Below are positions 1 to 64,000 of a stretch of 64,000 nt of DNA, piece by piece. This stretch comes from Microlunatus sp. Gsoil 973 (GTDB taxonomy: Bacteria; Actinomycetota; Actinomycetes; Propionibacteriales; Propionibacteriaceae). The stretch lies in NCBI RefSeq assembly GCF_009707365.1, contig NZ_CP046122.1:3162001-3226000 (forward strand), given 5' to 3'. Within the stretch, counting starts at the first letter, position 1. Every line of letters begins with the position of its first letter. The notes below the pieces were generated by a model. That model was given only the letters and a program-made list of their open reading frames with translations. It searched no databases and had not been told where the DNA came from. The position numbers were made by a program, and so were the translations under genes.

Positions 1-396
1 AGGCTCACTCCGGCGGAACTCAACGAGTTGTACAACTCGAGCATCGCGGGATTGGCGATGTCGTTCACCAACATCTCGTTGGTCGCCGAGGAGATGTTGG
101 CGGCGGGCGCCATCCCGGTGGTCAACGACTCGGTGCACTCCCGCGCTGACCTGGTCAACCAACACGTGGCCTGGGCAACGCCAACACCACAAGGGATCGC
201 GGCCGCACTGAGCGCAGCGGTCTCGAACCCGGATGTGGGCGCGACGGCGCGGTCGGCCGCTGAATCAGTCCGGCAGTTCGGCTGGACCAGGGCTCAAGCA
301 GACGTCGTTCGGATCATCGAGGACGAGGTGTACGGCGATCTTCGTGCCGTCCCGGCGCAACGAGCTGACGCATTCGCGTCGGAAGGACTCTCATGA
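1..396 (+). CDS. Glycosyltransferase, C-terminal part (5' end outside window)
   Basis: The reading frame is open from the first base of the window, so this is the 3' end of a gene starting upstream. The visible 131 residues contain a pattern typical of the C-terminal lobe of GT-B glycosyltransferases of the WsaF/rhamnosyltransferase kind: LTPAEL, then a segment around SFTNISLVAEEMLAAG, then PVVND. In that fold, such a stretch contacts the nucleotide-sugar donor. The gene ends in an ATGA overlap with the AMP-ligase gene (393-396), so the two are translationally coupled. The likely role is cytoplasmic sugar transfer to a growing EPS repeat unit. Donor and acceptor cannot be told from this fragment. 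Confidence 0.75.
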   Translation, partial: RLTPAELNELYNSSIAGLAMSFTNISLVAEEMLAAGAIPVVNDSVHSRADLVNQHVAWATPTPQGIAAALSAAVSNPDVGATARSAAESVRQFGWTRAQADVVRIIEDEVYGDLRAVPAQRADAFASEGLS

Positions 397-1952
397 GGAC
401 GAATTTCCATCACTTGCTGGCACAGGCTGCAGTCGCGACTCCGCAGGCGTCCGCGCTCACCTACCGTGGCCAGACGATCAGCTACGCCGAAACCTGGCGG
501 CAGGCCCAATCCGCGGCGGCGCAGCTGCAGCGGATCGGCGTCCTGCGCGGCGACCGGATCGCCGTCTACCTGGAGAAGCGGATCGAGACGGTGGCAGCGT
601 TCTTCGCTGCGTCGATCGCCGGGGCGATGTTCGTCCCGGTCAATCACGTTCTGAAGCCGTTGCAGGTGCGACACATCCTCGCCGACAGTGGTGCCAAGGT
701 GTTGATCACGTCCGCGGATCGGCTGGCCCAGTTGGCACCCACTCTGCGTGAGGCTTCGGTACAAGACGTGGTTGTAGTGGGTAAGCCCGGCGACACAACC
801 GCTGGGTGTCGGATGCACAGCTGGGAGGACGGCCAGCTAGCAGCCGACGGCGCCGAAACGCCGCCCGGACTCGTCGACATCGATCCGGCCGCAATCCTCT
901 ACACGTCCGGGTCGACGGGGAAACCGAAGGGCGTTGTGCTCAGCCACCGGAACCTCATCGTCGGTGCCGAGAGCGTGAGCAGCTATCTGGAGAACACGAG
1001 TGAGGACGTCATCCTCAGCGTTCTGCCATTGAGTTTCGACGCCGGCCTGAGCCAGGTGACCACGGCCTTCTCGGTCGGAGCACACGTGATCTTGATGAAC
1101 TACCTCCTGCCGAGGGAAGTTCCGAACTTGTGTGAGAAGTACGGCGTCACGGGGCTGACCTGTGTCCCTCCGCTCTGGCTCCAACTGGTGGAGACCCAGT
1201 GGCCGGCGACCGCCGCGACAACCCTGCGCTACTTCGCCAACACGGGTGGGCGGATGCCGCGAACCACGCTCAACAGACTGCGCGGCATCTTCCCCCAGGC
1301 CAAGCCCTTCCTGATGTACGGACTGACCGAGGCGTTCCGTTCCACCTACCTCGATCCGGACGAGATCGACCGGCGACCTGATTCGATCGGCAAGGCAATT
1401 CCCAATGCAGAGATCCTCGTCCTGCGGCCCGACGGCACACGCTGTGCGCCGGGTGAGGAGGGCGAACTCGTCCATCGCGGTGCACTGGTCGGACTGGGCT
1501 ATTGGAACGACCCCGTCCGCACCGCGGAGCGGTACCGACTGGTCAAGCATCCCGACCAGGACTGGCGTACCCCGGAGATGGCCGTGTGGTCGGGAGACAC
1601 TGTTGTCGCGGACGATGAGGGATTCCTCTACTTCGTCGGTCGCAGGGACGAGATGATCAAGACATCCGGCTATCGGGTGAGCCCGACCGAGATCGAGGAG
1701 GCAGCGTATGCCACCGGCCAGGTGCGTGATGTCGTCGCCTTCGGGGTACCCGACCCGACCTTGGGTCAGCGGGTCGTACTGGTGGCCACGCCGACCGCCT
1801 CCGAGTTGGACGTCGACGCCTTGATCACCGCCATGCGCCAGGCGTTGCCGCTGTACATGGTGCCGTCACAGGTTGAGGTCCGCCATGAGCTGCCCCGGTC
1901 GCCCAACGGCAAGTTCGACCGGAAACTGATCACCGCGGAGGTGTCGGGATGA
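393..1952 (+). CDS. AMP-forming acyl/aminoacyl ligase (ANL superfamily)
   Basis: This is a 519-residue adenylate-forming enzyme that activates a carboxylic acid with ATP and passes it to a thiol. The P-loop-like core motif YTSGSTGKPKG lies at residues 170-180. MYGLTEA follows in the middle, then the GDTVVADDEGF hinge region with RDEMIKTSGYRVSP, and the C-terminal catalytic Lys in NGKFDRK (about K507). All canonical ANL elements are present. It most resembles the acyl-CoA ligases described as exosortase-A-associated (TIGR03098-like), but no exosortase gene is visible here. It overlaps the decarboxylase by ATGA (1949-1952), and an ACP follows. The likely thiol acceptor is therefore that ACP rather than CoA. 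The substrate, amino acid or fatty acid, is unknown. Confidence 0.88.
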   Translation: MRTNFHHLLAQAAVATPQASALTYRGQTISYAETWRQAQSAAAQLQRIGVLRGDRIAVYLEKRIETVAAFFAASIAGAMFVPVNHVLKPLQVRHILADSGAKVLITSADRLAQLAPTLREASVQDVVVVGKPGDTTAGCRMHSWEDGQLAADGAETPPGLVDIDPAAILYTSGSTGKPKGVVLSHRNLIVGAESVSSYLENTSEDVILSVLPLSFDAGLSQVTTAFSVGAHVILMNYLLPREVPNLCEKYGVTGLTCVPPLWLQLVETQWPATAATTLRYFANTGGRMPRTTLNRLRGIFPQAKPFLMYGLTEAFRSTYLDPDEIDRRPDSIGKAIPNAEILVLRPDGTRCAPGEEGELVHRGALVGLGYWNDPVRTAERYRLVKHPDQDWRTPEMAVWSGDTVVADDEGFLYFVGRRDEMIKTSGYRVSPTEIEEAAYATGQVRDVVAFGVPDPTLGQRVVLVATPTASELDVDALITAMRQALPLYMVPSQVEVRHELPRSPNGKFDRKLITAEVSG

Positions 1953-3211
1953 GGCCGCAAGATCACCGCGATCCGTTCGGCACGCTCGACGGGGAACTGC
2001 GTGTGGGTGGACAGCCGCTGAGCAGGCTCGCGGCCCGAGTGGGCTCGACACCGTTCTTCGCCTATGACCGAGGCTTGCTTGATGAGCGGGTTGACCGGCT
2101 GCGGACCGCGCTGCCGGACCGCATCGAACTCAGTTACGCGATGAAGGCCAACCCGATGCCCGCCATCGTTCAGCACCTGGCCGGCCGGGTCGACCGAATC
2201 GACGTTGCCTCCGGGCTCGAGATGCAGGCGGCGCTCGACACGACGATGTCGCCGGACAAGGTGAGCTTTGCCGGACCTGGGAAGGCACCGGCGGAGATCC
2301 ATCAGGCCGTCGCGGCCGGAGTCACCATCGAGGTCGAGTCGACGACCGAACTCGAGCGCGTGATCAGTTCCGGGGACGATCTTGGTCTCGTGCCACGCGT
2401 TGCGGTGCGCGTCAATCCCGACTTCGCGGTGAAGGGCTCAGGAATGCGGATGGGTGGCGGGCCCCAGCAATTCGGGATCGATGCTGAAGAGGTGCCTGTC
2501 GTTCTGGAGAAATACGCCTCCGCAGGCGTGGACTTCCTCGGCTTCCATGTCTTCGCCGGATCACAGAACCTCAACGCGGACATCATCGCCGAGGCCCAGC
2601 GCCGCACCGTCGACCTTGTGTCGGACCTTGCCGAACATCTCTCCGCCCCATTGCGATACCTCAACCTGGGGGGTGGCTTCGGCATCCCGTACACCGAGAA
2701 GGATCAGCCGCTCGACCTGAACAAGATCGCCGAGAATCTACGCGAACTGGTCGACGGACCGATCGCCCACCGCTTCCCGCACGCCAGCCCCGTCATCGAA
2801 CTCGGCCGCTACATCGTCGGCGAGTGCGGGATCTACGTCACACGGGTCTTGGACCGGAAGTCATCGCGCGGCAAGACCTACCTGGTGGTGGATGGCGGCA
2901 TGCATCATCAGCTGGCCGCATCGGGGAACTTCGGCCAGGCGATCCGCCGCAATTATCCGTTGATCATCGGCAATCGCGCCGAGGCTTCGCCGGCAGAGGT
3001 CGTCAATGTCGTCGGTTGTCTGTGCACGCCGCTCGATCTGCTGGGCGACAAACTCGAGCTTCCCGCGGCACAGGTCGGTGACCTCGTGGTCATATTCCAG
3101 GCCGGGGCGTACGGCTTGACGGCCAGCCCCACGGCATTCCTGGGACATCCTGCCCCGGCTGAAGTTCTCGTCTCACCATCGCACTCGATTCCATCCAAGG
3201 AGCACCCATGA
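1949..3211 (+). CDS. PLP-dependent decarboxylase, fold III (diaminopimelate/ornithine decarboxylase type)
   Basis: A 420-residue group IV-type decarboxylase. The PLP Schiff-base lysine is in SYAMKANP (K66). H200 in FHVFAGSQ stacks on the cofactor in this family, and LGGGFGIPY (240-248) forms the phosphate loop. ELGRY (284-288) follows, with the active-site pair of Cys in VVGCLCTPLD (357/359) and D363, and the C-terminal AGAYG. It resembles the exosortase-A-associated decarboxylases (TIGR03099-like). The same fold is used by BtrK of butirosin synthesis, which decarboxylates an aminoacyl-ACP rather than a free amino acid. Coupling by ATGA to both ligase and ACP makes a carrier-bound substrate likely here too, but a free amino acid is not excluded. 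Confidence 0.88.
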   Translation: MRPQDHRDPFGTLDGELRVGGQPLSRLAARVGSTPFFAYDRGLLDERVDRLRTALPDRIELSYAMKANPMPAIVQHLAGRVDRIDVASGLEMQAALDTTMSPDKVSFAGPGKAPAEIHQAVAAGVTIEVESTTELERVISSGDDLGLVPRVAVRVNPDFAVKGSGMRMGGGPQQFGIDAEEVPVVLEKYASAGVDFLGFHVFAGSQNLNADIIAEAQRRTVDLVSDLAEHLSAPLRYLNLGGGFGIPYTEKDQPLDLNKIAENLRELVDGPIAHRFPHASPVIELGRYIVGECGIYVTRVLDRKSSRGKTYLVVDGGMHHQLAASGNFGQAIRRNYPLIIGNRAEASPAEVVNVVGCLCTPLDLLGDKLELPAAQVGDLVVIFQAGAYGLTASPTAFLGHPAPAEVLVSPSHSIPSKEHP

Positions 3212-3477
3212 GCAACATCACCACCGAAACCCTCGATGGCGTCCGCGACGTGCTGATCTCGTCGCTGGAACTGCAGCAGACGCCGGCCGACCTGCAGCCC
3301 GACACCCCACTCTTCGGGGCATTGCCCGAGCTCGACTCACTCGGCGTCCTGGCTCTCGTCACCGATCTCGAAGAGCGCTTCGACATCACGGTTGACGATG
3401 AGGAGTTCGGAGCAGACCTCTTCGAGACGGTGGGCACGCTGACCGACTTCGTCGAGGCGAAGCTGCGGGCGAGGTAG
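3208..3477 (+). CDS. Acyl carrier protein
   Basis: An 89-residue carrier protein of standard size. The 4'-phosphopantetheine attachment serine is S44 in ELDSLGVLAL, followed by the acidic recognition helix (VTDLEERFDI). The ATG overlaps the decarboxylase stop, and AAGGAG precedes it at a good distance. Together with the two upstream genes it forms a three-gene loading and decarboxylation cassette. It probably carries the activated substrate as a thioester and hands it to a transferase. It is unlikely to be the fatty-acid AcpP, because it sits among glycosyltransferase genes and differs from the usual AcpP sequence around the DSL motif. Confidence 0.9.
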   Translation: MSNITTETLDGVRDVLISSLELQQTPADLQPDTPLFGALPELDSLGVLALVTDLEERFDITVDDEEFGADLFETVGTLTDFVEAKLRAR

Positions 3478-3483
3478 AAACAC

Positions 3484-4401
3484 ATGGAACTTCCCAAGAT
3501 CGCAATCTGCGTTGTGACTTACAACAGCGCGCCGTTGATCAACGATCTGGTCGCGTCTCTTCGCGAGGGATGTGCCGGCGCCGAATGGTGTCTGGTGTTT
3601 GCCGACAACGCGTCAACAGACATGACCATCGCTGAGATCAGGCGCTGTGCACCAAATGCGATCTTGGTCGAGACCGGTGGCAACCTCGGCTATTCGGCAG
3701 GAATCAACGCTGCGGTGCGAGCGGCTGGCGAACAGGACGCGTACCTCATCCTCAACGCCGACGTCCGCCTGGCGCCGGACTGCGTAGTGACGCTGTACAA
3801 GACTCTTGGAGATCAGGTCGGGATCGCAGTCCCGCGGCTGAACGATGCCGAAGGTGAGCTGATCTGGTCAATGCGGCGGGAGCCTACGCTGCTACGTGCT
3901 TGGGCTGACGCGCTCATCGGCGCAGAACGGGTCGGCAGGTGGTCGGCGCTGGGCGAAATGATCACTAACGAGCGCCTCTATCAAGAGGCCCGTGGAACCG
4001 ACTGGGCCGAGGGGTCGACTCAGTTGATCAGTGCTGCATGTTGGCGTGCATGCGGACCGTGGGACGAAAGCTTCTTCCTATACTCAGAGGAGGCCGAGTT
4101 TGACCTGCGCGCCCGCGATCGAGGATTCGCTACGCGCTATGAGCCGAGTGCATTAGCGATCCACCTCGAGGGTGGCTCTGGATCCTCAGTTCGCCAATGG
4201 TCGCTCCTGGTCGTAAACAGGATTCGCCTGTTCAGCCGGCGTCACAACAGATTGTCGACCCTATTGTTCTGGCTGGCTATCGTCCTCAGGGAGGCAAGCC
4301 GCGCGGCCATGGGGAAGGCGACGAGTCGGGCCGCGATCCGCGACCTGGTCAGTGCCCGCCGCATGCGCGAGCGTCCTGGCCCGGCGTGGTTGTTGGGCTA
4401 A
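3484..4401 (+). CDS. Glycosyltransferase family 2 (rhamnosyltransferase-like)
   Basis: A 305-residue GT-A enzyme. The N-terminal strand IAICVVTYNS is typical of GT2, followed by NLGYSAGINAAV and the metal-binding NADVRL motif near residue 100. A later WAEGSTQLISA segment resembles rhamnosyltransferases that add sugars to cell-surface polymers. The SEEAEFDLRARDRG segment is the conserved acceptor-side motif. The start follows the ACP stop by 6 bp, with GAGG upstream, so it belongs to the same operon. The last 141 bp overlap the 3' end of the convergent polymerase gene. The sugar donor cannot be predicted. Confidence 0.85.
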   Translation: MELPKIAICVVTYNSAPLINDLVASLREGCAGAEWCLVFADNASTDMTIAEIRRCAPNAILVETGGNLGYSAGINAAVRAAGEQDAYLILNADVRLAPDCVVTLYKTLGDQVGIAVPRLNDAEGELIWSMRREPTLLRAWADALIGAERVGRWSALGEMITNERLYQEARGTDWAEGSTQLISAACWRACGPWDESFFLYSEEAEFDLRARDRGFATRYEPSALAIHLEGGSGSSVRQWSLLVVNRIRLFSRRHNRLSTLLFWLAIVLREASRAAMGKATSRAAIRDLVSARRMRERPGPAWLLG

Positions 4402-5772
4402 CGACGCCGGCGTGTAGGCAGCGTCGCTGCTCGACGTATCAACCTTTCGCCGCTCGCTCGCGGCCCGGGCGCGGCTCTCGCGTCCGGTCGCCAGCCTGGC
4501 AGCGGCACCTGCCAGACCGAGGCACAGGAAGATCGTGCCCATGGTCATCGGAAAGGCGAAGGCGTCAAAGAAGGCAAGGCTGACGAAGCCCGACACCAGC
4601 GACCCGGCGACAGAAACCGTCAGATCACGACTCGTGGGATCCTTCGTCGCGAGAAAGCCGGAGATGAGTCGTGCAAGAGCCGCGATGAGGATGCCGACGA
4701 ATGCGAGTGTGCCGAGAAGCCCGACCGTGACCAGCAATAGCAAGTACTGGTTGTCAAAGATTCGGTACTTCGGCAGAAAAGTCCCCAGCCCTCGACCAAA
4801 AAAGGGGTGTTGGACGAGGAAGGACGAAGCTACTGAGAAGCTGTCGGTCCGGGACGCGATACTTGGATCCTTCTCCGCACCAGCGAACAGATTCAACACG
4901 GACTGCACGAGGTTGGGAGCAAGGGCAGCCAGCCCCACCGTCCCGGCGGCGCCTAGACCGAGCACGACCAGGCGTTGCCTCCGAGACCATCCGATCGCGC
5001 AAACAAGAACGGCTAAGGCAGCCGACATGTAGGCCGCGCGTGAGGAAGAGATCGCGATTACGCCGCCAATTGCTAACGCGGGGAGCCACCTCAAGAACGC
5101 AGCTTTGCTGCGGTGATGGAAGGCGACATGCAGGGCGATCGGCAGGAGGATCGCGAGGATCGTCCCGTATTCCAGCGGATGGATGGCTGTGCCGGAAGGC
5201 CGGATGCGTCCGTCCCGAGTGTAGGCAGCGATCGAGGCCACAGCAGTAAGGCCCGGGATGCTGACCTGGTCCACGAGTGCCCGCTTCGTGACGAATTGCA
5301 CGGCTCCCAGCGCGGCGAGAAGTCCACCACCCGCCGCCAACCGCCACGCTAGAGTCTCCATTCTCGAGCGCGTCGGGATGCCATCGTGTGTCACAAGAAG
5401 CGCACCCGACCAGGACAGCAGCGACAGCAATGCCACATCAGCGGGGCTGACCTCGTCCCGACTGATCGGCCTCGACATCGCCAGTGCATATGAGATGCCG
5501 ACAAAGATCATGAAAATGGCGAGAGAGATTCGAACCGGCTCCGGGTGCATCCGAGTCCGGCGGGCGGTGCCAATATGCGCGAGAAGCCAAATCCCGAAGC
5601 TGCCGAGTCCCAGGAGCATGGACGGAGCCCCGGCGCTTCCCAGTGGTCCGATGACGAGGCGGGACGGGACGGCATAGAGGACGACGAGGTAGATGGTGAG
5701 CCACGAGACGGCGTCGAATCTGCGGCGCACGCCCGACCCTTCTACCACGGTCAGCGACGCTGGCCTGACCAC
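4261..5772 (-). CDS. O-antigen polymerase/ligase-like membrane protein (Wzy_C type)
   Basis: A 503-residue protein with about ten hydrophobic segments from residue 20 to about 430. It has the layout of O-antigen ligases and Wzy polymerases, including the FFGRGLGTFLPKYR segment after a large periplasmic loop. It is expected to join EPS repeat units on the outer face of the membrane. The GTG start at 5772 overlaps the end of the upstream Wzz-like gene by 22 bp. The last ~70 residues are charged and low in hydrophobicity, and about 47 of them are encoded antisense to the GT2 gene. The functional protein may therefore effectively end near residue 430. A second polymerase-like gene lies at 35207-36622. 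Confidence 0.8.
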   Translation of the reverse strand: MVRPASLTVVEGSGVRRRFDAVSWLTIYLVVLYAVPSRLVIGPLGSAGAPSMLLGLGSFGIWLLAHIGTARRTRMHPEPVRISLAIFMIFVGISYALAMSRPISRDEVSPADVALLSLLSWSGALLVTHDGIPTRSRMETLAWRLAAGGGLLAALGAVQFVTKRALVDQVSIPGLTAVASIAAYTRDGRIRPSGTAIHPLEYGTILAILLPIALHVAFHHRSKAAFLRWLPALAIGGVIAISSSRAAYMSAALAVLVCAIGWSRRQRLVVLGLGAAGTVGLAALAPNLVQSVLNLFAGAEKDPSIASRTDSFSVASSFLVQHPFFGRGLGTFLPKYRIFDNQYLLLLVTVGLLGTLAFVGILIAALARLISGFLATKDPTSRDLTVSVAGSLVSGFVSLAFFDAFAFPMTMGTIFLCLGLAGAAARLATGRESRARAASERRKVDTSSSDAAYTPASLAQQPRRARTLAHAAGTDQVADRGPTRRLPHGRAACLPEDDSQPEQ

Positions 5773-6585
5773 GCTGGCCGACTCCTTGCAACGTTGCTGA
5801 GGACCGACTCGTCAACCTTGTCGCCCGAACGGCCGGAGTGTCGAACGGTCTCTACGGACGTGGACGGCGATGCTTCCGGCAGCGGCGAGGAGGCCACAAC
5901 ACGCGGATCCTTCGTTGCGTGATCGGGGCCGGGGCTCCTGTCAGCAGTCGGCTCCGAGCCTGGCTCTACTGCGGGCGTCATTCTACGCTTGCGACGCAGC
6001 GCGATGCCGTCCACCGCGAAGACGACCAACGCGGTCAACGCGAATCCGACGGCGACCGCGGCCACCGTCGTTCGGACCATGGCGCTATGGCTGGGTTCAG
6101 CTCTGGAATCGATGACTAGCGGAGTGGACCTAACATCACTTTCCGTCGGGGCGCCGACCTTCGCCTGGATTCTCGCGAGATTGGGGGGGGATCGAACTGA
6201 CCGCATAGTTGAGAGCCTTCAGCGTCCCCTCCGCGGTGGTGTCCTCGACGTCCACGGCGATCACCGGTCCGCCGGTGGAGTCGTCGATCGATACATCAAT
6301 GCTCGCAGTCGGAGCGGCCGCTTCCATCTGGGCACGCGCGTCGGCGCTGGCGTAATACGCGACAAGCACGCGACCCGGCAAATCCAGGCCGTCGAGGGCC
6401 AGAAGCGGGTTGGATGTCGTCTTGAGCGTCTCCTGCGAGGGGAGTAGCAGCACAAGGCCACGAGCCGTGTACGTCGGCGGGCTCGCAACAGCTGCCCCGT
6501 ACCCGAGCGCTCCAGTGATGAGCAGTCCGGCCATCAGGAGATACCACCTGCGCCGGAGAGCACCTAAAAATTCGGCCAATGCCAC
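5751..6585 (-). pseudogene. Wzz-like chain-length determinant, frameshifted at a C8 tract
   Basis: Two overlapping frames together encode one protein. The first (from 6585) has an N-terminal membrane segment after LRRRWYLL, a PPTYTA segment typical of Wzz proteins and a periplasmic domain up to NYAVSSIP. The second (to 5751) continues with NLARIQAKVG, a second membrane segment and a basic cytoplasmic tail. They are joined at a run of eight C on the coding strand (6183-6190). Seven C would give one open frame of 277 residues. The protein should regulate EPS chain length with the polymerase at 4261-5772. The indel may be a sequencing error, a recent mutation or slipped-strand phase variation. 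Confidence 0.75.
6183..6190 (-). repeat. Homopolymer C8 (coding strand) at the frameshift
   Basis: Eight identical bases lie exactly where the two frames of the Wzz-like gene meet. Removing one C restores a 277-codon protein. Tracts of this length are prone to replication slippage and also to sequencing error. Confidence 0.9.
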
Positions 6586-6739
6586 AATATCGGACTGTAG
6601 TCAAGGGCTGCACGTGTTGCTGGCGTTTTGGGATATCAGGGCGTTTCCAAGCGGCTCGACGCGCCGAAGTTTAGGCTGCTTTCAGGCGGGTCGCGTCGGC
6701 CTGCACATCCGAATGTCGATGTACCCCGGGAGACAGCAC

Positions 6740-7447
6740 ATGACGCTCTGGGATCTGGTGTTGGCGTTTTTCCGACGGTGGCCCGTACTGCTCGTAGGAG
6801 CATTGATCACGTGCACCTGCGGGGGCCTCGCAACCCGGGACAACGGTGTCTACTGGACACGCACCCAGGTGATCTTGTTGGCGCCGAAGGAGTGGTACCC
6901 GAACAAGCTGGAAGTCAGTCCTTGGGAGGTCACCAAGGCGACCGGCGTCGTCGTCAAGCGAGTTGTCGGCGCGGGCAGCCGGATCAAGTATGCGTCTCCG
7001 GAAGCCACCATGATCGGTACGTCGAATGTCCGCGACGGGACCTGGATTCGACAAGAGGATAACGGCGGGCAATGGTCTGTTGGCCTCACATCGCCGGTGA
7101 TCATCGTGGAAGCGGTCGGGCCAACTCCGGAACGGGCTCAAGAGCTGCAACAAGTAGCGGCCAACCTTATCGCTCACAACCTTGCGCAACTTCAGCGGGA
7201 CTGGGGGGTGAATCCCAAGTTGTGGATCACAAGCACTGTCGCACCAGCGCCCGCGGTGATCTATCACGTGACCGGAAGCAAGCCGCGGGCTCTGGGGATG
7301 ACTGCCCTGCTTGGGGTCGGGATAACTCTCGGTTTCGTTCTTGCGCTCGAGTACCGAGTACGCCGGCGAGCGGAGACCGACGCGGACGCACCCGAATCTG
7401 AATTTGTCATATTGGACGACGCGGCCGGCGCCCCAGTAACGAACTGA
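6740..7447 (+). CDS. Wzz/YveK-like polysaccharide chain-length protein
   Basis: A 235-residue protein with one membrane segment at residues 13-35 (FFRRWPVLLVGALI) and a second at about 190-212, enclosing an extracytoplasmic domain. This is the arrangement of Wzz-type co-polymerases without a kinase domain. I chose the ATG at 6740 because GGGAGA lies 7 bp upstream and the membrane segment follows at the expected distance. Longer in-frame starts back to 6410 would run antisense through the neighbouring gene. It is divergent from the other Wzz-like gene, and the 154 bp between them probably hold both promoters. It lacks the proline-rich signature of classic Wzz, so the exact role is inferred. 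Confidence 0.65.
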   Translation: MTLWDLVLAFFRRWPVLLVGALITCTCGGLATRDNGVYWTRTQVILLAPKEWYPNKLEVSPWEVTKATGVVVKRVVGAGSRIKYASPEATMIGTSNVRDGTWIRQEDNGGQWSVGLTSPVIIVEAVGPTPERAQELQQVAANLIAHNLAQLQRDWGVNPKLWITSTVAPAPAVIYHVTGSKPRALGMTALLGVGITLGFVLALEYRVRRRAETDADAPESEFVILDDAAGAPVTN

Positions 7448-7460
7448 TTCGGGGCACGCG

Positions 7461-8111
7461 CTACCGCACCCGTTTCACGAGACTTGCCAGGAGATCTCGC
7501 GAATCTCCTATGCCCAGGCGGTGACCGACGATCGCCCGAATCGTGTCTGGGGTGTCGTCCTTCGTGACGCTGAAGCGGCCCTGAAGCCACGCACCCGGCC
7601 GGGCAGGGAGCCTGTCGCTGGAATAGACGGACCGATACCCACGATTCTTGAGAGCGGCTAGTACACCTCGGTCGAAGCGACCCAGCGGCAGAGCTGCCTG
7701 GTCGACCGGTCTGCCGATGGCACTCGCCAGCACAGCACGCGCTTCAACGAACTCCTTATGTTGCTGCGCCGCGCTGAGATGACGCCACGGAATGTGCTCC
7801 CAGCCGTGGCTGCCGATTGTCATGCCAGCCCTCCGCAACTGCTTGAGACCCTCAATAGTGACGCTGTCTCTGTCCTCGAGTCGGCCAGCGACGATGAAGA
7901 AGGTTGCCGTGAGCCCGCGCTGCAACAAGGCGGGCAGTGCCACCTCGATATCCGAGGCGTTCCCGTCGTCAAAGCTCAATCGAACGTGCGGTTGATCGAC
8001 AACAACATCGAGTACTTCTGAGAATCGCTCCTCCGTTATCCAGTATCTGGATTCCCCTGCTTCTCGCTCGCGTGCACATCTGCCGATGCCGTGAAAGCAA
8101 ATGTTGATCAT
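7461..8111 (-). CDS. Polysaccharide deacetylase (NodB/CE4 family)
   Basis: A 216-residue metal-dependent deacetylase. Motif 1, LSFDDGN, supplies the catalytic base and metal-binding aspartates (D48, D49). Motif 2, GSHGWEH, supplies the metal-binding histidines (H102, H106). Motif 3 is weak: the region around AALPLGRFDRG stands where the usual arginine motif lies. There is no signal peptide, so it would act inside the cell, for example on a lipid-linked intermediate, unless exported another way. The start overlaps the stop of the GT2 gene (ATGA at 8108-8111), so the two are co-translated. The expected effect is removal of N-acetyl groups from amino sugars of the EPS. Confidence 0.85.
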   Translation of the reverse strand: MINICFHGIGRCAREREAGESRYWITEERFSEVLDVVVDQPHVRLSFDDGNASDIEVALPALLQRGLTATFFIVAGRLEDRDSVTIEGLKQLRRAGMTIGSHGWEHIPWRHLSAAQQHKEFVEARAVLASAIGRPVDQAALPLGRFDRGVLAALKNRGYRSVYSSDRLPARPGAWLQGRFSVTKDDTPDTIRAIVGHRLGIGDSRDLLASLVKRVR

Positions 8112-8980
8112 GAGGTTTGAGGTCTACCTGTCAGGGTCCCAGTGCGAGTGCTTTCGTCCCGCCCCCAGGCGTGGCCAGCCTTCGGATGACGGCGCGCCAT
8201 CACTGCGGCCCCGAACGTGAGCACCAGGTATGGGACAGTCGCGGGTGCCAGCCACGGTTCGTGCCGAACGACATCCCGCATCCATGCCCACCGGTCTGAA
8301 TGCCGTACCGAAACATCGATCTCCCCGGCGACACTAGCAGCGCGCATCTCGGCGTTGCCCCGGCGAACCCGAACCAGTCGTCGGAATAGATCCCGCGTGG
8401 TGTACGGCGCTTCAATCGTCACGACCACATCGCGCGTCTCCACCTTCTCCGCTTCCGAAAACAGAGAGTCGAGGAAGAGGTCATCGGCAATCATCAACGG
8501 GAAGGCGCCGAACCGCGCCCTTCCCTCTTCGGACAAAGCGATCATTCCCCGCCCGAAGAGCCCATTGCGGAACACCGGAAGCCGCTCGTAGATCGCGGAA
8601 TATGCACGCACTATCGACGGTCGCCCAGCCTTGTCGACGCGTCGGCTCGGGACGACGGCCAATACGCGGGAGTCGTGTTCCAATCGTTCCAAGATCTTCG
8701 TTACGCCGTCGCGAGGAACGACGATGTCTGCGTCGAGATAGATGCGCGGGAAGGTTGTTGCGATCTCGTCGCCCGCGTTCAACGCTGCACCCTTCCCGGG
8801 CTCTGGGCGATCAACGACCACAACTCCGGGACGGCGCGCCACCGAAGCCGTCTGATCGCTACACCCGTTCGCGATCACGATGATCTCTAGGGGTGCTTGA
8901 CCCTGCTGTTCGAGCAGCGCATCGAGCGTGGCATTGATCACCTGTTCCTCGTTGTGCGCTGCGATTACGACACTGGGCAT
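8108..8980 (-). CDS. Glycosyltransferase family 2
   Basis: A 290-residue GT2 starting at the ATG at 8980, where the family N-terminus PSVVIAAHNEE begins directly. The open frame runs further upstream but encodes nothing family-like. Motifs are NGCSDQTA, EPGKGAALNAG, and the metal-binding LDADIVV at about residue 85. The C-terminal third contains a hydrophobic stretch (PYLVLTFGAAVMARR) that may attach it to the membrane. It shares an ATGA junction with the NodB deacetylase, suggesting that the transferred sugar is the deacetylase substrate. Donor sugar unknown. Confidence 0.85.
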   Translation of the reverse strand: MPSVVIAAHNEEQVINATLDALLEQQGQAPLEIIVIANGCSDQTASVARRPGVVVVDRPEPGKGAALNAGDEIATTFPRIYLDADIVVPRDGVTKILERLEHDSRVLAVVPSRRVDKAGRPSIVRAYSAIYERLPVFRNGLFGRGMIALSEEGRARFGAFPLMIADDLFLDSLFSEAEKVETRDVVVTIEAPYTTRDLFRRLVRVRRGNAEMRAASVAGEIDVSVRHSDRWAWMRDVVRHEPWLAPATVPYLVLTFGAAVMARRHPKAGHAWGRDESTRTGTLTGRPQTS

Positions 8981-9329
8981 TATTCGTATTCCTGTCCTGC
9001 GCGGCCACTTCGTAGCCTGGCCTGGTCTTTGGCCCCATGGCACGAGACTAAGCCAGCAAGAACCGCCCCACGGGTAATACGGACAAGTCAGGTCAACAGA
9101 CCTAGTGGACAGCTGCCCGGTCCGCGCTCCGGCCCGCAAAATCCGTCCAGAGCTGGAGATATCGCACGAAATCGTGGCGGGGCAGATAGCCTTACCCTGG
9201 GTGGCACGTTCAGCCTGCGCCGATCTCGGCGGCGTGGGCCGTCAGCCTCGCACCCGCGTCGCATGTGATGCGTGCGAACGTGAGTGTCCAACCGTGGCTT
9301 CCAGCAGGGATTCGTCGTCTGAGGTCGCG
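8981..9329. other. Intergenic region between divergent genes
   Basis: About 350 bp lie between the GT2 start on the minus strand and the acetyltransferase start on the plus strand. Frames across it are open but do not resemble either protein family. It should hold the two divergent promoters. I see no convincing -35/-10 pair and no strong inverted repeat. Confidence 0.4.
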
Positions 9330-10256
9330 GTGACCGAAACAACGAACTTGAAGGTTGCACGAATGAGGCCAGGCGCTGTCAATGATTCCATCCGCTCCCT
9401 TTCGGTCAGCCTCCGACCGATCAAGACAGACGACGCGGCGACGATCGGAGAATTCCTCCACCGCCACCTCAACAGATCGGTCACACCGCAGGACTGGACC
9501 AAGCTCATCCACACTCCTTGGAAGGTCGATGCGCCGAACCACGGATTCCAATTAACCAACGGCGACGCCATCGTCGGCGCGTACCTTGCCGTCTACAGCG
9601 TGCGAGGGGGCGAAGCGGGACCGGTGCGCGTTTGCAACCTTGCGGCATTCTGTGTCCTGAAGGAATTCCGCATGCACGGGCTTCGACTAGCACGCGCGCT
9701 GCTGGCACAGCAGGACTATGTATTCACAGATCTGTCGCCGAGCGGAAACGTAGTCGGACTCAATGAACGTCTCGGTCTGCGACGGCTGGACACGTCGACT
9801 CGGCTCGTGGCCAACCTGCCGAGCACACCAAGGCGAGGCATCCGAGTATCCGGTGATCCCGAGGTCATCGCGAGAGTACTTCGACACGGAGATTCTGATG
9901 TCTATCGCGACCATCGCGCGGCTGCCGCCGCGCGGCACATTGTCGCGGAACACGCTGGAGGCTATGCCTATCTGGTATTCAGACGTGACCGACGCAAGGG
10001 GCTTCCACTCTTTGCATCGCCGCTCTATGTCGGTGGGGACCCGGCAGTCCTTGAGGCCGCATGGCCGAGTGTCACATCTCATATCCTTCTTGCTCACCAT
10101 CTGCCGGCAACACTCGCGGAACGCCGCATCCTGGGGTTCACTCCGCGCAGGGGATTCGAACTGAGGAGTCCAAGGCCAAAGATGACCCGAGGCGGGAGGC
10201 TCGCTGCCACCGACATCGATTATCTGTACAGCGAACTCGCGCTGGTCGAGTGGTAG
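9330..10256 (+). CDS. GNAT-like acyltransferase
   Basis: A 308-residue protein if started at the GTG at 9330. An ATG at 9363 is the main alternative, and neither has a strong ribosome site. The N-terminal half begins SVSLRPIKTDDAATIGEFLHRH, a classic GNAT opening. It has a central strand VCNLAAFCVLKEFRMHGLRLARALL that matches the acetyl-CoA-binding motif A region. The second half could be a second degenerate GNAT domain. The presumed function is N- or O-acylation of an EPS precursor, or a peptidoglycan or FemAB-like role. It stands alone on the plus strand and converges on the beta-helix lipoprotein gene with only 4 bp between stops. Confidence 0.6.
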   Translation: MTETTNLKVARMRPGAVNDSIRSLSVSLRPIKTDDAATIGEFLHRHLNRSVTPQDWTKLIHTPWKVDAPNHGFQLTNGDAIVGAYLAVYSVRGGEAGPVRVCNLAAFCVLKEFRMHGLRLARALLAQQDYVFTDLSPSGNVVGLNERLGLRRLDTSTRLVANLPSTPRRGIRVSGDPEVIARVLRHGDSDVYRDHRAAAAARHIVAEHAGGYAYLVFRRDRRKGLPLFASPLYVGGDPAVLEAAWPSVTSHILLAHHLPATLAERRILGFTPRRGFELRSPRPKMTRGGRLAATDIDYLYSELALVEW

Positions 10257-10260
10257 CTGT

Positions 10261-11184
10261 TCAGGTATTAGGGGCGAGAGCTGAGCCGTCATCCCAGGTA
10301 TTTCGGGCAAAAACGTTTCCGAGACCACCATTGGAGAAACTCGTTGTGGCCCCCCAGACGCCACACTTTCCGGAACGACCTCGCTCGAAGACATTGTCGA
10401 TAACCACAATCTGCGTGGGATCGCTCCCGAACTTCTTGTTCGGGTTCTGTCCGAAACTGGCGCAGAACCCGCCAGGCGTCGCCTTCACCAGATTGTCCTC
10501 GAAGCGGAAATCCTTGAGCTTAGCGAAGTCCCCAAATATCTGCATAGATCCGGTGCAACCCCCGCCGGTAGAGTTGTCCTCGGGGGTACAAGCCACGGTG
10601 TTGTGTCGAAGAACAACATTCGACCCGCCATTCGACAAGAAGCCATTCAGGTGCTGCGACCCGATGGGGTTCATCTGGTCATGCAGTAGTGAATCCTCGA
10701 TCGTGCAGTCACTGCACTGCACGCTGGTCTGGCCGCCGCGGATCTCGCTACGGCGGACGACCAGGTTCTGGAATCCAATCGCGGGCGCCCTAACGTTGCC
10801 GGCGTCGACTTCGCTGTCCTCAAGCGTGAGCCGGGCCGTCTCCGGGCTGACGTCGATCCATCCATGGATCCGACTGGATCGGATAGTGACGTCGGGCGCC
10901 CGTACCGCCAACTGTTCGCAGGAGATGACCGCATCCTCGATCACCGTCTTCGGCTGATCGAGGGTACAACTCCCCCGATACTTGGTCAGCGTTGTTCCCT
11001 CTGGTACCCCCGTATTGGATTCACTCGGGAATGTGGTCTGAACCGAAGACGGGGACTTCGAGGGCTTTGGCGGCGACGGCGCTGACTGCGGCGGCTCCGT
11101 TGGCGCGCTGCACGAGATGCAAACGAGGGCACAGAACGTCGCCACGGCGAGCAGGTTGCTCACGACACTTCGCTGCAGCGGCAC
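10261..11184 (-). CDS. Secreted lipoprotein with right-handed parallel beta-helix
   Basis: A 307-residue lipoprotein. The signal peptide (residues 1-26) ends in a lipobox-like CISC, followed by a Ser/Pro/Lys-rich linker to about residue 58. The rest shows the short repeating strands of pectate-lyase-like beta-helices, for example VTIRSSRIHG, LTLEDSEVDAG, LVVRRSEIRGG, CTIEDSLLHD and VVLRHNTV. Such folds bind or cleave polysaccharides at the cell surface. I cannot identify catalytic residues, so enzyme activity is unproven. The GTG start at 11184 is preceded by GGGGGAGA. The C-terminal half of the neighbouring 489-residue protein has the same fold, so the two may be paralogues acting on the same glycan. 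Confidence 0.7.
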   Translation of the reverse strand: MPLQRSVVSNLLAVATFCALVCISCSAPTEPPQSAPSPPKPSKSPSSVQTTFPSESNTGVPEGTTLTKYRGSCTLDQPKTVIEDAVISCEQLAVRAPDVTIRSSRIHGWIDVSPETARLTLEDSEVDAGNVRAPAIGFQNLVVRRSEIRGGQTSVQCSDCTIEDSLLHDQMNPIGSQHLNGFLSNGGSNVVLRHNTVACTPEDNSTGGGCTGSMQIFGDFAKLKDFRFEDNLVKATPGGFCASFGQNPNKKFGSDPTQIVVIDNVFERGRSGKCGVWGATTSFSNGGLGNVFARNTWDDGSALAPNT

Positions 11185-11350
11185 GTCTCCCCCATCTTGC
11201 CGACGGCCCGATCGTTTACATCGTATGGGAGCGCTGCGGCTACCGTGCGGGATTCAGGGATGAGGCGATACCTCCGGCGACTCTTTGAGCGTCCGAATAG
11301 ACGCCACTCGCCAATTGCCTGCACGGCCACAGTGCCGAAGGTACCCGCAC

Positions 11351-11393
11351 ATCGATGGGTCCCGTCCCGATCTGCAAATCGGGACCCATCGAT
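11351..11393 (-). terminator. 14-bp perfect inverted repeat, likely terminator
   Basis: The arms at 11351-11364 and 11380-11393 are perfectly complementary over 14 bp, with a 15-base loop. It begins about 10 bp after the stop of the 11404-12873 gene on the minus strand. There is no T-run after the stem, as is common for actinobacterial terminators. A shorter 8-bp stem formed inside the loop region is an alternative fold. Confidence 0.7.
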
Positions 11394-11403
11394 TGTCGGA
11401 GAA

Positions 11404-12873
11404 TCAGCAGGAAACGGCCCGTATAGGAACCGGTTGACCTTTATTGTCGAGCTTCACTATTTCCGCCTGCCACTGGCTCAGTGACGAGCACGAATCAACG
11501 GCCACCGGACCATAACCCCAGCTTTGGTCAACTATATTCAGGTTTGAAACTGACCCCGGCATGCCCAACCGGAACGGGTACCCACCACCGCTTACGATGA
11601 GGCGGTCAACGTCCACAGCGGTATTTCCTTGATCCGCTGGATAGAAGAACGGCGCGGTTCCGCCACACCCGTCCTCTTCAAGCTTGATCACCGAATTTCG
11701 GATTGCCAGCTTCGCTCCGCCATACCCCTGAATGCCGTCTCCGTGCCAGTCGCCACAAACGTCGGGGCGCTGTACCCGAATGAAGGAGTCCTCGATGACA
11801 ACAGGTCCACATGCTGGCTTGCCGCCTACTCGCATGCCTTCTGGCGCACCGTCAACCAACACATTTCGAGCGGTGTAGCTACCGGCACCAATCACGGGAG
11901 TGCCCGTCTGATCGGATCCGAGGTTCCCGCGCCGAAATGTCGAATCCTCGATCACGAGGCCAGAGCTGCAGGTCGAGCCGGCGTAGTTGTCGACTCGAGC
12001 TCCGATTCCTTCCACGCGACGGAGAGTCACGTTCTGCGCCTCGACAGAGATCGTGCCGCTGACTCGGACGTCCTGAAGCACGGCACCCGCCGTCCTGATG
12101 TGTAGATCGCCCTTGATCGTGCGCTCTGGTTTCCACCCATCCGGAAGCCCCGTCGTGTCGCGGGTTGGATACACTTCGCCCGACAACTTCACCGGCGTCG
12201 TTGGGCCGGAGGATGGCTGCGGCTTTGGGGTTGCAGGCTTGGACGGTTGCGGTGTCGCAGGCTTGGACGGAAAAGCTGTCGCGGCGGGCTGGAACCCGAC
12301 ATCAACGAAGTAGTTGGAGCCGCGCCAACTTTGCGTCGGGAACCTACTGGTGCTGCCGTAACGATAGACGCCGCCGTTGGCAGGCACCCGGAACCCGTTT
12401 CTGGTCGCTGGTCTGGTGAACACCGAGTTGGTTGCCGCGTACTGCCCTGCCGGGGCGTAGTAGGAGGCAACCAAGGTTTGTCCGGCCGTTACCCGGACCG
12501 GCTTGCTGAGCTTCGCAGTCTGCCATCCAGAAACCGAAGACGCCGGAAACTTGGCTGTGGCTAGTCTCTTCCTGGCGGTCGACCAGACTGTGCCGGTGTA
12601 GGCAGCTTTCTGGGCGTGACTGCGATAGAACTGAATGGACGTGATGGTTCCGGCTCTGGCGCTGGTGAATCTCAACCCGAGCTCGACGCCGGAGGGGTCT
12701 GGATCCACCGGCACGGCAGGCTTCACACCGTGATTGAGGATCGTCATGGTCGTCGCCGACGCTTTCGTGGGCGGTATGAGGAAAGCCGCCAACACCATAC
12801 AGATTGATGCCGTGATGGCCAGCGCGGAGGTGCGCGAGGCATGCCGGGGTACAGGTGACCGATATTCGGACAT
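11404..12873 (-). CDS. Secreted DUF4082 plus beta-helix protein
   Basis: A 489-residue exported protein with a signal peptide at residues 1-40 (ends SATT). A DUF4082 domain at about 42-200 has GVELGLRFTS, a GWQTAKLSKPV strand and the closing YGSTSRFPTQSWRGSNYFVDVGF. A Pro/Lys/Thr-rich linker follows (about 203-230). The C-terminal half is a parallel beta-helix with repeats such as LVIEDSTFRRG and VVIEDSFIRV. DUF4082 domains also occur four times in the large protein at 14950-19806, which links the two as parts of one surface system. The function is probably polymer binding or matrix anchoring. Catalytic residues were not recognised. The 231 bp upstream are AT-rich for this window and should hold the promoter. 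Confidence 0.75.
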   Translation of the reverse strand: MSEYRSPVPRHASRTSALAITASICMVLAAFLIPPTKASATTMTILNHGVKPAVPVDPDPSGVELGLRFTSARAGTITSIQFYRSHAQKAAYTGTVWSTARKRLATAKFPASSVSGWQTAKLSKPVRVTAGQTLVASYYAPAGQYAATNSVFTRPATRNGFRVPANGGVYRYGSTSRFPTQSWRGSNYFVDVGFQPAATAFPSKPATPQPSKPATPKPQPSSGPTTPVKLSGEVYPTRDTTGLPDGWKPERTIKGDLHIRTAGAVLQDVRVSGTISVEAQNVTLRRVEGIGARVDNYAGSTCSSGLVIEDSTFRRGNLGSDQTGTPVIGAGSYTARNVLVDGAPEGMRVGGKPACGPVVIEDSFIRVQRPDVCGDWHGDGIQGYGGAKLAIRNSVIKLEEDGCGGTAPFFYPADQGNTAVDVDRLIVSGGGYPFRLGMPGSVSNLNIVDQSWGYGPVAVDSCSSLSQWQAEIVKLDNKGQPVPIRAVSC

Positions 12874-13104
12874 CGGGGGCTCGTCCCACTTTCCGGTCTA
12901 GGGGGGTTCGGTTAGGCAGGGCGTTATCGGACTGAGACGTTAGCAGTAAGGCCAGCGTGCGTCACTGCGCTACCCAATGTCAATTACCGTCAAAGTTGCC
13001 GAAAGAAATCAGCGTGAAGAAGTCTCATCTGATTCGCATCAGCGTTTGCTCAGTGGAGCACAATTACGGCCCAGCTTTAACCGCAATACGCCAATTTAGG
13101 TGAA

Positions 13105-13731
13105 TTATTGGCGCGAATGATGTGTCGACCCGACTGGCGGATCGAGCGGTGCGCCCGTGACCAGACGAAGTCCGTCTTGCCACTCGGCGAACACCCTGCC
13201 GCATTCAGTGCAAGCAAGATTGTCGGACACGCGCGCAGCGCAGACACAGACCCAACCGATCCGGCGTGCAGGGGCACCAACGATGAAGGCGTGAGGCGGA
13301 ACATCCTTGGCGATCACCGTCCCGGCGCCCGCAAAGGCGTACTCGCCGACCGTCACACCACAAACGACGGTGGTCCGTGCACCGAGGGTGGCGCCACGGC
13401 GTACGTGCGTTGTCAGCAGCGCATCGCCGCTGCGCTTGATGAACGCGCGTGGCCGAAGATCGTTGGTGAAGGTCACCCCCGGACCGAGGAAGACGTCATC
13501 GGCAATATCGACGCCGTCGAAGATCATCACCTGGTTCTTGACGGTAACCCGGTCCCCGATCCGTACCTTGCCCTCGACATAGGCGCCATCGCAGATATTG
13601 CATTCGGCTCCGATCCGAGCACCCGCCATGATGTGGGCGAACGCCCAGACCCGAGTGCCGGCACCAACGGAATCGCTTTCACACAAGGCGTTGGGGTGGA
13701 TGAAGACTCCCGTGCTCGCGTGCCCCGCCAT
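13105..13731 (-). CDS. Left-handed beta-helix N-acetyltransferase (WlbB/WbpD-like)
   Basis: A 208-residue hexapeptide-repeat enzyme. Opening HPNALCESDSVGAGTRVWAFAHIMAG and the central GVTFTNDLRPRA segment match the WbpD/WlbB family, which N-acetylates UDP-3-amino-uronic acid or UDP-3-amino sugars. Hexapeptide repeats run from about residue 12 to 150. The C-terminal 50 residues hold a four-cysteine cluster (CVC, later CTEC) that looks like a small zinc ribbon, seen in actinobacterial versions of the family. UDP-glucose dehydrogenase at 39785 would supply the uronic acid side of such a pathway, but the 3-oxidase and aminotransferase are not in the window. Confidence 0.8.
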   Translation of the reverse strand: MAGHASTGVFIHPNALCESDSVGAGTRVWAFAHIMAGARIGAECNICDGAYVEGKVRIGDRVTVKNQVMIFDGVDIADDVFLGPGVTFTNDLRPRAFIKRSGDALLTTHVRRGATLGARTTVVCGVTVGEYAFAGAGTVIAKDVPPHAFIVGAPARRIGWVCVCAARVSDNLACTECGRVFAEWQDGLRLVTGAPLDPPVGSTHHSRQ

Positions 13732-13875
13732 CCGCCCCGTCCTTCTGCTCGTCGCCGCCGGTGATCGACAACTGATGTACTAATAGTGGTAGCCGACGTT
13801 ACGTTAACCGCTCTGCGTGCGGGGCGTGGCTGGTACGCAGAACGGAGCGAAGATGGGGCTGACCGCGGCAGGTGG

Positions 13876-14808
13876 ATGGTGATCGACAACGACCATCCGG
13901 TAGGTGTCGTTGTCGGCAACTCCAACGGATGGATACCACCCAGGGCCCTGGCTCCGTGGCTGGGCGACGCGCAAACCGTCGGACGGGTGCGTCGGATGTC
14001 CGAGGTGACCGGGCTCGACCTCATCCACCTGGGCACTGCTGCTGGGCAGGCCGAACTCGCCGATCCGGCGGTTGGTCAACCGCTGGCCACGGCGATGGCG
14101 ATCATCACCGGAGAACGCCTGCTAGCAGCCGTTGACCCCGGCCAGGTGATCGTCGCGGGGCACGGGGTGGGCGAGATCGCCGCCGGGGTTCTCGCTGGTG
14201 TGCTGCCGGCAGACGTCGGACTCGACCTCGCTGTCGGGATTGGGCAGGCCGAGGCGCTGGCGGCGGCGGAGACCCCCGGGGGCCAGCTCGCAATCCTGGG
14301 CGGCTACCCACCCGACATCGAAGCGCGAGCCGCCGAGCTGAACCTGTCCGTCGCGGCCTACAACGGTGCCGGCGACATCGTCCTTTCGGGTTCGCGAGCC
14401 GCTCTCGACGAGTTGTTGACAGCCCCGCCACGTCACACCAGGGTCGAGCCTCTGCCGGCGGTCGCCGCATTCTCCAGCGCTCTGATGGCTCCCGTCGCGG
14501 AGACCGTCCAGCGATCATTCCCGGCGAACGTAACCGAACCGCGGTTCCGGTTGCTGTCCGGCGTCGACGGGTGCACCGCGACCAGCGGTCGAGACTACCT
14601 GCGCGGGACCGCGAGCCTGCTCACCGGTTCAGTCCGTTGGGATCTGATCATGGCCGGCCTTGTCGGCACGGGAGTCCGGATGATCATGGAGCTGCCACCC
14701 GCCGGCGTACTGACCAGCCTCATCACCAGGCATACGGACGCAACAGCGATCCCGCTCCGAACACCCGAGCTACTTGACGACGCGTCCCGCACGCTCAGCA
14801 GAAGGTGA
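13876..14808 (+). CDS. FabD-fold acyltransferase homologue lacking the catalytic dyad
   Basis: A 310-residue protein, matching malonyl-CoA:ACP transacylases in length when started at the ATG at 13876. A GTG at 13786 would add 30 unrelated residues. The fold is recognisable: VVVGNSNGW replaces the GQGSQ loop, GHGVGEIAAGVLAG stands at the GHSxGE nucleophile elbow, and AAYNGAGDIVLSGS and FSSALMAP stand at the AFHxxLM histidine motif. The nucleophile Ser is Gly (G97), the catalytic His is Ser (S200), and the substrate-binding Arg region is altered. Transacylation by the normal mechanism is therefore unlikely. It may be a scaffold or regulator. It is not in an operon with the ACP at 3208. Confidence 0.75.
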   Translation: MVIDNDHPVGVVVGNSNGWIPPRALAPWLGDAQTVGRVRRMSEVTGLDLIHLGTAAGQAELADPAVGQPLATAMAIITGERLLAAVDPGQVIVAGHGVGEIAAGVLAGVLPADVGLDLAVGIGQAEALAAAETPGGQLAILGGYPPDIEARAAELNLSVAAYNGAGDIVLSGSRAALDELLTAPPRHTRVEPLPAVAAFSSALMAPVAETVQRSFPANVTEPRFRLLSGVDGCTATSGRDYLRGTASLLTGSVRWDLIMAGLVGTGVRMIMELPPAGVLTSLITRHTDATAIPLRTPELLDDASRTLSRR

Positions 14809-14818
14809 CTGCCCTCAC

Positions 14819-14834
14819 CCCAGCCTTGGCTGGG
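14819..14834 (+). terminator. Short hairpin after the FabD-like gene
   Basis: CCCAGC and GCTGGG form a 6-bp GC-rich stem with a 4-base loop, 10 bp after the stop codon. There is no T-tail. It could end transcription before the large secreted-protein gene. Confidence 0.45.
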
Positions 14835-14949
14835 ACTGAGATTTCGCATAGTTCGCATAAGTGACTTCTTCGGCGGCTACTGTGTCGGCCGGGGATCACC
14901 CGAGTTCGGGCTCGGGGGCAATGACTATCGGCGTCGGGGGGCAACGGTA

Positions 14950-17900
14950 GTGAAGAACAGCAGTAACAGTCAGTCGCGCAAGCGTTCGGACGCGCGCGAG
15001 GGTACGGACGCCAGGCGTTGGACGTTCAGCCGCCGACGATTGCTCGGAACCGCAGGGATCACGGCCGCCGCGGGTGCCACACTCCAGGCCGTCCGCCCGG
15101 CGCGGGCTGCGGCATCGACCGGCGCCGGGCCGAATTCCATTCAGGACGAGAACGCGCTGCCGGGTTCCGATCCGTCCGAGTGGGATTCCTGGGACAACGA
15201 AAGTATCCAGGGCTACACCACCAGGTACAGCTTCCTGCCTGGCGAGACCGTGGATTTCAAGGTCAAGACCGATTCATCCAACTGGCAGATCAGAGTCTTC
15301 CGGATGGGGTGGTACGGCGGGAAGGGCGCCCGGTGGATGGCCGATGTGACTCCATCGGTCCCGCTTCCCCAACTTCAACCGGAGGACCCTGTTCTCGATG
15401 CCGGCACCCTGCTCAAGGACTACGGCAACTGGTCGGTGTCGGCGTCCTGGACGATTCCGACGACTGCTGTCTCCGGTGTCTATTACGCCCTGTTCGAGCG
15501 GCTCGACAACGACGAATCCAACCACTGCATCTTCGTCGTACGCCGGGACGGCCCGTCCGACATCCTGGTCCAGACGTCCGAGATGACCTGGCAGGCGTAC
15601 AACCTGTACGGCGACAACAGCCTGTACTTCAGCGAGCAGGGGGCAGACCTTCCCCGCGCGTACAAGGTCAGCTACAACCGGCCGATCTCCGGCGGCGGCA
15701 TCGAGAACATGTTCCTGGGTAGTGAGTTCCCGCTGGTCAGGTTCCTCGAACGAAACGGCTACGACGTCGCCTACTGCGGCGGCATCGATGTCCACGAGAA
15801 CGGCAGCCTGCTGTTGGATCGCAAGGTGTTCATCTCGTCCGGACACGACGAATACGTCTCCGACGCGCAACGAACCCACGTCACGAGCGCCCGCGACGCC
15901 GGCGTGAATCTGATCTTCATGACCGGCAACGAGTACTTCTGGAAGGTCCGCTTCGAGCCGTCGATCGACGGCAGCGGCACCGAGAACAGAACTCTGGTCT
16001 GTTACAAGGAGACTCACGCCAACGCCAAGATCGACCCTTCGCCGGAGTGGACAGGGACCTGGGCTGATCCAAGGTTCTCCCCGCCCAGCAACGGCGGGCG
16101 GCCGCAGAACGCGCTGACCGGACAGTTCTTCAGAGTGATCCTGCCGACAGATCAACTCGATGACACGATGACGGTGCCCGCTGAGTACGCGCCGCTGCGC
16201 TTCTGGCGCAATACCGAGGTGGCCGATCTTGAGCCGGGCGAGACCCGGGCGCTGGCTCCCAGCACGCTGGGCTATGAGTTCGATTGTGATGAGGACAACG
16301 GATATCGCCCGCCCGGCAGCATTCGGCTGTCCTCGACTACTGTCACGGTTCCACAGATCCTTCGTGACTACGGCACCACCTATTCCTCCGGCACGACCAC
16401 CCACAACATGACCGTCTATCGCGCATCCAGCGGAGCTCTGGTGTGGGGCACGGGTACGGTGCAATGGGCGTACGGCCTGGACGAGTATCACGAAGCTGAT
16501 CAAGGAACGCCGATCGATCCCGCGATGCAGCAGGCCACCGTCAACATGCTCGCCGATATGGGGGTCCAGCCGACGACTCTGATGAGTGGCATGGTTGCGG
16601 CGCACCAGTCGACCGACACAGCAGGGCCGACGGTGACCATCACCTTCCCCACCGACGGTGCGACCTTTCCGCTGGGCACTGCGTTGACGATCACGGGTAC
16701 CGCCGAGGATGCGGACGGAGTCGTCGGGGGCGTCGAAATGTCCACTGATGGTGGCGAGACCTGGCATCCGATCACGGGTACGGCGTCGTGGAGCCACGTG
16801 TTCACATTGCTGACCGCCGGAGCGAATACGATCAAGGTCCGCGGTGTCGATGACAGTTACAACGTCGGAGAGCCGGCCACGATCACCGTTACCGCGGGTC
16901 CGCGCGAGTACCCGTGTTCGATCTGGCCCGAATCCATCGTTCCCGCGGTCGCCTCGGCCGATGATCAGGGCAGCGTCGAGGTCGGTCTGAAGTTCCGGTC
17001 CGATAAGTCGGGTTTCGTCACAGGGCTGAAGTTCTACAAGGGGTCGGGAAACAAGGGTCCCCATCTCGGGCGGCTCTGGACGAGCTCCGGGACCAAGCTG
17101 GCCGAGGCCACATTCGACAACGAGACCGCAGCCGGGTGGCAGAGGGTGAGTATCCCGACCGTGCCGGTCGCTGCCAACACGACGTACGTCGCATCCGTCT
17201 ACATGCCGGTCGGAAACTACGCAGCCGACGCGGGCTACTTCGCCCAGGCCTTCACCCTCGACCCGATGACTGCGCTGGCCGATGGTGACCAGGGACCGAA
17301 CGGGATGTACCACTACGGATCCAGTGGCTTTCCAGATCAATCCTTCGGAGCCACGAACTATTGGGTCGATGTGGTGTTCACGATCCACGACGCGAATCCG
17401 CCACGGGTGGTCGACTCGACACCGGCACCAGACGTCAATTCGGTCAGCGTGTCCGAACCACTGACGTTGACCTTCGGCAGCGGAGTGAAAGCGTCGTCAA
17501 TCGATCTTGAGCTCAGATCCGCGGCCGGTGAGACCGTGAGTGGCAGCACGAACTATGACTCCGATTCCCAGACGCTGACGTTCACGCCGGACTCCAATCT
17601 GGGGCGGCTGACCAAGTACGCACTCACGCTGAAATCGGCGGAGAACACCGACGGCGTGCCGCTGACCGAACCCGTGGTGATCAACTTCACGACCATCGGT
17701 GTGGTCGGCAGCTACCCGTCGAGCATTTGGGACAGTGCAGACAAACCGACGTTCTTCGCCAACGACGACACCAGTGCTGTCGAGCTCGGTGTGCACTTCA
17801 CCAGCGACGTCGACGGCAGCATCTCCGCGCTTCGCTATTACAAGGCTCCCGGATCGCCGGGAGCCCACGTCGGACACCTGTGGAGCCCGGCAGGAGAGCT

Positions 17901-19806
17901 ACTCGCGACTGTGGCGTTCGGAACCGAGACCCTGAGCGGTTGGCAGCAGGCATCGCTGTCGACTCCGGTGGATATCACCGCCGATACCGTCTACACGGTC
18001 TCCTACTACTGTCCCAACGGCGTGTACGGGGTGACGGCGGGTGACTTCCTCGACGGCGGCACCGATCGGGGTGTGTTGCACGCGCTGCCGAACAGCAACG
18101 GCGGGAACGGGGTGTATCAGTACGGTGCCAGCAGTTTCCCGACCAGCACGTCGGGCGGAGCCAACTACTTCGCCGACATCGTCTTCACGGCAGCAGCCGA
18201 CGACACGCCGCCGGCCGTCAGCAGCGTTTCCCCGGCGAACAAGCTGATCGCGGTCAATCCGGCGGTGAAGCCGACAGCCGCGTTCAACGAGCCGATCGAT
18301 CCGGGATCGTTGAGCTTCAGCCTCAGACTCGAAGGAGGAGACACCGTCGACGGCGCGGTCTGCTACGACGACGAGACCCAGGTCGCGACCTTCGACCCGA
18401 GCGCCAATCTGGCCAAGGGCACCAAGTACGTAGCCACCGTCACGGCGTCGGACGTCGCCGGCAATCCCTTGACCGACCCGGTCAGCTGGTCGTTCACCAC
18501 GGTCCAGCCCGATGGAGCCACTCCCGTCACGCTCTGGGACACCTCCGCTGTGCCCGACACTGCCGCCGTCGACGACGACGGACCGGTCGAGGTCGGGGTC
18601 TGGATGACGGCCGCCAGCGACGGGCTGATCACCGGAGTCCGGTTCTACAAGGGCTTGCCGAACACCGGATATCACCAGGGACATATCTGGTCGGAGTCCG
18701 GCACCCTGCTCGCGACCGCGACCTTCAGCGATGAGAGCGCATCGGGCTGGCAGCAGGCAATGTTCGCCGATCCTGTCGCGGTCACCGCCGACACCCCGTT
18801 CGTGGTGTCCTATCACGCACCCAAGGGCGGTTACTCCCACACCGGCGGCGGTCTGTCGTCACGGGTGAGCAATGGTCAGCTGTCGGCGCCGGCCTCGACG
18901 AGCGACCGGCCCAACGGCGTCTTCCGATACGGCTCGGCCGCGTTCCCGACAAGCGGCTACAACGCCGGCAACTACTGGATCGATGCGATCTTCGTAGACA
19001 ACGTCGGCGCGACAGTTACCGATACCACGCCGGCGAACGGAGCCACCGGGATCGATCGATCTCCGCGAATCAGTGCGACCTTCAGCGAAGCAGTCGATCC
19101 GTCGTCGATCGTCATGAAGCTTCGGGACGCCGGCGGCGGCTCGGTCAGCGGACAGGTGACCTACGACTCCAGCAGCAACCGCGCCACCTTCACCCCGGAC
19201 GCACAGTTGGACGTGGGTGCGGTGTACACGGCGGCCGTTGAACAGGCCACCGACGACAGCGGCAACGCGCTGAAGAGCGCCGCGAGCTGGAGTTTCACGG
19301 TCGTCGGCATCGACGCGCAGTCGCTGTGGTCCACCACCGACACGCCCGCCAACCTGCTGGACTCCTCCGCCGATCCGGTGGAACTCGGCGTCAAGTTCCG
19401 CACCTCGACGGCGGGGCAGATCAACGGCATCCGCTTCTACAAGGGCGGCCCGACCGCGCAGGGGCCACACAGTGTCAGTCTGTGGTCCGAGTCGGGAGCC
19501 AGACTGGCCACGGCGCCCGCTGCATCCGAGTCCGCGCGGGGATGGCAGACCGTCATGTTCGCCGATCCCATCCCCATCGTCGCCGACACTGTCTACGTCG
19601 CGTCCTACTTCGCGCCGAACGGTCACTGCTCCTACGACAGCGGCTACTTCGCCTCGTCCGCCAGAACCAGCGGCGACCTGACAGCACCGAAAGACGGAGC
19701 CGACGGACCGAACGGTGTCTTCGCGGAATCGTCGTCGAGCACATTTCCGAGCAGAAATGCCAACGGTACGAATTACTGGGTTGATGTGCTGTTCACAAGG
19801 TCGTGA
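14950..19806 (+). CDS. Tat-exported 1618-residue protein: dimethylformamidase-like domain with DUF4082 and Ig-like repeats
   Basis: A twin-arginine signal (FSRRRLLGTAG, cleavage near residue 55) is followed by a ~500-residue domain resembling the C-terminal region of N,N-dimethylformamidase large subunit-like proteins, with SGHDEYVSDAQR and MTGNEYFWK. Next comes an Ig-like domain (about 557-652). Then four DUF4082 domains (about 654-810, 920-1080, 1190-1349, 1455-1616) alternate with three Big_5-type Ig domains (about 815-914, 1083-1184, 1353-1452). The GTG start at 14950 has GGGGGG upstream. Tat export implies folding, perhaps with a metal, before secretion. The role is probably extracellular and matrix-related. 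Whether the N-terminal domain hydrolyses an amide or glycan is unknown. Confidence 0.8.
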   Translation: MKNSSNSQSRKRSDAREGTDARRWTFSRRRLLGTAGITAAAGATLQAVRPARAAASTGAGPNSIQDENALPGSDPSEWDSWDNESIQGYTTRYSFLPGETVDFKVKTDSSNWQIRVFRMGWYGGKGARWMADVTPSVPLPQLQPEDPVLDAGTLLKDYGNWSVSASWTIPTTAVSGVYYALFERLDNDESNHCIFVVRRDGPSDILVQTSEMTWQAYNLYGDNSLYFSEQGADLPRAYKVSYNRPISGGGIENMFLGSEFPLVRFLERNGYDVAYCGGIDVHENGSLLLDRKVFISSGHDEYVSDAQRTHVTSARDAGVNLIFMTGNEYFWKVRFEPSIDGSGTENRTLVCYKETHANAKIDPSPEWTGTWADPRFSPPSNGGRPQNALTGQFFRVILPTDQLDDTMTVPAEYAPLRFWRNTEVADLEPGETRALAPSTLGYEFDCDEDNGYRPPGSIRLSSTTVTVPQILRDYGTTYSSGTTTHNMTVYRASSGALVWGTGTVQWAYGLDEYHEADQGTPIDPAMQQATVNMLADMGVQPTTLMSGMVAAHQSTDTAGPTVTITFPTDGATFPLGTALTITGTAEDADGVVGGVEMSTDGGETWHPITGTASWSHVFTLLTAGANTIKVRGVDDSYNVGEPATITVTAGPREYPCSIWPESIVPAVASADDQGSVEVGLKFRSDKSGFVTGLKFYKGSGNKGPHLGRLWTSSGTKLAEATFDNETAAGWQRVSIPTVPVAANTTYVASVYMPVGNYAADAGYFAQAFTLDPMTALADGDQGPNGMYHYGSSGFPDQSFGATNYWVDVVFTIHDANPPRVVDSTPAPDVNSVSVSEPLTLTFGSGVKASSIDLELRSAAGETVSGSTNYDSDSQTLTFTPDSNLGRLTKYALTLKSAENTDGVPLTEPVVINFTTIGVVGSYPSSIWDSADKPTFFANDDTSAVELGVHFTSDVDGSISALRYYKAPGSPGAHVGHLWSPAGELLATVAFGTETLSGWQQASLSTPVDITADTVYTVSYYCPNGVYGVTAGDFLDGGTDRGVLHALPNSNGGNGVYQYGASSFPTSTSGGANYFADIVFTAAADDTPPAVSSVSPANKLIAVNPAVKPTAAFNEPIDPGSLSFSLRLEGGDTVDGAVCYDDETQVATFDPSANLAKGTKYVATVTASDVAGNPLTDPVSWSFTTVQPDGATPVTLWDTSAVPDTAAVDDDGPVEVGVWMTAASDGLITGVRFYKGLPNTGYHQGHIWSESGTLLATATFSDESASGWQQAMFADPVAVTADTPFVVSYHAPKGGYSHTGGGLSSRVSNGQLSAPASTSDRPNGVFRYGSAAFPTSGYNAGNYWIDAIFVDNVGATVTDTTPANGATGIDRSPRISATFSEAVDPSSIVMKLRDAGGGSVSGQVTYDSSSNRATFTPDAQLDVGAVYTAAVEQATDDSGNALKSAASWSFTVVGIDAQSLWSTTDTPANLLDSSADPVELGVKFRTSTAGQINGIRFYKGGPTAQGPHSVSLWSESGARLATAPAASESARGWQTVMFADPIPIVADTVYVASYFAPNGHCSYDSGYFASSARTSGDLTAPKDGADGPNGVFAESSSSTFPSRNANGTNYWVDVLFTRS

Positions 19807-19929
19807 TCTGCGGGCCGGGCTGTTGTCTTTCGGTACCGTGATCGGTGTGAGGGCAATTGCCTCCCTGACGAGCAGGGTCGGCATACCAGGCCAGGCTCCG
19901 CAGCGCCATCGTCTCGTAGGGTGGCGCCC

Positions 19930-20424
19930 ATGACCGACCATCGCCTGTTCCTGCTGCGCCACGCCCAGGCCGTCGACTCGGCACCGGGACTGACGGACCA
20001 CGAACGCCCACTGACCGATTACGGGATCGATCAGGCGACCGAGGTGGGTGGTGCTCTTCGGGCACGAGGCGCCAGGCCCGATCATGTGCTGTGCTCCTCG
20101 TCGACGCGGACGCGGCAAACCTGGAGCGCCCTCGGCCTGAACGCGGAGGTCGACTTCAGTGACGCCATCTACAACGCCGGAAGCGATTCCCTGCTCGACT
20201 CCGTACGCCTCCTTGACGAAGCAGCTGGAACCGCGATGATCATTGGTCACGCACCCGGCGTTCCTGCCCTGGCAGCCGAGCTTGCCGGTCCCGGCTCTGA
20301 TCAGCGTGCGGTCGACGTGGTCAACAGCCGGTACCCGGTGGCCACCGTCAGCGAGTTCGAGATCGACGGCCCGTGGACGGATCTGCAGGTGGGACGGTTG
20401 GTCTGGATACGCCTCGCGCAATAA
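19930..20424 (+). CDS. Histidine phosphatase family protein (SixA-like)
   Basis: A 164-residue phosphatase. The catalytic RHG-type motif is LFLLRHAQAV near the N-terminus, followed by LTDYGIDQA and SSSTRTRQTW with the second arginine. The second histidine is in IIGHAPGV. Size and motifs match SixA-type phosphohistidine or small-molecule phosphatases. I chose ATG 19930 because AGGGTGG lies 5-6 bp upstream. A GTG at 19921 is possible. It sits alone between the large secreted-protein gene and the sugar transferase, so its link to EPS production is uncertain. Confidence 0.85.
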   Translation: MTDHRLFLLRHAQAVDSAPGLTDHERPLTDYGIDQATEVGGALRARGARPDHVLCSSSTRTRQTWSALGLNAEVDFSDAIYNAGSDSLLDSVRLLDEAAGTAMIIGHAPGVPALAAELAGPGSDQRAVDVVNSRYPVATVSEFEIDGPWTDLQVGRLVWIRLAQ

Positions 20425-20637
20425 GCCGACAATGATCTTGAACCGCAGATTGCGCCGTCCTCCCAGAACTTGGACCTTTTTGCCAGAAACGACTCGTGTC
20501 GACTTCGGTCGCGATAGCATCAAGACAGTCTCGGGGGAGAATCTACGCAGGATCTGGCGTCTGCAGATCGTCGTGTAGTCATGTGATCTTTCACCCCTCC
20601 TCCGAGGCGGCACAACGCGCCGCGTGCGGCGTCACAT

Positions 20638-20657
20638 TCGGGGGATATCGGGGGATA
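20638..20657 (+). promoter_or_regulatory. Tandem TCGGGGGATA element upstream of the priming transferase
   Basis: Two direct 10-bp units (TCGGGGGATA) lie side by side, ending 6 bp before the ATG of the sugar-phosphate transferase. The core TCGGGGGA also occurs at 20531, and near the starts of several other genes of this locus (27809, 34038, 38271, 39403, 39608). In part it can serve as a ribosome-binding site, but a purine-only site would not need the conserved TC or the tandem copy. Function unknown. Confidence 0.5.
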
Positions 20658-20663
20658 TCAGGC

Positions 20664-22220
20664 ATGTCAGCACCTGACACTGCCGTCGCGCTCCTCGGCG
20701 AGACCAGACTGGTCGAAGCCGAGGAGCACTCCGACGGCGTACGAACGACTGCGGTCGAAAACGCTGGGCACGTTGGGGATGCGCTGGAGCGGCGCGCCCG
20801 ACGACTGGCCGGCCGAGCAACAGACTTCCGCCAGTGGGCCCGGCTCTACCTCCGGCGGCTGATGGCCGTCGATGCATTGAGCGGACTGCTAGCCGTCGGC
20901 ATCGCTGCACTGCTGCCGCCGGGACTGCATCCGACGACTGTCACGGAATGGGCCGTGCTCGGGCTGATCGGTGCAGCCGGCTGGCCGGCCTGGGTTGCCG
21001 GCGCACGCGGTTACCGTCGCCATCACGTCGGAGTCGGTAGCGCCGAACTGCGCGCAGTGGTGCAGGCCACGGTGTTGATCATCGTCGTCACGGCGCTACC
21101 TGCCACCTGGCTCGGAATCGACGGCGTCCTGGGGACTGTCGTGGTGGCAGCGCCGTTCGCTGCGCTGGCCAGCGTCGGCGTGCGGATCGGATGGCGGGAA
21201 CGGCTCCGCAGATCCCAACGTGCCGGCAGTAATCTGCGTCGAATGATCATGGTCGGCACTCCGGAAGCGGTCCAGGAACTGTGCTCCGCCGTCGAACGCG
21301 AACCCAGCATGGGAATGCGCGTCGCCGGAGTGTGTGTGCCGTCCGACGAGATGGACCGTGCGCGAAGGATGGGCCTGCCGGTCGTCGGGGATGTTGATCA
21401 TGTTGCCGCGATCGCTTCGGAGCTGGAGTGCCACGGGGTCGCGGTCACCGGCGCCGAACGTCCGACTTTCGTGCGACACCTCGCCTGGTCCCTCGAGGGA
21501 GTGGACGCCGACCTCCTGGTCCACCCTGGCCTGCTCGACGTCGCTCGCCCGCGGATGCACATCCAGCCCTACAGTGGCGCGCCGATGCTGCACGTCGAGC
21601 AGCCGCGCTTCGACGGCTGGACCCGCCGGGTCAAGCGAGCGATGGACCTGGTCATCACCGGCGTCGGGCTCCTGATCATCTCACCACTGCTCGCCGCCAT
21701 CGCGCTGCTGATCAAGATCGACGATCGCAAAGGGCCGGTGATCTTCAAACAGACCAGGATCGGCGTCGACGGCAGACCGTTCACAATGCTGAAGTTCCGT
21801 TCGATGTGCACCGACGCCGAGCAGAAGCTTGCCGCCTTGATGGCCCAGAACGAGGGCGCCGGGCCGCTGTTCAAGATCGAGAACGACCCGAGGGTGACCC
21901 GCGTCGGCCGCGTGCTGCGCAAGTACTCGCTGGACGAGTTGCCGCAGCTGTTCAACGTCCTGGCCGGCTCCATGTCACTGGTCGGGCCGCGCCCGCCGCT
22001 GAAGTCGGAGGTGGACGAGTACGCGGATCCGGTCCGGCGGCGGCTCAAGGTTGTCCCCGGACTCACCGGGATGTGGCAGGTCAGTGGCCGGTCGCTGCTG
22101 ACCTGGGAGGAGAGCGTACGACTCGACCTCCACTACGTGGAGAACTGGTCCATCGGACTCGACCTGATGATCATCTTCAAGACGGCCCATGCCGTACTGG
22201 CCAAGCGCGGGGCGTTCTGA
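20664..22220 (+). CDS. Polyprenyl-phosphate sugar-phosphate transferase (EPS initiating enzyme)
   Basis: A 518-residue initiating glycosyltransferase of the WbaP/CpsE type. It has several N-terminal membrane segments (residues about 60-175) and a nucleotide-binding-like middle domain (starting RRMIMVGTPEAVQEL). A further membrane helix follows (MDLVITGVGLLIISPLLAAI). The C-terminal catalytic domain has KQTRIGVDGRPFTMLKFRSM, the DELPQLFNVLAGSMSLVGPRP signature and PGLTGMWQVSGR. It transfers a sugar 1-phosphate to undecaprenyl phosphate at the cytoplasmic face, the first step of repeat-unit assembly. ATG 20664 was chosen over longer frames because the N-terminus is typical from there. The 239 bp upstream carry the recurring TCGGGGGA element. 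Confidence 0.92.
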   Translation: MSAPDTAVALLGETRLVEAEEHSDGVRTTAVENAGHVGDALERRARRLAGRATDFRQWARLYLRRLMAVDALSGLLAVGIAALLPPGLHPTTVTEWAVLGLIGAAGWPAWVAGARGYRRHHVGVGSAELRAVVQATVLIIVVTALPATWLGIDGVLGTVVVAAPFAALASVGVRIGWRERLRRSQRAGSNLRRMIMVGTPEAVQELCSAVEREPSMGMRVAGVCVPSDEMDRARRMGLPVVGDVDHVAAIASELECHGVAVTGAERPTFVRHLAWSLEGVDADLLVHPGLLDVARPRMHIQPYSGAPMLHVEQPRFDGWTRRVKRAMDLVITGVGLLIISPLLAAIALLIKIDDRKGPVIFKQTRIGVDGRPFTMLKFRSMCTDAEQKLAALMAQNEGAGPLFKIENDPRVTRVGRVLRKYSLDELPQLFNVLAGSMSLVGPRPPLKSEVDEYADPVRRRLKVVPGLTGMWQVSGRSLLTWEESVRLDLHYVENWSIGLDLMIIFKTAHAVLAKRGAF

Positions 22221-22542
22221 TCGCCTCGGCAGATCACCGCACAGCACAGTCCGCGGATGGCCTGCACCACCGAGGGTCAAGAAAGCAACGCCAAACACTC
22301 ACTACATTCAGTGATCTCGCGTGAAAAACAACCTCCGATAAAGCTGATCAATTCTTGATTGGTAGGCGAGGAGAAGGGGCACGCGCGCTGTTGCATAGCC
22401 GAAGAACTGCTGGCTATGTTGAAACCGCTGATTCTCCATAGAGTCCGCTATATCGCCCGGTGCGAACCGGTCGATGTATGCCTGCGGATGCACCTCCAGG
22501 GTCCGCAGCAGGCACCCCCGAGCCTGACACACGGAGGTCGAA
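22221..22542. other. Intergenic region before the GH26-like gene
   Basis: About 320 bp with no convincing gene. It is less GC-rich around 22315-22360 and should contain the promoter of the secreted GH26-like gene. The GGAGG just upstream of 22543 is its ribosome-binding site. No clear hairpin was found. Confidence 0.4.
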
Positions 22543-23574
22543 TTGCTGCGCTCACTGCGCCCCCACAGAGCAGCGCGATCGCCCCACGCAATTACTCTTG
22601 TGGCCGCGTTCCTATTGATTGCGGGTCTCGTCACAATTCCACGAGCGCCCGCTGCCGCCGCTTCATGCAGCCTATCCGCGAAGTTGGTTCCCTCGTGCGG
22701 AGTGCTCACCGGCGCATTCGTCCAGACCCGGAGCGGCGAAACGGTGAAGACGGCCACGACTCGTTTCGAACGTCAGGTCGGCCGTCGGCAAAGCATCCTG
22801 CACTTCTACCACGTTGGCACCAAGCTGTTCCCGACACCGGCGGAGATCTCGCTGGCTACCGGCGGTCGCCGCCTCTTCCTGAGTTGGAAGCCGGAAAGCG
22901 GACACACCTGGGCACAGGTCGCGGCCGGCGCGGTCGACGACGCCATCGACCGCGAAGCGAACTACGTCAAGTCCCACTACAAGGCGAAGTTCTTTCTCGC
23001 GATCCACCACGAACCGGAGGATGAGGTCAAACCGGTTTCGGGCTCGGGCTACACGGCCAAGGACTACGCCCACATGTACCAACGCGTCGTGAAGCGATTT
23101 CGGGCAAAGGGCGTCACGAACGCTGTATTCGTCATGGTGTACATGGGCGCCCAGAAGCACGTCACCACGTTCTGGTTCAAGAATCTGTGGCCAGGTGCGT
23201 CCTATGTCGATTGGATCGCCTACGACCCCTACGTGACGCCGAAGACCAACGGACAATCCGGCAGCTTCCCCTGGATGGTCAATGTCCACTGGGGCTCGGA
23301 GTTCACCGGGATGTACAACTGGATCCGGGCGAATCACCCACGCAAGCCGATCATGCTCGCCGAATGGGGAGTTGCCGAGAAACCCGGAGATGCGACCTAC
23401 AAGGGTGACCTTTTCAGGAGCGTCCCGCGCTTGATCGGCAGGTACCCGAAAATCAAGGCGATGGTCTATTTCGACTCACCCATTGCCCGTTCCGGCAAGG
23501 TTCAGGCAGACACCACTGCGCGGGCGCTGAACGGCTACAAGGCCATGTCGAACAGCTCATGCTTCTTCGGCTGA
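22543..23574 (+). CDS. Secreted GH26-like glycoside hydrolase
   Basis: A 343-residue exported protein with a TTG start. GGAGG lies 7 bp upstream and a signal peptide (residues 1-40, ends AAAA) follows at once. The catalytic domain resembles family GH26 (beta-mannanase type). The acid/base glutamate is in AIHHEPED (E157) and the nucleophile in MLAEWG (E274), with WIAYDPY between them. It likely cleaves the EPS or a related mannan- or xylan-like polymer outside the cell, for chain trimming or release. A second GH26-like protein, a lipoprotein, is encoded at 30734-31651, so the locus has a soluble and an anchored version. Confidence 0.8.
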   Translation: MLRSLRPHRAARSPHAITLVAAFLLIAGLVTIPRAPAAAASCSLSAKLVPSCGVLTGAFVQTRSGETVKTATTRFERQVGRRQSILHFYHVGTKLFPTPAEISLATGGRRLFLSWKPESGHTWAQVAAGAVDDAIDREANYVKSHYKAKFFLAIHHEPEDEVKPVSGSGYTAKDYAHMYQRVVKRFRAKGVTNAVFVMVYMGAQKHVTTFWFKNLWPGASYVDWIAYDPYVTPKTNGQSGSFPWMVNVHWGSEFTGMYNWIRANHPRKPIMLAEWGVAEKPGDATYKGDLFRSVPRLIGRYPKIKAMVYFDSPIARSGKVQADTTARALNGYKAMSNSSCFFG

Positions 23575-23613
23575 TCCGGCTGACGTGTTTGCCCTGCGGC
23601 AGGAGTGCAGTGC

Positions 23614-24339
23614 TCAGCGCGGGAGTCTGAAGATCAGGCAGCCCTTGTCCGGTCCGGCGGTGGCGCGGACGCGCCAGGTTCCACCCTGTTCGAGCTCGGT
23701 GTAGGTGTCGTAGAACTTCCACTGTTCGGCGTCTGCGACCTGGTTCTGACGCGTCGTGACGGTCGTGCCGGAGCCGACATGGGTGAACTTCAGTGTCAGC
23801 CCAGGCATCTTTCCAGCGTGCAGCGGAACGAAGTAGAGCCGCACGGTCCGCTGGGAATGGCCAGGCTGGGTGTGTCCGTACGCCTTCCGCGCATCGTCGA
23901 ACGCTCCGGCGACGAATCCCCCTGCGCGCACATCGCGCTGAGACCCGACATCGACGCACTGCGTTGTGGATTTGCCAGGAACCCGGTGGATCACCGCGGT
24001 CTGCTCGCCGGTCTTGGTCGGCTGCGCGTTCTCGTCGGTGTCCGGATCGACAGCGGTCTCGCCCTTGCCCGGTGACTTGGGAGACGCATCACCCTTCGGC
24101 GAAGCCGATCCCTTCGGTGCCGCCGGCGACGCCGGCCGTGGCGTAGCCGAGCCGGCGCTGGGCGCCGAGGGCTTCGGAGTGGGGCTCGCTGCCCCGGTGC
24201 TGCCGGCCGTCGCCGGGGCCGAGGCCCGCCCGGTGACTGTCGGCGCAGCCGGATCGCTGACATTGGCCTTGGTCCCACAGCTGACCAGCACCAGGGTCAG
24301 CGGCAGCAGTGCTGCGACTGCGCCTCGCCGAATCTTCAT
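23614..24339 (-). CDS. Lipoprotein with Pro/Ala/Ser-rich linker, unknown function
   Basis: A 241-residue lipoprotein. The ATG at 24339 has AGGAAA upstream and gives a compact signal ending in the lipobox LVSC. Residues about 25-115 are a low-complexity Ala/Pro/Ser/Lys linker suitable for spanning the cell wall. The C-terminal 120 residues form a globular domain with two cysteines (TTQCVDVG and DKGCLIFRL) that could form a disulfide. No family was recognised. It is encoded 45 bp downstream of the big propeller/PKD protein and is probably co-transcribed with it. Confidence 0.7.
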   Translation of the reverse strand: MKIRRGAVAALLPLTLVLVSCGTKANVSDPAAPTVTGRASAPATAGSTGAASPTPKPSAPSAGSATPRPASPAAPKGSASPKGDASPKSPGKGETAVDPDTDENAQPTKTGEQTAVIHRVPGKSTTQCVDVGSQRDVRAGGFVAGAFDDARKAYGHTQPGHSQRTVRLYFVPLHAGKMPGLTLKFTHVGSGTTVTTRQNQVADAEQWKFYDTYTELEQGGTWRVRATAGPDKGCLIFRLPR

Positions 24340-24384
24340 GCTGTTTCCTATCTCGGTGTCCGGACGGTTCCCGTCAAGCGACAC

Positions 24385-27300
24385 TCAGGCCGGCTTGAGC
24401 GCGATGGTCCAGCTGATGGCGCGGGTGCTCGTGACGTCGGTGCTCGCCGTCAGACCGCCGGCATGTCCGTCGGACGGAGCCGCCGAATCGGCGACCAGAG
24501 TCGAAACCCTGCCGGTTCCCGTCGAGTAGACAACCTCACGTTGTGTCACCGACGCCGGCGGCGTCCATGCTGCCGTGTTCGGCGACTTGTCGGTCCAGAT
24601 GGTCAGGATCGTGTCAGTAGTTGGTGTGGTCAGCGTCGGCGACGTGTGCGAGTCGGTGCCGGAGTCCGTACCCGTTGCGTACCCGTCGATCGGCTGGTCA
24701 GCGTCGACGCCGCTGTAGGCGACGACGCTGAGCACTGACTTGGTGGACGCGGCCAACGAAACCGTCCGGTTGGCGCCAGCGTCAGCACTGGTGGCGACCC
24801 GGGTCCAGACGTAGGTCGCGGTGCCGGTTGTGCTGGCCTGGTCCACGAGTTTCCATCCGCTCGGCGTCGTTGCCGCGGTCACTGAGTTCAGGGCCGCAGT
24901 CATCACCATGAGATCACCTGCCTGGACTCCCGAAGGCAGCGTGACCGTCGGCGAGGCGGTGTTGGAGTACTTGCTGCTGCTGTCCTCGAACGTGATCTTG
25001 TGGCTCGGCGGAACCGGATCGGTCGGTGACGCGGTCTTGGTCGTCTGACCGGTCGCGCCAAGATCATCTTTCACCGTCAGCTTGACGCTGTAGGAACCGC
25101 CGCTGCTGTAGGAATGGGTTGCCACCTGCCCAGTGCCGTTCGAGCCGTCGCCGAACGTCCAGCTGTAGCCGGCCACTGTGCCATCAGGGTCGGTGGAGCC
25201 CGACGCATCGAAGGTGCAGTTCAGTTCGACACATTGAACGGTGAAACTTGCGGTGGGCGCCTTGTTCGCGGGTGCGCTGGCGCCCGAAAGGAACAGGACG
25301 CGGGACCGCCAGTCGTTCCCACCGGAACCGGGACCATCGACAACCGCCGGTGTACCGGACGTCGCACTTCCGCTCAGGCCAACAGCGTTGAGGTTTCCGT
25401 CGGACTTGGTGACGTAGTAGAGAGTCCCGCCGGTCACGAACATACCCATGGTGTTGTTGAAGTTGACGTTGCCGGACACGGTGAACCGGTCGGACCCGAC
25501 GATTCCGCTGTCGGTGTTGAACCACCGCCAGTACAGCGCCGACTGGCCGGTTACGTGGTAGTAGAGGCGACCGTTGGCGTACGCAGCGCCGGTGACGTTG
25601 GGAATCTCGCTGTAGTAGTTGCTGGGCACGCCGTCATAGGTGTTGCCGCTCCCGGTGCTGACGCCGTCCCAATCGGGATCGTGGTATGGGTCGATGCCAT
25701 TCTGCGAGCCGAAGTTCCCGTTGCTGTAGGTCCGAGAGTTGAAGGTGTTGTCGGTCAGTCCGTAGTACAGCTTGCCGCCGGCCAGGAACGCACCTCTCAT
25801 ACTTCCCCAGGAGATGCCCGACGACGGAACCTGGACACCGGCTCCAGCTCCGGCCGAGCTCATCGGGATGGCCGTGATGGAGTCGTCGCTGTTGGACGGC
25901 GGAGCCTGGTCGGTCCGCACGATCTCGATGGCGTTGATCAACGGATTCTCAACCTCGTGGCGGAAGTCGATGTCGACCGCGCCGTCGCTTGTCAGGTTGT
26001 AGCTCTTCATCGTGCCCCGCTGATCACCGGCGTCCTTCACGATGTCGTAGTGATCAAGAACCCTGGTCCCGTCGATCGACACGTCGAACACGCGTTGGCC
26101 GATGCCGCTGGTGCAGGTGCAGCGGTTGGCGAAGTACAGCCGTACCTGGATCGGCGTGCCGGCTGTCACCGGGAACTCCCACTCCATCGCCGGATTGTCC
26201 GACGGCGACCATCTCTCGCTGTCGAAGACGGCGTTCGGCGTGCTCGACGGAACGCTGTTGTCGGAAGTGGCACCACTGGCATAGGTGGCGATATTGCTGC
26301 CTGTGTTGTGGTACGGGCTGGAGCTGCTGTCGTCGCCGACCCAGTCGGGTCCGGCATCGACCGCACCGAGGGTCGGACCCGCCGCGTTCACGCGGTACAG
26401 GACGTTTCCGTTTTGACCGGTACGTCCCGCGACGTAGGCCGTTCCTGGGAGATTGGCGATCGCATCCGATGCCTCAGGGCTCCCGCCGGCAAGCGGGAAG
26501 AAGGCGATTCGCGGGCGTTTGTACGCATAGTGGGCGCCGACGTACTCCGTGTCACTTCCCATCCACAGCCCTTGCGGCGTTGGGTAGAGCGCATACACCG
26601 CCGCCCCGCGAGGATTGCGGCCCGGGTTCCATTTCAACGGCACGCCGGTGTTGATGTCGAGCGCAGCCAGTCCGGGACGCGGCACTGCGCCGGGGCCGGC
26701 CTTGTCACTGGCAAGGCTGTTGTTCATCCAGCGTTGGTGCCCACCGACGTAGACCGCGGTCTCGGTGACAGTCACGCCCCAGACGGTGTCACCGCCGGTG
26801 TAGTCCACCCAGGTGGGTTGGATGTTGGTTCCGGTCGCGCTGGTCTCGAAACGGGCTGCCGCATCACACAGGGTGTTCGCGACGTAGCCACCGGTCGCGG
26901 CAACGACGAAGTAGGAGCCGTCGGGCGAGAAGCTGACGCCGCGCACATACGTGTCGAAGGCCCAGTTGAAGCAGTAGGGCTGATAGCCGTTGGTGTTCCA
27001 GCTGGCCGTGACGCTCGATGACGAACCGCCGAGGGTCAGCATGACCAGTTGATCACGGGCTTGGCCGTCGACCTTCTTGAAGTTCCCGATGGCGACGAGC
27101 CTGGTTCCGTCGGCGTTGATGTCCATGTCTCGCACGCCGACGGCGCCTTGAGCGCCCGAGCCGGAGTCGTTGTGATGCCCGGAGACCTGGTCGTTCACGT
27201 AGGGGTCGAGCGCACCTGTGGTGCCGTTGAGGCTCGCCAGACCTGCATGGGCGACACCACCCGCAGTCGTGAAGTTGCCACCGACGAACAGCCGCCCGTC

Positions 27301-27801
27301 GTTGTAGACCAGCGTGTTCACCAGGCCGTTGGTCGAGGCCGCCTTGAATCCGCCGGACACCGCTCCGGTGGTGACGTCGAGCAAAGTGATGTGGCTGGCG
27401 GCCGCCCCGTTGACCTGGGTGAAGGCGCCGCCCACGTAGACCGTGTTGGACGTCGGGCCAGCGATCAACTCGTTGACCCGGCCGTTCAGCGTGGGTGAGA
27501 ACGAGGAGACGAGTGCGCCGCTGGTGACGTTGAAGGCGAAGATGTAGTTCTTCGTCTGCGCCGAGCCGCCGGGCGGTGTCACCGATGTGAACGTTCCGCC
27601 GACGACGACCGTGTTACCGACCTGGACGATCGCGTCGACTTCGCCGTTGTTCACTGCAGGTGTGTTCGACGACGGCACGGCCGAGACGATCGCCGTGTGT
27701 CCCGGCGCAGTTGCCTGCGCCGGCACAACTGCAGAGAGCCCGGTCACGGCAAGCCCGACCACGGCCAGAAGCGTCACAATGCGACGCGCACGAAAAGACA
27801 T
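24385..27801 (-). CDS. Large secreted protein: beta-propeller, malectin-like and PKD domains
   Basis: A 1138-residue exported protein. The signal peptide (1-31) is followed by blades of a beta-propeller (about 35-460) with repeated patterns such as VVVGGTFTSV, VYVGGAFTQV and LFVGGNFTTAGG. A malectin/CBM57-like carbohydrate-binding domain follows (about 490-625, RVFDVSIDGTRVLDHYDI). A second repeat region (about 640-800) precedes a PKD domain (about 815-900, FDASGSTDPDGTVAGYSWTFGDG). A C-terminal beta-rich domain (about 910-1138) starts SSSKYSNTASPTVTLPSG. The start has TCGGGGGAAC just upstream. The architecture suggests a matrix or carbohydrate-binding surface protein; no catalytic residues are recognised. 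Confidence 0.8.
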   Translation of the reverse strand: MSFRARRIVTLLAVVGLAVTGLSAVVPAQATAPGHTAIVSAVPSSNTPAVNNGEVDAIVQVGNTVVVGGTFTSVTPPGGSAQTKNYIFAFNVTSGALVSSFSPTLNGRVNELIAGPTSNTVYVGGAFTQVNGAAASHITLLDVTTGAVSGGFKAASTNGLVNTLVYNDGRLFVGGNFTTAGGVAHAGLASLNGTTGALDPYVNDQVSGHHNDSGSGAQGAVGVRDMDINADGTRLVAIGNFKKVDGQARDQLVMLTLGGSSSSVTASWNTNGYQPYCFNWAFDTYVRGVSFSPDGSYFVVAATGGYVANTLCDAAARFETSATGTNIQPTWVDYTGGDTVWGVTVTETAVYVGGHQRWMNNSLASDKAGPGAVPRPGLAALDINTGVPLKWNPGRNPRGAAVYALYPTPQGLWMGSDTEYVGAHYAYKRPRIAFFPLAGGSPEASDAIANLPGTAYVAGRTGQNGNVLYRVNAAGPTLGAVDAGPDWVGDDSSSSPYHNTGSNIATYASGATSDNSVPSSTPNAVFDSERWSPSDNPAMEWEFPVTAGTPIQVRLYFANRCTCTSGIGQRVFDVSIDGTRVLDHYDIVKDAGDQRGTMKSYNLTSDGAVDIDFRHEVENPLINAIEIVRTDQAPPSNSDDSITAIPMSSAGAGAGVQVPSSGISWGSMRGAFLAGGKLYYGLTDNTFNSRTYSNGNFGSQNGIDPYHDPDWDGVSTGSGNTYDGVPSNYYSEIPNVTGAAYANGRLYYHVTGQSALYWRWFNTDSGIVGSDRFTVSGNVNFNNTMGMFVTGGTLYYVTKSDGNLNAVGLSGSATSGTPAVVDGPGSGGNDWRSRVLFLSGASAPANKAPTASFTVQCVELNCTFDASGSTDPDGTVAGYSWTFGDGSNGTGQVATHSYSSGGSYSVKLTVKDDLGATGQTTKTASPTDPVPPSHKITFEDSSSKYSNTASPTVTLPSGVQAGDLMVMTAALNSVTAATTPSGWKLVDQASTTGTATYVWTRVATSADAGANRTVSLAASTKSVLSVVAYSGVDADQPIDGYATGTDSGTDSHTSPTLTTPTTDTILTIWTDKSPNTAAWTPPASVTQREVVYSTGTGRVSTLVADSAAPSDGHAGGLTASTDVTSTRAISWTIALKPA

Positions 27802-27967
27802 GACATGTTCCCCCGAACTGTCTCGTCACCGACGACACAACATGCCGACCCGACCTTTGGACCCGGATGTTAACGGCATGTCTACCATTTCCACCGGCCG
27901 CCCGAAGGCGATCCGGAAAGATTGTGTTCGCATGATCCGGAGATCAACACAACCCGCTCACAGTTTG

Positions 27968-29871
27968 TTAGATCCCGTGCCCACGGCGGTTCAACTGATC
28001 AACGATCCACTGGCCGCTGATCAGCCGCAACGCCACCAGAGCCGCAAGGTATCCGCGAGGCTCTCGCCAGTTTGCGCGAACTGACCTCAACGTCCAGCCG
28101 AGTGCGTCACGACGGCGTCCCAGCATCGCCGAACCATATGCGAGTTTGCCGTAGAACAAGGCAGAAGCGATTCGATCCGACTTGATCGCCGGATGATGAT
28201 CAAGCATCCACAATCTCGCTTCGTTGCGCAGTTGCCATTTGTCGGCGAAGTACGACGTCGGCCCCCACTGCACCCTGACGAGCGGCTCGTCGACGTGCGC
28301 GATCGGGTGCCTGGCCGCAGCCCGCAGGAGCAGGTCCCAGTCCTCGGCCATGCTCTGCGGCAACGTCTCATCGACGAGTCCGAAGCCTCCAATGAATGCA
28401 GACCGCCGCCCGACGAAGGATGAGGAGTGCAACATCGCCATCCGTGACCGGAGCAGTTCACGATGGGTCACGGCGCCCCGATGGGCCAACCGGACGATCG
28501 ATCGGTCCTCGTAGTCGATGACCATCGCGGTTGTGGAGAACTCCGCATCGGGCCGCGACTGGAGCACCTGGACCTGGCGGCGGAGCTTGTTCGGCTCCCA
28601 ATGATCATCGTCATCACAGAACGCAACAAGATCAGCTTCCGACTCGAGGATTCCTGTGTTGCGGGCGCCCGCAAGTCCGGGCGCGCGGATGTTCGACACA
28701 ACCCGCACGGGTCGATGCGGATCGTCGCTGATCATGCTCGGATCCGGCTCGGCCTTGTCATAGACGACGACCGTCTCGATCGGGCCCGGATAATCCTGGC
28801 CGACGATCGAAGCGACCGCGCGGCGCATCAGCGCGGGACGATTGTGGGTGGGTACGACCGCCGTCACCGTGGGCCAGACATCTGGCTGGGGTGGCTCCGC
28901 CGCCGGTTGCGGGGGCGGGTCGGGCAGCCGCCGGAAGTAGCCGTACATCGCCTGGATGGGCGCCGTGACGGCACCGACCAGGATCCGCTGGCGACGTGGC
29001 ATCTGCTCGCGCCAGGCATCGTCCCGCCGCACGGCGATGTCACCGGACTTGAACCGTGACGGGTTGCCGCTGACGGTGTGCATGATTGGAAGCTTCAGTG
29101 TCGTCGGGCCGTCCCCGAGAACGGCCCCCGGGTCGAAGGGACGGCCGACAAGATCGGCGATGGAGCGCAACGACTCCGCCGGATCCTGCGTGAAATCCTC
29201 ATAGCGCACGCGAATCCCCGGCACCCCCGCTTACGGAGCATCTCCAACAGCAGGTGGTGGCCGTCGTACAGTATTGCCATGTACTGCGGTGAGTACCGCG
29301 GCATGTAGGCGGTCTTGGTGGTGATCTCCGGCCGACGAACGACCTTGGTCCATGCGTAGGCAACCGCTCGGGCGTCCCTGACGATGTGCACCATTTTGAG
29401 TTGCAGTGACCTGCTGTGACTGAGCACGTAGGCCAGCGAGGTGATCTTGCTGGAATCGACGACCACCTCGCATCCGGAGACCTGCCGGATCGCCGCGTAC
29501 AGCCGCTCGTAATAGCCCAGGTACTCGGTGAGATCGGCGCGGAAATCGCTTCCCTCGAGGCCAAGCAACATGCGCGGGACGAACTTGACGTCGTCCACCC
29601 TTCGGGCGAGCTGATGGACGCGTGCGACGTCAACATTGTGCCAACCGCCGAACGCGATCTGCCCGACCTCAGTCCAGAACGGGCAATCCCAGAAGTGCTC
29701 GCCGCATCCGCATCGTTCGTTGTTCGCGATCCCCCGCTGCCACAGGTACACCACTTCACCCGCGCCGGTGACCCCGGGCAACTGAGCGATCGCTCGTTCG
29801 AGCAGGGTGGACCCGCTGCGGCCCAGCCCGCCGACGTAGAGAACGTCCGGGATGTCAAGGAGGGTTTGCAT
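27968..29871 (-). pseudogene. Sulfotransferase-glycosyltransferase fusion, frameshifted
   Basis: The frame from 29871 encodes a sulfotransferase N-terminus with the PAPS 5'-phosphosulfate loop GGLGRSGSTLLERAI (13-27) and the 3'-phosphate motif IVRDARAVAYAW. It runs up to LEMLRKRG and then loses homology. The frame ending at 27968 takes over at IRVRYEDFTQDPAESL, the usual sulfotransferase C-terminal part. It continues through a Pro-rich linker into a GT2 domain (VTAVVPTHNRPAL, FCDDDDHW metal motif, EDWDLLLRA). One extra G in the G5 run near 29225-29229 would give a single 634-residue bifunctional protein. It is coupled to the upstream membrane protein by TAGATG. The indel may be an error or a real mutation. 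Confidence 0.7.
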
Positions 29872-30663
29872 CTATCGCACCGCGCTTTTGATGGAAGGGC
29901 TGGGCTCGGCGTGCCGAGCATTACTGGGTGTTCGTCGCCAACCACGACGGGTTCCGATCCAATAGCCGAAGTAGGCGTGCACGATCAGCCAACCCCAGTA
30001 GGCCTCCGCCGCGCGCTGCGCGTAGTCGATGCCGAGTCTGATCGGACCGTGCAGATCTTCCCGTGCCCACTCCGCGGCAGGAATCAGCGCCAACGCGATC
30101 ACCAGCAGCAGCGCCATCCAGACAAGACGCAGCGCCTGCCCCTGTTTCCGCTCGGGCTCGAGGATCGTGCGGTCGAAGACATCGAGCGCCAGGGGTGCCA
30201 ACAATGCGGGCACCAGACTCTCGGCCTGGTCAAGGACGAATCCGGTTCGGAAGGCGATCACGATCAGTATCAGGATCGCAGCCGCGACCAGTGGGGCGTA
30301 GCGGAATGGTCGTCGTATCGATGCGTACAACAGCATGAACCCGGTCGCAATGACCGGCTCGTTCAGGGTGACGATCGACGCCGGCCAGCCGGAGTTGATC
30401 ATGATGTACCCGAAACAGAAGCACAGGACGGCTCCCGGGACGGTGATGATCCACGGGGACCAGCGCCTGGCACGGATCCAGGGCAGCAGAAACTGCGCCG
30501 TCGCGCAGAAGGTGATCGCGAACAGCAGCGACTCGCTGTTGTGTCCGATACGCACCGCAACACCGGTGGGAATCAACACCCGCAGCGTTCCCGTCACGAT
30601 CAGCGACAGTCCCACGACCAACAGCAGGTAAAAAGCTAACGTACGCCCCCGATACGCCGTCAT
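29872..30663 (-). CDS. Multi-pass membrane protein of unknown function
   Basis: A 263-residue protein with about seven or eight hydrophobic segments between residues 8 and 235, ending in a basic cytoplasmic tail. I recognise no family. Its TAG stop is directly followed by the ATG of the sulfotransferase fusion gene, so the two are translationally coupled. It could be a small polymerase, acyl-group or sulfate-related transporter, or a membrane partner of the fusion protein. None of these is shown by the sequence. A TTTACAG/CTGTAAA palindrome lies about 50 bp upstream of the start. Confidence 0.65.
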   Translation of the reverse strand: MTAYRGRTLAFYLLLVVGLSLIVTGTLRVLIPTGVAVRIGHNSESLLFAITFCATAQFLLPWIRARRWSPWIITVPGAVLCFCFGYIMINSGWPASIVTLNEPVIATGFMLLYASIRRPFRYAPLVAAAILILIVIAFRTGFVLDQAESLVPALLAPLALDVFDRTILEPERKQGQALRLVWMALLLVIALALIPAAEWAREDLHGPIRLGIDYAQRAAEAYWGWLIVHAYFGYWIGTRRGWRRTPSNARHAEPSPSIKSAVR

Positions 30664-30714
30664 AACTGCTGAGCGTAAGTGCTCATGAGCCGTTGTGTCT
30701 CGATAAACGCGAAA

Positions 30715-30730
30715 TTTACAGAACTGTAAA
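30715..30730. promoter_or_regulatory. AT-rich palindrome TTTACAG-AA-CTGTAAA
   Basis: A perfect 7-bp inverted repeat with a 2-bp centre lies between the stop of the GH26-like lipoprotein gene and the start of the downstream membrane-protein gene. Its AT content is unusual in this window. It may be a repressor operator for the downstream transcription unit or a weak terminator for the upstream one. Confidence 0.4.
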
Positions 30731-30733
30731 GCT

Positions 30734-31651
30734 TTAGGGACTGAAGTACGGATCTGTCACCCAGCCTCGCAGCGCCCTCAGCGCATCAGATTCCTTGATC
30801 ACCGAATAGTTGCCGGACACGCCCCTCGCGGACTGGAAGTAGCAGACCGCCTTGATCTGTGGTGTGGACTCGACGTAGTCGCGGGCCGCATCCAGCCATT
30901 CCGCCCGGGATCCGGGCGGTCCTTCGGTTCGACCGAACTCACCGATCATGATCGGTTTCGGCACTCCGGATGCCCACTTCACAAAGGGACGAAAGACCTG
31001 TCCGAACGATTCGCGAGGGCTCCGCGGATAGCCGTCGACGCAAACCCAATCGACATAGGCATCTCCGGGGTAATAGGCCCCGAAGTTCTGATCGGCAGCG
31101 CCCCCGGTGAGCGGGCACCACACCCAACCGACGTTGCTTACGTCGGCCTCGCCGAAGATGCGGTGGATGTGGCGCCAGGCGGCGACATATTCGGTTCCGG
31201 AACCAATCTGTGACGCGAGATTGGGCCGGTTCATCTCCCAGCGCCAACGGAGCAACACGGGCCGCCCGAGTGCGGCGACAGCCTCGGCCCTCCGCCGGAT
31301 CAGTGTGTCGTACCGACCGGCGACGATGTCGCGCGTGTCGGTCCCGGCCCATGAGATCATCAGCGTCGTTCCCCGCGCAGTGAAGTGCCGATCAGAGTCT
31401 GACGGGAACGGGTCGGTCCAGGTGTGATAGTCGTGGTAGATGTCCAGCCGGCGCCCGAGCCGACCCTCGAACTGTTCGAAGGCAGCGATCCGCTCCTTCT
31501 CCGTGTAGCGCGGTGGGTCCACATAAGCGCCGAAGAGCGCGCCCCTCGCCGGCGGTGCAATGGACGGGACGCGTGGTCTCAGCCCACAAGCGGCGATCGT
31601 CGAGACGACGACAGCCGCGCTCAACAGCGCGATCACGCGTCGGCACGTCAT
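30734..31651 (-). CDS. GH26-like lipoprotein glycoside hydrolase
   Basis: A 305-residue lipoprotein; the ATG at 31651 overlaps the flippase stop (ATGA). The lipobox is TIAAC (C22). The catalytic domain is GH26-like, with the acid/base glutamate in LRWRWEMN (E139), the nucleophile in IMIGEFGRTE (E238), and VDWVCVDGYPR between them. It probably acts on the EPS at the outer face of the membrane, a role reported for hydrolases encoded in other polysaccharide loci. Co-translation with the Wzx flippase supports a part in assembly or quality control. Compare the soluble homologue at 22543-23574. Confidence 0.8.
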   Translation of the reverse strand: MTCRRVIALLSAAVVVSTIAACGLRPRVPSIAPPARGALFGAYVDPPRYTEKERIAAFEQFEGRLGRRLDIYHDYHTWTDPFPSDSDRHFTARGTTLMISWAGTDTRDIVAGRYDTLIRRRAEAVAALGRPVLLRWRWEMNRPNLASQIGSGTEYVAAWRHIHRIFGEADVSNVGWVWCPLTGGAADQNFGAYYPGDAYVDWVCVDGYPRSPRESFGQVFRPFVKWASGVPKPIMIGEFGRTEGPPGSRAEWLDAARDYVESTPQIKAVCYFQSARGVSGNYSVIKESDALRALRGWVTDPYFSP

Positions 31652-33159
31652 CTCAGTCGGCGCAAGACGGGGGTGATCAGCGAGTCGAGATCGAGGACTC
31701 GACGCAGCCGCCAGATCCCCGCGCCGTAGAGCAGGACCCCGACCACACACAGGCCGATCACCAGGGCCGGCGAGCCACCCAGCAGCCAACCGATCGACGG
31801 CACCGCCCCGAACGCGGCGAACGCGAGCAGCGCCACCGCTGCACTGGACCGCCCGAACGGATCGAGGCCGAGCGACCGGCGGATCTGCACCAGCGGGAGG
31901 ATGTTGCTCAAGAGGATCGAGACTGCCCAGGCCACGGCTGCGCCGACGATTCCCCAACGCGGTATCAAGATCAGATTGAGCGAGAGGTTCGCACCGAGGG
32001 CGACCAGCACGTTGATCAAGTTGGCAGTCGTCCTCCCCGCCATGACCAGGAGCATGGTGACCATCCCGCACCCGGTGGCGACCAACATGGCGCCGGCGAG
32101 GACCATGACCACCCAGCGGCCCTCGTCGTATCCACTGCCGAACAGCAACAGGATGATCGGCGCCAAGATGCCGACCAGCAGGTGGATCGGCCAGGTGACG
32201 GCCATCACCCAGGCGGTAGACGTCCGGTAGACCCGCAAGGTGCTGGCGAGATCATGTTTGGCGAGAAGTTCGGAGAACTTCGGCTGGACGGCCAGGGAGA
32301 CGGCCTGGCTACCCAGCTGACCCAGGACGACGAACCGGGTCGCCGCCGTGTAGATCGCTGCGTCACGCGGACCCAAGTAGGCGGCGACGAGGACGATGTC
32401 CAAACGCTGCAAGGTCAACTGCGCGACCGCGGCGATGCCTCTGGGGCCCGTGTATCGCCAGAACTCCGACGGCGGGACAACCCGCAACGTCACCGGTTCG
32501 TGCTTCTCCTTGCGGACAAGTCTGGCAATCGCTCCGGTGACCACGACCAGACCGATGGCGTACGGCGCCACCCAGCCCAGCGCCATCAGCCAGTTCTCTC
32601 CGACCAGCATCGCGACCAACAGCAGCGCGACCTGGAGGGTCGGCCGGCCGATCTTCTCCAGCAGCACTGTCGGCGTCATCGTGTGGAACCCTTGCGTCCC
32701 GGCGATCAGGACGTCGAACAAGACCGCACAAGGAAGGAACGGTGCCAGCACGCGGATGAAGATCACCAGAGTGTCATCCGACCCGTCGGAGATCATTCCG
32801 GCGACGCTGGGAGCCAGCAACTCCATCAGAACGGCGACAGTCACCGACACCGCTATGACCGGTGGAAGTGCCGTTCGAAGGAGACCGCGGACACCGTCCC
32901 CACGGTCGAGTGCACGCACTCGAGCTATGTAGTAGACAAGCCCGGTTGCGGTGCCCAAGGCGCACAGGCTTTCGGCGATGACGAACAACGAGGTCGCGGA
33001 GAACAGGTTGCCCGCTTCCGTCTTGCCTGAGCCCCGCGTGACGACAACGATCACCAAAAGGCTCGCGATCGCGCTGATTGCGGCGCCGCCGAGGCTGAAC
33101 AGCCCCCGTCGGGCGAGACCGCCGATGTCTGCGCGGTCGAGGCTGTCTACCTGTGCCAA
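31648..33159 (-). CDS. Wzx-type oligosaccharide flippase (MOP superfamily)
   Basis: A 503-residue membrane protein with about 12-14 hydrophobic segments along its full length and the MOP/PST layout. It opens with LARRGLFSLGGAAISAIASLLVIVVVTR, and the mid-protein segment AVAQLTLQRLDIVLVAAYLGPRDAAIYTAA is typical of Wzx. It should move the undecaprenyl-linked repeat unit from the cytoplasmic to the outer face. The TTG start at 33159 overlaps the sulfotransferase by 13 bp, with GTAGGA upstream. Its stop overlaps the GH26-like lipoprotein start. Confidence 0.85.
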   Translation of the reverse strand: MAQVDSLDRADIGGLARRGLFSLGGAAISAIASLLVIVVVTRGSGKTEAGNLFSATSLFVIAESLCALGTATGLVYYIARVRALDRGDGVRGLLRTALPPVIAVSVTVAVLMELLAPSVAGMISDGSDDTLVIFIRVLAPFLPCAVLFDVLIAGTQGFHTMTPTVLLEKIGRPTLQVALLLVAMLVGENWLMALGWVAPYAIGLVVVTGAIARLVRKEKHEPVTLRVVPPSEFWRYTGPRGIAAVAQLTLQRLDIVLVAAYLGPRDAAIYTAATRFVVLGQLGSQAVSLAVQPKFSELLAKHDLASTLRVYRTSTAWVMAVTWPIHLLVGILAPIILLLFGSGYDEGRWVVMVLAGAMLVATGCGMVTMLLVMAGRTTANLINVLVALGANLSLNLILIPRWGIVGAAVAWAVSILLSNILPLVQIRRSLGLDPFGRSSAAVALLAFAAFGAVPSIGWLLGGSPALVIGLCVVGVLLYGAGIWRLRRVLDLDSLITPVLRRLR

Positions 33160-34016
33160 CTCGGGGTCCTACCCCACCACGCCGCGAGCTCCCGGTCCGG
33201 ATCGGCGAAGTAATCTTCAAGGCGGGCACGAGTGTCCCCCGGCAACTCCGTCCGCGGACGAGCGTTGCGCTGGGGCAGTTCTTCCCGGTCCCAGGTCGGC
33301 AACCCGAGGAAGTCCAGCACGCGAGCCAATGACTGCCCCGGGTCGGTCACCATGTCATCGAAATCCAGAACGAGAAGACGGTCCTGACCAACCAGCTTCT
33401 CCAGGCGCTGAAGCTGTTCGACGTAGCGACCCCGCGCCAGGTACGCGTTGTGCTGATGGGGGAGACTGATGTACGTCGGATCGCTGCGCAACCGATCCTC
33501 CTCGCCCGCCAGCCGGCTCGCCTCCAGCTCCAGAGCACGCTCGAACGTCTCGGTTTCGAAGCCACGTGCCTTCTCGTGCGTGAAGGCCGAGTACGCCCGC
33601 TCCACAGGGTCCCGTAACACCGCGATCAGTTTCACGTTGGGCAGATCCTTGGCGATGCGCTCTCCGGCGAGCGGATGGAACATGTAGTAGGGACTTGCCT
33701 CACCGGTGATCGGCTGAACACCCAGCCGCTGCTCGACGCGTCTGGCGCTGGCCAGCCTGGGGAAGTGGCCCAAGTACCACTCCAGGCTTTTCCCGTAATC
33801 AGTGTCGAAGTAGTGCACTCCCTTGTGCAACCCGGCACCCAGGACGGCCGGATGCTCGACCAAGGTCTTGTACAAGGCCGTGGTTCCGCATCGCTGCGCG
33901 CCGACGATCAGGAACTGCGGTGTCATCCGCGAACTCCAGGTCAGCTGACCGACGAATGATGTTGCCTGCCGTGCATAGCGGTGGACGAGCTGTGCCGTCG
34001 CCCCATGTTCAGCCAT
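33147..34016 (-). CDS. PAPS-dependent sulfotransferase
   Basis: A 289-residue enzyme resembling heparan-sulfate-type sulfotransferases. The 5'-phosphosulfate loop is IVGAQRCGTTALY (residues 37-49) and the 3'-phosphate-binding segment is IAVLRDPVERAYSAF. A later LDFDDMVTDP and the C-terminal region fit the fold. It would transfer sulfate from PAPS to a hydroxyl or amine of the glycan in the cytoplasm. ATG 34016 has AGGTGA upstream; a GTG at 34025 is possible. It overlaps the kinase gene (34009) and the flippase gene, so it sits in a tightly packed operon. With the fusion at 27968-29871 it suggests a sulfated polymer. Confidence 0.85.
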   Translation of the reverse strand: MAEHGATAQLVHRYARQATSFVGQLTWSSRMTPQFLIVGAQRCGTTALYKTLVEHPAVLGAGLHKGVHYFDTDYGKSLEWYLGHFPRLASARRVEQRLGVQPITGEASPYYMFHPLAGERIAKDLPNVKLIAVLRDPVERAYSAFTHEKARGFETETFERALELEASRLAGEEDRLRSDPTYISLPHQHNAYLARGRYVEQLQRLEKLVGQDRLLVLDFDDMVTDPGQSLARVLDFLGLPTWDREELPQRNARPRTELPGDTRARLEDYFADPDRELAAWWGRTPSWHR

Positions 34017-35247
34017 GCCAATCACCTATCCCCGATATCCCCCGAGTGCGGACGGCAACAAGTGCCGGCTCGAGCCATTCGGCCACCCGCCCGCCACTGA
34101 CGCCAGTTTCCGCCTGTCCATCTGCAAGATACCTTGTTGCAAGATCGAGAATGTACGAAAACGAAACTCGACCGACATCAGTTCTGCAGATCCCGAACGG
34201 TTGCAGCGTCCGTCGGGCATTAATGATCAAATCGACGGCCGCACGGGCTCGGCCGTTGCTCGTCTTCAGCGCCGGCATGAAGGCGTAGTGCAACGCGTCG
34301 AATCCGACCGGCACGTCGGTGTCGTAGCGCTCCCAGTCCCAGACAAGCGCCCGGTCACCCTTGGTGGCCATGTTCCATGCGGTCCAGTCGCCGTGCCAGG
34401 TCCCGAACCGGCCCTCCTCCTCGGTGGCGGCGACAAGATCAACAGCCTGGTGGAGGTGTTGTGACAGAGCCGACCCGTGCAATGCGTCGATCCGGTCGCG
34501 CAGCCGGGCGATGTAACTGCACGTCGCCCATGGTGCGATGTGCACACCGTTCATCTCTGAAACAGCACGCATGGCGCCGTCGCGAACGGCTGCGTTGATC
34601 TCGAGGGGTGCCCCGGTCAGTTCGAGTGCTGACTGCACGAGGACCGTGTGCTCGTGCCACTCACCGAAATGGATCAGGCTGGCTGCCTTCAAGGTGGAGT
34701 TCGGCTTTTCGGCGAGACGTCTGAGGGCTGCGGCCTCGTTCGCCGCCAGTTCGCGGGTCAACGGGTTCATGCCGACCTTCGCCACCGCCACCAGCCTGCC
34801 GGCTGTGTCCATGATCTGTAGCACCGGTTTGCGGTTGGCGCGCGGTGGGCCGAGGAACACACCGACGACGACCCGATGGCCCAGCAGCGACTCCAGCAGA
34901 GACTCGATCGATTCCGCACCGGGCGACCGGCGGACCCGGAACCCGGATCCGACGGCTTGCGCCGTGCCCGTCCGCAGGGCGGCACGAACCAGCGACGTCT
35001 CGATCCTGCTGCGAGCGGACATTGGCCGTCGAGCGTGCCGGAGTGAAGCCGCCGCAACCACTCCCGCCCCGGGCAGCAACAAGCGCGCAGCCAGCGTCGA
35101 CGGGATCGCCAGGTAGTCGCCGCGCGATACGGGCCTGACGACGTCGACTTCGTGGGGCGGCGGATAGAGCTCTGCCAGGATCGCAGCCGCGGAGCGTCCT
35201 TGTCGGTCAGGCATTCCTATACCCCGTCTCGGGACGTTGTGGGTCAT
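34009..35247 (-). CDS. APH-fold phosphotransferase, possible glycan or sugar kinase
   Basis: A protein of up to 412 residues. The kinase signature is WHGDWTAWNMA (about residues 283-293, catalytic Asp and metal-binding Asn) followed by LVWDWERY, the DxE/DFG-equivalent metal site of aminoglycoside phosphotransferase-like enzymes. The N-terminal 130 residues are variable, and the ATP-binding region includes AVAKVGMNPLTRELAANEAAALRRL. It lies inside the EPS operon, overlapping the sulfotransferase start by 8 bp and the polymerase end by up to 41 bp. A role in phosphorylating a sugar or lipid precursor is therefore more likely than drug resistance. The start is uncertain; ATG 35214 would shorten it by 11 residues. 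Confidence 0.7.
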   Translation of the reverse strand: MTHNVPRRGIGMPDRQGRSAAAILAELYPPPHEVDVVRPVSRGDYLAIPSTLAARLLLPGAGVVAAASLRHARRPMSARSRIETSLVRAALRTGTAQAVGSGFRVRRSPGAESIESLLESLLGHRVVVGVFLGPPRANRKPVLQIMDTAGRLVAVAKVGMNPLTRELAANEAAALRRLAEKPNSTLKAASLIHFGEWHEHTVLVQSALELTGAPLEINAAVRDGAMRAVSEMNGVHIAPWATCSYIARLRDRIDALHGSALSQHLHQAVDLVAATEEEGRFGTWHGDWTAWNMATKGDRALVWDWERYDTDVPVGFDALHYAFMPALKTSNGRARAAVDLIINARRTLQPFGICRTDVGRVSFSYILDLATRYLADGQAETGVSGGRVAEWLEPALVAVRTRGISGIGDWHG

Positions 35248-36622
35248 CAGGGTGCGATCTGCGGGCCAAGAGTTCCGACTCCCTCCAGAGAAGTCCGATC
35301 GTCACGAAGGGGACAACCAGCCAGGTCGATGCGTCGTAGAAGAAGCCGTAGAACGCGGTCATGATGAGCACGACGCCTGCCGCGGTGGCGGTCGGACTGT
35401 GGAGTTTTCGGGCCCGCCAGACCTGCACAGCACCCAGCCCGAAGAAGAGCGCGGCACCGACATATCCGGTCGACACCAGAAGAAGATAGAAGTAGCCGTT
35501 CATTCCGATGCTCGCGTTGCCGCATTGAGGGCAGTCCGACGACTGTCCGACGGCGATCGACGACGCTGAGCCGTAGGCGCGCCGCGTCGATCCGAAACCG
35601 ATCACCGGCGACTGTGCAGAAAGCTCGAATGCGCGCTCGGTGGTGAAGGATCGGATGTCATTGCTCTTACCGTTCTCCAATCGCGCATCGACAACACCCT
35701 TCAACGGCGACGCGTAGAAGACCCCGGCGGCGAGGACGCCGGCGAGGGCGATGGAGCCCAGCAGCACCAGCCGTCCCCGGACGGCGAGTCGTACGCAGAC
35801 GCAGATCAGGGCGACTGCCGCGCCCAACCAGGCGGCGCGATTGAGCGAGTAGATGAGGGTGACCATGCCGGTGAGCATGATCATCACGCCGATCACCCGG
35901 CGACCGGGTGAGGCCTTCAGCAACCAGCTGACGAAGAACCAGACCCCGAGGATCGTCAGGTGGAATCCCCAGACATTCGTGTAGGTGAACGGAGCCGCCG
36001 GCCGTGGCGTCGCGTCGCTGATGACGTCTTGCACCTGAGCGACTGCCGGATGGACGAGGTGTTGGACGTAGTCGTCGTACCGGATCGAGCCGGGCAGGAT
36101 GAGTTCGAACGGCGAGGTGAACTGGAAGTTGGGTGCAATCATTCCGACGACGCCACCGAGCGCCGTCGTGACGAAGAGTGCTCCGAGCCATTTGACGATC
36201 TTGGACTGGCTCACCTCCGCATTGGACAGATTCCCGATGTAGAGCATCACAACGGTGATCGCGACGTACCCCGCTTCCCGCATTGCGTACGCGAGGATCC
36301 GGCTTCGCGCCGAACCCGGGACGGTACCTGCGGGATTGACACCCAGCATCAGAACCCCGGCGAACGACCAGAGAAGAAAGAGCAACCAGAATCCGAAGCC
36401 ACGAGGCAGCCGCAGCGGTCTGCGGCGTAACAGCTCCACGGCCATCGGCACTGCCATGATCATCGTTGCGAAGGAAGCAAGGCCCATTGCCCAGAAGACC
36501 GGGAAGCCGACGAGCAACCACTGCAGCGGCCAGCCGGGTCTCAAGATCACCAAACGACGGCGGGCGACCTGCCTCGCAGAAGGTGCCGTCGACTCGGTGA
36601 GCGTCGCGATGGACGTGGTCAA
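35207..36622 (-). CDS. O-antigen polymerase/ligase-like membrane protein (second Wzy)
   Basis: A 471-residue protein with about ten hydrophobic segments and a Wzy_C-like region, including SLNRAAWLGAAVALI, a large extracytoplasmic loop, and SPVIGFGSTRRAYG. It likely polymerises repeat units at the outer face. The TTG start at 36622 lies 2 bp after the stop of the Wzz/BY-kinase gene, with a GCGAGCTG region upstream. Polymerase and co-polymerase are therefore adjacent, as usual. It belongs to the flippase/sulfotransferase/kinase operon and is a better candidate for the main polymerase than the gene at 4261-5772. Confidence 0.82.
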   Translation of the reverse strand: MTTSIATLTESTAPSARQVARRRLVILRPGWPLQWLLVGFPVFWAMGLASFATMIMAVPMAVELLRRRPLRLPRGFGFWLLFLLWSFAGVLMLGVNPAGTVPGSARSRILAYAMREAGYVAITVVMLYIGNLSNAEVSQSKIVKWLGALFVTTALGGVVGMIAPNFQFTSPFELILPGSIRYDDYVQHLVHPAVAQVQDVISDATPRPAAPFTYTNVWGFHLTILGVWFFVSWLLKASPGRRVIGVMIMLTGMVTLIYSLNRAAWLGAAVALICVCVRLAVRGRLVLLGSIALAGVLAAGVFYASPLKGVVDARLENGKSNDIRSFTTERAFELSAQSPVIGFGSTRRAYGSASSIAVGQSSDCPQCGNASIGMNGYFYLLLVSTGYVGAALFFGLGAVQVWRARKLHSPTATAAGVVLIMTAFYGFFYDASTWLVVPFVTIGLLWRESELLARRSHPDDPQRPETGYRNA

Positions 36623-36624
36623 TG

Positions 36625-38263
36625 TCAGCTCGCCGAGGTCCGGACTGTCATGAGGTGCGCTTCGTGCCGCGCTCCGGATGACTCCGGAGCCGGTGTTCTC
36701 GGCGTTGTGCTGGTCGGCTTCGTCGGCCGGGACCCGTCGGAATCGTTGCCCCGATGGCTGGTCGACGAATGGCGCTCCCGATTGACGGTGACGACGACCG
36801 AACCGAACACCCGAGCGGACACGTGACGGAACTGATCGACCGCCTCGAGGATCTCGTCCCGAGTCGTCTTCATCGCTGTGGCGACCAGCAGCACACCGTC
36901 AGCCGTGGTGATCAGCGTCTGTGCGTCGGCATTCCGGGAGGTTGGCGCCACATCGACGACGACGACATCTGCGAGGTGCGCGAGCTCCCGGATCACCGAC
37001 TCGACCTTCGGTCCCTGCAAGAGATCGGAGGAGAGGGATCCGTCGGCACCCGCAGGTACCACGCGAAGATTGGGGATGCGGTCGACCTCGATGACCGCCG
37101 CCTCCAGCCCGACGCGATCCACCAGGACGTCGACAAGTCCCGGCGCCGGCGGCGCCGAACGCCTGTTCTACGGCGCATCCGACGGTGTTGGCCGACAACA
37201 GCACAACTTCCGAACCGCTGCGGGCGATCGTGACCGCGAGGCTCACTGAGACCGCTGACGCGGAATCGGCATCGGACGCGCCCGCAACAACCACGATGCC
37301 GGACCGGCGGGGCATCTGGGCCAGGAGTGCGTTGCGGAGCTGGCGCAGCGATTCCGCACCCGCGCCGAATCCCAGGGCCGAACCGCCGTCGCGGATGGCC
37401 GGTACGGCCACCGTGCCAGTCATGGTGTCCAGACCGAGTCTCTCCAGATCCTTCCGCTCGCGAATACGCTTGTCGCGGCGGTCGACCGCGAACGCGCCGA
37501 GCGCTCCCGCCAGAAGCCCCGCCAACAAGCCACTTCCCAACAGGATCTTCGGGCTGGGGTTGGATGCGGACAGTGGCACCTGGGCATCGGTGATGATCGT
37601 CCCCGGGTTGATGTCCTGCCCGACGAGAGGCGTCAGCTGGGAGTTGAGACCGCGGATCTGGGTCTCCAGGGACCTGTTGGTGGCCTGCTCGCTCGAGCGT
37701 TCCGGGCTCCCCTTCGACAACGTCGCCAACCGCTTGTTGGAGTCCGCGAGCTGGCGCTGAAGATCCTTTATCTGTGCACGAATGGCATTTGCCTGTGCCT
37801 CAAGATCACTTTCGGCCGAATCCTTGCGATTCGCCAGATACGCGTCGGCGAACGCTTGTGCGCCCGCCTGGGCACTGGAGGACGTACTGGCCGAGAAGCC
37901 GATGCTGAGCACGGAGGTGTTCGGCGGTACGGTCACCGAGACCTGCTTGGCCAGATCTCGCGCGGGCGTCCCAACGTTCAACAGCGTTCTCGCGCGGGTG
38001 GCGACTGCGTTGGATGTGACGAGCTGTGCCTCGGTGTCCAGGTTCAAGGTGCTTTGCGTCCGACCGTTGGTGACCGCACCGTTGTCGCCGACGTCCTTGA
38101 CCTGTACCAGCGCGGTGGACGTGTAGGTCTTGGGCACGATCTGAAGCGCGACGACCGCTACTGCGACGCCGGCGATGACACCAAGAACGATCAGCCACCA
38201 ACGCCGGCGCAGGATCTCGCCGTAGTCGGCGAACTCCGTGGTCGCCCGATCCTCAACACTCAC
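36625..38263 (-). pseudogene. Wzz/BY-kinase-like protein with degenerate Walker A, frameshifted
   Basis: The frame from 38263 gives a Wzz domain (membrane segment at about 20-45 after LRRRWWLI, coiled-coil periplasmic part with LEAQANAIRAQIKDLQRQLADSNKR, second membrane segment near 230). It then gives the start of a BY-kinase domain. Where Walker A (GxxxxGKST) should be, the sequence reads AGASDADSASAVSVS, and the Walker A' Asp is also missing (LLSANTVG). Homology moves to another frame near 37150, which continues LEAAVIEVDRIPNLRVVPAG and Walker B-like DVVVVDVAPTS to 36625. One base removed near there gives 545 residues. Kinase activity is doubtful even when the frame is repaired. A chain-length role is likely. 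Confidence 0.72.
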
Positions 38264-38270
38264 AGCCTGT

Positions 38271-38278
38271 TCCCCCGA
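38271..38278 (-). promoter_or_regulatory. TCGGGGGA element upstream of the Wzz/BY-kinase gene
   Basis: The element lies 7 bp upstream of the GTG start and is the same octamer seen at the priming transferase, the propeller/PKD protein and the Alg14/13-type gene. It may double as a Shine-Dalgarno sequence. Confidence 0.4.
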
Positions 38279-38398
38279 TTTCTAGGCTGAATATCCGAAC
38301 CTGTCCAGCCTGTTCCGCTCGTGCGTTGCAATTCCGCGGCAGCACTGGCACGGGTCGCAGCTTCTGACCTCACCCGACGAGGCAGAAGCCCATACCCA

Positions 38399-39373
38399 TC
38401 ACGATGCTGTCCTGAGCCGGAACGGCCCGGCCGCATCAGTACTGATCACCCTTGCCGAGGCTGCCTCGATCAGATCATCGGTCGTCAGCACGTCGGCCTC
38501 TGCGGACACCGCGAGACGCCGTCTGCCGAGTTCCCCGGCGATCAAGGACTGGTGATCATCAACGTGTTCATTGAACTGCGGCCGCCGCGGGATCAGCACC
38601 GGGCGCTTGCCCAACTCGAGCGCGGTGATTGCTGAGCCGATGCCCGCGTGGGCGATCACCAGGTCCGCAGCACCGATCGCGTCGCGCAGCTCGGCATTCG
38701 GGACGCTCGATCGGACGTCGCCGGAGATTCCGTCGGGATCGGTGACCCCGACCTGCCACAGGATTTCGGCTCCCGGATCGGTCACCTGTGGGAGCAACTG
38801 CAGGAGGTGATCAACTGCGCGCCGGAAGCCGTAGGTTCGCATGGTGCCGAGGGTGACCACGACCCGACGGATCTGGGGTGCGTCGGTCTCCTGCGGTTCG
38901 AAGCTGTCGAACAGTGACCCGCGGTAGTTCCAGTCGCCACCGGCCCAGGCTTGGTACTGGCTGTAGAGGCGTACGCCAGGCATCCTTGCGGCGATCCGCC
39001 CTGTGACACTCGGGCCGTCCGCCCGTGCGGCACTTTCGATGTAATGGCATTCGACACCGGACATCCTGGCTGCCGCCAGAAAGGGAATGGCAACACCGGC
39101 ACCGGTGGAGATGACACGATCGAAGTGTCCGTTCCGAATCATCTTCCAGGCGGCGGGAGTGTTCCGTGCAATTTCCCGGTAGCCCCGCGGGGGCACGTAC
39201 GGGACCACGGTGACGCGCTCGCCGGCAAGCAACGACCGTGACTGTGGGTCGTCGTGGGTGACCCACTGGATCTCCCCACACTCCGGCACCAGACGCGGCC
39301 TGATCCGATACAACTGTTCCAGGTGTCCCCCGGTCGCTGCCACGAGCAGCGTCTTCGGGTGTGCGCGCAACAT
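38399..39373 (-). CDS. Glycosyltransferase with fused Alg14-like and Alg13-like (GT28) parts
   Basis: A 324-residue protein. The N-terminal half, starting TLLVAATGGHLEQLY with STGAGVAIPF and the CHYIESAAR segment, matches Alg14/PssD proteins. The C-terminal half, VVVTLGTMRTYGFRRAVDHLL followed by ADLVIAHAGIGSAITALELGKRPVLIPR, matches the Alg13/GT28 donor-binding domain. In related two-protein systems the pair adds a GlcNAc or glucuronic acid residue to the lipid-linked primer. Here both parts are in one chain. UDP-glucose dehydrogenase is the next gene on the other strand, so glucuronic acid is a reasonable guess as donor. ATG 39373 was chosen; the family sequence starts there. Confidence 0.82.
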   Translation of the reverse strand: MLRAHPKTLLVAATGGHLEQLYRIRPRLVPECGEIQWVTHDDPQSRSLLAGERVTVVPYVPPRGYREIARNTPAAWKMIRNGHFDRVISTGAGVAIPFLAAARMSGVECHYIESAARADGPSVTGRIAARMPGVRLYSQYQAWAGGDWNYRGSLFDSFEPQETDAPQIRRVVVTLGTMRTYGFRRAVDHLLQLLPQVTDPGAEILWQVGVTDPDGISGDVRSSVPNAELRDAIGAADLVIAHAGIGSAITALELGKRPVLIPRRPQFNEHVDDHQSLIAGELGRRRLAVSAEADVLTTDDLIEAASARVISTDAAGPFRLRTAS

Positions 39374-39784
39374 CAGCGCGCCCCGTATCTCATCGTCACG
39401 TCTCCCCCGAGCGTCCGATTTGTTAGTCGGCGTACCGGACATTTAACCAGCACGCGGGTCGCCGCGTGGCGCGTTTCAGTAAGACTTCAGACTGATGACC
39501 AGGATTTGGCTGCGGTGATCCATTTGTACGGTTCGCCCACGAGGCGGCCCCGTGACGACTATCTTGTTGGCCATCGCGACTGTCTCGTCGTCGCGACGGG
39601 GATGTACTCGGGGGAGTCTCCAGTTGGGCGCGCGTTGGCGCCGCGGTCGGCACGGGCATGCTGCCCACCGACGCGGGTCCGGCGACCCTGACCGGCGTCG
39701 ATCCTCGAACCAGCGTGGTTGCTCGCCTGCCACTCGTGCGTCCTCACCGACCGTGATTCCGTACGCACTCCACCAGGAGCACCG
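39374..39784. other. Divergent promoter region of the glycosyltransferase and UDP-glucose dehydrogenase genes
   Basis: About 410 bp between divergent starts. It carries two copies of TCGGGGGA, at 39403-39410 on the minus strand and 39608-39615 on the plus strand. No protein of recognisable family is encoded. It is the likely control point for both genes. Confidence 0.5.
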
Positions 39785-41161
39785 ATGACCACCAGTAGCC
39801 TCGACGCGCCGGACCAACCCGCTTCGGGAGCACCTCGACAGCCGTTGACGATCTCCGTGACCGGTTGCGGTTACCTCGGGGCAGTCCATGCCGCGAGCAT
39901 GGCGGCGCTTGGCCATCGAGTGATCGGGATCGATGTTGACGCCGGAAAGATCGATTCACTCCGGCGCGGCGAACCACCCTTCTTCGAACCGGGCCTGGCA
40001 GAACTGCTGGCGGACAATGCAGCGACCGGGCGGCTGACCTTTACCACCGACGCCTCGGCGGCAACTGAGGCCTCAGTGCATTTCATCTGCGTCGGCACCC
40101 CGCAGAAGCGCGGCGAGAACGCGGCCGATCTGAGGTTCGTCGATGCGGCGGTCGCAGGTCTGCTTCCGTACCTGAAGGCCGGCGACCTGGTCGTCGGAAA
40201 ATCGACGGTGCCGGTCGGAACCGCACAGCGACTTGCCGCGCTGGTGGCGGAGGCGGAACCCCGCGCCACCCTGGTCTGGAATCCGGAGTTCCTCCGCGAG
40301 GGCAAGGCGGTGCAGGACACCCTGCAACCGGACCGATTGGTCTACGGAATGCCGGGTGATGCCGCTGCGGCACGGGCCGCCGAGGGCGTCCTGAATGCCG
40401 TGTACCACCAGGCGATCAAGGCCGAAACGCCCGTCGTGGTCACCGACTACGCGACCGCCGAGTTGGTGAAGGTGGCGGCCAACAGTTTCCTGGCCACCAA
40501 GATCTCCTTCATCAACGCCATGGCCGAACTGTGCGAGGCCGCTGGAGCAGACGTCACCCAGCTTGCCGACGCGATCGGTTACGACAAGCGGATCGGCCGG
40601 CAGTTCCTCAACGCCGGCCTCGGCTTCGGTGGCGGATGTCTGCCGAAGGACATCCGGGCCTTCATGGCCCGGGCGGGCGAGTTGGGTGTGGACCAGGCGT
40701 TGACGTTCCTGAAGGAGGTCGACGCGATCAACATGCGCCGGCGCGTGCGGATGGTCGACCTTGCCCGGGAGGAGCTCGGCGGGTCGATCGTCGGGCGACG
40801 CATCGCCATCCTGGGAGCCGCATTCAAGCCCGACAGTGACGACATCCGCGATTCTCCCGCGCTGAACGTGGCAGCGCAGATGTCTCTCCAGGGAGCCCAG
40901 GTGCTGGTCACCGACCCGCGGGCGATCGGCAATGCGACCGAGAAGTGGCCGGATCTGAAGTTCGTCGAGACGGTGGAGGAAGCGGCCTACGGCGCGGAAC
41001 TCGTGCTGCTCCTGACCGAATGGGCGGAATACCTCGCTCTGGATCCCGTAGCCCTCAAGCAGACTGTCGCGTCCGCACGGATCATCGACGGGCGCAACGC
41101 GCTCGACGCGAAAGCCTGGCGCGCTGCCGGCTGGACCTATCGCGCCCTGGGGCGCCGCTGA
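39785..41161 (+). CDS. ugd: UDP-glucose 6-dehydrogenase
   Basis: A 458-residue NAD-dependent enzyme that oxidises UDP-glucose to UDP-glucuronate. The N-terminal Rossmann motif ISVTGCGYLGAVHAASMA is followed by GKSTVPVGT, the substrate segment WNPEFLREGKAVQD, and the catalytic cysteine in GFGGGCLPKD. The C-terminal domain has GAAFKPDSDDIRDSPAL. ATG 39785 has AGGAG 5-6 bp upstream. It supplies uronic acid for the EPS and possibly for 3-amino uronic acids handled by the acetyltransferase at 13105. It converges on the MFS gene, and a strong hairpin follows the stop. A GDP-mannose dehydrogenase is less likely given the motifs. Confidence 0.92.
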   Translation: MTTSSLDAPDQPASGAPRQPLTISVTGCGYLGAVHAASMAALGHRVIGIDVDAGKIDSLRRGEPPFFEPGLAELLADNAATGRLTFTTDASAATEASVHFICVGTPQKRGENAADLRFVDAAVAGLLPYLKAGDLVVGKSTVPVGTAQRLAALVAEAEPRATLVWNPEFLREGKAVQDTLQPDRLVYGMPGDAAAARAAEGVLNAVYHQAIKAETPVVVTDYATAELVKVAANSFLATKISFINAMAELCEAAGADVTQLADAIGYDKRIGRQFLNAGLGFGGGCLPKDIRAFMARAGELGVDQALTFLKEVDAINMRRRVRMVDLAREELGGSIVGRRIAILGAAFKPDSDDIRDSPALNVAAQMSLQGAQVLVTDPRAIGNATEKWPDLKFVETVEEAAYGAELVLLLTEWAEYLALDPVALKQTVASARIIDGRNALDAKAWRAAGWTYRALGRR

Positions 41162-41168
41162 CCCGGTC

Positions 41169-42383
41169 TCACGTCTTTGCGGTCAGAACACGCTCCGACC
41201 GATCCCGGTCGGAGCGTGCCGATCCCCGGACGAGGACGACCAACAGACCGACGACCTGCAGGCCGACGCCGACGATGATCATCAAGATCACACCGGATCC
41301 GGCGAGCGCCGCACCACCGAGCGCGCTGCCGATGGCGGCGGAGGCGTACAGGGACGATCCGAGCAGGCCGACGGCCACCGTCGGCACATCCGGTGCGGCG
41401 ACAAACATCCTGGCCTGATTGGGGATGAACAGTGTTCCGCCGAAGATGCCGAGCACGAAGATCACCAGGAGCGCGGACCACACCGATTCCCGACCGGGGA
41501 TCAGGAACGCCAGGCAGACGGTGGATCCCGCCGCGCCGATGAGCAGCACCGGCCGCGGGCCGCGGGCATCCACGAGCCTCCCGGTGAGTTGGTTTCCGAT
41601 CACCTGGCCGGTGCCCCGGATCACCAGCGCCACGACCAGCAGCACACCGGTGATCGCCGGCGCGAGGATCACCGGCAGGTAGGACAGCACGATGAAGCCG
41701 GGCAGCAGCACCAGAACCGCACTGAGCAACACCGCGAGCACCTGCGGTCGGACCATGACCTTCAGCCGTTCGGCAAGGCTGGTCAGCGGCAGCCGAACAG
41801 GAGGGAGCAGCGGCACGACGACAGCCGTGATCACCGCAAGGCCGGCGATGATCCACATTGCCGCCCGCCAGCCCCACGTCTGCCCGACCAGCACGCCGAA
41901 CGGCACCCCGACCACGGTGGAGATCGTGGTGCCCGCGGCGACGGCTGCCAGGGTGCGGCCGCGGCGTTCCGGTCCGGCCAGGATCCCGGCAACCGCGAAG
42001 GCGTTGGACTGGAACGCCGCCGCCCCGATCGCCGCCAGCACGCGGCCGCCGGCGACGATCCCGTAGCGCGACCCGAGAGCCTGCCCGACCATCCCCACCA
42101 GAAAGACGATCATCCCGCCGGCAAGGACGATCCGCCGATCCCAGCGCCCGGTCAACGCAGCGATCACCGGTGACCCGACGGCGTAGACGATCGAGAAGAT
42201 GGTGATCAACTGACCGGCGGCGGCCAAGGACACCCCCAGATCGTGGGCGATCTCGGGGAGCAGACCGCTCAACACGAAGCCGTCCATGCCGAGGGTGAAA
42301 GTGCCCACCGCCAGCAGCGCGAGCCGGAACGACCCGATCGATGACTCCCGATCCGCATTGTTCGATGATTGTCGAATCGTCAC
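41169..42383 (-). CDS. MFS transporter (drug/metabolite efflux type)
   Basis: A 404-residue, 12-segment major facilitator of the DHA1 class. It has the early FTLGMDGFVLSGLLPEIA segment of sugar or drug efflux proteins and RGTGQVIGNQLTGRLVDARGPR as loop motif. The GTG at 42383 is chosen because a good promoter (TTGACG, 17 bp, TAGGCT) ends 7 bp upstream, giving a nearly leaderless mRNA. It is divergent from an ArsR-type regulator with a palindromic operator between them, so it is probably an inducible efflux pump. The substrate is unknown. Confidence 0.85.
   Translation of the reverse strand: MTIRQSSNNADRESSIGSFRLALLAVGTFTLGMDGFVLSGLLPEIAHDLGVSLAAAGQLITIFSIVYAVGSPVIAALTGRWDRRIVLAGGMIVFLVGMVGQALGSRYGIVAGGRVLAAIGAAAFQSNAFAVAGILAGPERRGRTLAAVAAGTTISTVVGVPFGVLVGQTWGWRAAMWIIAGLAVITAVVVPLLPPVRLPLTSLAERLKVMVRPQVLAVLLSAVLVLLPGFIVLSYLPVILAPAITGVLLVVALVIRGTGQVIGNQLTGRLVDARGPRPVLLIGAAGSTVCLAFLIPGRESVWSALLVIFVLGIFGGTLFIPNQARMFVAAPDVPTVAVGLLGSSLYASAAIGSALGGAALAGSGVILMIIVGVGLQVVGLLVVLVRGSARSDRDRSERVLTAKT
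41189..41218 (+). terminator. 13-bp stem terminator after ugd
   Basis: Arms 41189-41201 and 41206-41218 pair perfectly over 13 bp, around a 4-base loop. It lies 28 bp after the ugd stop and inside the 3' end of the convergent MFS gene. It could stop transcription from either side. Confidence 0.75.
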
Positions 42384-42390
42384 ATTGACG

Positions 42391-42419
42391 AGCCTAAAGT
42401 ATTGTTTGATGTACGTCAA
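42391..42419 (-). promoter_or_regulatory. Promoter of the MFS gene
   Basis: Read on the minus strand, TTGACG (42419-42414) and TAGGCT (42396-42391) are separated by 17 bp. The predicted start is at or within a base or two of the GTG at 42383, so the transcript would be leaderless. Confidence 0.6.
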
Positions 42420-42420
42420 A
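42405..42420. promoter_or_regulatory. 16-bp near-palindromic operator (TTTGATGTACGTCAAA)
   Basis: The two halves are mirror-complementary with a single mismatched pair. It overlaps the -35 box of the MFS promoter and lies 18 bp upstream of the ArsR-type gene. It is the expected position for a site bound by that regulator. Confidence 0.6.
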
Positions 42421-42437
42421 GGTTTTGGGAGAGGTGC

Positions 42438-42800
42438 ATGGGACGGCAGCTGCCGCAACCGACGGTCGACTCGATCGATCTGAGCACGGTGCTTGCCGCC
42501 CTGGCCGATCCGGTCAGGCTCGACATCATGCGAACGCTCTATCAACGAGGCGAACCGCTCAACTGCACCGCGCTGGCCAAGGACAGCGGTGTCGAGGTCA
42601 GCGCGCCGACGATCTCCCATCACTGGAAAGTGCTCCGGGCCGCAGGCCTGACGACCACCGAAGTGGTCGGTCGCAACCGCATCATCCGGATCCGACGCAC
42701 CGATCTGGAGCAGCGCTTCCCCGGACTGCTGGACGCGGTGCTCGGTGCAGCTGATCGGCCAACGAGCGAAAGCCTCGCAGGTTCAGAGCGGAACGGCTGA
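42438..42800 (+). CDS. ArsR-family winged-helix regulator
   Basis: A 120-residue regulator. The winged helix spans about residues 14-95: LAALADPVRLDIMRTL, then ALAKDSGVEVSAPTISHHWKVLRAAGL as helix-turn-helix, then a wing with GRNRIIRI. It has no cysteines placed for metal sensing in the HTH, so a small-molecule ligand is more likely than a metal. ATG 42438 has GGGAGAGG upstream. It is divergent from an MFS efflux gene and probably represses it through the palindrome at 42405-42420. Its 3' end overlaps the next convergent MFS gene by 18 bp. Confidence 0.85.
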   Translation: MGRQLPQPTVDSIDLSTVLAALADPVRLDIMRTLYQRGEPLNCTALAKDSGVEVSAPTISHHWKVLRAAGLTTTEVVGRNRIIRIRRTDLEQRFPGLLDAVLGAADRPTSESLAGSERNG

Positions 42801-44051
42801 GCCGCGACCCGCGACACTTCGCCGACGGATCGCCACCGCCCCGCCGGCACCGATCAGCGCCAGCGCTCCGGTACACACGAATACGGCTGGAATCCCGTAG
42901 TGCCCCGCGGCCCAGCCACCGAGGATCGGGCCGACGACCTGGCCGACGTACTGTGCCGACACGTTGTAGCCGAGCACTCGACCGACCACCCGGTCGGGCA
43001 GGGTTGAGCGCAGGGTCGCGGTCACCGTCGGCATCATGCCGCCGAGTGCAAGACCCATGGCGAAGCGCAGGGCAGCGAACATCCAGATGCTGACCGACAA
43101 CGCCTGCAGCCCGAGCAACATCGCGGCCACGACCAGGCAACCGATGAGCACCGGGAGCCGCCCGGCTCGATCGGCCAGTCGACCCAGCCACGGTGCGGAG
43201 ATGATCGACCCGGCGGCGCTCAGTGCGAACACAACACCCGAGATCGCCGAGAGACCGGACACCGAACCGGTGAGGTCACGGACGTACACGGTGACGATCG
43301 GCTCGACGGAGAAGGTTGCGACCAGCAAGATCACCGACATGCCGAGCATTCCCAGCACCAGCGGCTTGTCGGGCACATCCGACCATCCGGGCTTGGGACC
43401 GCTCGACCGCCGTACCGGTCCCGCCGACCGGTCTTCCTTGATCAGGAACACCGTCGCGAGGAACGCCAGGAAGATCAACAGGCCGCTGCCGAAGAAGGTG
43501 TTGCGGATCCCGATCAGCTGCGGGGCAATGCCGCCAAGCAGCGGCCCGGCGATGTTGCCGGCCATGATTCCCGACGACAGCACACCGAGCGCCCAGGCAC
43601 GTCGCCGTTCCGGCGCCTGCGCCGCGACCAGAATGGTTGCTCCGGACGAATAGCCGCCGAGCAGGCCGACGATCAGCCGAAGCACCAGCAGCTGCCACTG
43701 ATCCTGGGCCAGACCGATCGCCGACGTCACGATCGCCATTCCGAGACTGGCCCTGACCAGCATCGACTTGCGGCCGTAGCGATCACCCAGCCGACCCCAG
43801 ACCGGCGCGGTCAGCCCGGCGGTGACGAAGGTCGCCGAGAAGGTGAGCCCGGACCAGAGGGTGACCCTCGCCTGCCCTGTCACGCCGAGCTGTTCGATGT
43901 ACAACGGCAGATAAGGCAACAACAAGGACATCGCGATCAGCGTGGTGAACGACCCCGCGACACCGACGGTCAGGTTGCGCTTCCAGTACGGATGGTCCGG
44001 CTCCGCCACCGGCCCGGTGACCCGATCACCGGCCTCGGGATCAGCCTTCAT
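42783..44051 (-). CDS. MFS transporter (MdtG-like)
   Basis: A 422-residue, 12-segment major facilitator. The loop motif GRLGDRYGRKSMLVRASLG after the second segment and the later RLADRAGRLPVLIG are clear. Overall it resembles DHA1 drug efflux proteins of the MdtG kind. It overlaps the P-loop kinase gene by 11 bp upstream, so the two are probably co-transcribed. The substrate is unknown, and coupling to a sugar or nucleoside kinase could hint at a sugar-like compound. Confidence 0.82.
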   Translation of the reverse strand: MKADPEAGDRVTGPVAEPDHPYWKRNLTVGVAGSFTTLIAMSLLLPYLPLYIEQLGVTGQARVTLWSGLTFSATFVTAGLTAPVWGRLGDRYGRKSMLVRASLGMAIVTSAIGLAQDQWQLLVLRLIVGLLGGYSSGATILVAAQAPERRRAWALGVLSSGIMAGNIAGPLLGGIAPQLIGIRNTFFGSGLLIFLAFLATVFLIKEDRSAGPVRRSSGPKPGWSDVPDKPLVLGMLGMSVILLVATFSVEPIVTVYVRDLTGSVSGLSAISGVVFALSAAGSIISAPWLGRLADRAGRLPVLIGCLVVAAMLLGLQALSVSIWMFAALRFAMGLALGGMMPTVTATLRSTLPDRVVGRVLGYNVSAQYVGQVVGPILGGWAAGHYGIPAVFVCTGALALIGAGGAVAIRRRSVAGRGSAVPL

Positions 44052-44733
44052 GCTCGACTACATGGTCGACTACATGCTCGATCCACACATCGGGGGTGAG
44101 CCGACGGGTACTGATCAACTCGGCGTTGTGTTGATCACTGCCGAGAGTGCGCTCCCGGGCTTCTGTCGGTTCGTGGCCGAAGGCGAGGTGTCTGTGCAGC
44201 AACCGTTCCTGGCGCACCTTCTCCTCCAGGGAGACGAACCAGGTCTCGTCCACCACGTGCCGCAGCTGGCGCCACGGCTCGGCGTCCAGCAGCAGGTAGT
44301 TGCCCTCAGTGATGATCAACCAGGTGTCCGGGGTGATCTCGACGGCATGAGCGATGGAGTCCTCGATCCCCCGTTCGAACACCGGCGCATAGACGGTCTC
44401 ACTCGTCTGGGTGATTCGCTCCAGCAGGCGCAGGTAGCCCAGCCCGTCGAAGGTTTCGGGAGCGCCCTTGATGGCGGCCTGGCCGCGCCGGTCGAGGATC
44501 CGCTGTGCGAGGTGGAAGGCATCCATCCCCAGCAGGGCGACCCGGCCGGGATACTGCCCGCCGAGCCGTTCGACGAGCTGCGCGGCCAACGTCGACTTGC
44601 CCGACGCCGGGGCGCCGGCGATGCCAAGGATCCGCCGCCGCTCGCTGCCCTGCTCGAGCAGCCGGGCGGCGCGTTCGGCAAGCACATCCGTCCCGCTGCC
44701 GGGCCAGTCGACCCGCTCCATCCCCTCGGTCAC
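44041..44733 (-). CDS. P-loop nucleoside/sugar kinase family protein
   Basis: A 230-residue kinase of the uridine kinase/phosphoribulokinase-like group. Walker A is GIAGAPASGKSTLAAQL (about 38-54), followed by LLGMDAFHLAQRIL, a typical substrate-binding Asp motif, then TEGNYLLLD and a lid region with RQERLLHRH. It lacks the full signatures of uridine kinase or pantothenate kinase, so the substrate is open; fructose-like sugars are known for related proteins. It is encoded upstream of, and overlapping, the MFS gene. Confidence 0.78.
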   Translation of the reverse strand: MTEGMERVDWPGSGTDVLAERAARLLEQGSERRRILGIAGAPASGKSTLAAQLVERLGGQYPGRVALLGMDAFHLAQRILDRRGQAAIKGAPETFDGLGYLRLLERITQTSETVYAPVFERGIEDSIAHAVEITPDTWLIITEGNYLLLDAEPWRQLRHVVDETWFVSLEEKVRQERLLHRHLAFGHEPTEARERTLGSDQHNAELISTRRLTPDVWIEHVVDHVVEHEG

Positions 44734-44771
44734 GGCGTCACCCTAATGGCCTGTGTCCGGGTTGGAAGTTA

Positions 44772-44805
44772 CAACGTTGAAGACGTCTCACATAGTTGTT
44801 AGCGT
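44772..44805 (+). promoter_or_regulatory. Promoter and putative operator of the GH2 gene
   Basis: TTGAAG (44777-44782), 17 bp, TAGCGT (44800-44805) form a good housekeeping promoter, with the predicted start at the ATG itself (44813), so the mRNA is likely leaderless. The palindrome CAACGTTG (44772-44779) overlaps the -35 box. A similar TTA-AACGTT arrangement precedes the GH78 gene. LacI-type regulators often bind such CG-centred sites, but none is encoded here. Confidence 0.55.
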
Positions 44806-44812
44806 TCCGCGC

Positions 44813-46621
44813 ATGTCCACCTCCGACATTCCGAAACCGGAATATCCGCGGCCTCAACTCCAACGGCCGGACTGGCTCAACCTCAACGGCACCTGGCAGT
44901 TCGAAATCGACTCCGGTGACAGCGGCATCCACCGCGGTCTGCTCGACCGCGAGCTGAATGGTGAGATCACCGTTCCCTTTGCCCCGGAGAGTGAGTTGTC
45001 CGGCATCGGCAACACCGACTACCTGGAGGTGGTCTGGTATCGCCGCACCGTCTCCGTCCCGACTGACTGGACCGGCCGACGCGTGCTGCTCCACTTCGGC
45101 GCTGTTGATCATGACACCACCGTCTGGGTGAACGGTCACGAGGTGGGCCGGCACCGCGGCGGCTTCAGCTCCTTCACCTTCGACATCTCCCCTACCCTCG
45201 GCCCGGACCGGGAGGCGACCATCGTCGTCCGGGCACGCGACCCGCGCGAGGCGATCCAGGCCCGAGGCAAACAGTCGCTGAACTTCTTCAACCAGGACTG
45301 CCACTACACCCGGACCACCGGGATCTGGCAGACCGTCTGGCTCGAGGCAGTCCCGCAGGACCACATCAAGGCGCTCAAGATCACCCCGCAACTGGCCTCC
45401 GGCTCCTTCCTGGTCCAGACCGTGCTGTCGACGAACCGGCCGTCGAGCACGGTCGCGATCACAATCAGCGACCAGAACGGCTCAGCCGCCGAGCAGACCG
45501 TACGGGCCGACCTCGATCTTGCCCCGACGACCCAGCTGACAGTGCCCACCGACCGGGTACGCCCCTGGTCGCCCGAGGATCCGCACTTGTACGACGTCAC
45601 CGTGGAACTCCGCGACGCCGATGGTCAGGTCGTTGACACAGTGGCCAGCTATGCGGGCCTGCGCTCGGTGTCCTTGGACGGCAAGCAGATCAAGATCAAC
45701 GGCAAGCCGGTGTTCCAGCGGCTGGTGCTCGATCAGGGTTACTGGCCCGAGTCGCTGATGACCGCTCCCAGCGACGCCGCGTTGGTCCGTGACATCGAGC
45801 TGTCTTTGGCGGCGGGCTTCAACGGAGCCCGCCTGCACCAGAAGGTGTTCGAGGAACGCTTCTACTACCACGCCGACCGGCTCGGCTATCTGGTCTGGGG
45901 CGAGTTCGGCGATTGGGGCGTCGGCGGCTACGGACCGGCCGACGATCATCAGCAGCCGACCCAATCGATGATCACCCAGTGGCTCGAGGTCGTCGACCGT
46001 GACTACAACCACCCGTCGCTCGTCGGCTGGTGCCCGACCAACGAGACGTTCCAGCCGATCACCGACAGGATCACTGTGTTGGACGACGTCACCCGCGGCA
46101 TGTTCCTGGCCACCAAAGCCGCCGATCACAGCAGGCCCGTACTGGACGCCAGCGGCTACTCCCATCGGGTGTTCGAAACCGACGTCTACGACAGCCACGA
46201 CTACGAGCAGGACCCGGAGAAGTTCGCCGCCAACCAGGCAGGGCTGGCCGAGGACAAGCCGTACACCAACACCCACGACGGCCGGGCCATTTCGCTGCCC
46301 TACAACGGCCAGCCGTACTTCGTGTCGGAGTTCGGCGGCATCTGGTGGAATCCCGAGGCGGCGGCCGAGACCTCGGGCAACGACCGCAGCGAGTCCTGGG
46401 GTTACGGCGACCGCGTCGCCGACGAGGAGGAATTCCACGCCCGGTTCGCCGGGCTGACCGCGGCACTTCTGGACGACGCAGGAATGTTCGGCTACTGCTA
46501 CACCCAGCTGACCGACGTGTTCCAGGAGGAGAACGGCATCTACCGCTTCGACCGTTCGGAGAAGCTGGACGTCTCCCGGGTTCGCGCCGCCCAGCTCCGC
46601 CCCGCCGTCTACGAGAAGTAG
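44813..46621 (+). CDS. Glycoside hydrolase family 2
   Basis: A 602-residue cytoplasmic GH2 enzyme with no signal peptide. Jelly-roll domain at 1-170 (LNGTWQFEID, WYRRTVSVP, VWVNGHEVGRHRGGFSSF), Ig-like domain at about 175-280, then a TIM barrel. The acid/base glutamate is E411 in CPTNE, and the nucleophile is E506 in FVSEFGG. The barrel is shorter than in E. coli LacZ, nearer the beta-glucuronidase/beta-galactosidase short forms. The substrate is not predictable. The leaderless promoter suggests strong, regulated expression. With the GH78 gene it points to use of plant or microbial glycans. Confidence 0.88.
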   Translation: MSTSDIPKPEYPRPQLQRPDWLNLNGTWQFEIDSGDSGIHRGLLDRELNGEITVPFAPESELSGIGNTDYLEVVWYRRTVSVPTDWTGRRVLLHFGAVDHDTTVWVNGHEVGRHRGGFSSFTFDISPTLGPDREATIVVRARDPREAIQARGKQSLNFFNQDCHYTRTTGIWQTVWLEAVPQDHIKALKITPQLASGSFLVQTVLSTNRPSSTVAITISDQNGSAAEQTVRADLDLAPTTQLTVPTDRVRPWSPEDPHLYDVTVELRDADGQVVDTVASYAGLRSVSLDGKQIKINGKPVFQRLVLDQGYWPESLMTAPSDAALVRDIELSLAAGFNGARLHQKVFEERFYYHADRLGYLVWGEFGDWGVGGYGPADDHQQPTQSMITQWLEVVDRDYNHPSLVGWCPTNETFQPITDRITVLDDVTRGMFLATKAADHSRPVLDASGYSHRVFETDVYDSHDYEQDPEKFAANQAGLAEDKPYTNTHDGRAISLPYNGQPYFVSEFGGIWWNPEAAAETSGNDRSESWGYGDRVADEEEFHARFAGLTAALLDDAGMFGYCYTQLTDVFQEENGIYRFDRSEKLDVSRVRAAQLRPAVYEK

Positions 46622-46644
46622 CCTCGCCGGCACCGCCGATCCTC

Positions 46645-46687
46645 CCGCGCTGGTCACCGCATCTCATCGGTGCGGTGACCAGCGCGG
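46645..46687 (+). terminator. 17-bp perfect inverted repeat, terminator after GH2
   Basis: Arms 46645-46661 and 46671-46687 are perfectly complementary over 17 bp with a 9-base loop, 24 bp after the GH2 stop. It is very stable and lacks a T-run. The next gene starts only 7 bp beyond it if the first ATG is used, which favours a later start there. Confidence 0.8.
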
Positions 46688-46694
46688 CTGGCAG

Positions 46695-47868
46695 ATGACC
46701 CATGAACAACGCGAGGCAGGCCAGACTGGTCGGGTGCGGCTCCGGATCGGCTTCCTCGTCTCACTGGTGATCATTGCCGTCGTCGGCTGCAGCCCGAACA
46801 AGGCCACGGTGATCGCCCTCGACTGGCGACGCGTCGAACTGCCCGCAGACGTTCGGCCGACAACCTTCGGCACCGACCAGTCCGGGATGATCATCGGCGG
46901 AAGACGGGATCGCGGACCTTGGTTGGCCACCGTCAGTGCCGCGGACGCGATCACCCCGGTGAGGTTGGACAAGCATTCGCCGTACGCGGTCACCGCTGAA
47001 TTCGTCTCGATCGGCATCTTCGGCGACAAGATCGCCGCGCTGGGCAACGTGCACGGCGGTGCGCACGGCAACTCCCGCTGGACTGTCTGGACCGGTGACA
47101 CCAGGCAGCTCACCGAGTACCCACAGAGCCTGGAGACCTTCGGCGGAGTCAACGGCGGTGATCTTGCGGCCATCGTGATCAACAAGAACGGTCCGCTGAT
47201 CACCGGCAGCTATCGTTTCGGCGCCTCCGGACTGGACGGCGGCATCTGGCTGCCGGACGGCGAACCGGCCGGCAGACGCTGGCGGCAGCCGGACCCGACC
47301 GGTACGGACCTTGACACCACGCGGTCGATGCTGGTCTCGATCCAGACGGCTGCCGCAGGCCAGGGATCGGGTCGTACTGGCCGGGTCGACAACTGAACTG
47401 GACAACGGCGTACAGCAGATCGCCACCGCGTGGACCAGACCGGACGGCACCCACTGGAAGCGGATCCAACTGCCGCAGCCCGGGAAGCGCAGCGAGGCGC
47501 TCAGCCTGGCCTGCCGGCGGGACCACGGCGGGACCATGAGCTGCCTGATCGCCGGCACGGTCGACGGCGAACTCGCCGCCTGGCAACTCGTCGGAGACCA
47601 TGCCACCCGGATCACCGGCCTGCCGCAGGTGACGATCGACGCCAAGGGGCCGCACCCCGTCGCCATCGCGAGCTCCGAACTCAGTGCAGTGGCTTTTGCC
47701 GACCGGTCGAAGATCGGTGTCGCAGTCGATTCGTCCGACGGATGGCGCCGCGCCGAAGCGCCCGCCGGACGACTGGTCTCCGCGACAGCCAGCGGCCGGA
47801 CCATGTACCTGATCACTCAGGACGGTCGACGTCGATCGCTCTCACGCGCTGCGCTGTCGCACGCTTGA
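46695..47868 (+). pseudogene. Secreted lipoprotein with propeller-like repeats, frameshifted
   Basis: The first frame has a signal ending in the lipobox IAVVGC and runs to about 47355. The second frame continues the same repeat style (RDRVVLAGSTTELDNGVQQ, later LSLACRRDHGGTMSCLIAGT) to 47868. Removing one base near 47355-47360 gives a single 390-residue protein. Repeats with RWTVWTGDT and GTHWKRIQLP suggest a beta-propeller. The family is not recognised. GTG 46734 is a good alternative start because a 17-bp hairpin lies just before 46695. The indel may be an assembly error. Confidence 0.6.
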
Positions 47869-47970
47869 TCATATTGTTGCGGTTCCGGCGAGAGCTGACT
47901 CTGGTGCTCCAAAGCCGGTTTGTGGCATGGTGCGGTTACCCTGACACCTCCCAACGAACGGGGCGCAAAG

Positions 47971-48888
47971 ATGCGAACCAGAATTGTTGCGCTGCTGCTG
48001 ACCGTCATCGCGGCCCTGGTGATGTTTCCAGAGCGGGCCGAGGCGATCAAGAACGGGGTGGCCGATGCGAACGCCCACCCGTATGTCGGCGAGTTGCTGT
48101 TCTATGTCCCCAGTGATCCGGACCCCCGCTTCAATGATCCGGGTGCCTGGTTCACCTGCTCGGGAACGTTGGTCAGCCCGACCATCGTGGTGACGGCCGG
48201 CCATTGCACGTCCGACATCGGCCATTCCGGCGCCGTCGGTTCCGACACCGGCGGCAACGACGTCTGGATCAGTTTCGCCGAGACCCCGGACTTCTCCATC
48301 CTGCCGCCGAGTTCCGGCTTCGCCCCCGACAACAACGCCGGCCGCTACACGGCGTGGGCGGCCGCGCTCGACGCATCCGCCCAATGGCATCGGGCAACCG
48401 CGTACCATCATCCCGCCTTCGATGCGGCCGCGTTCTTCGAGCACGATCTGGGCGTTCTGGTACTTGACGAACCGGTGAACCTCTCCCAGTACGGAGAGGT
48501 CCCGAGCCAGGGCCTGTTGGATTCGCTGTACGCCGCGAACAAGCGACAGTTGTACACCGCAGTCGGCTATGGGCTGGAGGGATCGGGCCCCCGCCGCTCG
48601 ATTGGCGGGGACACCAGGCGCCGAGCGGATCTGCGCCTGGTCGACCTGAATGGGGTCGGCGGGATCGGAAGGGGCACAGCGGCCAAGTTCTCCAACAACG
48701 CTGCCACGGGCGGGACCTGCTTCGGAGACTCCGGAGGCCCGATCTTCGTCGCCGGCACCACCACCCTGGTGGCCGTCAACTCCTTCGCGCTCAATGACAA
48801 CTGCGCAGGGACGACCGGCGCCTACCGGATCGACCAGGAGGATGACCTGGCATTTCTGGCAACGTTCGGCATCACCCCCGGGTCGTGA
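47971..48888 (+). CDS. Secreted trypsin-like serine protease (S1 family)
   Basis: A 305-residue exported protease. Signal peptide 1-25 (ends AEA), and a short propeptide-like start IKNGVADANAHPYVG. The catalytic triad is H78 in VTAGHC, D159 in EHDLGVLVL and S254 in FGDSGGP. Cysteine pairs typical of S1 enzymes are partly present. ATG 47971 gives the best signal peptide; the open frame starts earlier. It is expected to act outside the cell. It stands alone, transcribed in the same direction as the broken lipoprotein gene, about 100 bp downstream. Confidence 0.88.
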   Translation: MRTRIVALLLTVIAALVMFPERAEAIKNGVADANAHPYVGELLFYVPSDPDPRFNDPGAWFTCSGTLVSPTIVVTAGHCTSDIGHSGAVGSDTGGNDVWISFAETPDFSILPPSSGFAPDNNAGRYTAWAAALDASAQWHRATAYHHPAFDAAAFFEHDLGVLVLDEPVNLSQYGEVPSQGLLDSLYAANKRQLYTAVGYGLEGSGPRRSIGGDTRRRADLRLVDLNGVGGIGRGTAAKFSNNAATGGTCFGDSGGPIFVAGTTTLVAVNSFALNDNCAGTTGAYRIDQEDDLAFLATFGITPGS

Positions 48889-48965
48889 GCTGCAGGCGCT
48901 CATCCAGCAGTTGACCCAACGACCTCAGCTCCGACGCCGGACGAGTGCCTGGTGCCGGTCGGCAG

Positions 48966-49538
48966 TCAGCTCACGCCGTAGACCAGGTGCACGAGGTTGG
49001 TTCCGATCGTCTCGACACTGACGACGCTCAGGGATGTCCGGGCTGCCACTCCTTCGAGGAGGCGGTCCCCGCAGCCGAGGACGAAGGGGTGCACCGTGAG
49101 CCGGATCTGGTCGACCAGGCCGTGGTCCATCAGGGTCAGCGCCAGTTGATTGCTGCCGTACACGACGATGTCGCGTTCATACCGTGCCTTGAGCCGAGCG
49201 ACCTCGGTGATGGCGTCACCGCGAAGGACAGTGCCACCGATCCACTCCGGCTCGTCGAGCGTCGCGGAGATGACGTACTTGGGTATCTCGCGGAGCCGGT
49301 CCGCCCACCCACCTTCCCGGGTGTTCCAGCCCGCACCGGCGAAGAAGTGGTCGGTCCTCCTGCCCATCAGCAAGGCGTCCGCACCGAGCGCCTCGTCGTA
49401 CTCGATCTTGGCCCACGCCTGGTAGTCCTCGGGCGCCAGCCGGGCGAACCAGCCACCGCGGTCGAAACCGTCCTGGCCGATCGGATCCTGGATGCCGCCG
49501 TCCAGACAGACGTTCTCGCTCAACACGAGTATGCCCAT
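48966..49538 (-). CDS. Dihydrofolate reductase/RibD C-terminal family protein
   Basis: A 190-residue NAD(P)H-dependent reductase-fold protein of the YyaP/YwjB type. It opens with GILVLSENVCLDGGIQD, then LLMGRRTDHFFAG, and DIVVYGSNQLALTLMDHGLVDQIRL in the nucleotide-binding half. It is widespread in actinobacteria with unknown substrate. ATG 49538 lies 7 bp after GAGGAGAG; the ATG at 49544 would be too close to that site. Its start faces the start of the sigma-factor gene. Confidence 0.85.
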   Translation of the reverse strand: MGILVLSENVCLDGGIQDPIGQDGFDRGGWFARLAPEDYQAWAKIEYDEALGADALLMGRRTDHFFAGAGWNTREGGWADRLREIPKYVISATLDEPEWIGGTVLRGDAITEVARLKARYERDIVVYGSNQLALTLMDHGLVDQIRLTVHPFVLGCGDRLLEGVAARTSLSVVSVETIGTNLVHLVYGVS

Positions 49539-49699
49539 GATCATCTCTCCTCAGATCGTCGACGCGGGTACTCGGAATGGCCCGCGCACTGGTGGTATCG
49601 ACACCGCTGCGCCGGCAGATTGGGCGGGGGCAGACCGCCAGGTTCCGCGGCCCGCCGGTGTCGGTATCAGGGACAGCCCCGGACGCAGGAGGCGAAGTT

Positions 49700-50704
49700 G
49701 TGACAGCGGACCTGATCACACGAGCGAGGGCAGGTGACGAGGACGCGTTCCGTGCCCTCACCGAGCCGCACCGACGAGAGCTGCACGTGCACTGCTACCG
49801 GATGCTCGGCTCGGTGGACGACGCCGACGACGTTCTTCAGGAGACGCTGTTGGCCGCGTGGCGCGGCCTGACCGCGTACGAGGAACGATCGTCGATCCGT
49901 ACCTGGCTCTACCGGATCGCCACCAACCGCTGCCTGAACGCGCTGCGGGCTGCAAGGCGGCGACCGGTCAAGAACTGGGATGTCGCGGCGTTCGATCCGC
50001 CCGAGCCGACGCGGTACGGCGAGGTGCCGTGGCTGGAGGCGCTGCCGGACGTACTTCTCGAGGGCGCGTTCGACGCACCGCTCGGGCCGGCGGCACGTTA
50101 CGAGCAGCGCGAGTCGATCTCGTTGGCGTTCGTCACCGCACTGCAGTTGTTACCGCCCCGCCAGACAGCCGTGCTGGTGCTGCGTGATGTGTTGGGATTC
50201 CCGGCCGCCGAGGTGGCGGCGATCCTTGACACCACCGCACAGTCGGTCTCCAGCGCCCTCAAGCGAGCCCGAGCGACGCTCGCCCGGCACCGTCCGTCAC
50301 GCAGCGACCGACCCCCGGCCGTCGGTTCCGAGGCCGAGCGCGCCCTCCTCGAGCGGTTCGTGACAGCCTACGAAGCCTCCGATGTCGACGGCCTGGTGAC
50401 GTTGTTGTCCGACGACGTGTTCGTGTCGATGCCGCCGATGCCACAGGAGTATCTGGGCCGCGAGGCGGCGACGCGGTTCCTCCGCCCGGCCGTTACCGGC
50501 CGGCGCTTCGCCCTCACAGCGACCCGGGCCAACGCACAGCCGGCGTTCGGACTGTACGCTTCCCTCCCGGGCGGACCGCGATCAGGAAGCGGTCTGATCG
50601 TGCTCGACCTCGCCGGTGACAGGATCACCGCGCTGGCACGGTTCGAACCGACCGTGTTCCCACGCTTCGGCCTGCCGCAGACCTGGCCGGCACCAAGCCG
50701 CTGA
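49700..50704 (+). CDS. ECF-type sigma factor with C-terminal SnoaL-like domain (TIGR02960-like)
   Basis: A 334-residue sigma factor. Region 2 (about 5-75) is RARAGDEDAFRALTEPHRRELHVHCYRMLGSVDDADDVLQETLLAAWRGL. Region 4 is at about 125-185, LQLLPPRQTAVLVLRDVLGFPAAEVAAILDTTAQSVSSALKRAR. A SnoaL-like domain follows at about 205-325, with VTAYEASDVDGLVTLLSDDVFVSMPP. Such domains replace anti-sigma control and may bind a ligand. GTG 49700 has AGGAGG upstream at a good distance. It is divergent from the RibD-like reductase gene, which may be one of its targets. Confidence 0.88.
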   Translation: MTADLITRARAGDEDAFRALTEPHRRELHVHCYRMLGSVDDADDVLQETLLAAWRGLTAYEERSSIRTWLYRIATNRCLNALRAARRRPVKNWDVAAFDPPEPTRYGEVPWLEALPDVLLEGAFDAPLGPAARYEQRESISLAFVTALQLLPPRQTAVLVLRDVLGFPAAEVAAILDTTAQSVSSALKRARATLARHRPSRSDRPPAVGSEAERALLERFVTAYEASDVDGLVTLLSDDVFVSMPPMPQEYLGREAATRFLRPAVTGRRFALTATRANAQPAFGLYASLPGGPRSGSGLIVLDLAGDRITALARFEPTVFPRFGLPQTWPAPSR

Positions 50705-50767
50705 GCCGAAGTTGATCATGGGACTTGACACCGGTGCGGCGCACTGGTTCGCTTGTCCGTGGACCGC

Positions 50768-50782
50768 ATTAGAACGTTTCAA
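50768..50782. promoter_or_regulatory. AACGTT-centred site upstream of the GH78 gene
   Basis: ATTAGAACGTTTCAA shares the TTA-AACGTT core with the CAACGTTG site of the GH2 gene at 44772. It may be the binding site of one LacI-type regulator acting on both hydrolase genes. I saw no clear -35/-10 pair here. Confidence 0.4.
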
Positions 50783-50805
50783 GCTCCCGAAGGACGGCAC
50801 TTCCA

Positions 50806-53088
50806 ATGGCGGAAGAAACTGACCCCCTGGCCGGCGCGACGGTGATCGCCCCGGACGACGACTTCTCCGGCGCCCCGCTGCTGCGCACAGAATTCGATCT
50901 TGCCGCCGACCACGGCGACCTGGTCTCGGCAACACTGACGGCGACTGCGCTCGGGATCGTCGATCTGGAGATCGGCGGCCGGCCCGTGGCACCCGACGTG
51001 CTGACGCCGGGTTGGAGCAGCTACGAATGGCGCATCCGCTATCGCAGCTACGACGTGACCGGCCTGCTGCCGGCCCCGGGAGACAGAGCCGCGATGGGCG
51101 CGTCACTGGGAAACGGCTGGTACCGCGGCCGGATCGGTTTCACCGGCGGTGTCGGCCTGTACGGGGACGAACTCGGGCTGATCGCCCGGCTCGACCTCAG
51201 TTATGCCGACGGCCACGTCCAGACCGTGGTCACCGACGAGAGCTGGCAGGCGGGACCATCGGCCACCACGGACAACCAGATCTACGACGGCCAGACCATC
51301 GACGCACGACGAGTTCAATCGGGATGGTCCTCCCCCGGCTTCGCGGCCGACGGCTGGGTCGGCGTCCACGCCCTGGATCTCGACCGCAACCGGCTGGTGC
51401 CGCCGATCGGGCCGCCGGTGATCCGCCAGGAGTCGATCAAGCCGGTGGCGATCCTGACCTCTCCATCGGGCAGGACGCTGGTGGATTTCGGCCAGAATCT
51501 CGTCGGCTGGTTGCGGTTCACCGTCACCGGCGAGGCCGGTCGGGAGATCGTGATCAAGCATGCCGAGGTGCTGGAGAACGGCGAGCTGGGCACCCGCCCG
51601 TTGCGTTCGGCCAAGGCGACCGACCGGTTCGTGCTGTCCGGAGGCGAGGATTTCTTCGAGCCGACCAAGACGTTCCACGGTTTCCGGTACGCGGAGGTGA
51701 GCGGCTGGCCGGGCGAGCTCACACCGGACTCGCTGGAGGCGGTCGTCGTCTCCTCCGCGCTGCACCGGATCGGCACCTTCGAGTGTTCCGACGAACTGGT
51801 CAACCAGCTGCATCGCAACGTGATCTGGGGTCAGCGGGGCAACTTCCTCGATGTTCCGACCGACTGTCCGCAACGCGACGAGCGACTCGGTTGGACCGGC
51901 GACATCGCTGCTTTCGCGCCGACAGCGGTTTTCAACTTCGACGTCAAGGACTTCCTTGCCGACTGGCTTCGCGATCTTCGGGAGGAACAGCTGCACGCCG
52001 ACGGGCGGGTACCGTTCGTCGCCCCAGATGTGATCAAGTTCCGGCCACCGGAGCAACAACGCAGCCAGGGCCAGCCGGTCACCGCACTCTGGGGTGATGC
52101 GGCCGTGTGGGTGCCGTGGACCCTCTACCAGGCCTACGGTGATCAACAGGTCCTGATCGACCAGTACGACTCCATGACCGAACACGCCCGGGCGATCGAG
52201 CGGAGCCTTTCGCCCAACGGTCTGTGGGACACCGGATTCCAGTTCGCCGACTGGCTCGACCCGGACGCACCGCCGGACCGTCCCGGGGACGCCAAGGCGG
52301 ACAAGGGCGTGGTCGCGACCGCGTGCGCGTACCGGACGGCCGGGTTGGTCGCACGCACCGCAGAACTGCTCGGCAACCAGGCCGATCATGATCATTTCGC
52401 GGACATGGCGGACGGCCTGAAGCGGGCGTTCAACACCCACTACGTCGATGATCAAGGCATCATCACCAGCGACTGCGCGACTGTCTACGCGCTGGCCATC
52501 CATTTCGATCTGATCGACCAGGTCAAGCGGGACGCCGCCGGACAGCGCCTCGCTGAACTTGCCGAGAAGGCCGGGTACCGCGTCTCCACCGGCTTCGCCG
52601 GGACACCGTTCATCTGCTGGGCGCTCACCGAGACCGGCCATCTCGATACCGCGTACCACCTGCTGTTGGAGAAGGAGAACCCGAGCTGGCTCTACCCGGT
52701 GACCATGGGCGCGACGACGATCTGGGAGCGCTGGGACTCGATGCTCCCCGACGGCAGCATCAACCCCGGGGAGATGACCAGCTTCAACCACTACGCCCTG
52801 GGCGCTGTCGCCGACTGGCTGCACAAGGTGGTCGCCGGCATCGACGCCCTGGAGCCCGGATACGCGCGGATCAAGATCGCACCGCAGCCGGGAGGCGGGC
52901 TGACGTCGGCGCGCGCGACCCTGATCACCCCGCACGGCGAGCTCCGCAGCTCCTGGCAACTGACCGGCGACGAGTTGACGATGGACGTTTCCGTCCCGGT
53001 CGGCGCCACCGCGGAGGTGACGGTGCCGGGCCGCTCACCCGAATCGGTCAGCAGTGGTGAGCATCACTTCACGTCGACATTCGACTGA
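50806..53088 (+). CDS. Alpha-L-rhamnosidase (GH78)
   Basis: A 760-residue cytoplasmic enzyme. The N-terminal rhamnosidase-associated domain (about 20-200) has LEIGGRPVAPDVLTPGWSSYEWRIRYRSYDVT, and a second beta domain follows at 205-330. The (alpha/alpha)6 barrel begins with the family motif DVPTDCPQRDERLGWTGD (349-366), which carries the catalytic and substrate-binding acids. Later come QFADWLDP and TTIWERWDS. A C-terminal beta domain ends the protein. It releases rhamnose from glycosides taken up by the cell. There is no signal peptide. An AACGTT operator-like site lies about 30 bp upstream of the ATG. Confidence 0.92.
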   Translation: MAEETDPLAGATVIAPDDDFSGAPLLRTEFDLAADHGDLVSATLTATALGIVDLEIGGRPVAPDVLTPGWSSYEWRIRYRSYDVTGLLPAPGDRAAMGASLGNGWYRGRIGFTGGVGLYGDELGLIARLDLSYADGHVQTVVTDESWQAGPSATTDNQIYDGQTIDARRVQSGWSSPGFAADGWVGVHALDLDRNRLVPPIGPPVIRQESIKPVAILTSPSGRTLVDFGQNLVGWLRFTVTGEAGREIVIKHAEVLENGELGTRPLRSAKATDRFVLSGGEDFFEPTKTFHGFRYAEVSGWPGELTPDSLEAVVVSSALHRIGTFECSDELVNQLHRNVIWGQRGNFLDVPTDCPQRDERLGWTGDIAAFAPTAVFNFDVKDFLADWLRDLREEQLHADGRVPFVAPDVIKFRPPEQQRSQGQPVTALWGDAAVWVPWTLYQAYGDQQVLIDQYDSMTEHARAIERSLSPNGLWDTGFQFADWLDPDAPPDRPGDAKADKGVVATACAYRTAGLVARTAELLGNQADHDHFADMADGLKRAFNTHYVDDQGIITSDCATVYALAIHFDLIDQVKRDAAGQRLAELAEKAGYRVSTGFAGTPFICWALTETGHLDTAYHLLLEKENPSWLYPVTMGATTIWERWDSMLPDGSINPGEMTSFNHYALGAVADWLHKVVAGIDALEPGYARIKIAPQPGGGLTSARATLITPHGELRSSWQLTGDELTMDVSVPVGATAEVTVPGRSPESVSSGEHHFTSTFD

Positions 53089-53205
53089 GATCGTCCGGAA
53101 CTGACTGAAACTTTTCCACCTGGGACGTCGAATCTCCGGGCCGACGTTCGACCTATGGGCATCAGGGCACCAACGAGGGGCCCACCAACCCGAAGAGGTA
53201 ACCCG

Positions 53206-53655
53206 ATGTCCACGACTACCCACGACGTCCTTACTCGTCAGGTGATCGCCGGCGGCACGCGGCCGCGGGCTGCCCGGATCGCTGTCTTCGTCGCTCGGTT
53301 GCTGCTGGCCGGCGTGTTCGTCAACGCGGCCTCAGCCAAGCTCACCCTCAATCCTCAGGCCGTCACCGGTTTCACCCAGCTGGGCGGCGTACCGATGCTG
53401 ATCTTCGTCGGCCTCCTCGAGGTCGCCGGCGCAGTCGGCCTGGTCGTACCGATCCTTTCCGGATTCGCCTCCATCGGCACCACTGCCCTGCTGGCCATCA
53501 TCACCGTCGTGATCACCACGACGGCCGGCCCGACCTGGGCAGCGATGCCGGCGGCCTGCCTGGCGCTCAGCGTCGTGATCGCCTACCTGCAACGGCATCA
53601 GACCGTCCGGCTCGCCCGCTGGCTGCGCCGCACGGTGACCGCTCAGACCCGCTGA
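53206..53655 (+). CDS. DoxX-family membrane protein
   Basis: A 149-residue protein with four hydrophobic segments (VARLLLAGVFVNAASAKL, MLIFVGLLEVAGAVGLVVPIL, TTALLAIITVVITTT, AACLALSVVIAYL), the layout of DoxX proteins. Their role is loosely linked to redox and thiol stress. ATG 53206 has GAAGAGG upstream. It stands alone, 117 bp after the GH78 gene. Confidence 0.82.
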   Translation: MSTTTHDVLTRQVIAGGTRPRAARIAVFVARLLLAGVFVNAASAKLTLNPQAVTGFTQLGGVPMLIFVGLLEVAGAVGLVVPILSGFASIGTTALLAIITVVITTTAGPTWAAMPAACLALSVVIAYLQRHQTVRLARWLRRTVTAQTR

Positions 53656-53968
53656 TCATCGCTCCTGACCGATCCTGACCTCCGCGCGTGGTGATTGTTC
53701 CGCAGTCGCCACGCGCGGCGCCGTCCTGTAGTTGAATGGTGCGAACAGGTCGGGAGCCATGGCTGGCCTGAACGGCCCGAGCGGTCGGGCCCAGGGCCGG
53801 CCGACGACCGGGTCTGAGCGCCGATCCTGCGGGCCCGGGGTCACAGAGACCACGGTTCAGTCCCAGGAGCCCGGCGCTACCGTAGGCCCGTGAGCCGGCG
53901 CGCTGCCCGCAACCAGACGCCGTGCTCCGGGCCTACACCTTTTCTGACACCGACGGGCGGACCGTGGC
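53656..53968. other. Intergenic region without recognised gene
   Basis: About 310 bp. Frames here are short and match no family. It probably holds the promoter of the TIGR03086-type gene. I saw no clear hairpin or repeat. Confidence 0.4.
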
Positions 53969-54523
53969 ATGGATCTGATCTCAGCTGCCTCGATTGAGAT
54001 CGAGCGCGTCGTGCGGCAACTCCCCGCGGCTTCCTGGCCGCTGCCCACACCGATCGGCCTGACCGTCCGGGAACTCGTCGAGCATGTCGTGTCCGGCAAC
54101 GAGTTCACCGCGCTGCTCCTGGCCGGGGTGGGGCGTGACGAGGCCAGGGCGAAGCTCAGCGGCGACCCGCTGGCTGACGATCCCGGTCGCGCCGTGGCGG
54201 AGTCCTGCGCCCGCCAGGCCGAGGCATTCGCCGCGGTACCGCCTGACCGGCTGATTCCGGGTCCCGGCGGCGAAGTCCCTGCCGGCGACTTCCTGCTGTT
54301 CCGGTTGATCGACCTGGTGGTGCACGGCTGGGACCTGTTGCATGCAGCCGGCCTTGACGAGGCCCTCGATCCTGCGGTGGTCAGCGAGCTGTGGGTACGG
54401 GTGGAACCCGGACTGCCCGAATTGCTTGCCTACGGCGCCTACGGCGAAGGCCCGAGCGGCACGATCGGCCCGGACGCACCGGTGCAGACCAGATTGCTCG
54501 ACGCCCTCGGCCGGCGGCCCTGA
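53969..54523 (+). CDS. TIGR03086/maleylpyruvate-isomerase-type metal-binding protein
   Basis: A 184-residue protein of the DinB-like four-helix fold found in many actinobacteria. The metal-binding histidines and acid are in LVEHVVSGNEF and LVVHGWDLLHA. In related mycothiol-dependent enzymes such proteins use mycothiol as a cofactor. The exact reaction is unknown. It is followed after 24 bp by the YjbR-type gene in the same direction. Confidence 0.8.
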   Translation: MDLISAASIEIERVVRQLPAASWPLPTPIGLTVRELVEHVVSGNEFTALLLAGVGRDEARAKLSGDPLADDPGRAVAESCARQAEAFAAVPPDRLIPGPGGEVPAGDFLLFRLIDLVVHGWDLLHAAGLDEALDPAVVSELWVRVEPGLPELLAYGAYGEGPSGTIGPDAPVQTRLLDALGRRP

Positions 54524-54547
54524 GGGCCACTGGAATGATCTTGCACC

Positions 54548-54907
54548 ATGGCGACCGTCGATGACATCCGTCCGCTCGCGCTGAGCCTCGAACGTTCGTA
54601 TGAGGTGTACGTCCGGGGGCGCCGCAAGTTCCGGATCGGCAGCATCGTCTATCTCGCCTTCTCCGATGACGAAACGATCATGGGATTCGGGTTTCCCAAG
54701 GAGCAGCGCGAGGCGCTGGTCGCCGGTGAACCGGACAAGTTCCTGATGCCGGGACAGTCCGACCTTCGATTCAACTGGGTCGAGGCCCGGATGGCGGCCC
54801 TCGAGCCGGCCGAGGCGCGCGAACTGGTGCTCGATGCTTGGCGGATGTGCGTTCCGAAGAAGCTCGCCCGGGCCTATGACGCGGTCCATCCTGAAGGCCC
54901 CGGCTGA
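54548..54907 (+). CDS. MmcQ/YjbR-family protein
   Basis: A 119-residue protein of the YjbR/MmcQ type, a small alpha/beta fold related to DNA-binding domains but of unknown function. Recognisable parts are FRIGSIVYLAFSDDETIMGFGFPKEQREALV and MPGQSDLRFNWVEARMA, with the C-terminal AWRMCVPKKLARAYD. Probably co-transcribed with the upstream gene. The 14-bp tandem repeat lies about 60 bp downstream of its stop. Confidence 0.78.
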   Translation: MATVDDIRPLALSLERSYEVYVRGRRKFRIGSIVYLAFSDDETIMGFGFPKEQREALVAGEPDKFLMPGQSDLRFNWVEARMAALEPAEARELVLDAWRMCVPKKLARAYDAVHPEGPG

Positions 54908-54963
54908 GGCGGTTGCTGGCAGAACTGTGCCGGGTAGCGCGAGTCGGCCCAGAGCGTTCCAGC

Positions 54964-55018
54964 CCAGATCGGTCAGTCCAGATCGGTCAGTCCAGATCGG
55001 TCAGTCCAGATCGGTCAG
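54964..55018. repeat. 14-bp tandem repeat, about 3.9 copies
   Basis: The unit CCAGATCGGTCAGT is repeated without change three times, followed by a 13-base partial copy. It covers the last four codons and stop of the DDN-like gene (55001-55492) and runs about 40 bp beyond its stop. It looks like a variable-number repeat grown from the 3' end of that gene. Confidence 0.9.
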
Positions 55019-55492
55019 GGTCAGCCGCACCAGCGGAAGCGTCGTCCCCGACTCCTTGATCGGCTCCCCGAGGGTCTGCTCGAAGACCGGTGCCAGTCCG
55101 GACCAGGCGCGCGGGTGGGATGCCGCGTAGTTCCGGAGTGCCTCGGCTGCCTCATCGGCTGTCAGCCGCTGCGCCTCGACCGGTACGCGACGGCTGGTCC
55201 CGACCGAGATGTGTGCCCGGGGATGGGCGTCGAGATTGCGCAGCCACTCCGAGCGTTCCCCGAAGCCGGCCGCCACTGTGTACGAATCAGTGCCTCGGTC
55301 GACGACCTCGAGAACGACGTAGCGCGGCAGTCCGGACTTGCGTCCGACGTGCTCCAGCATCAGGAGTCGATGGCCGAACAGGAATCCGAGACCGACCCGG
55401 TAGAGCCTGATCGGTGCACGGACGACCCATCGGGTGCGCAACACTTTCGCAGCCAGCCGGGCCGCCCCGGATGGCTTTGGGTCGTCGGCCAT
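55001..55492 (-). CDS. F420-dependent nitroreductase/quinone reductase family (DDN-like)
   Basis: A 163-residue flavin/F420-type beta-barrel protein. The core GRKSGLPRYVVLEVVDRGTDSYTVAAGFGERSEWLRNLDAHPRAHI matches the Ddn/DUF385 family, which uses coenzyme F420H2 in mycobacteria. ATG 55492 has GGGGAGGA upstream. The C-terminal codons lie inside the 14-bp tandem repeat, so changes in repeat number could change or extend the tail. Its upstream neighbour on the plus strand is a small membrane-protein gene. Confidence 0.85.
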   Translation of the reverse strand: MADDPKPSGAARLAAKVLRTRWVVRAPIRLYRVGLGFLFGHRLLMLEHVGRKSGLPRYVVLEVVDRGTDSYTVAAGFGERSEWLRNLDAHPRAHISVGTSRRVPVEAQRLTADEAAEALRNYAASHPRAWSGLAPVFEQTLGEPIKESGTTLPLVRLTLTDLD

Positions 55493-55663
55493 GTCATTCC
55501 TCCCCGCGGTCTCGTCCGAACGGCGCGTCGCATCCTTCGGAACGGTAGCCCATCCCAGGTTCGGGCGTACTGGGAAGTTGCTGCTGGTCAGTCGCAGCAC
55601 GAACTTCCCAGTTCCGAGGACCCACGAGCTCTCAACCGGGCGGACAAGTTAGGGTCAGGGGCG

Positions 55664-55984
55664 ATGGTTGAATTTCGGATACCGGGAGCGGAGTTCCTCT
55701 CTGCAGCGGTTTTGGTCGTCTGCTTCGTGATCGCCTTGATCGTGATCAACACGCGCGCCGGAGGCAGGTCTCGCATGTTCGGGCTGCTCGGCGTGGCGAC
55801 GCTGTTCCTGAGCACGATCCTGGCGGCGCTCAACACATCGCTCGGCAGCGCGTACGGCACCACCGTGATCGCGTACAAGGTCGGCGCGGTGCTCGTCGCC
55901 CTGCTCGCGGCCACCGGCATGGTGCTGTTCGCGCTCGCAGTGGTGTGGGCTCGCCGGCTGAAGAAGCCGCGAGGTGAGCGCTGA
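55664..55984 (+). CDS. Small membrane protein, unknown function
   Basis: A 106-residue protein with three hydrophobic segments (FLSAAVLVVCFVIALIVI, FGLLGVATLFLSTILAAL, VGAVLVALLAATGMVLFALAVV) and a basic tail. No family recognised. ATG 55664 has AGGGTCAGGGG upstream. Its TGA overlaps the next start by one base, so both are made together, likely as partners in the membrane. Confidence 0.65.
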   Translation: MVEFRIPGAEFLSAAVLVVCFVIALIVINTRAGGRSRMFGLLGVATLFLSTILAALNTSLGSAYGTTVIAYKVGAVLVALLAATGMVLFALAVVWARRLKKPRGER

Positions 55985-56295
55985 TGCCGGCCAGTCTGAT
56001 CGTGGCAGTGGCCGTGGCGGCCGTCGGCCTGCTGGCGGCGGCGGTGCTGTTGATCAGGAGCGCGGCCGGTCTTCCACGGGTGCTTGGAATCATCGGCGCA
56101 GTGTTGATTCTGCTGGGCGTGGTCACCCGCTTTGCCTACCAGTGGCTGGTCGAACGTTTCCTCGGCCGGGTCGAGGACAGCACCATCGTCACGATCTTGG
56201 CGGTCGACACGGCGGCCGGCGGCATACTGACCGGCGCCGGACTGCTCCTGGTCAGCGCGGCGATCGCCGCCGCCGGCCGACAGCCCAAGATCTAG
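55984..56295 (+). CDS. Small membrane protein, unknown function
   Basis: A 103-residue protein with three hydrophobic segments (SLIVAVAVAAVGLLAAAVLLI, GIIGAVLILLGVV, GGILTGAGLLLVSAAIAAA). No family recognised. Translationally coupled to the preceding membrane-protein gene through TGATG. Confidence 0.65.
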   Translation: MPASLIVAVAVAAVGLLAAAVLLIRSAAGLPRVLGIIGAVLILLGVVTRFAYQWLVERFLGRVEDSTIVTILAVDTAAGGILTGAGLLLVSAAIAAAGRQPKI

Positions 56296-56316
56296 CCTCT
56301 GGCTTGCGAGCTCCGG

Positions 56317-56640
56317 TCAGGCGCTGACCTCGACCAGCCGTTCGAAGACGAACTCGTACGGCAGGTAGGAGACGTCGTACTCGTGCCCTGGCTGGTGCGG
56401 CAGCAACTGCGACATCTGGATGAGCCGCCATCCGTCCATCAGCGCATCCAGGCCGGTGGCGTACGGCGGCTCGTCACTGTCGCCCATCGTCGGGCGGGAC
56501 AGACCGGTGCCGTCGTAACGGGTCCAACCGATCACGTTGGAGTCCAGGGCCGAGGTGCCCAGGAAGAGGATCAACAGTTGCTGGCGCAGGTGCGGGTCGA
56601 TCGGGCGGACGCTGAAGGCTTCTTCGACTGTGCTGGTCAT
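56317..56640 (-). CDS. Conserved-looking hypothetical protein downstream of PhyH
   Basis: A 107-residue soluble protein, acidic, with LRQQLLILFLGTSALDSNVIGW and ALMDGWRLIQMSQLLP. No family recognised. It starts 64 bp after the PhyH stop in the same direction, so it may be a partner of that oxygenase. It could be a small substrate-binding or regulatory protein, but nothing in the sequence settles this. Confidence 0.6.
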   Translation of the reverse strand: MTSTVEEAFSVRPIDPHLRQQLLILFLGTSALDSNVIGWTRYDGTGLSRPTMGDSDEPPYATGLDALMDGWRLIQMSQLLPHQPGHEYDVSYLPYEFVFERLVEVSA

Positions 56641-56704
56641 GAATGCACTACTCCGGATTCTGTGCGGTTCTGGTTGATACGTCGCGCGGGTCGGGGACGG
56701 CGGG

Positions 56705-57583
56705 TCAGAGATTCCAGCCGGCGCCGGACCGGCTGGATCCCAGCCGTACGTCCGTGGCGCCGGGCGCCACGAATTGCGGCCGCAGCTGCTCGCGTGTCAG
56801 GTAGTTGTCGATATCGAAGAGCTGATCACCGGTCAGCGTGCGCCAGAGCTTGGCGCGGTTGACCAACTCGAGCCGGCCTTCGTTGGCCGAGGTCCAGCCG
56901 AAGCGGGCGGTCAGTTCCTTCAGCACGGCGGGATCGTCGATGTCGTCGGTGTTCCACAGCCGCAGTTGGCGTACGGTCGGGTTGAACCTGATCTTGAACA
57001 TGTAGCGCGGCACATCGGAGTCGTTGCGTCGCCCGCCGTGCCAGATCCCGTGATGCAGGAAGACCACCGTTCCGGCGGGGCAGACCAGCCGGGTCTGCCC
57101 GGCGAGATTCTGATACCGGCCGATGCCGGTCTGGTTGATCCTGCGCAGGTGGGTGCCGGGAACACTCAGGGTGCCACCCTGCTCCAACGTGACGTCCCGC
57201 GGGTAGTACATGAGCTGTACGTCGAAGGCGTCGGTCCGGGTGTCCAGGATGGCGTCGCCGTGCATGTTCTGGGCCTCGCCGCCGCGCGGTGGCCGAATGT
57301 GGACCGCGTGGTGATCGATCACCGGGCCGGGGCCGACCAGACTCTGCAACGCACCGGCGACCGGCGGAAGATCAAGCAGTTCGCGGACGAACGTGCCCGT
57401 CGGAAAGGCCTCGTCCAACGGTGTGCCGTACGGATAACCCGGAATCCCGGCGTCCAGCACTTCGATGGCGCGCTGGTTCATGCTGTCCGGCACCACCGCC
57501 TCCAGAGCGAAGCTGCCGTGTGACACGAAGTGGGCCATTTCCACCGAGCCCATCAGGTGCTTGCGGTCGACCAGCGCGGTCAT
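56705..57583 (-). CDS. Phytanoyl-CoA dioxygenase (PhyH) family protein
   Basis: A 292-residue Fe(II)/2-oxoglutarate-dependent oxygenase. The iron ligands are H108 and D110 in NMHGDA and H182 in HHGIWHGG, with an arginine-bearing segment after it for 2-oxoglutarate. The substrate could be a natural-product or carbohydrate-related compound; bacterial PhyH proteins are diverse. AGGAAGGA precedes the ATG at 57583. It is divergent from an AraC regulator, with 150 bp between, and the regulator probably controls it in response to the substrate. Confidence 0.85.
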   Translation of the reverse strand: MTALVDRKHLMGSVEMAHFVSHGSFALEAVVPDSMNQRAIEVLDAGIPGYPYGTPLDEAFPTGTFVRELLDLPPVAGALQSLVGPGPVIDHHAVHIRPPRGGEAQNMHGDAILDTRTDAFDVQLMYYPRDVTLEQGGTLSVPGTHLRRINQTGIGRYQNLAGQTRLVCPAGTVVFLHHGIWHGGRRNDSDVPRYMFKIRFNPTVRQLRLWNTDDIDDPAVLKELTARFGWTSANEGRLELVNRAKLWRTLTGDQLFDIDNYLTREQLRPQFVAPGATDVRLGSSRSGAGWNL

Positions 57584-57733
57584 CGGTCATTCCTTCCTCA
57601 GGGTTGCGACCATGTGACTCCGAGCGCCGTCCAAGCATGGTTGCCCCAGACGACGATCAGTCCTGTTCAGATTAGGGATCGCGCGAGGTCGTTGTCGTGG
57701 TGCTGACACGGCAACTACTGGTTCAATTCCTGC

Positions 57734-58588
57734 ATGAGCACGTCTGTGGTGGAAACCGGGCGATCACCCGCTCCGGGCCGAAGCGTCTTCATCGATCTCG
57801 ACGAGCCGCCCGAAGTGGTCAACCAGGGCCGGGGCGTGCACGGCGTCAGCCGGCGGGAAGATCGGTTCCGGCTTCCCGAGCTCTGGTCGCTCCACCTGTA
57901 CGGCTATCACGCGGAGTTGCAGGTCGACGGGCTGAGCCTTCGGGTCGCGCCGGGGACGGTCTCCCTGGTGCCGCCTGCGGCGGACATCCGATACCGCTAC
58001 CAGGGCCCGTCGACCCACCTCTACGCGCACCTGCGGGCACGTGGTGGTTACAGCCGGTCAGAGGAATCCGGCCCGCTCACCCGGCTGGAAGTGCTGATGT
58101 CGCCGGGTGCGGAACTGCCGACGATCACCGATCTGATGGAATCGGCGGTGGCCGCCGCGCCGGTGCGACCGGTTCGCACCCGGGCTGACGTCTGGCAGGT
58201 GCTGCTCCGGCTGGCCGACCGTCCGGCGATCCCCCGCGCCACACCGGTCGCCCGTGATCATGTCGTCGCCGCCATGTCATACATCGAGTCCCGGCTGCCC
58301 GAACCGCTGACAGTGCCGGAGGTGGCCGAGGCGGTCGGCATCTCGACCAACCACCTCGCCCGCCTCTTCGGTAGCGAAGCCGGGCAGACCGTCGTCGGCT
58401 ACATCCGTCGCCGCCGGATCGATCGCGCCCGCCGCCTGCTCGCTGCCAGCACGATGTCGATCAGCGCCATCGCAGCGAGCGTCGGCATCCCGGATCTCCA
58501 GTCGTTCAACAAGGCCTGCCGTACGGTGACCGGCCGCTCGCCACGTCAGCTCCGGGACGGCACGATCCCTGACAGCCCCGCTTCCTGA
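57734..58588 (+). CDS. AraC-family transcriptional regulator
   Basis: A 284-residue regulator. An N-terminal cupin-like sensor (about 20-160) is followed by the AraC double helix-turn-helix (about 180-277). The first HTH is TVPEVAEAVGISTNHLARLFGSEAG, the linker IRRRRIDRARRLLAA, and the second HTH MSISAIAASVGIPDLQSFNKACRTVTGRSP. It is divergent from the PhyH gene and likely its activator. The ligand is probably a sugar or a PhyH substrate. Confidence 0.88.
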   Translation: MSTSVVETGRSPAPGRSVFIDLDEPPEVVNQGRGVHGVSRREDRFRLPELWSLHLYGYHAELQVDGLSLRVAPGTVSLVPPAADIRYRYQGPSTHLYAHLRARGGYSRSEESGPLTRLEVLMSPGAELPTITDLMESAVAAAPVRPVRTRADVWQVLLRLADRPAIPRATPVARDHVVAAMSYIESRLPEPLTVPEVAEAVGISTNHLARLFGSEAGQTVVGYIRRRRIDRARRLLAASTMSISAIAASVGIPDLQSFNKACRTVTGRSPRQLRDGTIPDSPAS

Positions 58589-58608
58589 GACTCGGCTTGC
58601 GTTGATCG

Positions 58609-59787
58609 TTACGCCGCAGACCGGACGAACCTGATCGTGACGAAACGCGGCCGGCAGTTGTTGGCATCGGCCAGCAGATCATCGCCGTTGCCGCTGTTGA
58701 CGTTGTAGGAGACGACGAGTTCACCGGGCTTGCTGATCTCCGGATGAGCGGCGACGTTGTACGGCGCGTAGAGGTTGCCGACACCGCCTTCGGGTGCTGT
58801 GTAGACCGCCGTTCGGCCGGTGAAGGGACCGACCGGGGTCGGGGCGGTGGCGACGTAGATCCGGTGATCGGTGAAGATCGCTGCCGACGTCGTGGTCAGG
58901 ACGAACTGCCCGTTCATCGGGGTGACGCTGTAGGAAGCGCCGACGTCATCAGTGACTGCGGTCGAGGATTCCGGATCGGAGGACCAGGTGTCGCCGGTCC
59001 AGAACTGCCAGCGATGTTCGATCAGCTGGCCGACTCTGGCGCGGGCAACGTGCATGGCACTGTCCTTGATGCCGTAGATGTAGATGTAGCCGCCGCAGGA
59101 AACCAGTTCGTTGCCCCAGTTGACGCCATCCGGCTGCCCGTACGTGCGGGTGATCTTGTCGATCGTGAAGTCTTTGGTGTAGGTGACGATGTCGGAGCCG
59201 AGCCAGCCGAAGTTCCACGGCGGCGGGCCGTCGGTCTGGCCGATGCGGCCCTGGAAGACCCGCAACTTGCCGCCGTCCATGATGCCGTCGCCGTTCCAGT
59301 ACCACGGGTCTCCGTTCACGGCGTCCGGCGGCGAGGCGATCGACGCCGGCGCCTCGTGGGTCCCGCCGGTGATTGTCGTATAGGGCACGCCGTCGAGGTG
59401 GGCGGGCAGGATCGAGCCGTGGATGAAACCGGGGTTGGTGAGACTCTCGTCGGGATTGACCGGACCCAGGAAGGTGTCGTTCATCAGCCAGGCGACATGA
59501 TCACCAGGAAGCTTCACCGAATAGGTTCCGTCCGACGAGGCCCAACCACCGTGATTGGACCAGCCACCGCCACCGTTGCCGAACTCACGGAACGCCTCGG
59601 TGAGTCGGGTGTTCGCGGTGGCCATCGGGGTGGTCGGATCCTTCGGGCGGACTCCGGTACAGGAGGTGAACCCGTCGGGATTCGGGCCACTGGCGGGTTC
59701 CGCCCCGGCTTGGGCGGGAACCGCGATGATCCCGGCGAGGCCGGCCAGCAGTGCCGCACCGAGAACTCGTTTGGGGAGAGCGTGCAT
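58609..59787 (-). CDS. Secreted DUF5005/DUF4185-like propeller protein
   Basis: A 392-residue exported protein. Signal peptide 1-27 (AVPAQAGA). The mature part shows the five-bladed GH43/DUF4185-like propeller pattern: GDHVAWLMNDTFLGPV, NGDPWYWNGDGIMDGGKLRVFQGR, GWLGSDIVTYTKDF, ELVVSYNVNSGNGDDLLADANNCRPRFVTIRF. It may bind or hydrolyse an extracellular glycan. Catalytic residues are not certain. It is the last gene of the sugar ABC operon, 13 bp after the SDR, so it may release the substrate that the transporter takes up. ATG 59787 gives the best signal peptide, with GGAG upstream. Confidence 0.75.
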   Translation of the reverse strand: MHALPKRVLGAALLAGLAGIIAVPAQAGAEPASGPNPDGFTSCTGVRPKDPTTPMATANTRLTEAFREFGNGGGGWSNHGGWASSDGTYSVKLPGDHVAWLMNDTFLGPVNPDESLTNPGFIHGSILPAHLDGVPYTTITGGTHEAPASIASPPDAVNGDPWYWNGDGIMDGGKLRVFQGRIGQTDGPPPWNFGWLGSDIVTYTKDFTIDKITRTYGQPDGVNWGNELVSCGGYIYIYGIKDSAMHVARARVGQLIEHRWQFWTGDTWSSDPESSTAVTDDVGASYSVTPMNGQFVLTTTSAAIFTDHRIYVATAPTPVGPFTGRTAVYTAPEGGVGNLYAPYNVAAHPEISKPGELVVSYNVNSGNGDDLLADANNCRPRFVTIRFVRSAA

Positions 59788-59800
59788 GGGAGATGCTCCT

Positions 59801-60622
59801 TCAGGTTGACAACAGGACGCGGCCGGGGGTTGCGAGCATGCCCGCGTCCACGACCACGGTCGTTCCGGTGATGTAGGAGGCCGATGAGCTGCAGAGAAAG
59901 GCCACGACCGCCGCAATCTCGTGGGGCTGTGCCATCCGGCCGTGTGCGGCGGTCACCGGCGGATCCGGCGGCCTGGCGGCCGGGCGCCCGTCGTCGGGCG
60001 ACCCGTCGACGGTGACCAGTGGGGTCAGGACCGGTCCGGGGGCCACACTGTTGACCCGGATGCCATCGGTCGCATGATCAACTGCCATCGACCGGGTGAG
60101 CGCGTCGAGGCCGGCCTTGCTGACCGAGTAGCCGAGTACGCGTGGTTGCGGGGTGTGGCCTTGGACCGAGGAGACGTTGACAATGGATCCGCCGTGGCGG
60201 GCCCGGAGGTGTGGGACCGCGAACTTCGCGGCGAGGAAGGCGCCGGTCAGATTCGTGTCGATCACGGTGTGCCAGGCGTGTTCGGTGGTGTCCTCGACCG
60301 TCCCGTAGGTCTGAACGCCGGCGCAACAAACCAGCATGTCCAGGCCGCCGTACCGATCCGCGGCGAGATCCATCAGCCGGTGCATGTCGTCTGCCGACCG
60401 GACGTCGGCGGTCGTTCCGGTGACGGCGGTGCCGAACTCGGCCAGCTCCCGTTCGGCAGCCCCGACCGTGTCGGGGTCGTGGCTGCAATAGACCACGCTG
60501 ACGCCGTCGCGTGCCAGCGCGGCAACCGTGGCGCGGCCGATGCCGGTTGATCCGCCGGTGACGACGGCGACGCGGCCGCCGCCCCCGATGGACGAACGAT
60601 GGTGTGAAGGCGTGTCCCGCAT
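59801..60622 (-). CDS. Short-chain dehydrogenase/reductase
   Basis: A 273-residue NAD(P)-dependent SDR. The cofactor loop is VAVVTGGSTGIGRATV, the NAG-like motif is CCAGVQTYG, and the catalytic residues are the Ser in IVNVSSVQGH and the Tyr and Lys in YSVSKAG. Specific for a sugar, alcohol or keto compound that cannot be named. ATG 60622 was chosen over a TTG at 60625. It follows the binding-protein gene by 9 bp and is part of the same operon, so it may process the imported sugar. Confidence 0.88.
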   Translation of the reverse strand: MRDTPSHHRSSIGGGGRVAVVTGGSTGIGRATVAALARDGVSVVYCSHDPDTVGAAERELAEFGTAVTGTTADVRSADDMHRLMDLAADRYGGLDMLVCCAGVQTYGTVEDTTEHAWHTVIDTNLTGAFLAAKFAVPHLRARHGGSIVNVSSVQGHTPQPRVLGYSVSKAGLDALTRSMAVDHATDGIRVNSVAPGPVLTPLVTVDGSPDDGRPAARPPDPPVTAAHGRMAQPHEIAAVVAFLCSSSASYITGTTVVVDAGMLATPGRVLLST

Positions 60623-60631
60623 CAACGGCGC

Positions 60632-62008
60632 CTAGTTCGCCTTGATCAACTTGTTGACACTCTCGGCGTACGCATCGAGTGTCGGTCCGACCGGCTTCTT
60701 GCCCTGAAGCATCGGATTCCATTGGCTCTTGGTCAGATTGCCCGCCTTGCCGGCCCACGGGTCGAGGAAACCGGTGCCGACCTTCTGCTCGTTCTGCAGC
60801 TCCTGTTCCACGGTGGCCGACACCTGTTTGCCGATCGCTCCGTGGCTGCGCAGGTTGTCAAGGTAACCCTTGGAACCGGGCACGTAGGCGATCGGTGCCA
60901 CCGGGTCCTTGGCGTAGGCCTCGTTGAAGACCGTGGTGAGCATGTAGGAGATGACCTGCCAAGTGGCGTCGGGATTCTTCAGCCCGACGGGCGAACAGAA
61001 CGCGTTCGCCTCCAACGGTGCGATCTGTGCGGCCGAACCACCCGGGATCGGCGCGTACCCCCAACTCATTGTCGGTTTGCCGTCGAAGATCGCCACGGCA
61101 TTCCACTGGCCGCCCCAGACCATCGGGACCTGACCATTGATGAAGGCTGCCCAAGTGTTGGTGCCGGTGAAGTCTGGGTCGGTCACCTCGCCGGCCCGGA
61201 TCGCCTGCGACCAGCGGGTTGCGCCCTCCTTCAGCTGTGCGTCTGCGCTGAACTTCGACACGTTCTTCCAGGTCCGCTCCGCCGCAAGTCCGTTCCCACC
61301 GTTGCTGATCGAGTAGATCGACAAGCCGACGGGGTCGTAGAGATCGCCCCAACCGGTCTGCATTCCGTATTGCTTCGTCTTGCCGCCCTCGGTGATGGTC
61401 AACTTCTTCATGTCGGTGAAGAGGTCGTCCCAGGTCCAGTCCGCGGACGGGAGCTCCAGGCCGGCCTTTCTGAACAGGTCGGCGTTGTAGAAGACGCCGT
61501 ACGTGTTCGCCTCGTTGGGCACTCCGTATTGCTTGCCGCCGACCTCGTACTGATCAAGGTAACCGGGTCCGAACCTGGCCTTGTCCACCGGCGCCTTCTT
61601 CGCGCCGGCGGCGGTGCCGTCGACATAGGACGTCCAGTCGTACAGCTTGCCGCTGGCCGCCAGGGGCTGGAAGCTGTTGTCCAGGTTGGCGCACCAGAAG
61701 ATGTCCGGCAACGTATTGGACAACACCATCGAGTTGATCTTCTGGTAGTACTGCGCGCCCGAGCCGACGTAGACCAACTTGATCTTGATACCGGACTTCT
61801 CGGTGAGCTTGTCCAGCGACTCCTGGTAGAGCTTGCGGTCCTGGGGATTCGCCCACGTCATCAGGGAGACAGTGGTCACCCCGTCGCCACCCTGTCCGCT
61901 GGTGCCATTGGCGCCGGTGCCGCCACTGAATCCGCCACAAGCAGCTGAGACGGCCGCCAGACCGCCGGCAACCAGCCCTGCGAAGATGCTCTTGATACGT
62001 CGTCCCAT
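60632..62008 (-). CDS. Sugar ABC transporter substrate-binding lipoprotein
   Basis: A 458-residue extracytoplasmic binding protein of the family 1 type. Lipobox AVSAAC near residue 24, then VTTVSLMTWANPQDRKLYQES, and LPDIFWCANL and PNEANTYGVFYNADLFRKAGL, typical of the maltose/multiple-sugar group. It captures an oligosaccharide outside the membrane and delivers it to the two permeases. GGAG lies upstream of the ATG. No ATPase gene is in the window; actinobacteria often use a shared MsiK-type ATPase. Confidence 0.9.
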   Translation of the reverse strand: MGRRIKSIFAGLVAGGLAAVSAACGGFSGGTGANGTSGQGGDGVTTVSLMTWANPQDRKLYQESLDKLTEKSGIKIKLVYVGSGAQYYQKINSMVLSNTLPDIFWCANLDNSFQPLAASGKLYDWTSYVDGTAAGAKKAPVDKARFGPGYLDQYEVGGKQYGVPNEANTYGVFYNADLFRKAGLELPSADWTWDDLFTDMKKLTITEGGKTKQYGMQTGWGDLYDPVGLSIYSISNGGNGLAAERTWKNVSKFSADAQLKEGATRWSQAIRAGEVTDPDFTGTNTWAAFINGQVPMVWGGQWNAVAIFDGKPTMSWGYAPIPGGSAAQIAPLEANAFCSPVGLKNPDATWQVISYMLTTVFNEAYAKDPVAPIAYVPGSKGYLDNLRSHGAIGKQVSATVEQELQNEQKVGTGFLDPWAGKAGNLTKSQWNPMLQGKKPVGPTLDAYAESVNKLIKAN

Positions 62009-62033
62009 AGCCCGTCGACTCCTTTGTGTCTGG

Positions 62034-62969
62034 CTATTTCTGTGATACGCCGAGCGTCCCGAGCCCCATCATGAAGTACCGCTGGGCAAAGAAGAACAGC
62101 ACCAACGGAGGCAGCATGTAGAGCAGATTGGACGCCATGTAGTAGTTGAACTGCGGAGTTGCTTCGTTGAGCCCGCCCATGAAGTTCGCCATGCCGAGCG
62201 AGAGTGTGTACTTCGATTCGCTGTTCAGGTAGACCAGCGGGTTGAGGAAGTCATTCCACGATGCCTGGAACGCCATGATCGTCATCGTGATCCACAACGG
62301 CTTGGTCAGCGGGATCATCAACCGGGTGAAGATCTTCCAGTGGCCCGCGCCGTCGATCATCGCCGACTCATCGATCGACCGAGGAATCGAGGTGAAGTAC
62401 TGCCGCGCCAGGAAGATGAAGACCGGATTGCCGAAGAAGGACGGGAGGATCAGCGGGAACCAGGTGTCGATCAAGTGCATCGCGAAGAACATCCGCTGGA
62501 TCGGGATGAGGGTGACGATACCCGGCACGAAAATCGAGAAGGTGAAGAGGTAGAACCAGAAGTTCCTACCGGGAAAGCGGATCCGGGCGATTGCGTAACC
62601 TGCGAGCATGGAGCTTGCCACCGAGCCGAAGACCGACAGCGCGGTGACGGTGACCGTGTTGGCCAACAGCAGCGGGAACTGGATCTGCTCGGGGCCGCGG
62701 ATGAAGTTGGACCATTGGAAGGTGCGTGGCAGCAGTTGTGGAGGTAGCTGCAGGATGTTGCTGTCCGGCTTCAACGCGATCGAGATCATCCACAGCAACG
62801 GCACCAACATCGTGACCGCGAGCAGACTGCACAGCAGGTACCAGCTGACCCGGGACAGGGTCATCGGCACCCGGCGGCTCAACGGGATGCGGCGCTTGGT
62901 CACCAGGTCGGGACTTGGATCGAGCCGTTGGCTCGGCGGGTACGTGGTCGTGGTTGCGGGCATCGTCAT
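62034..62969 (-). CDS. Sugar ABC transporter permease (MalG type)
   Basis: A 311-residue membrane protein with six hydrophobic segments and the EAA-type loop ESAMIDGAGHWKIFTRLMIPLTKP for contact with the ATPase. The start at 62969 follows GGAGACC and overlaps the stop of the other permease gene by ATGA. The open frame further upstream is an antisense-free extension without family similarity, so it was left out. Partners: permease at 62966-63883 and the binding protein at 60632-62008. Confidence 0.9.
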   Translation of the reverse strand: MTMPATTTTYPPSQRLDPSPDLVTKRRIPLSRRVPMTLSRVSWYLLCSLLAVTMLVPLLWMISIALKPDSNILQLPPQLLPRTFQWSNFIRGPEQIQFPLLLANTVTVTALSVFGSVASSMLAGYAIARIRFPGRNFWFYLFTFSIFVPGIVTLIPIQRMFFAMHLIDTWFPLILPSFFGNPVFIFLARQYFTSIPRSIDESAMIDGAGHWKIFTRLMIPLTKPLWITMTIMAFQASWNDFLNPLVYLNSESKYTLSLGMANFMGGLNEATPQFNYYMASNLLYMLPPLVLFFFAQRYFMMGLGTLGVSQK

Positions 62970-63883
62970 TTGGTCTCCTCGAACACCCACATCGACGAGG
63001 TCTTCAGCGTGACACCGGTGATGATCATGATGATCACGAAGAGGATGAGCGCCTCCGCCGTTGCCAGCCCCAGGTTCGGATAGCTGCCGAAGGCATCGGA
63101 GTAGATCTTGTACATGAAGAGGGTGGTCGACGTCCCCGGTCCCCCGTTGGTCAGCACGGCGACCTGATTGAAGGCTTGGAACGCCAGCACGAGTCCCAGG
63201 ACAAGCTGGAGAAGCATGATGGGTGTGATCAACGGGAGAGTGATCGCGAAGAACATCCGGACCGTTCCCGCGCCGTCGGTGCGCGCCGCCTCGTACACCT
63301 CGACCGGGACGTTCTGCAAGCCGGCCAGAAAGATGATCATGGAACCGCCTACGCCCCACACTCCGATGATCACGATTGCGGGCATCGCCATGTGGGGACT
63401 CTGCAACCACTGGCTCGTCGGCAGACGGAGGTCGCTGAGCAGTTGGTTGGCCAGGCCGTACAGCGGGTCGTAGATGTACTTCCAGAGGGTGAGGACCGCG
63501 ATCGACGGCAGGACCACCGGAAGGTAGAAGATCGTCCGGTACAGCTTGACGCCGGGGACGACCCGGTTGAGCAGCACAGCGAGGGCCAGACCGAAAATGA
63601 TGCCTGACGGGACGCTGAGCAGCACGAAGTACGCGGTGGCCCGGAGCGACGGCCAGAAGGTCGGGTCGTCGAACAGCATGTACCGGAAGTTGTCCAGACC
63701 GGTCCAGCGGGCCGGGCTCAGACCGTCCCACTTGGTGAAGGCGTGGAATGCGGAGCTGATCAGCGGATAGACCATGAAGACCGTGACGCCGACGATGGTC
63801 GGCAGTATGAACAGGTACGCCGTCACCGTGTTGCGTCGCCGGTGGCTCAGGCCCCGGCCTGCCGGTCGCGCGAAAGCTTCCAT
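62966..63883 (-). CDS. Sugar ABC transporter permease (MalF/UgpA type)
   Basis: A 305-residue membrane protein with six hydrophobic segments, starting RRRNTVTAYLFILPTIVGVTVFMVYPLI. The EAA loop is VYEAARTDGAGTVRMFFAITLPLI. ATG 63883 has GGTGGAGG upstream; a longer start at 63898 is possible. It is the first gene of the sugar-uptake operon in this window. The 117 bp beyond it to the window end hold no recognised gene. Confidence 0.9.
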   Translation of the reverse strand: MEAFARPAGRGLSHRRRNTVTAYLFILPTIVGVTVFMVYPLISSAFHAFTKWDGLSPARWTGLDNFRYMLFDDPTFWPSLRATAYFVLLSVPSGIIFGLALAVLLNRVVPGVKLYRTIFYLPVVLPSIAVLTLWKYIYDPLYGLANQLLSDLRLPTSQWLQSPHMAMPAIVIIGVWGVGGSMIIFLAGLQNVPVEVYEAARTDGAGTVRMFFAITLPLITPIMLLQLVLGLVLAFQAFNQVAVLTNGGPGTSTTLFMYKIYSDAFGSYPNLGLATAEALILFVIIMIITGVTLKTSSMWVFEETK

Positions 63884-64000
63884 CCGTGGTACCTCCACCT
63901 CTGCGCCGCGCGCGCTGCGCCGAGGCCGTCAATGTCGCCGTTGTCATTGAGTGTTGGCGACCGCAGTCGCCGGACCTGCTGATGAAGCGTCGACCCCGAA

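Follow-up and report, generated by a model that had tools for sequence, protein, structure and literature searches.

A candidate five-gene module for adding a carrier-made omega-amino-acyl group to exopolysaccharide in Microlunatus sp. Gsoil 973

The window, by which we mean the whole 64,000-nucleotide stretch of DNA that was analyzed, contains a ligase, decarboxylase and acyl carrier protein (ACP) triad in an exopolysaccharide (EPS) locus, and two further genes, for a NodB-like deacetylase and a tandem-GNAT protein, are linked to it. We give slightly less than an even chance to the reading that these five genes form a module making an omega-amino-acyl group and attaching it to EPS through side-chain loading of Glu or Asp, decarboxylation on the ACP and GNAT transfer to a freed sugar amine. 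Judging from its residues, the ligase would adenylate a dicarboxylic amino acid (L-Glu most likely, otherwise L-Asp) at its side-chain carboxyl and would pass the aminoacyl group to the phosphopantetheine on Ser44 of the ACP. The decarboxylase, given its relationship to BtrK, would then strip the alpha-carboxyl on the ACP, yielding 4-aminobutanoyl-ACP (GABA-ACP) or beta-alanyl-ACP. We infer the transfer step and the sugar acceptor as follows: in the cytoplasm, the deacetylase may remove the acetyl group from an N-acetylhexosamine of the lipid-linked repeat unit, and the tandem-GNAT protein may link the ACP-borne amino-acyl group to the exposed amine through an amide bond. The modified unit would then be flipped and polymerized into an EPS with primary amines, and a positive or zwitterionic charge would be a consequence of the model.

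The earlier note had described a cassette at 393-3477, joined by ATGA overlaps and flanked by glycosyltransferase genes. The triad is real: its open reading frames and overlaps were confirmed, all on the plus strand, with ATGA at 393, 1949 and 3208 joining the glycosyltransferase to the ligase, the ligase to the decarboxylase and the decarboxylase to the ACP gene. Glycosyltransferase genes do flank it, of the WsaF type upstream and of family 2 (3484-4401) downstream; the complete WsaF-type gene is at L011:6101-7396 (Pfam WsaF_C, 47 bits; WsaF_N, 34 bits). The extent given fits the triad itself but omits the linked genes for the deacetylase (7461-8111) and the GNAT protein (9363-10256). Gene context agrees with attachment of the product to the polysaccharide, as had been suggested; the GNAT protein, as likely transferase, and the deacetylase had been missed.

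Table 1. Genes of the triad and its surroundings in the window
Feature	Position	Strand	Remarks
WsaF-type glycosyltransferase, gene's 3' end	1..396	+	overlaps ligase gene by ATGA
ANL ligase, predicted amino acid--ACP ligase (TIGR03098)	393..1952	+	519 aa; VinN-like segment
Fold-III PLP decarboxylase, predicted amino-acyl-ACP decarboxylase (TIGR03099)	1949..3211	+	420 aa; BtrK-like
Standalone acyl carrier protein (ACP)	3208..3477	+	89 aa; PF00550 (PP-binding), 31.5 bits
Family 2 glycosyltransferase	3484..4401	+	PF00535, 52.9 bits; starts 6 bases past ACP gene
O-antigen ligase/polymerase-like membrane protein (Wzy_C)	4261..5772	-	PF04932, 50.7 bits
NodB-like polysaccharide deacetylase	7461..8111	-	PF01522 (Polysacc_deac_1), 76 bits
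Family 2 glycosyltransferase	8108..9139	-	PF00535, 67.7 bits; ATGA overlap with deacetylase gene
Tandem-GNAT protein, predicted transferase of ACP-bound group	9363..10256	+	AlphaFold2, Foldseek, co-occurrence

Relatives were obtained by a scan of genome contigs, and the best 80 of 522 plus the window made up 81 stretches. Within these, the ligase was present in 71/81, the ACP in 70/81, relatives of the family 2 glycosyltransferase at 3484-4401 in 51/81 and Wzy_C relatives in 40/81. When loci on short contigs were left out, 61 fully flanked loci of the best 80 of 522 relatives were obtained, and ligase, decarboxylase, ACP, deacetylase and GNAT occurred together in 43 of them. Five lacked the deacetylase alone, five had the triad but neither GNAT nor deacetylase, and five had the decarboxylase (two of them with the ligase) without ACP, GNAT and deacetylase. 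The end of the ligase gene provided an ATGA or GTGA in frame as the decarboxylase start in 66 of the 69 adjacent co-directional pairs among the 81 stretches (window plus the best 80 of 522 relatives). This recurrence of the triad goes beyond what chance would give. The five-gene group is found in many soil actinobacteria and rhizobia, and in rhizobia, e.g., on Sinorhizobium meliloti pSymB, it is a single operon. Strains Rm41, SM11 and RU11/001 of S. meliloti have this operon.

Linkage of the two added genes was also seen across 293 Propionibacteriales genomes. The genomes with the GNAT family were exactly those with the decarboxylase (25/25 cassette genomes and 0/268 others; two genera). The deacetylase, at E <= 1e-70, was found in 25/25 cassette genomes versus 1/268 others, the sole triad-less genome being G239, with three more at 1e-64 to 1e-56. 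Among the best 80 of 522 relatives, the GNAT gene lay immediately 5' of the ligase gene on the same strand in 32/80 loci, immediately before the decarboxylase gene in 4 (with an in-frame GTGA overlap in 3) and facing the ACP gene across 5-64 bases in 9. D48-D49 and H102/H106 of the deacetylase were invariant in a 51-sequence alignment. It scored below the cut-offs of both the NodB chitooligosaccharide deacetylase family TIGR04243 (18.5 bits; cut-off, 240) and the XrtA-type deacetylase family TIGR03006 (22.4 bits; cut-off, 276).

The tandem-GNAT protein is likely to be the transferase of the amino-acyl group, and with the deacetylase it could supply the attachment step absent from a triad-only view. 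Sequence searches returned no Pfam or NCBIfam match for three family members (E <= 0.01), no NCBIfam match for a fourth at 0.001 and no match for the family in the PDB at E <= 1. Foldseek with the AlphaFold2 model (pLDDT, 94; pTM, 0.90) placed it in the GNAT fold, the 50 matches listed being tandem GNATs and N-myristoyltransferases with E values of 2e-9 to 4e-7 and TM by query of about 0.36-0.57, all CoA enzymes. The usual CoA loop of GNATs is R/Q-x-x-G-x-G/A. The family deviates from it, with R103 in 57/60 and G/S106 in 58/60 sequences but Arg or Lys at position 108 in 60/60, and only this last position is clearly unusual. The net charges of the two presumptive partners are opposite, the ACP being acidic (-15) and the GNAT basic (+12); the GNAT also has a conserved basic stretch, R207-K212.

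The GNAT could use acetyl-CoA instead of amino-acyl-ACP. It might then be a protecting or capping enzyme that acetylates the free amine of the ACP-bound or glycan-bound amino-acyl group, with another enzyme attaching the group and a neutral product. The acetyltransferases and N-myristoyltransferases among the Foldseek neighbors listed would suit such a role, as would the vicenistatin pathway, in which the amine is capped with Ala while on the ACP, according to passages of PMC11284099. However, the invariant Arg/Lys at the loop end is a poor fit to a CoA site, and no other conserved transferase was recognized among the annotated part of the triad's neighbor clusters; we consider this alternative unlikely.

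It is also conceivable, though quite improbable, that the product is a small molecule or a lipid head group, the EPS genes being merely the module's neighbors. In line with this, a sister clade in the decarboxylase tree (10 rows; support, 100/97) had no GNAT in its stretches among the best 80 of 522 relatives, and a polyketide synthase gene adjoins the decarboxylase gene in one locus (L076). Against it, glycosyltransferase, Wzy_C and deacetylase genes commonly adjoin the GNAT-bearing cassettes of both actinobacteria and rhizobia among the same best 80 of 522 relatives.

For the triad, loading of an amino acid on the ACP and its decarboxylation there, as the earlier note proposed from butirosin and vicenistatin, is a well-supported prediction, with BtrK as the closest relative, a VinN-like ligase segment and conserved key residues. 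Residues were compared in alignments drawn from the window and the best 80 of 522 relatives. BLAST gave 71 ligase, 80 decarboxylase and 68 ACP matches before an 80% coverage filter, and the alignments comprised the sequences that passed it: 60 ligases (of 69), 49 decarboxylases (of 81) and 39 ACPs (of 64). VinN was the best PDB match for the substrate segment of the ligase (residues 200-335). We take D230, S299 and R331 of VinN to be amino-acid-binding positions, with R331 at the alpha-carboxylate site. All three (Asp, hydroxyl, Arg) are matched by D216, T284 and R316 of the ligase, which were kept in 60/60 aligned sequences; Asp and Arg are common to both proteins, whereas VinN has Ser where the ligase has Thr. 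In place of the VinN pocket residues F231 and Y234, the window ligase has Ala and Ser, and the substrate residues do not discriminate Glu from Asp. A fatty acyl-CoA ligase was rejected (best such family, 306 bits versus 733; Asp at the amino-acid position).

BtrK was the closest solved relative of the decarboxylase, at 265 bits by phmmer and 330 bits by profile, followed in profile score by 6knh (219) and the DAPDC 2p3e (206). K66 was kept in 49/49 aligned decarboxylases, and Ser44, the predicted phosphopantetheine site of the ACP, in 39/39 aligned ACPs. The ACP also shows weak similarity to DltC. Identification of the decarboxylase as LysA was discarded, as it scored 244 bits against that family (cut-off, 298) and a separate LysA of 442 bits is encoded elsewhere in the genome. 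Free amino acids are the substrates of many fold-III relatives, and the order could accordingly be reversed, with the decarboxylase making a free amine (e.g., GABA or beta-alanine) that the ligase then loads on the ACP. This order appears very improbable. BtrK acts on ACP-bound glutamate, according to passages of PMC7857480, and the Arg that the ligase retains at VinN's alpha-carboxylate site is useful only with the carboxylate still present, which counts against decarboxylation before loading.

The database names of the ligase and decarboxylase derive from exosortase systems. The resemblance stands, both proteins exceeding the NCBIfam cut-offs: the ligase scored 733.1 bits against TIGR03098 ("acyl-CoA ligase, exosortase A system-associated"; cut-off, 592.35) and the decarboxylase 581.4 bits against TIGR03099 ("decarboxylase, exosortase A system-associated"; cut-off, 478.45). 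The absence of an exosortase was borne out beyond the window, with no match to TIGR02602 in its whole genome and none over the curated cut-off in 71 genomes of relatives from the best 80 of 522, where three weak matches of 23-27 bits were found, two in one genome. An exosortase system was therefore rejected as the identity of the locus. Likewise, BLAST with representative FemAB, hydrolase 1 and hydrolase 2 sequences found no match at E <= 1e-5 in any of the 81 stretches (window plus the best 80 of 522 relatives). That the module supplies the acceptor of a protein-sorting enzyme unrecognized here, as supposed for exosortase systems, is suggested by the family names and by an exosortase over cut-off in 27/30 Pseudomonadota genomes with an over-cut-off decarboxylase, but seems extremely improbable given the 0/71 count above.

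A further 19 Pseudomonadota loci with the triad, 17 of which come from exosortase-bearing genomes, had the ligase Asp and Arg in 19/19 and Thr or Ser in 19/19. No exosortase match was present for L160 (genome G446) or for L161 (G735), yet the latter branches with exosortase rows in the decarboxylase tree. In L173, of the exosortase type, a deacetylase is paired with the GNAT-domain protein FemAB, and a distant GNAT relative (228 bits) was found in an exosortase genome, G441. A broader proposal, which we regard as rather unlikely, is that the five genes form an autonomous, transferred pathway adding carrier-made omega-amino acids to EPS. Exosortase A (XrtA) loci of Gram-negative bacteria would use the same triad, with FemAB as transferase, for an amine-bearing glycan to which exosortase anchors its proteins, and the exosortase-free form would be the same module minus anchoring.

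In the literature searched, mostly at the level of titles and abstract openings, no work on products of the ligase and decarboxylase families was found, nor were experiments on module members. A word search of the main text of the 2006 paper founding the exosortase system (PMC1569441) showed neither enzyme named, and exosortase is mentioned without the cassette in passages of PMC2907700. Our analysis offers a specific substrate and carrier for the two enzymes and adds a conserved tandem-GNAT family as likely transferase. The module occurs without exosortase in actinobacteria and in S. meliloti, where simple study is possible. If true, the model would provide a new route for amines onto bacterial polysaccharides and would hint at the acceptor of exosortase A.

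Compared with known systems, XrtA EPS loci are alike in having TIGR03098 and TIGR03099 members over cut-off, the same kind of ACP and the same substrate residues; they differ in using FemAB where the window has the tandem-GNAT family, and the window genome lacks an exosortase. Butirosin biosynthesis (BtrI/BtrJ/BtrK) includes the nearest solved decarboxylase, but BtrJ is an ATP-grasp ligase whereas the window uses an ANL ligase; its acceptor is an aminoglycoside, and the amine is also capped. In Nod factor synthesis (NodA/NodB/NodF), a hexosamine is deacetylated and then re-acylated from a dedicated ACP. The proposed logic is similar, although the window deacetylase is not NodB and an amino acid would take the place of the fatty acid. 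The Dlt system also uses a carrier-bound amino acid to place amines on a surface polymer, in the D-alanylation of teichoic acids. Its transfer is an extracytoplasmic ester formation, whereas the window adds decarboxylation and the proposed transfer would be cytoplasmic, to an amine. The vicenistatin proteins VinN, VinO and VinL, like the triad, are a standalone ANL ligase, decarboxylase and ACP, described in part of PMC11284099 as acting in that order; they belong to a polyketide cluster, whereas the window cassette is surrounded by EPS genes and accompanied by genes for a GNAT and a deacetylase.

The ligase, decarboxylase and ACP genes described in the earlier note were confirmed in coordinates, strand and ATGA starts. 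The first ATGA, at the ligase start, is also the end of a WsaF-type glycosyltransferase gene, and a family-2 glycosyltransferase gene follows the ACP gene after a 6-base gap. The window covers bases 3162001-3226000 of a single-contig 4.91 Mb genome, and a whole-genome search matched no exosortase anywhere in it. TIGR03098 and TIGR03099, the families matched by ligase and decarboxylase, both take their names from exosortase A.

Cassette genes and neighbouring features in the window
Feature	Position	Strand	Start	Matches
Ligase	393-1952	+	within ATGA	TIGR03098, 733 bits (cut-off 592)
Decarboxylase	1949-3211	+	within ATGA	TIGR03099, 581 bits (cut-off 478)
ACP	3208-3477	+	within ATGA	
Wzy_C protein	4264-5772			weak similarity to TIGR03097 (exosortase A-associated O-glycosylation ligase family), 25 bits (cut-off 188)
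ORF	6410-7447	+		no Pfam match
NodB-like deacetylase	7461-8111			Polysacc_deac_1, 76 bits
Tandem-GNAT protein	9363-10256			none in Pfam or NCBIfam at E <= 0.01
DUF4082 protein	11404-12873			150 bits
1618-aa protein	14950-19806			N,N-dimethylformamidase-like domain, four DUF4082, bacterial Ig domains

By phmmer, the solved proteins closest to the ligase were linear gramicidin synthetase subunit A, at 269 bits, and the vicenistatin ligase VinN, at 235 bits. When residues 200-335 were searched alone, VinN ranked top with 49 bits, and the next enzyme was 4-coumarate-CoA ligase with 31. Ligase D216, T284 and R316 align to VinN D230, S299 and R331, chain and VinN numbering being a constant 16 apart. 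These VinN residues hold the amino group of the substrate together with the carboxylate that decarboxylation removes. All three were identical in 60/60 aligned ligases, window included. In 19 ligases from Pseudomonadota loci, 17 of them from genomes with an over-cut-off exosortase (L160 and L161 are the exceptions), the Asp and Arg were kept in every case, as was the hydroxyl (6 Thr, 13 Ser). These conserved residues support the earlier proposal that an amino acid is loaded on the ACP and decarboxylated there. Because the Arg for the free carboxylate is kept, the ligase would join the other carboxylate to the ACP, the only way in which this Arg makes sense. The large VinN residues F231 and Y234 beside the substrate site are Ala and Ser in the window ligase, a weak hint that the pocket may accommodate a longer substrate, for example Glu.

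The butirosin decarboxylase BtrK was the best solved relative of the decarboxylase. It scored 265 bits in phmmer and 330 bits in the profile search, where the next enzyme reached 219 and the top diaminopimelate decarboxylase 206. A separate LysA is encoded elsewhere in the genome (442 bits, cut-off 298), and the cassette decarboxylase scored only 244 to LysA. BtrK is described as converting glutamyl-ACP to GABA-ACP by decarboxylation (PMC7857480), and in vicenistatin, the thioester is made first and decarboxylation follows (PMC11284099).

A second circle of conserved genes around the triad was found by neighbour-ORF clustering and profile search. Relatives were 80 named loci, the best of 522 in a scan of genome contigs, giving 81 stretches with the window. 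These contained the ligase in 71, ACP in 70, tandem-GNAT in 60, deacetylase in 53, Wzy_C in 40 and two kinds of family-2 glycosyltransferase in 51 and 33. Among the 61 fully flanked loci, 43 had all five core genes (triad, GNAT and deacetylase). Only the deacetylase was absent in 5, only the ligase in 2 and only the ACP in 1, where another search did match an ACP; 5 had ligase, decarboxylase and an ACP without GNAT and deacetylase, 3 the decarboxylase alone and 2 the decarboxylase and ligase alone. The end of the ligase gene formed an in-frame ATGA or GTGA decarboxylase start in 66/69 adjacent pairs. Within the same best 80 of 522, the GNAT gene lay immediately 5' of the ligase in 32 loci and immediately before the decarboxylase in 4, with an in-frame GTGA overlap in 3; in 9 loci, it and the ACP gene face each other across 5-64 bases. 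In Mycolicibacterium vaccae (L115), two GNAT-family genes flank the cassette (5883-6746 and 12552-13412).

The best 80 relatives were labelled actinobacteria and Rhizobiales, except for L063 (Stenotrophomonas maltophilia) and L094 (Candidatus Melainabacteria), whose copies branch among actinobacterial ones and are perhaps from mislabelled or contaminated assemblies. The rhizobial order, in one direction, is GNAT, ligase, decarboxylase, ACP, glycosyltransferase, deacetylase; the profile search missed the ACP of one rhizobial locus (L114). This stretch recurs in 27 Sinorhizobium plasmid records, including Rm41, SM11 and RU11/001, and the two examined singly were both pSymB. The GNAT is a "hypothetical protein" or has no feature among the 20 records listed. 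The decarboxylase is omitted from the incomplete gene table of CP140937 and named in other records.

Other genes near the cassette were also observed. ORFs related to the DUF4082 protein, perhaps a secreted EPS-acting protein, lie <9 kb from the cassette in 35 loci, and relatives of the ORF without a Pfam match, which by eye looks like a membrane protein, in 24 (both counts rest on the best 80 of 522). The convergent family-2 glycosyltransferase and Wzy_C ORFs overlap by 141 bases (4261-4401), perhaps because the C-terminal end of Wzy_C is read in the wrong frame, or because it is long by nature.

A search of the PDB with the GNAT family profile gave no match at E <= 1. The AlphaFold2 model of the window GNAT (60 sequences) had a pLDDT of 94.1 and a pTM of 0.90, and the Foldseek matches listed included Eis-like and other tandem GNATs, N-myristoyltransferases and the Clostridium acetobutylicum glucosamine N-acetyltransferase (TM 0.56). 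The family occurred in 25/293 Propionibacteriales genomes, exactly the 25 with over-cut-off TIGR03099, which span two genera (candidates scored per genome were limited to 8 for GNAT and 6 for TIGR03099). In the window's own genus, 6 of 14 genomes had both and 8 neither. The chance of equal sets is about 1e-36 (3e-4 within the genus) if genomes are taken as independent, which they are not. Genome G240 carries the GNAT and decarboxylase genes on different contigs, so their link is more than adjacency. The last position of the usual GNAT CoA loop is Arg or Lys in 60/60 family members, and net charge is +12 for the GNAT (family median +7) and -15 for the ACP (median -14). These sequence features would favour the ACP as donor.

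Deacetylase residues Asp48, Asp49, His102 and His106 were kept in 51/51 aligned proteins, and no signal peptide was evident at the N-terminus by eye. An ATGA overlap joins its gene to the upstream glycosyltransferase gene. At E <= 1e-70, the subfamily was found in 25/25 cassette genomes and 1/268 others (G239); three more genomes without the triad matched at 1e-64 to 1e-56, and a further 16 matches were weaker, down to 1e-20.

The sequences establish how the genes are ordered, which families they belong to, which residues are conserved, which genes co-occur and what fold is predicted. Beyond this, we propose that the ligase would load an amino acid on the ACP via its side-chain carboxyl and that decarboxylation would occur on the ACP. 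The deacetylase would then free an amine of the acceptor, and the GNAT would transfer the group to it as an amide, all before flipping. Attachment to the polysaccharide, as suggested earlier, gained two concrete candidate enzymes, GNAT and deacetylase; the transfer itself we infer. Upstream in locus L009 are a Gfo/Idh-type protein, whose best NCBIfam match, UDP-GlcNAc 3-dehydrogenase, stays below cut-off at 143 bits, and a sugar epimerase/dehydratase that is likewise below the cut-offs. They are accompanied by two DegT aminotransferases, a flippase and a NeuD/PglB-type acetyltransferase (183 bits, over cut-off). This gene set indicates that amino sugars are produced by the locus as well, and an amine introduced by the two aminotransferases could be the acceptor instead.

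In a tree of 69 decarboxylases (midpoint root), the exosortase-free rows and L160 formed one clade (support 100/99). Within it, GNAT-bearing loci, together with L077 and L105, in which no GNAT was seen, formed one clade (99/93) apart from ten GNAT-less rows. Rhizobial-type decarboxylases (L079, L085, L096, L113, L160) nest inside actinobacterial rows, which suggests that the module was transferred between phyla. In Amycolatopsis rifamycinica (L076, 1268-13775), the genes next to a close decarboxylase encode a regulator and a modular polyketide synthase, with no ligase, ACP or GNAT in that stretch; this looks like a role in supplying an amino-acid starter unit.

TIGR03099 was over cut-off in 30/398 Pseudomonadota genomes, 27 of them with an over-cut-off exosortase. 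Of the 3 that lack an exosortase, 2 have a GNAT family member (432 and 439 bits); among the 27 exosortase genomes there is one, a 228-bit match lying ~200 kb away from the decarboxylase gene. In 15 further genomes with weaker decarboxylases, exosortase was over cut-off in 3 and more distant GNAT relatives occurred in 5, including a 90-bit match ~1.5 kb from the decarboxylase (G353). All 20 fetched Pseudomonadota loci had the decarboxylase, and 19 each had the ligase and an ACP match. Nearby were relatives of two alpha/beta hydrolases (15 and 14 loci), deacetylase relatives (9) and FemAB relatives (7). One example of each was over cut-off for TIGR03100, TIGR03101, TIGR03006 and TIGR03019, respectively, and the FemAB example carries a GNAT domain. 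The enzyme kinds are known; in the open-licence papers searched, there appears to be no description of their combination, of its occurrence without exosortase or of the GNAT family. A BLAST search of the 81 stretches without exosortase (best 80 of 522 relatives and the window) matched neither the hydrolase examples nor the FemAB one.
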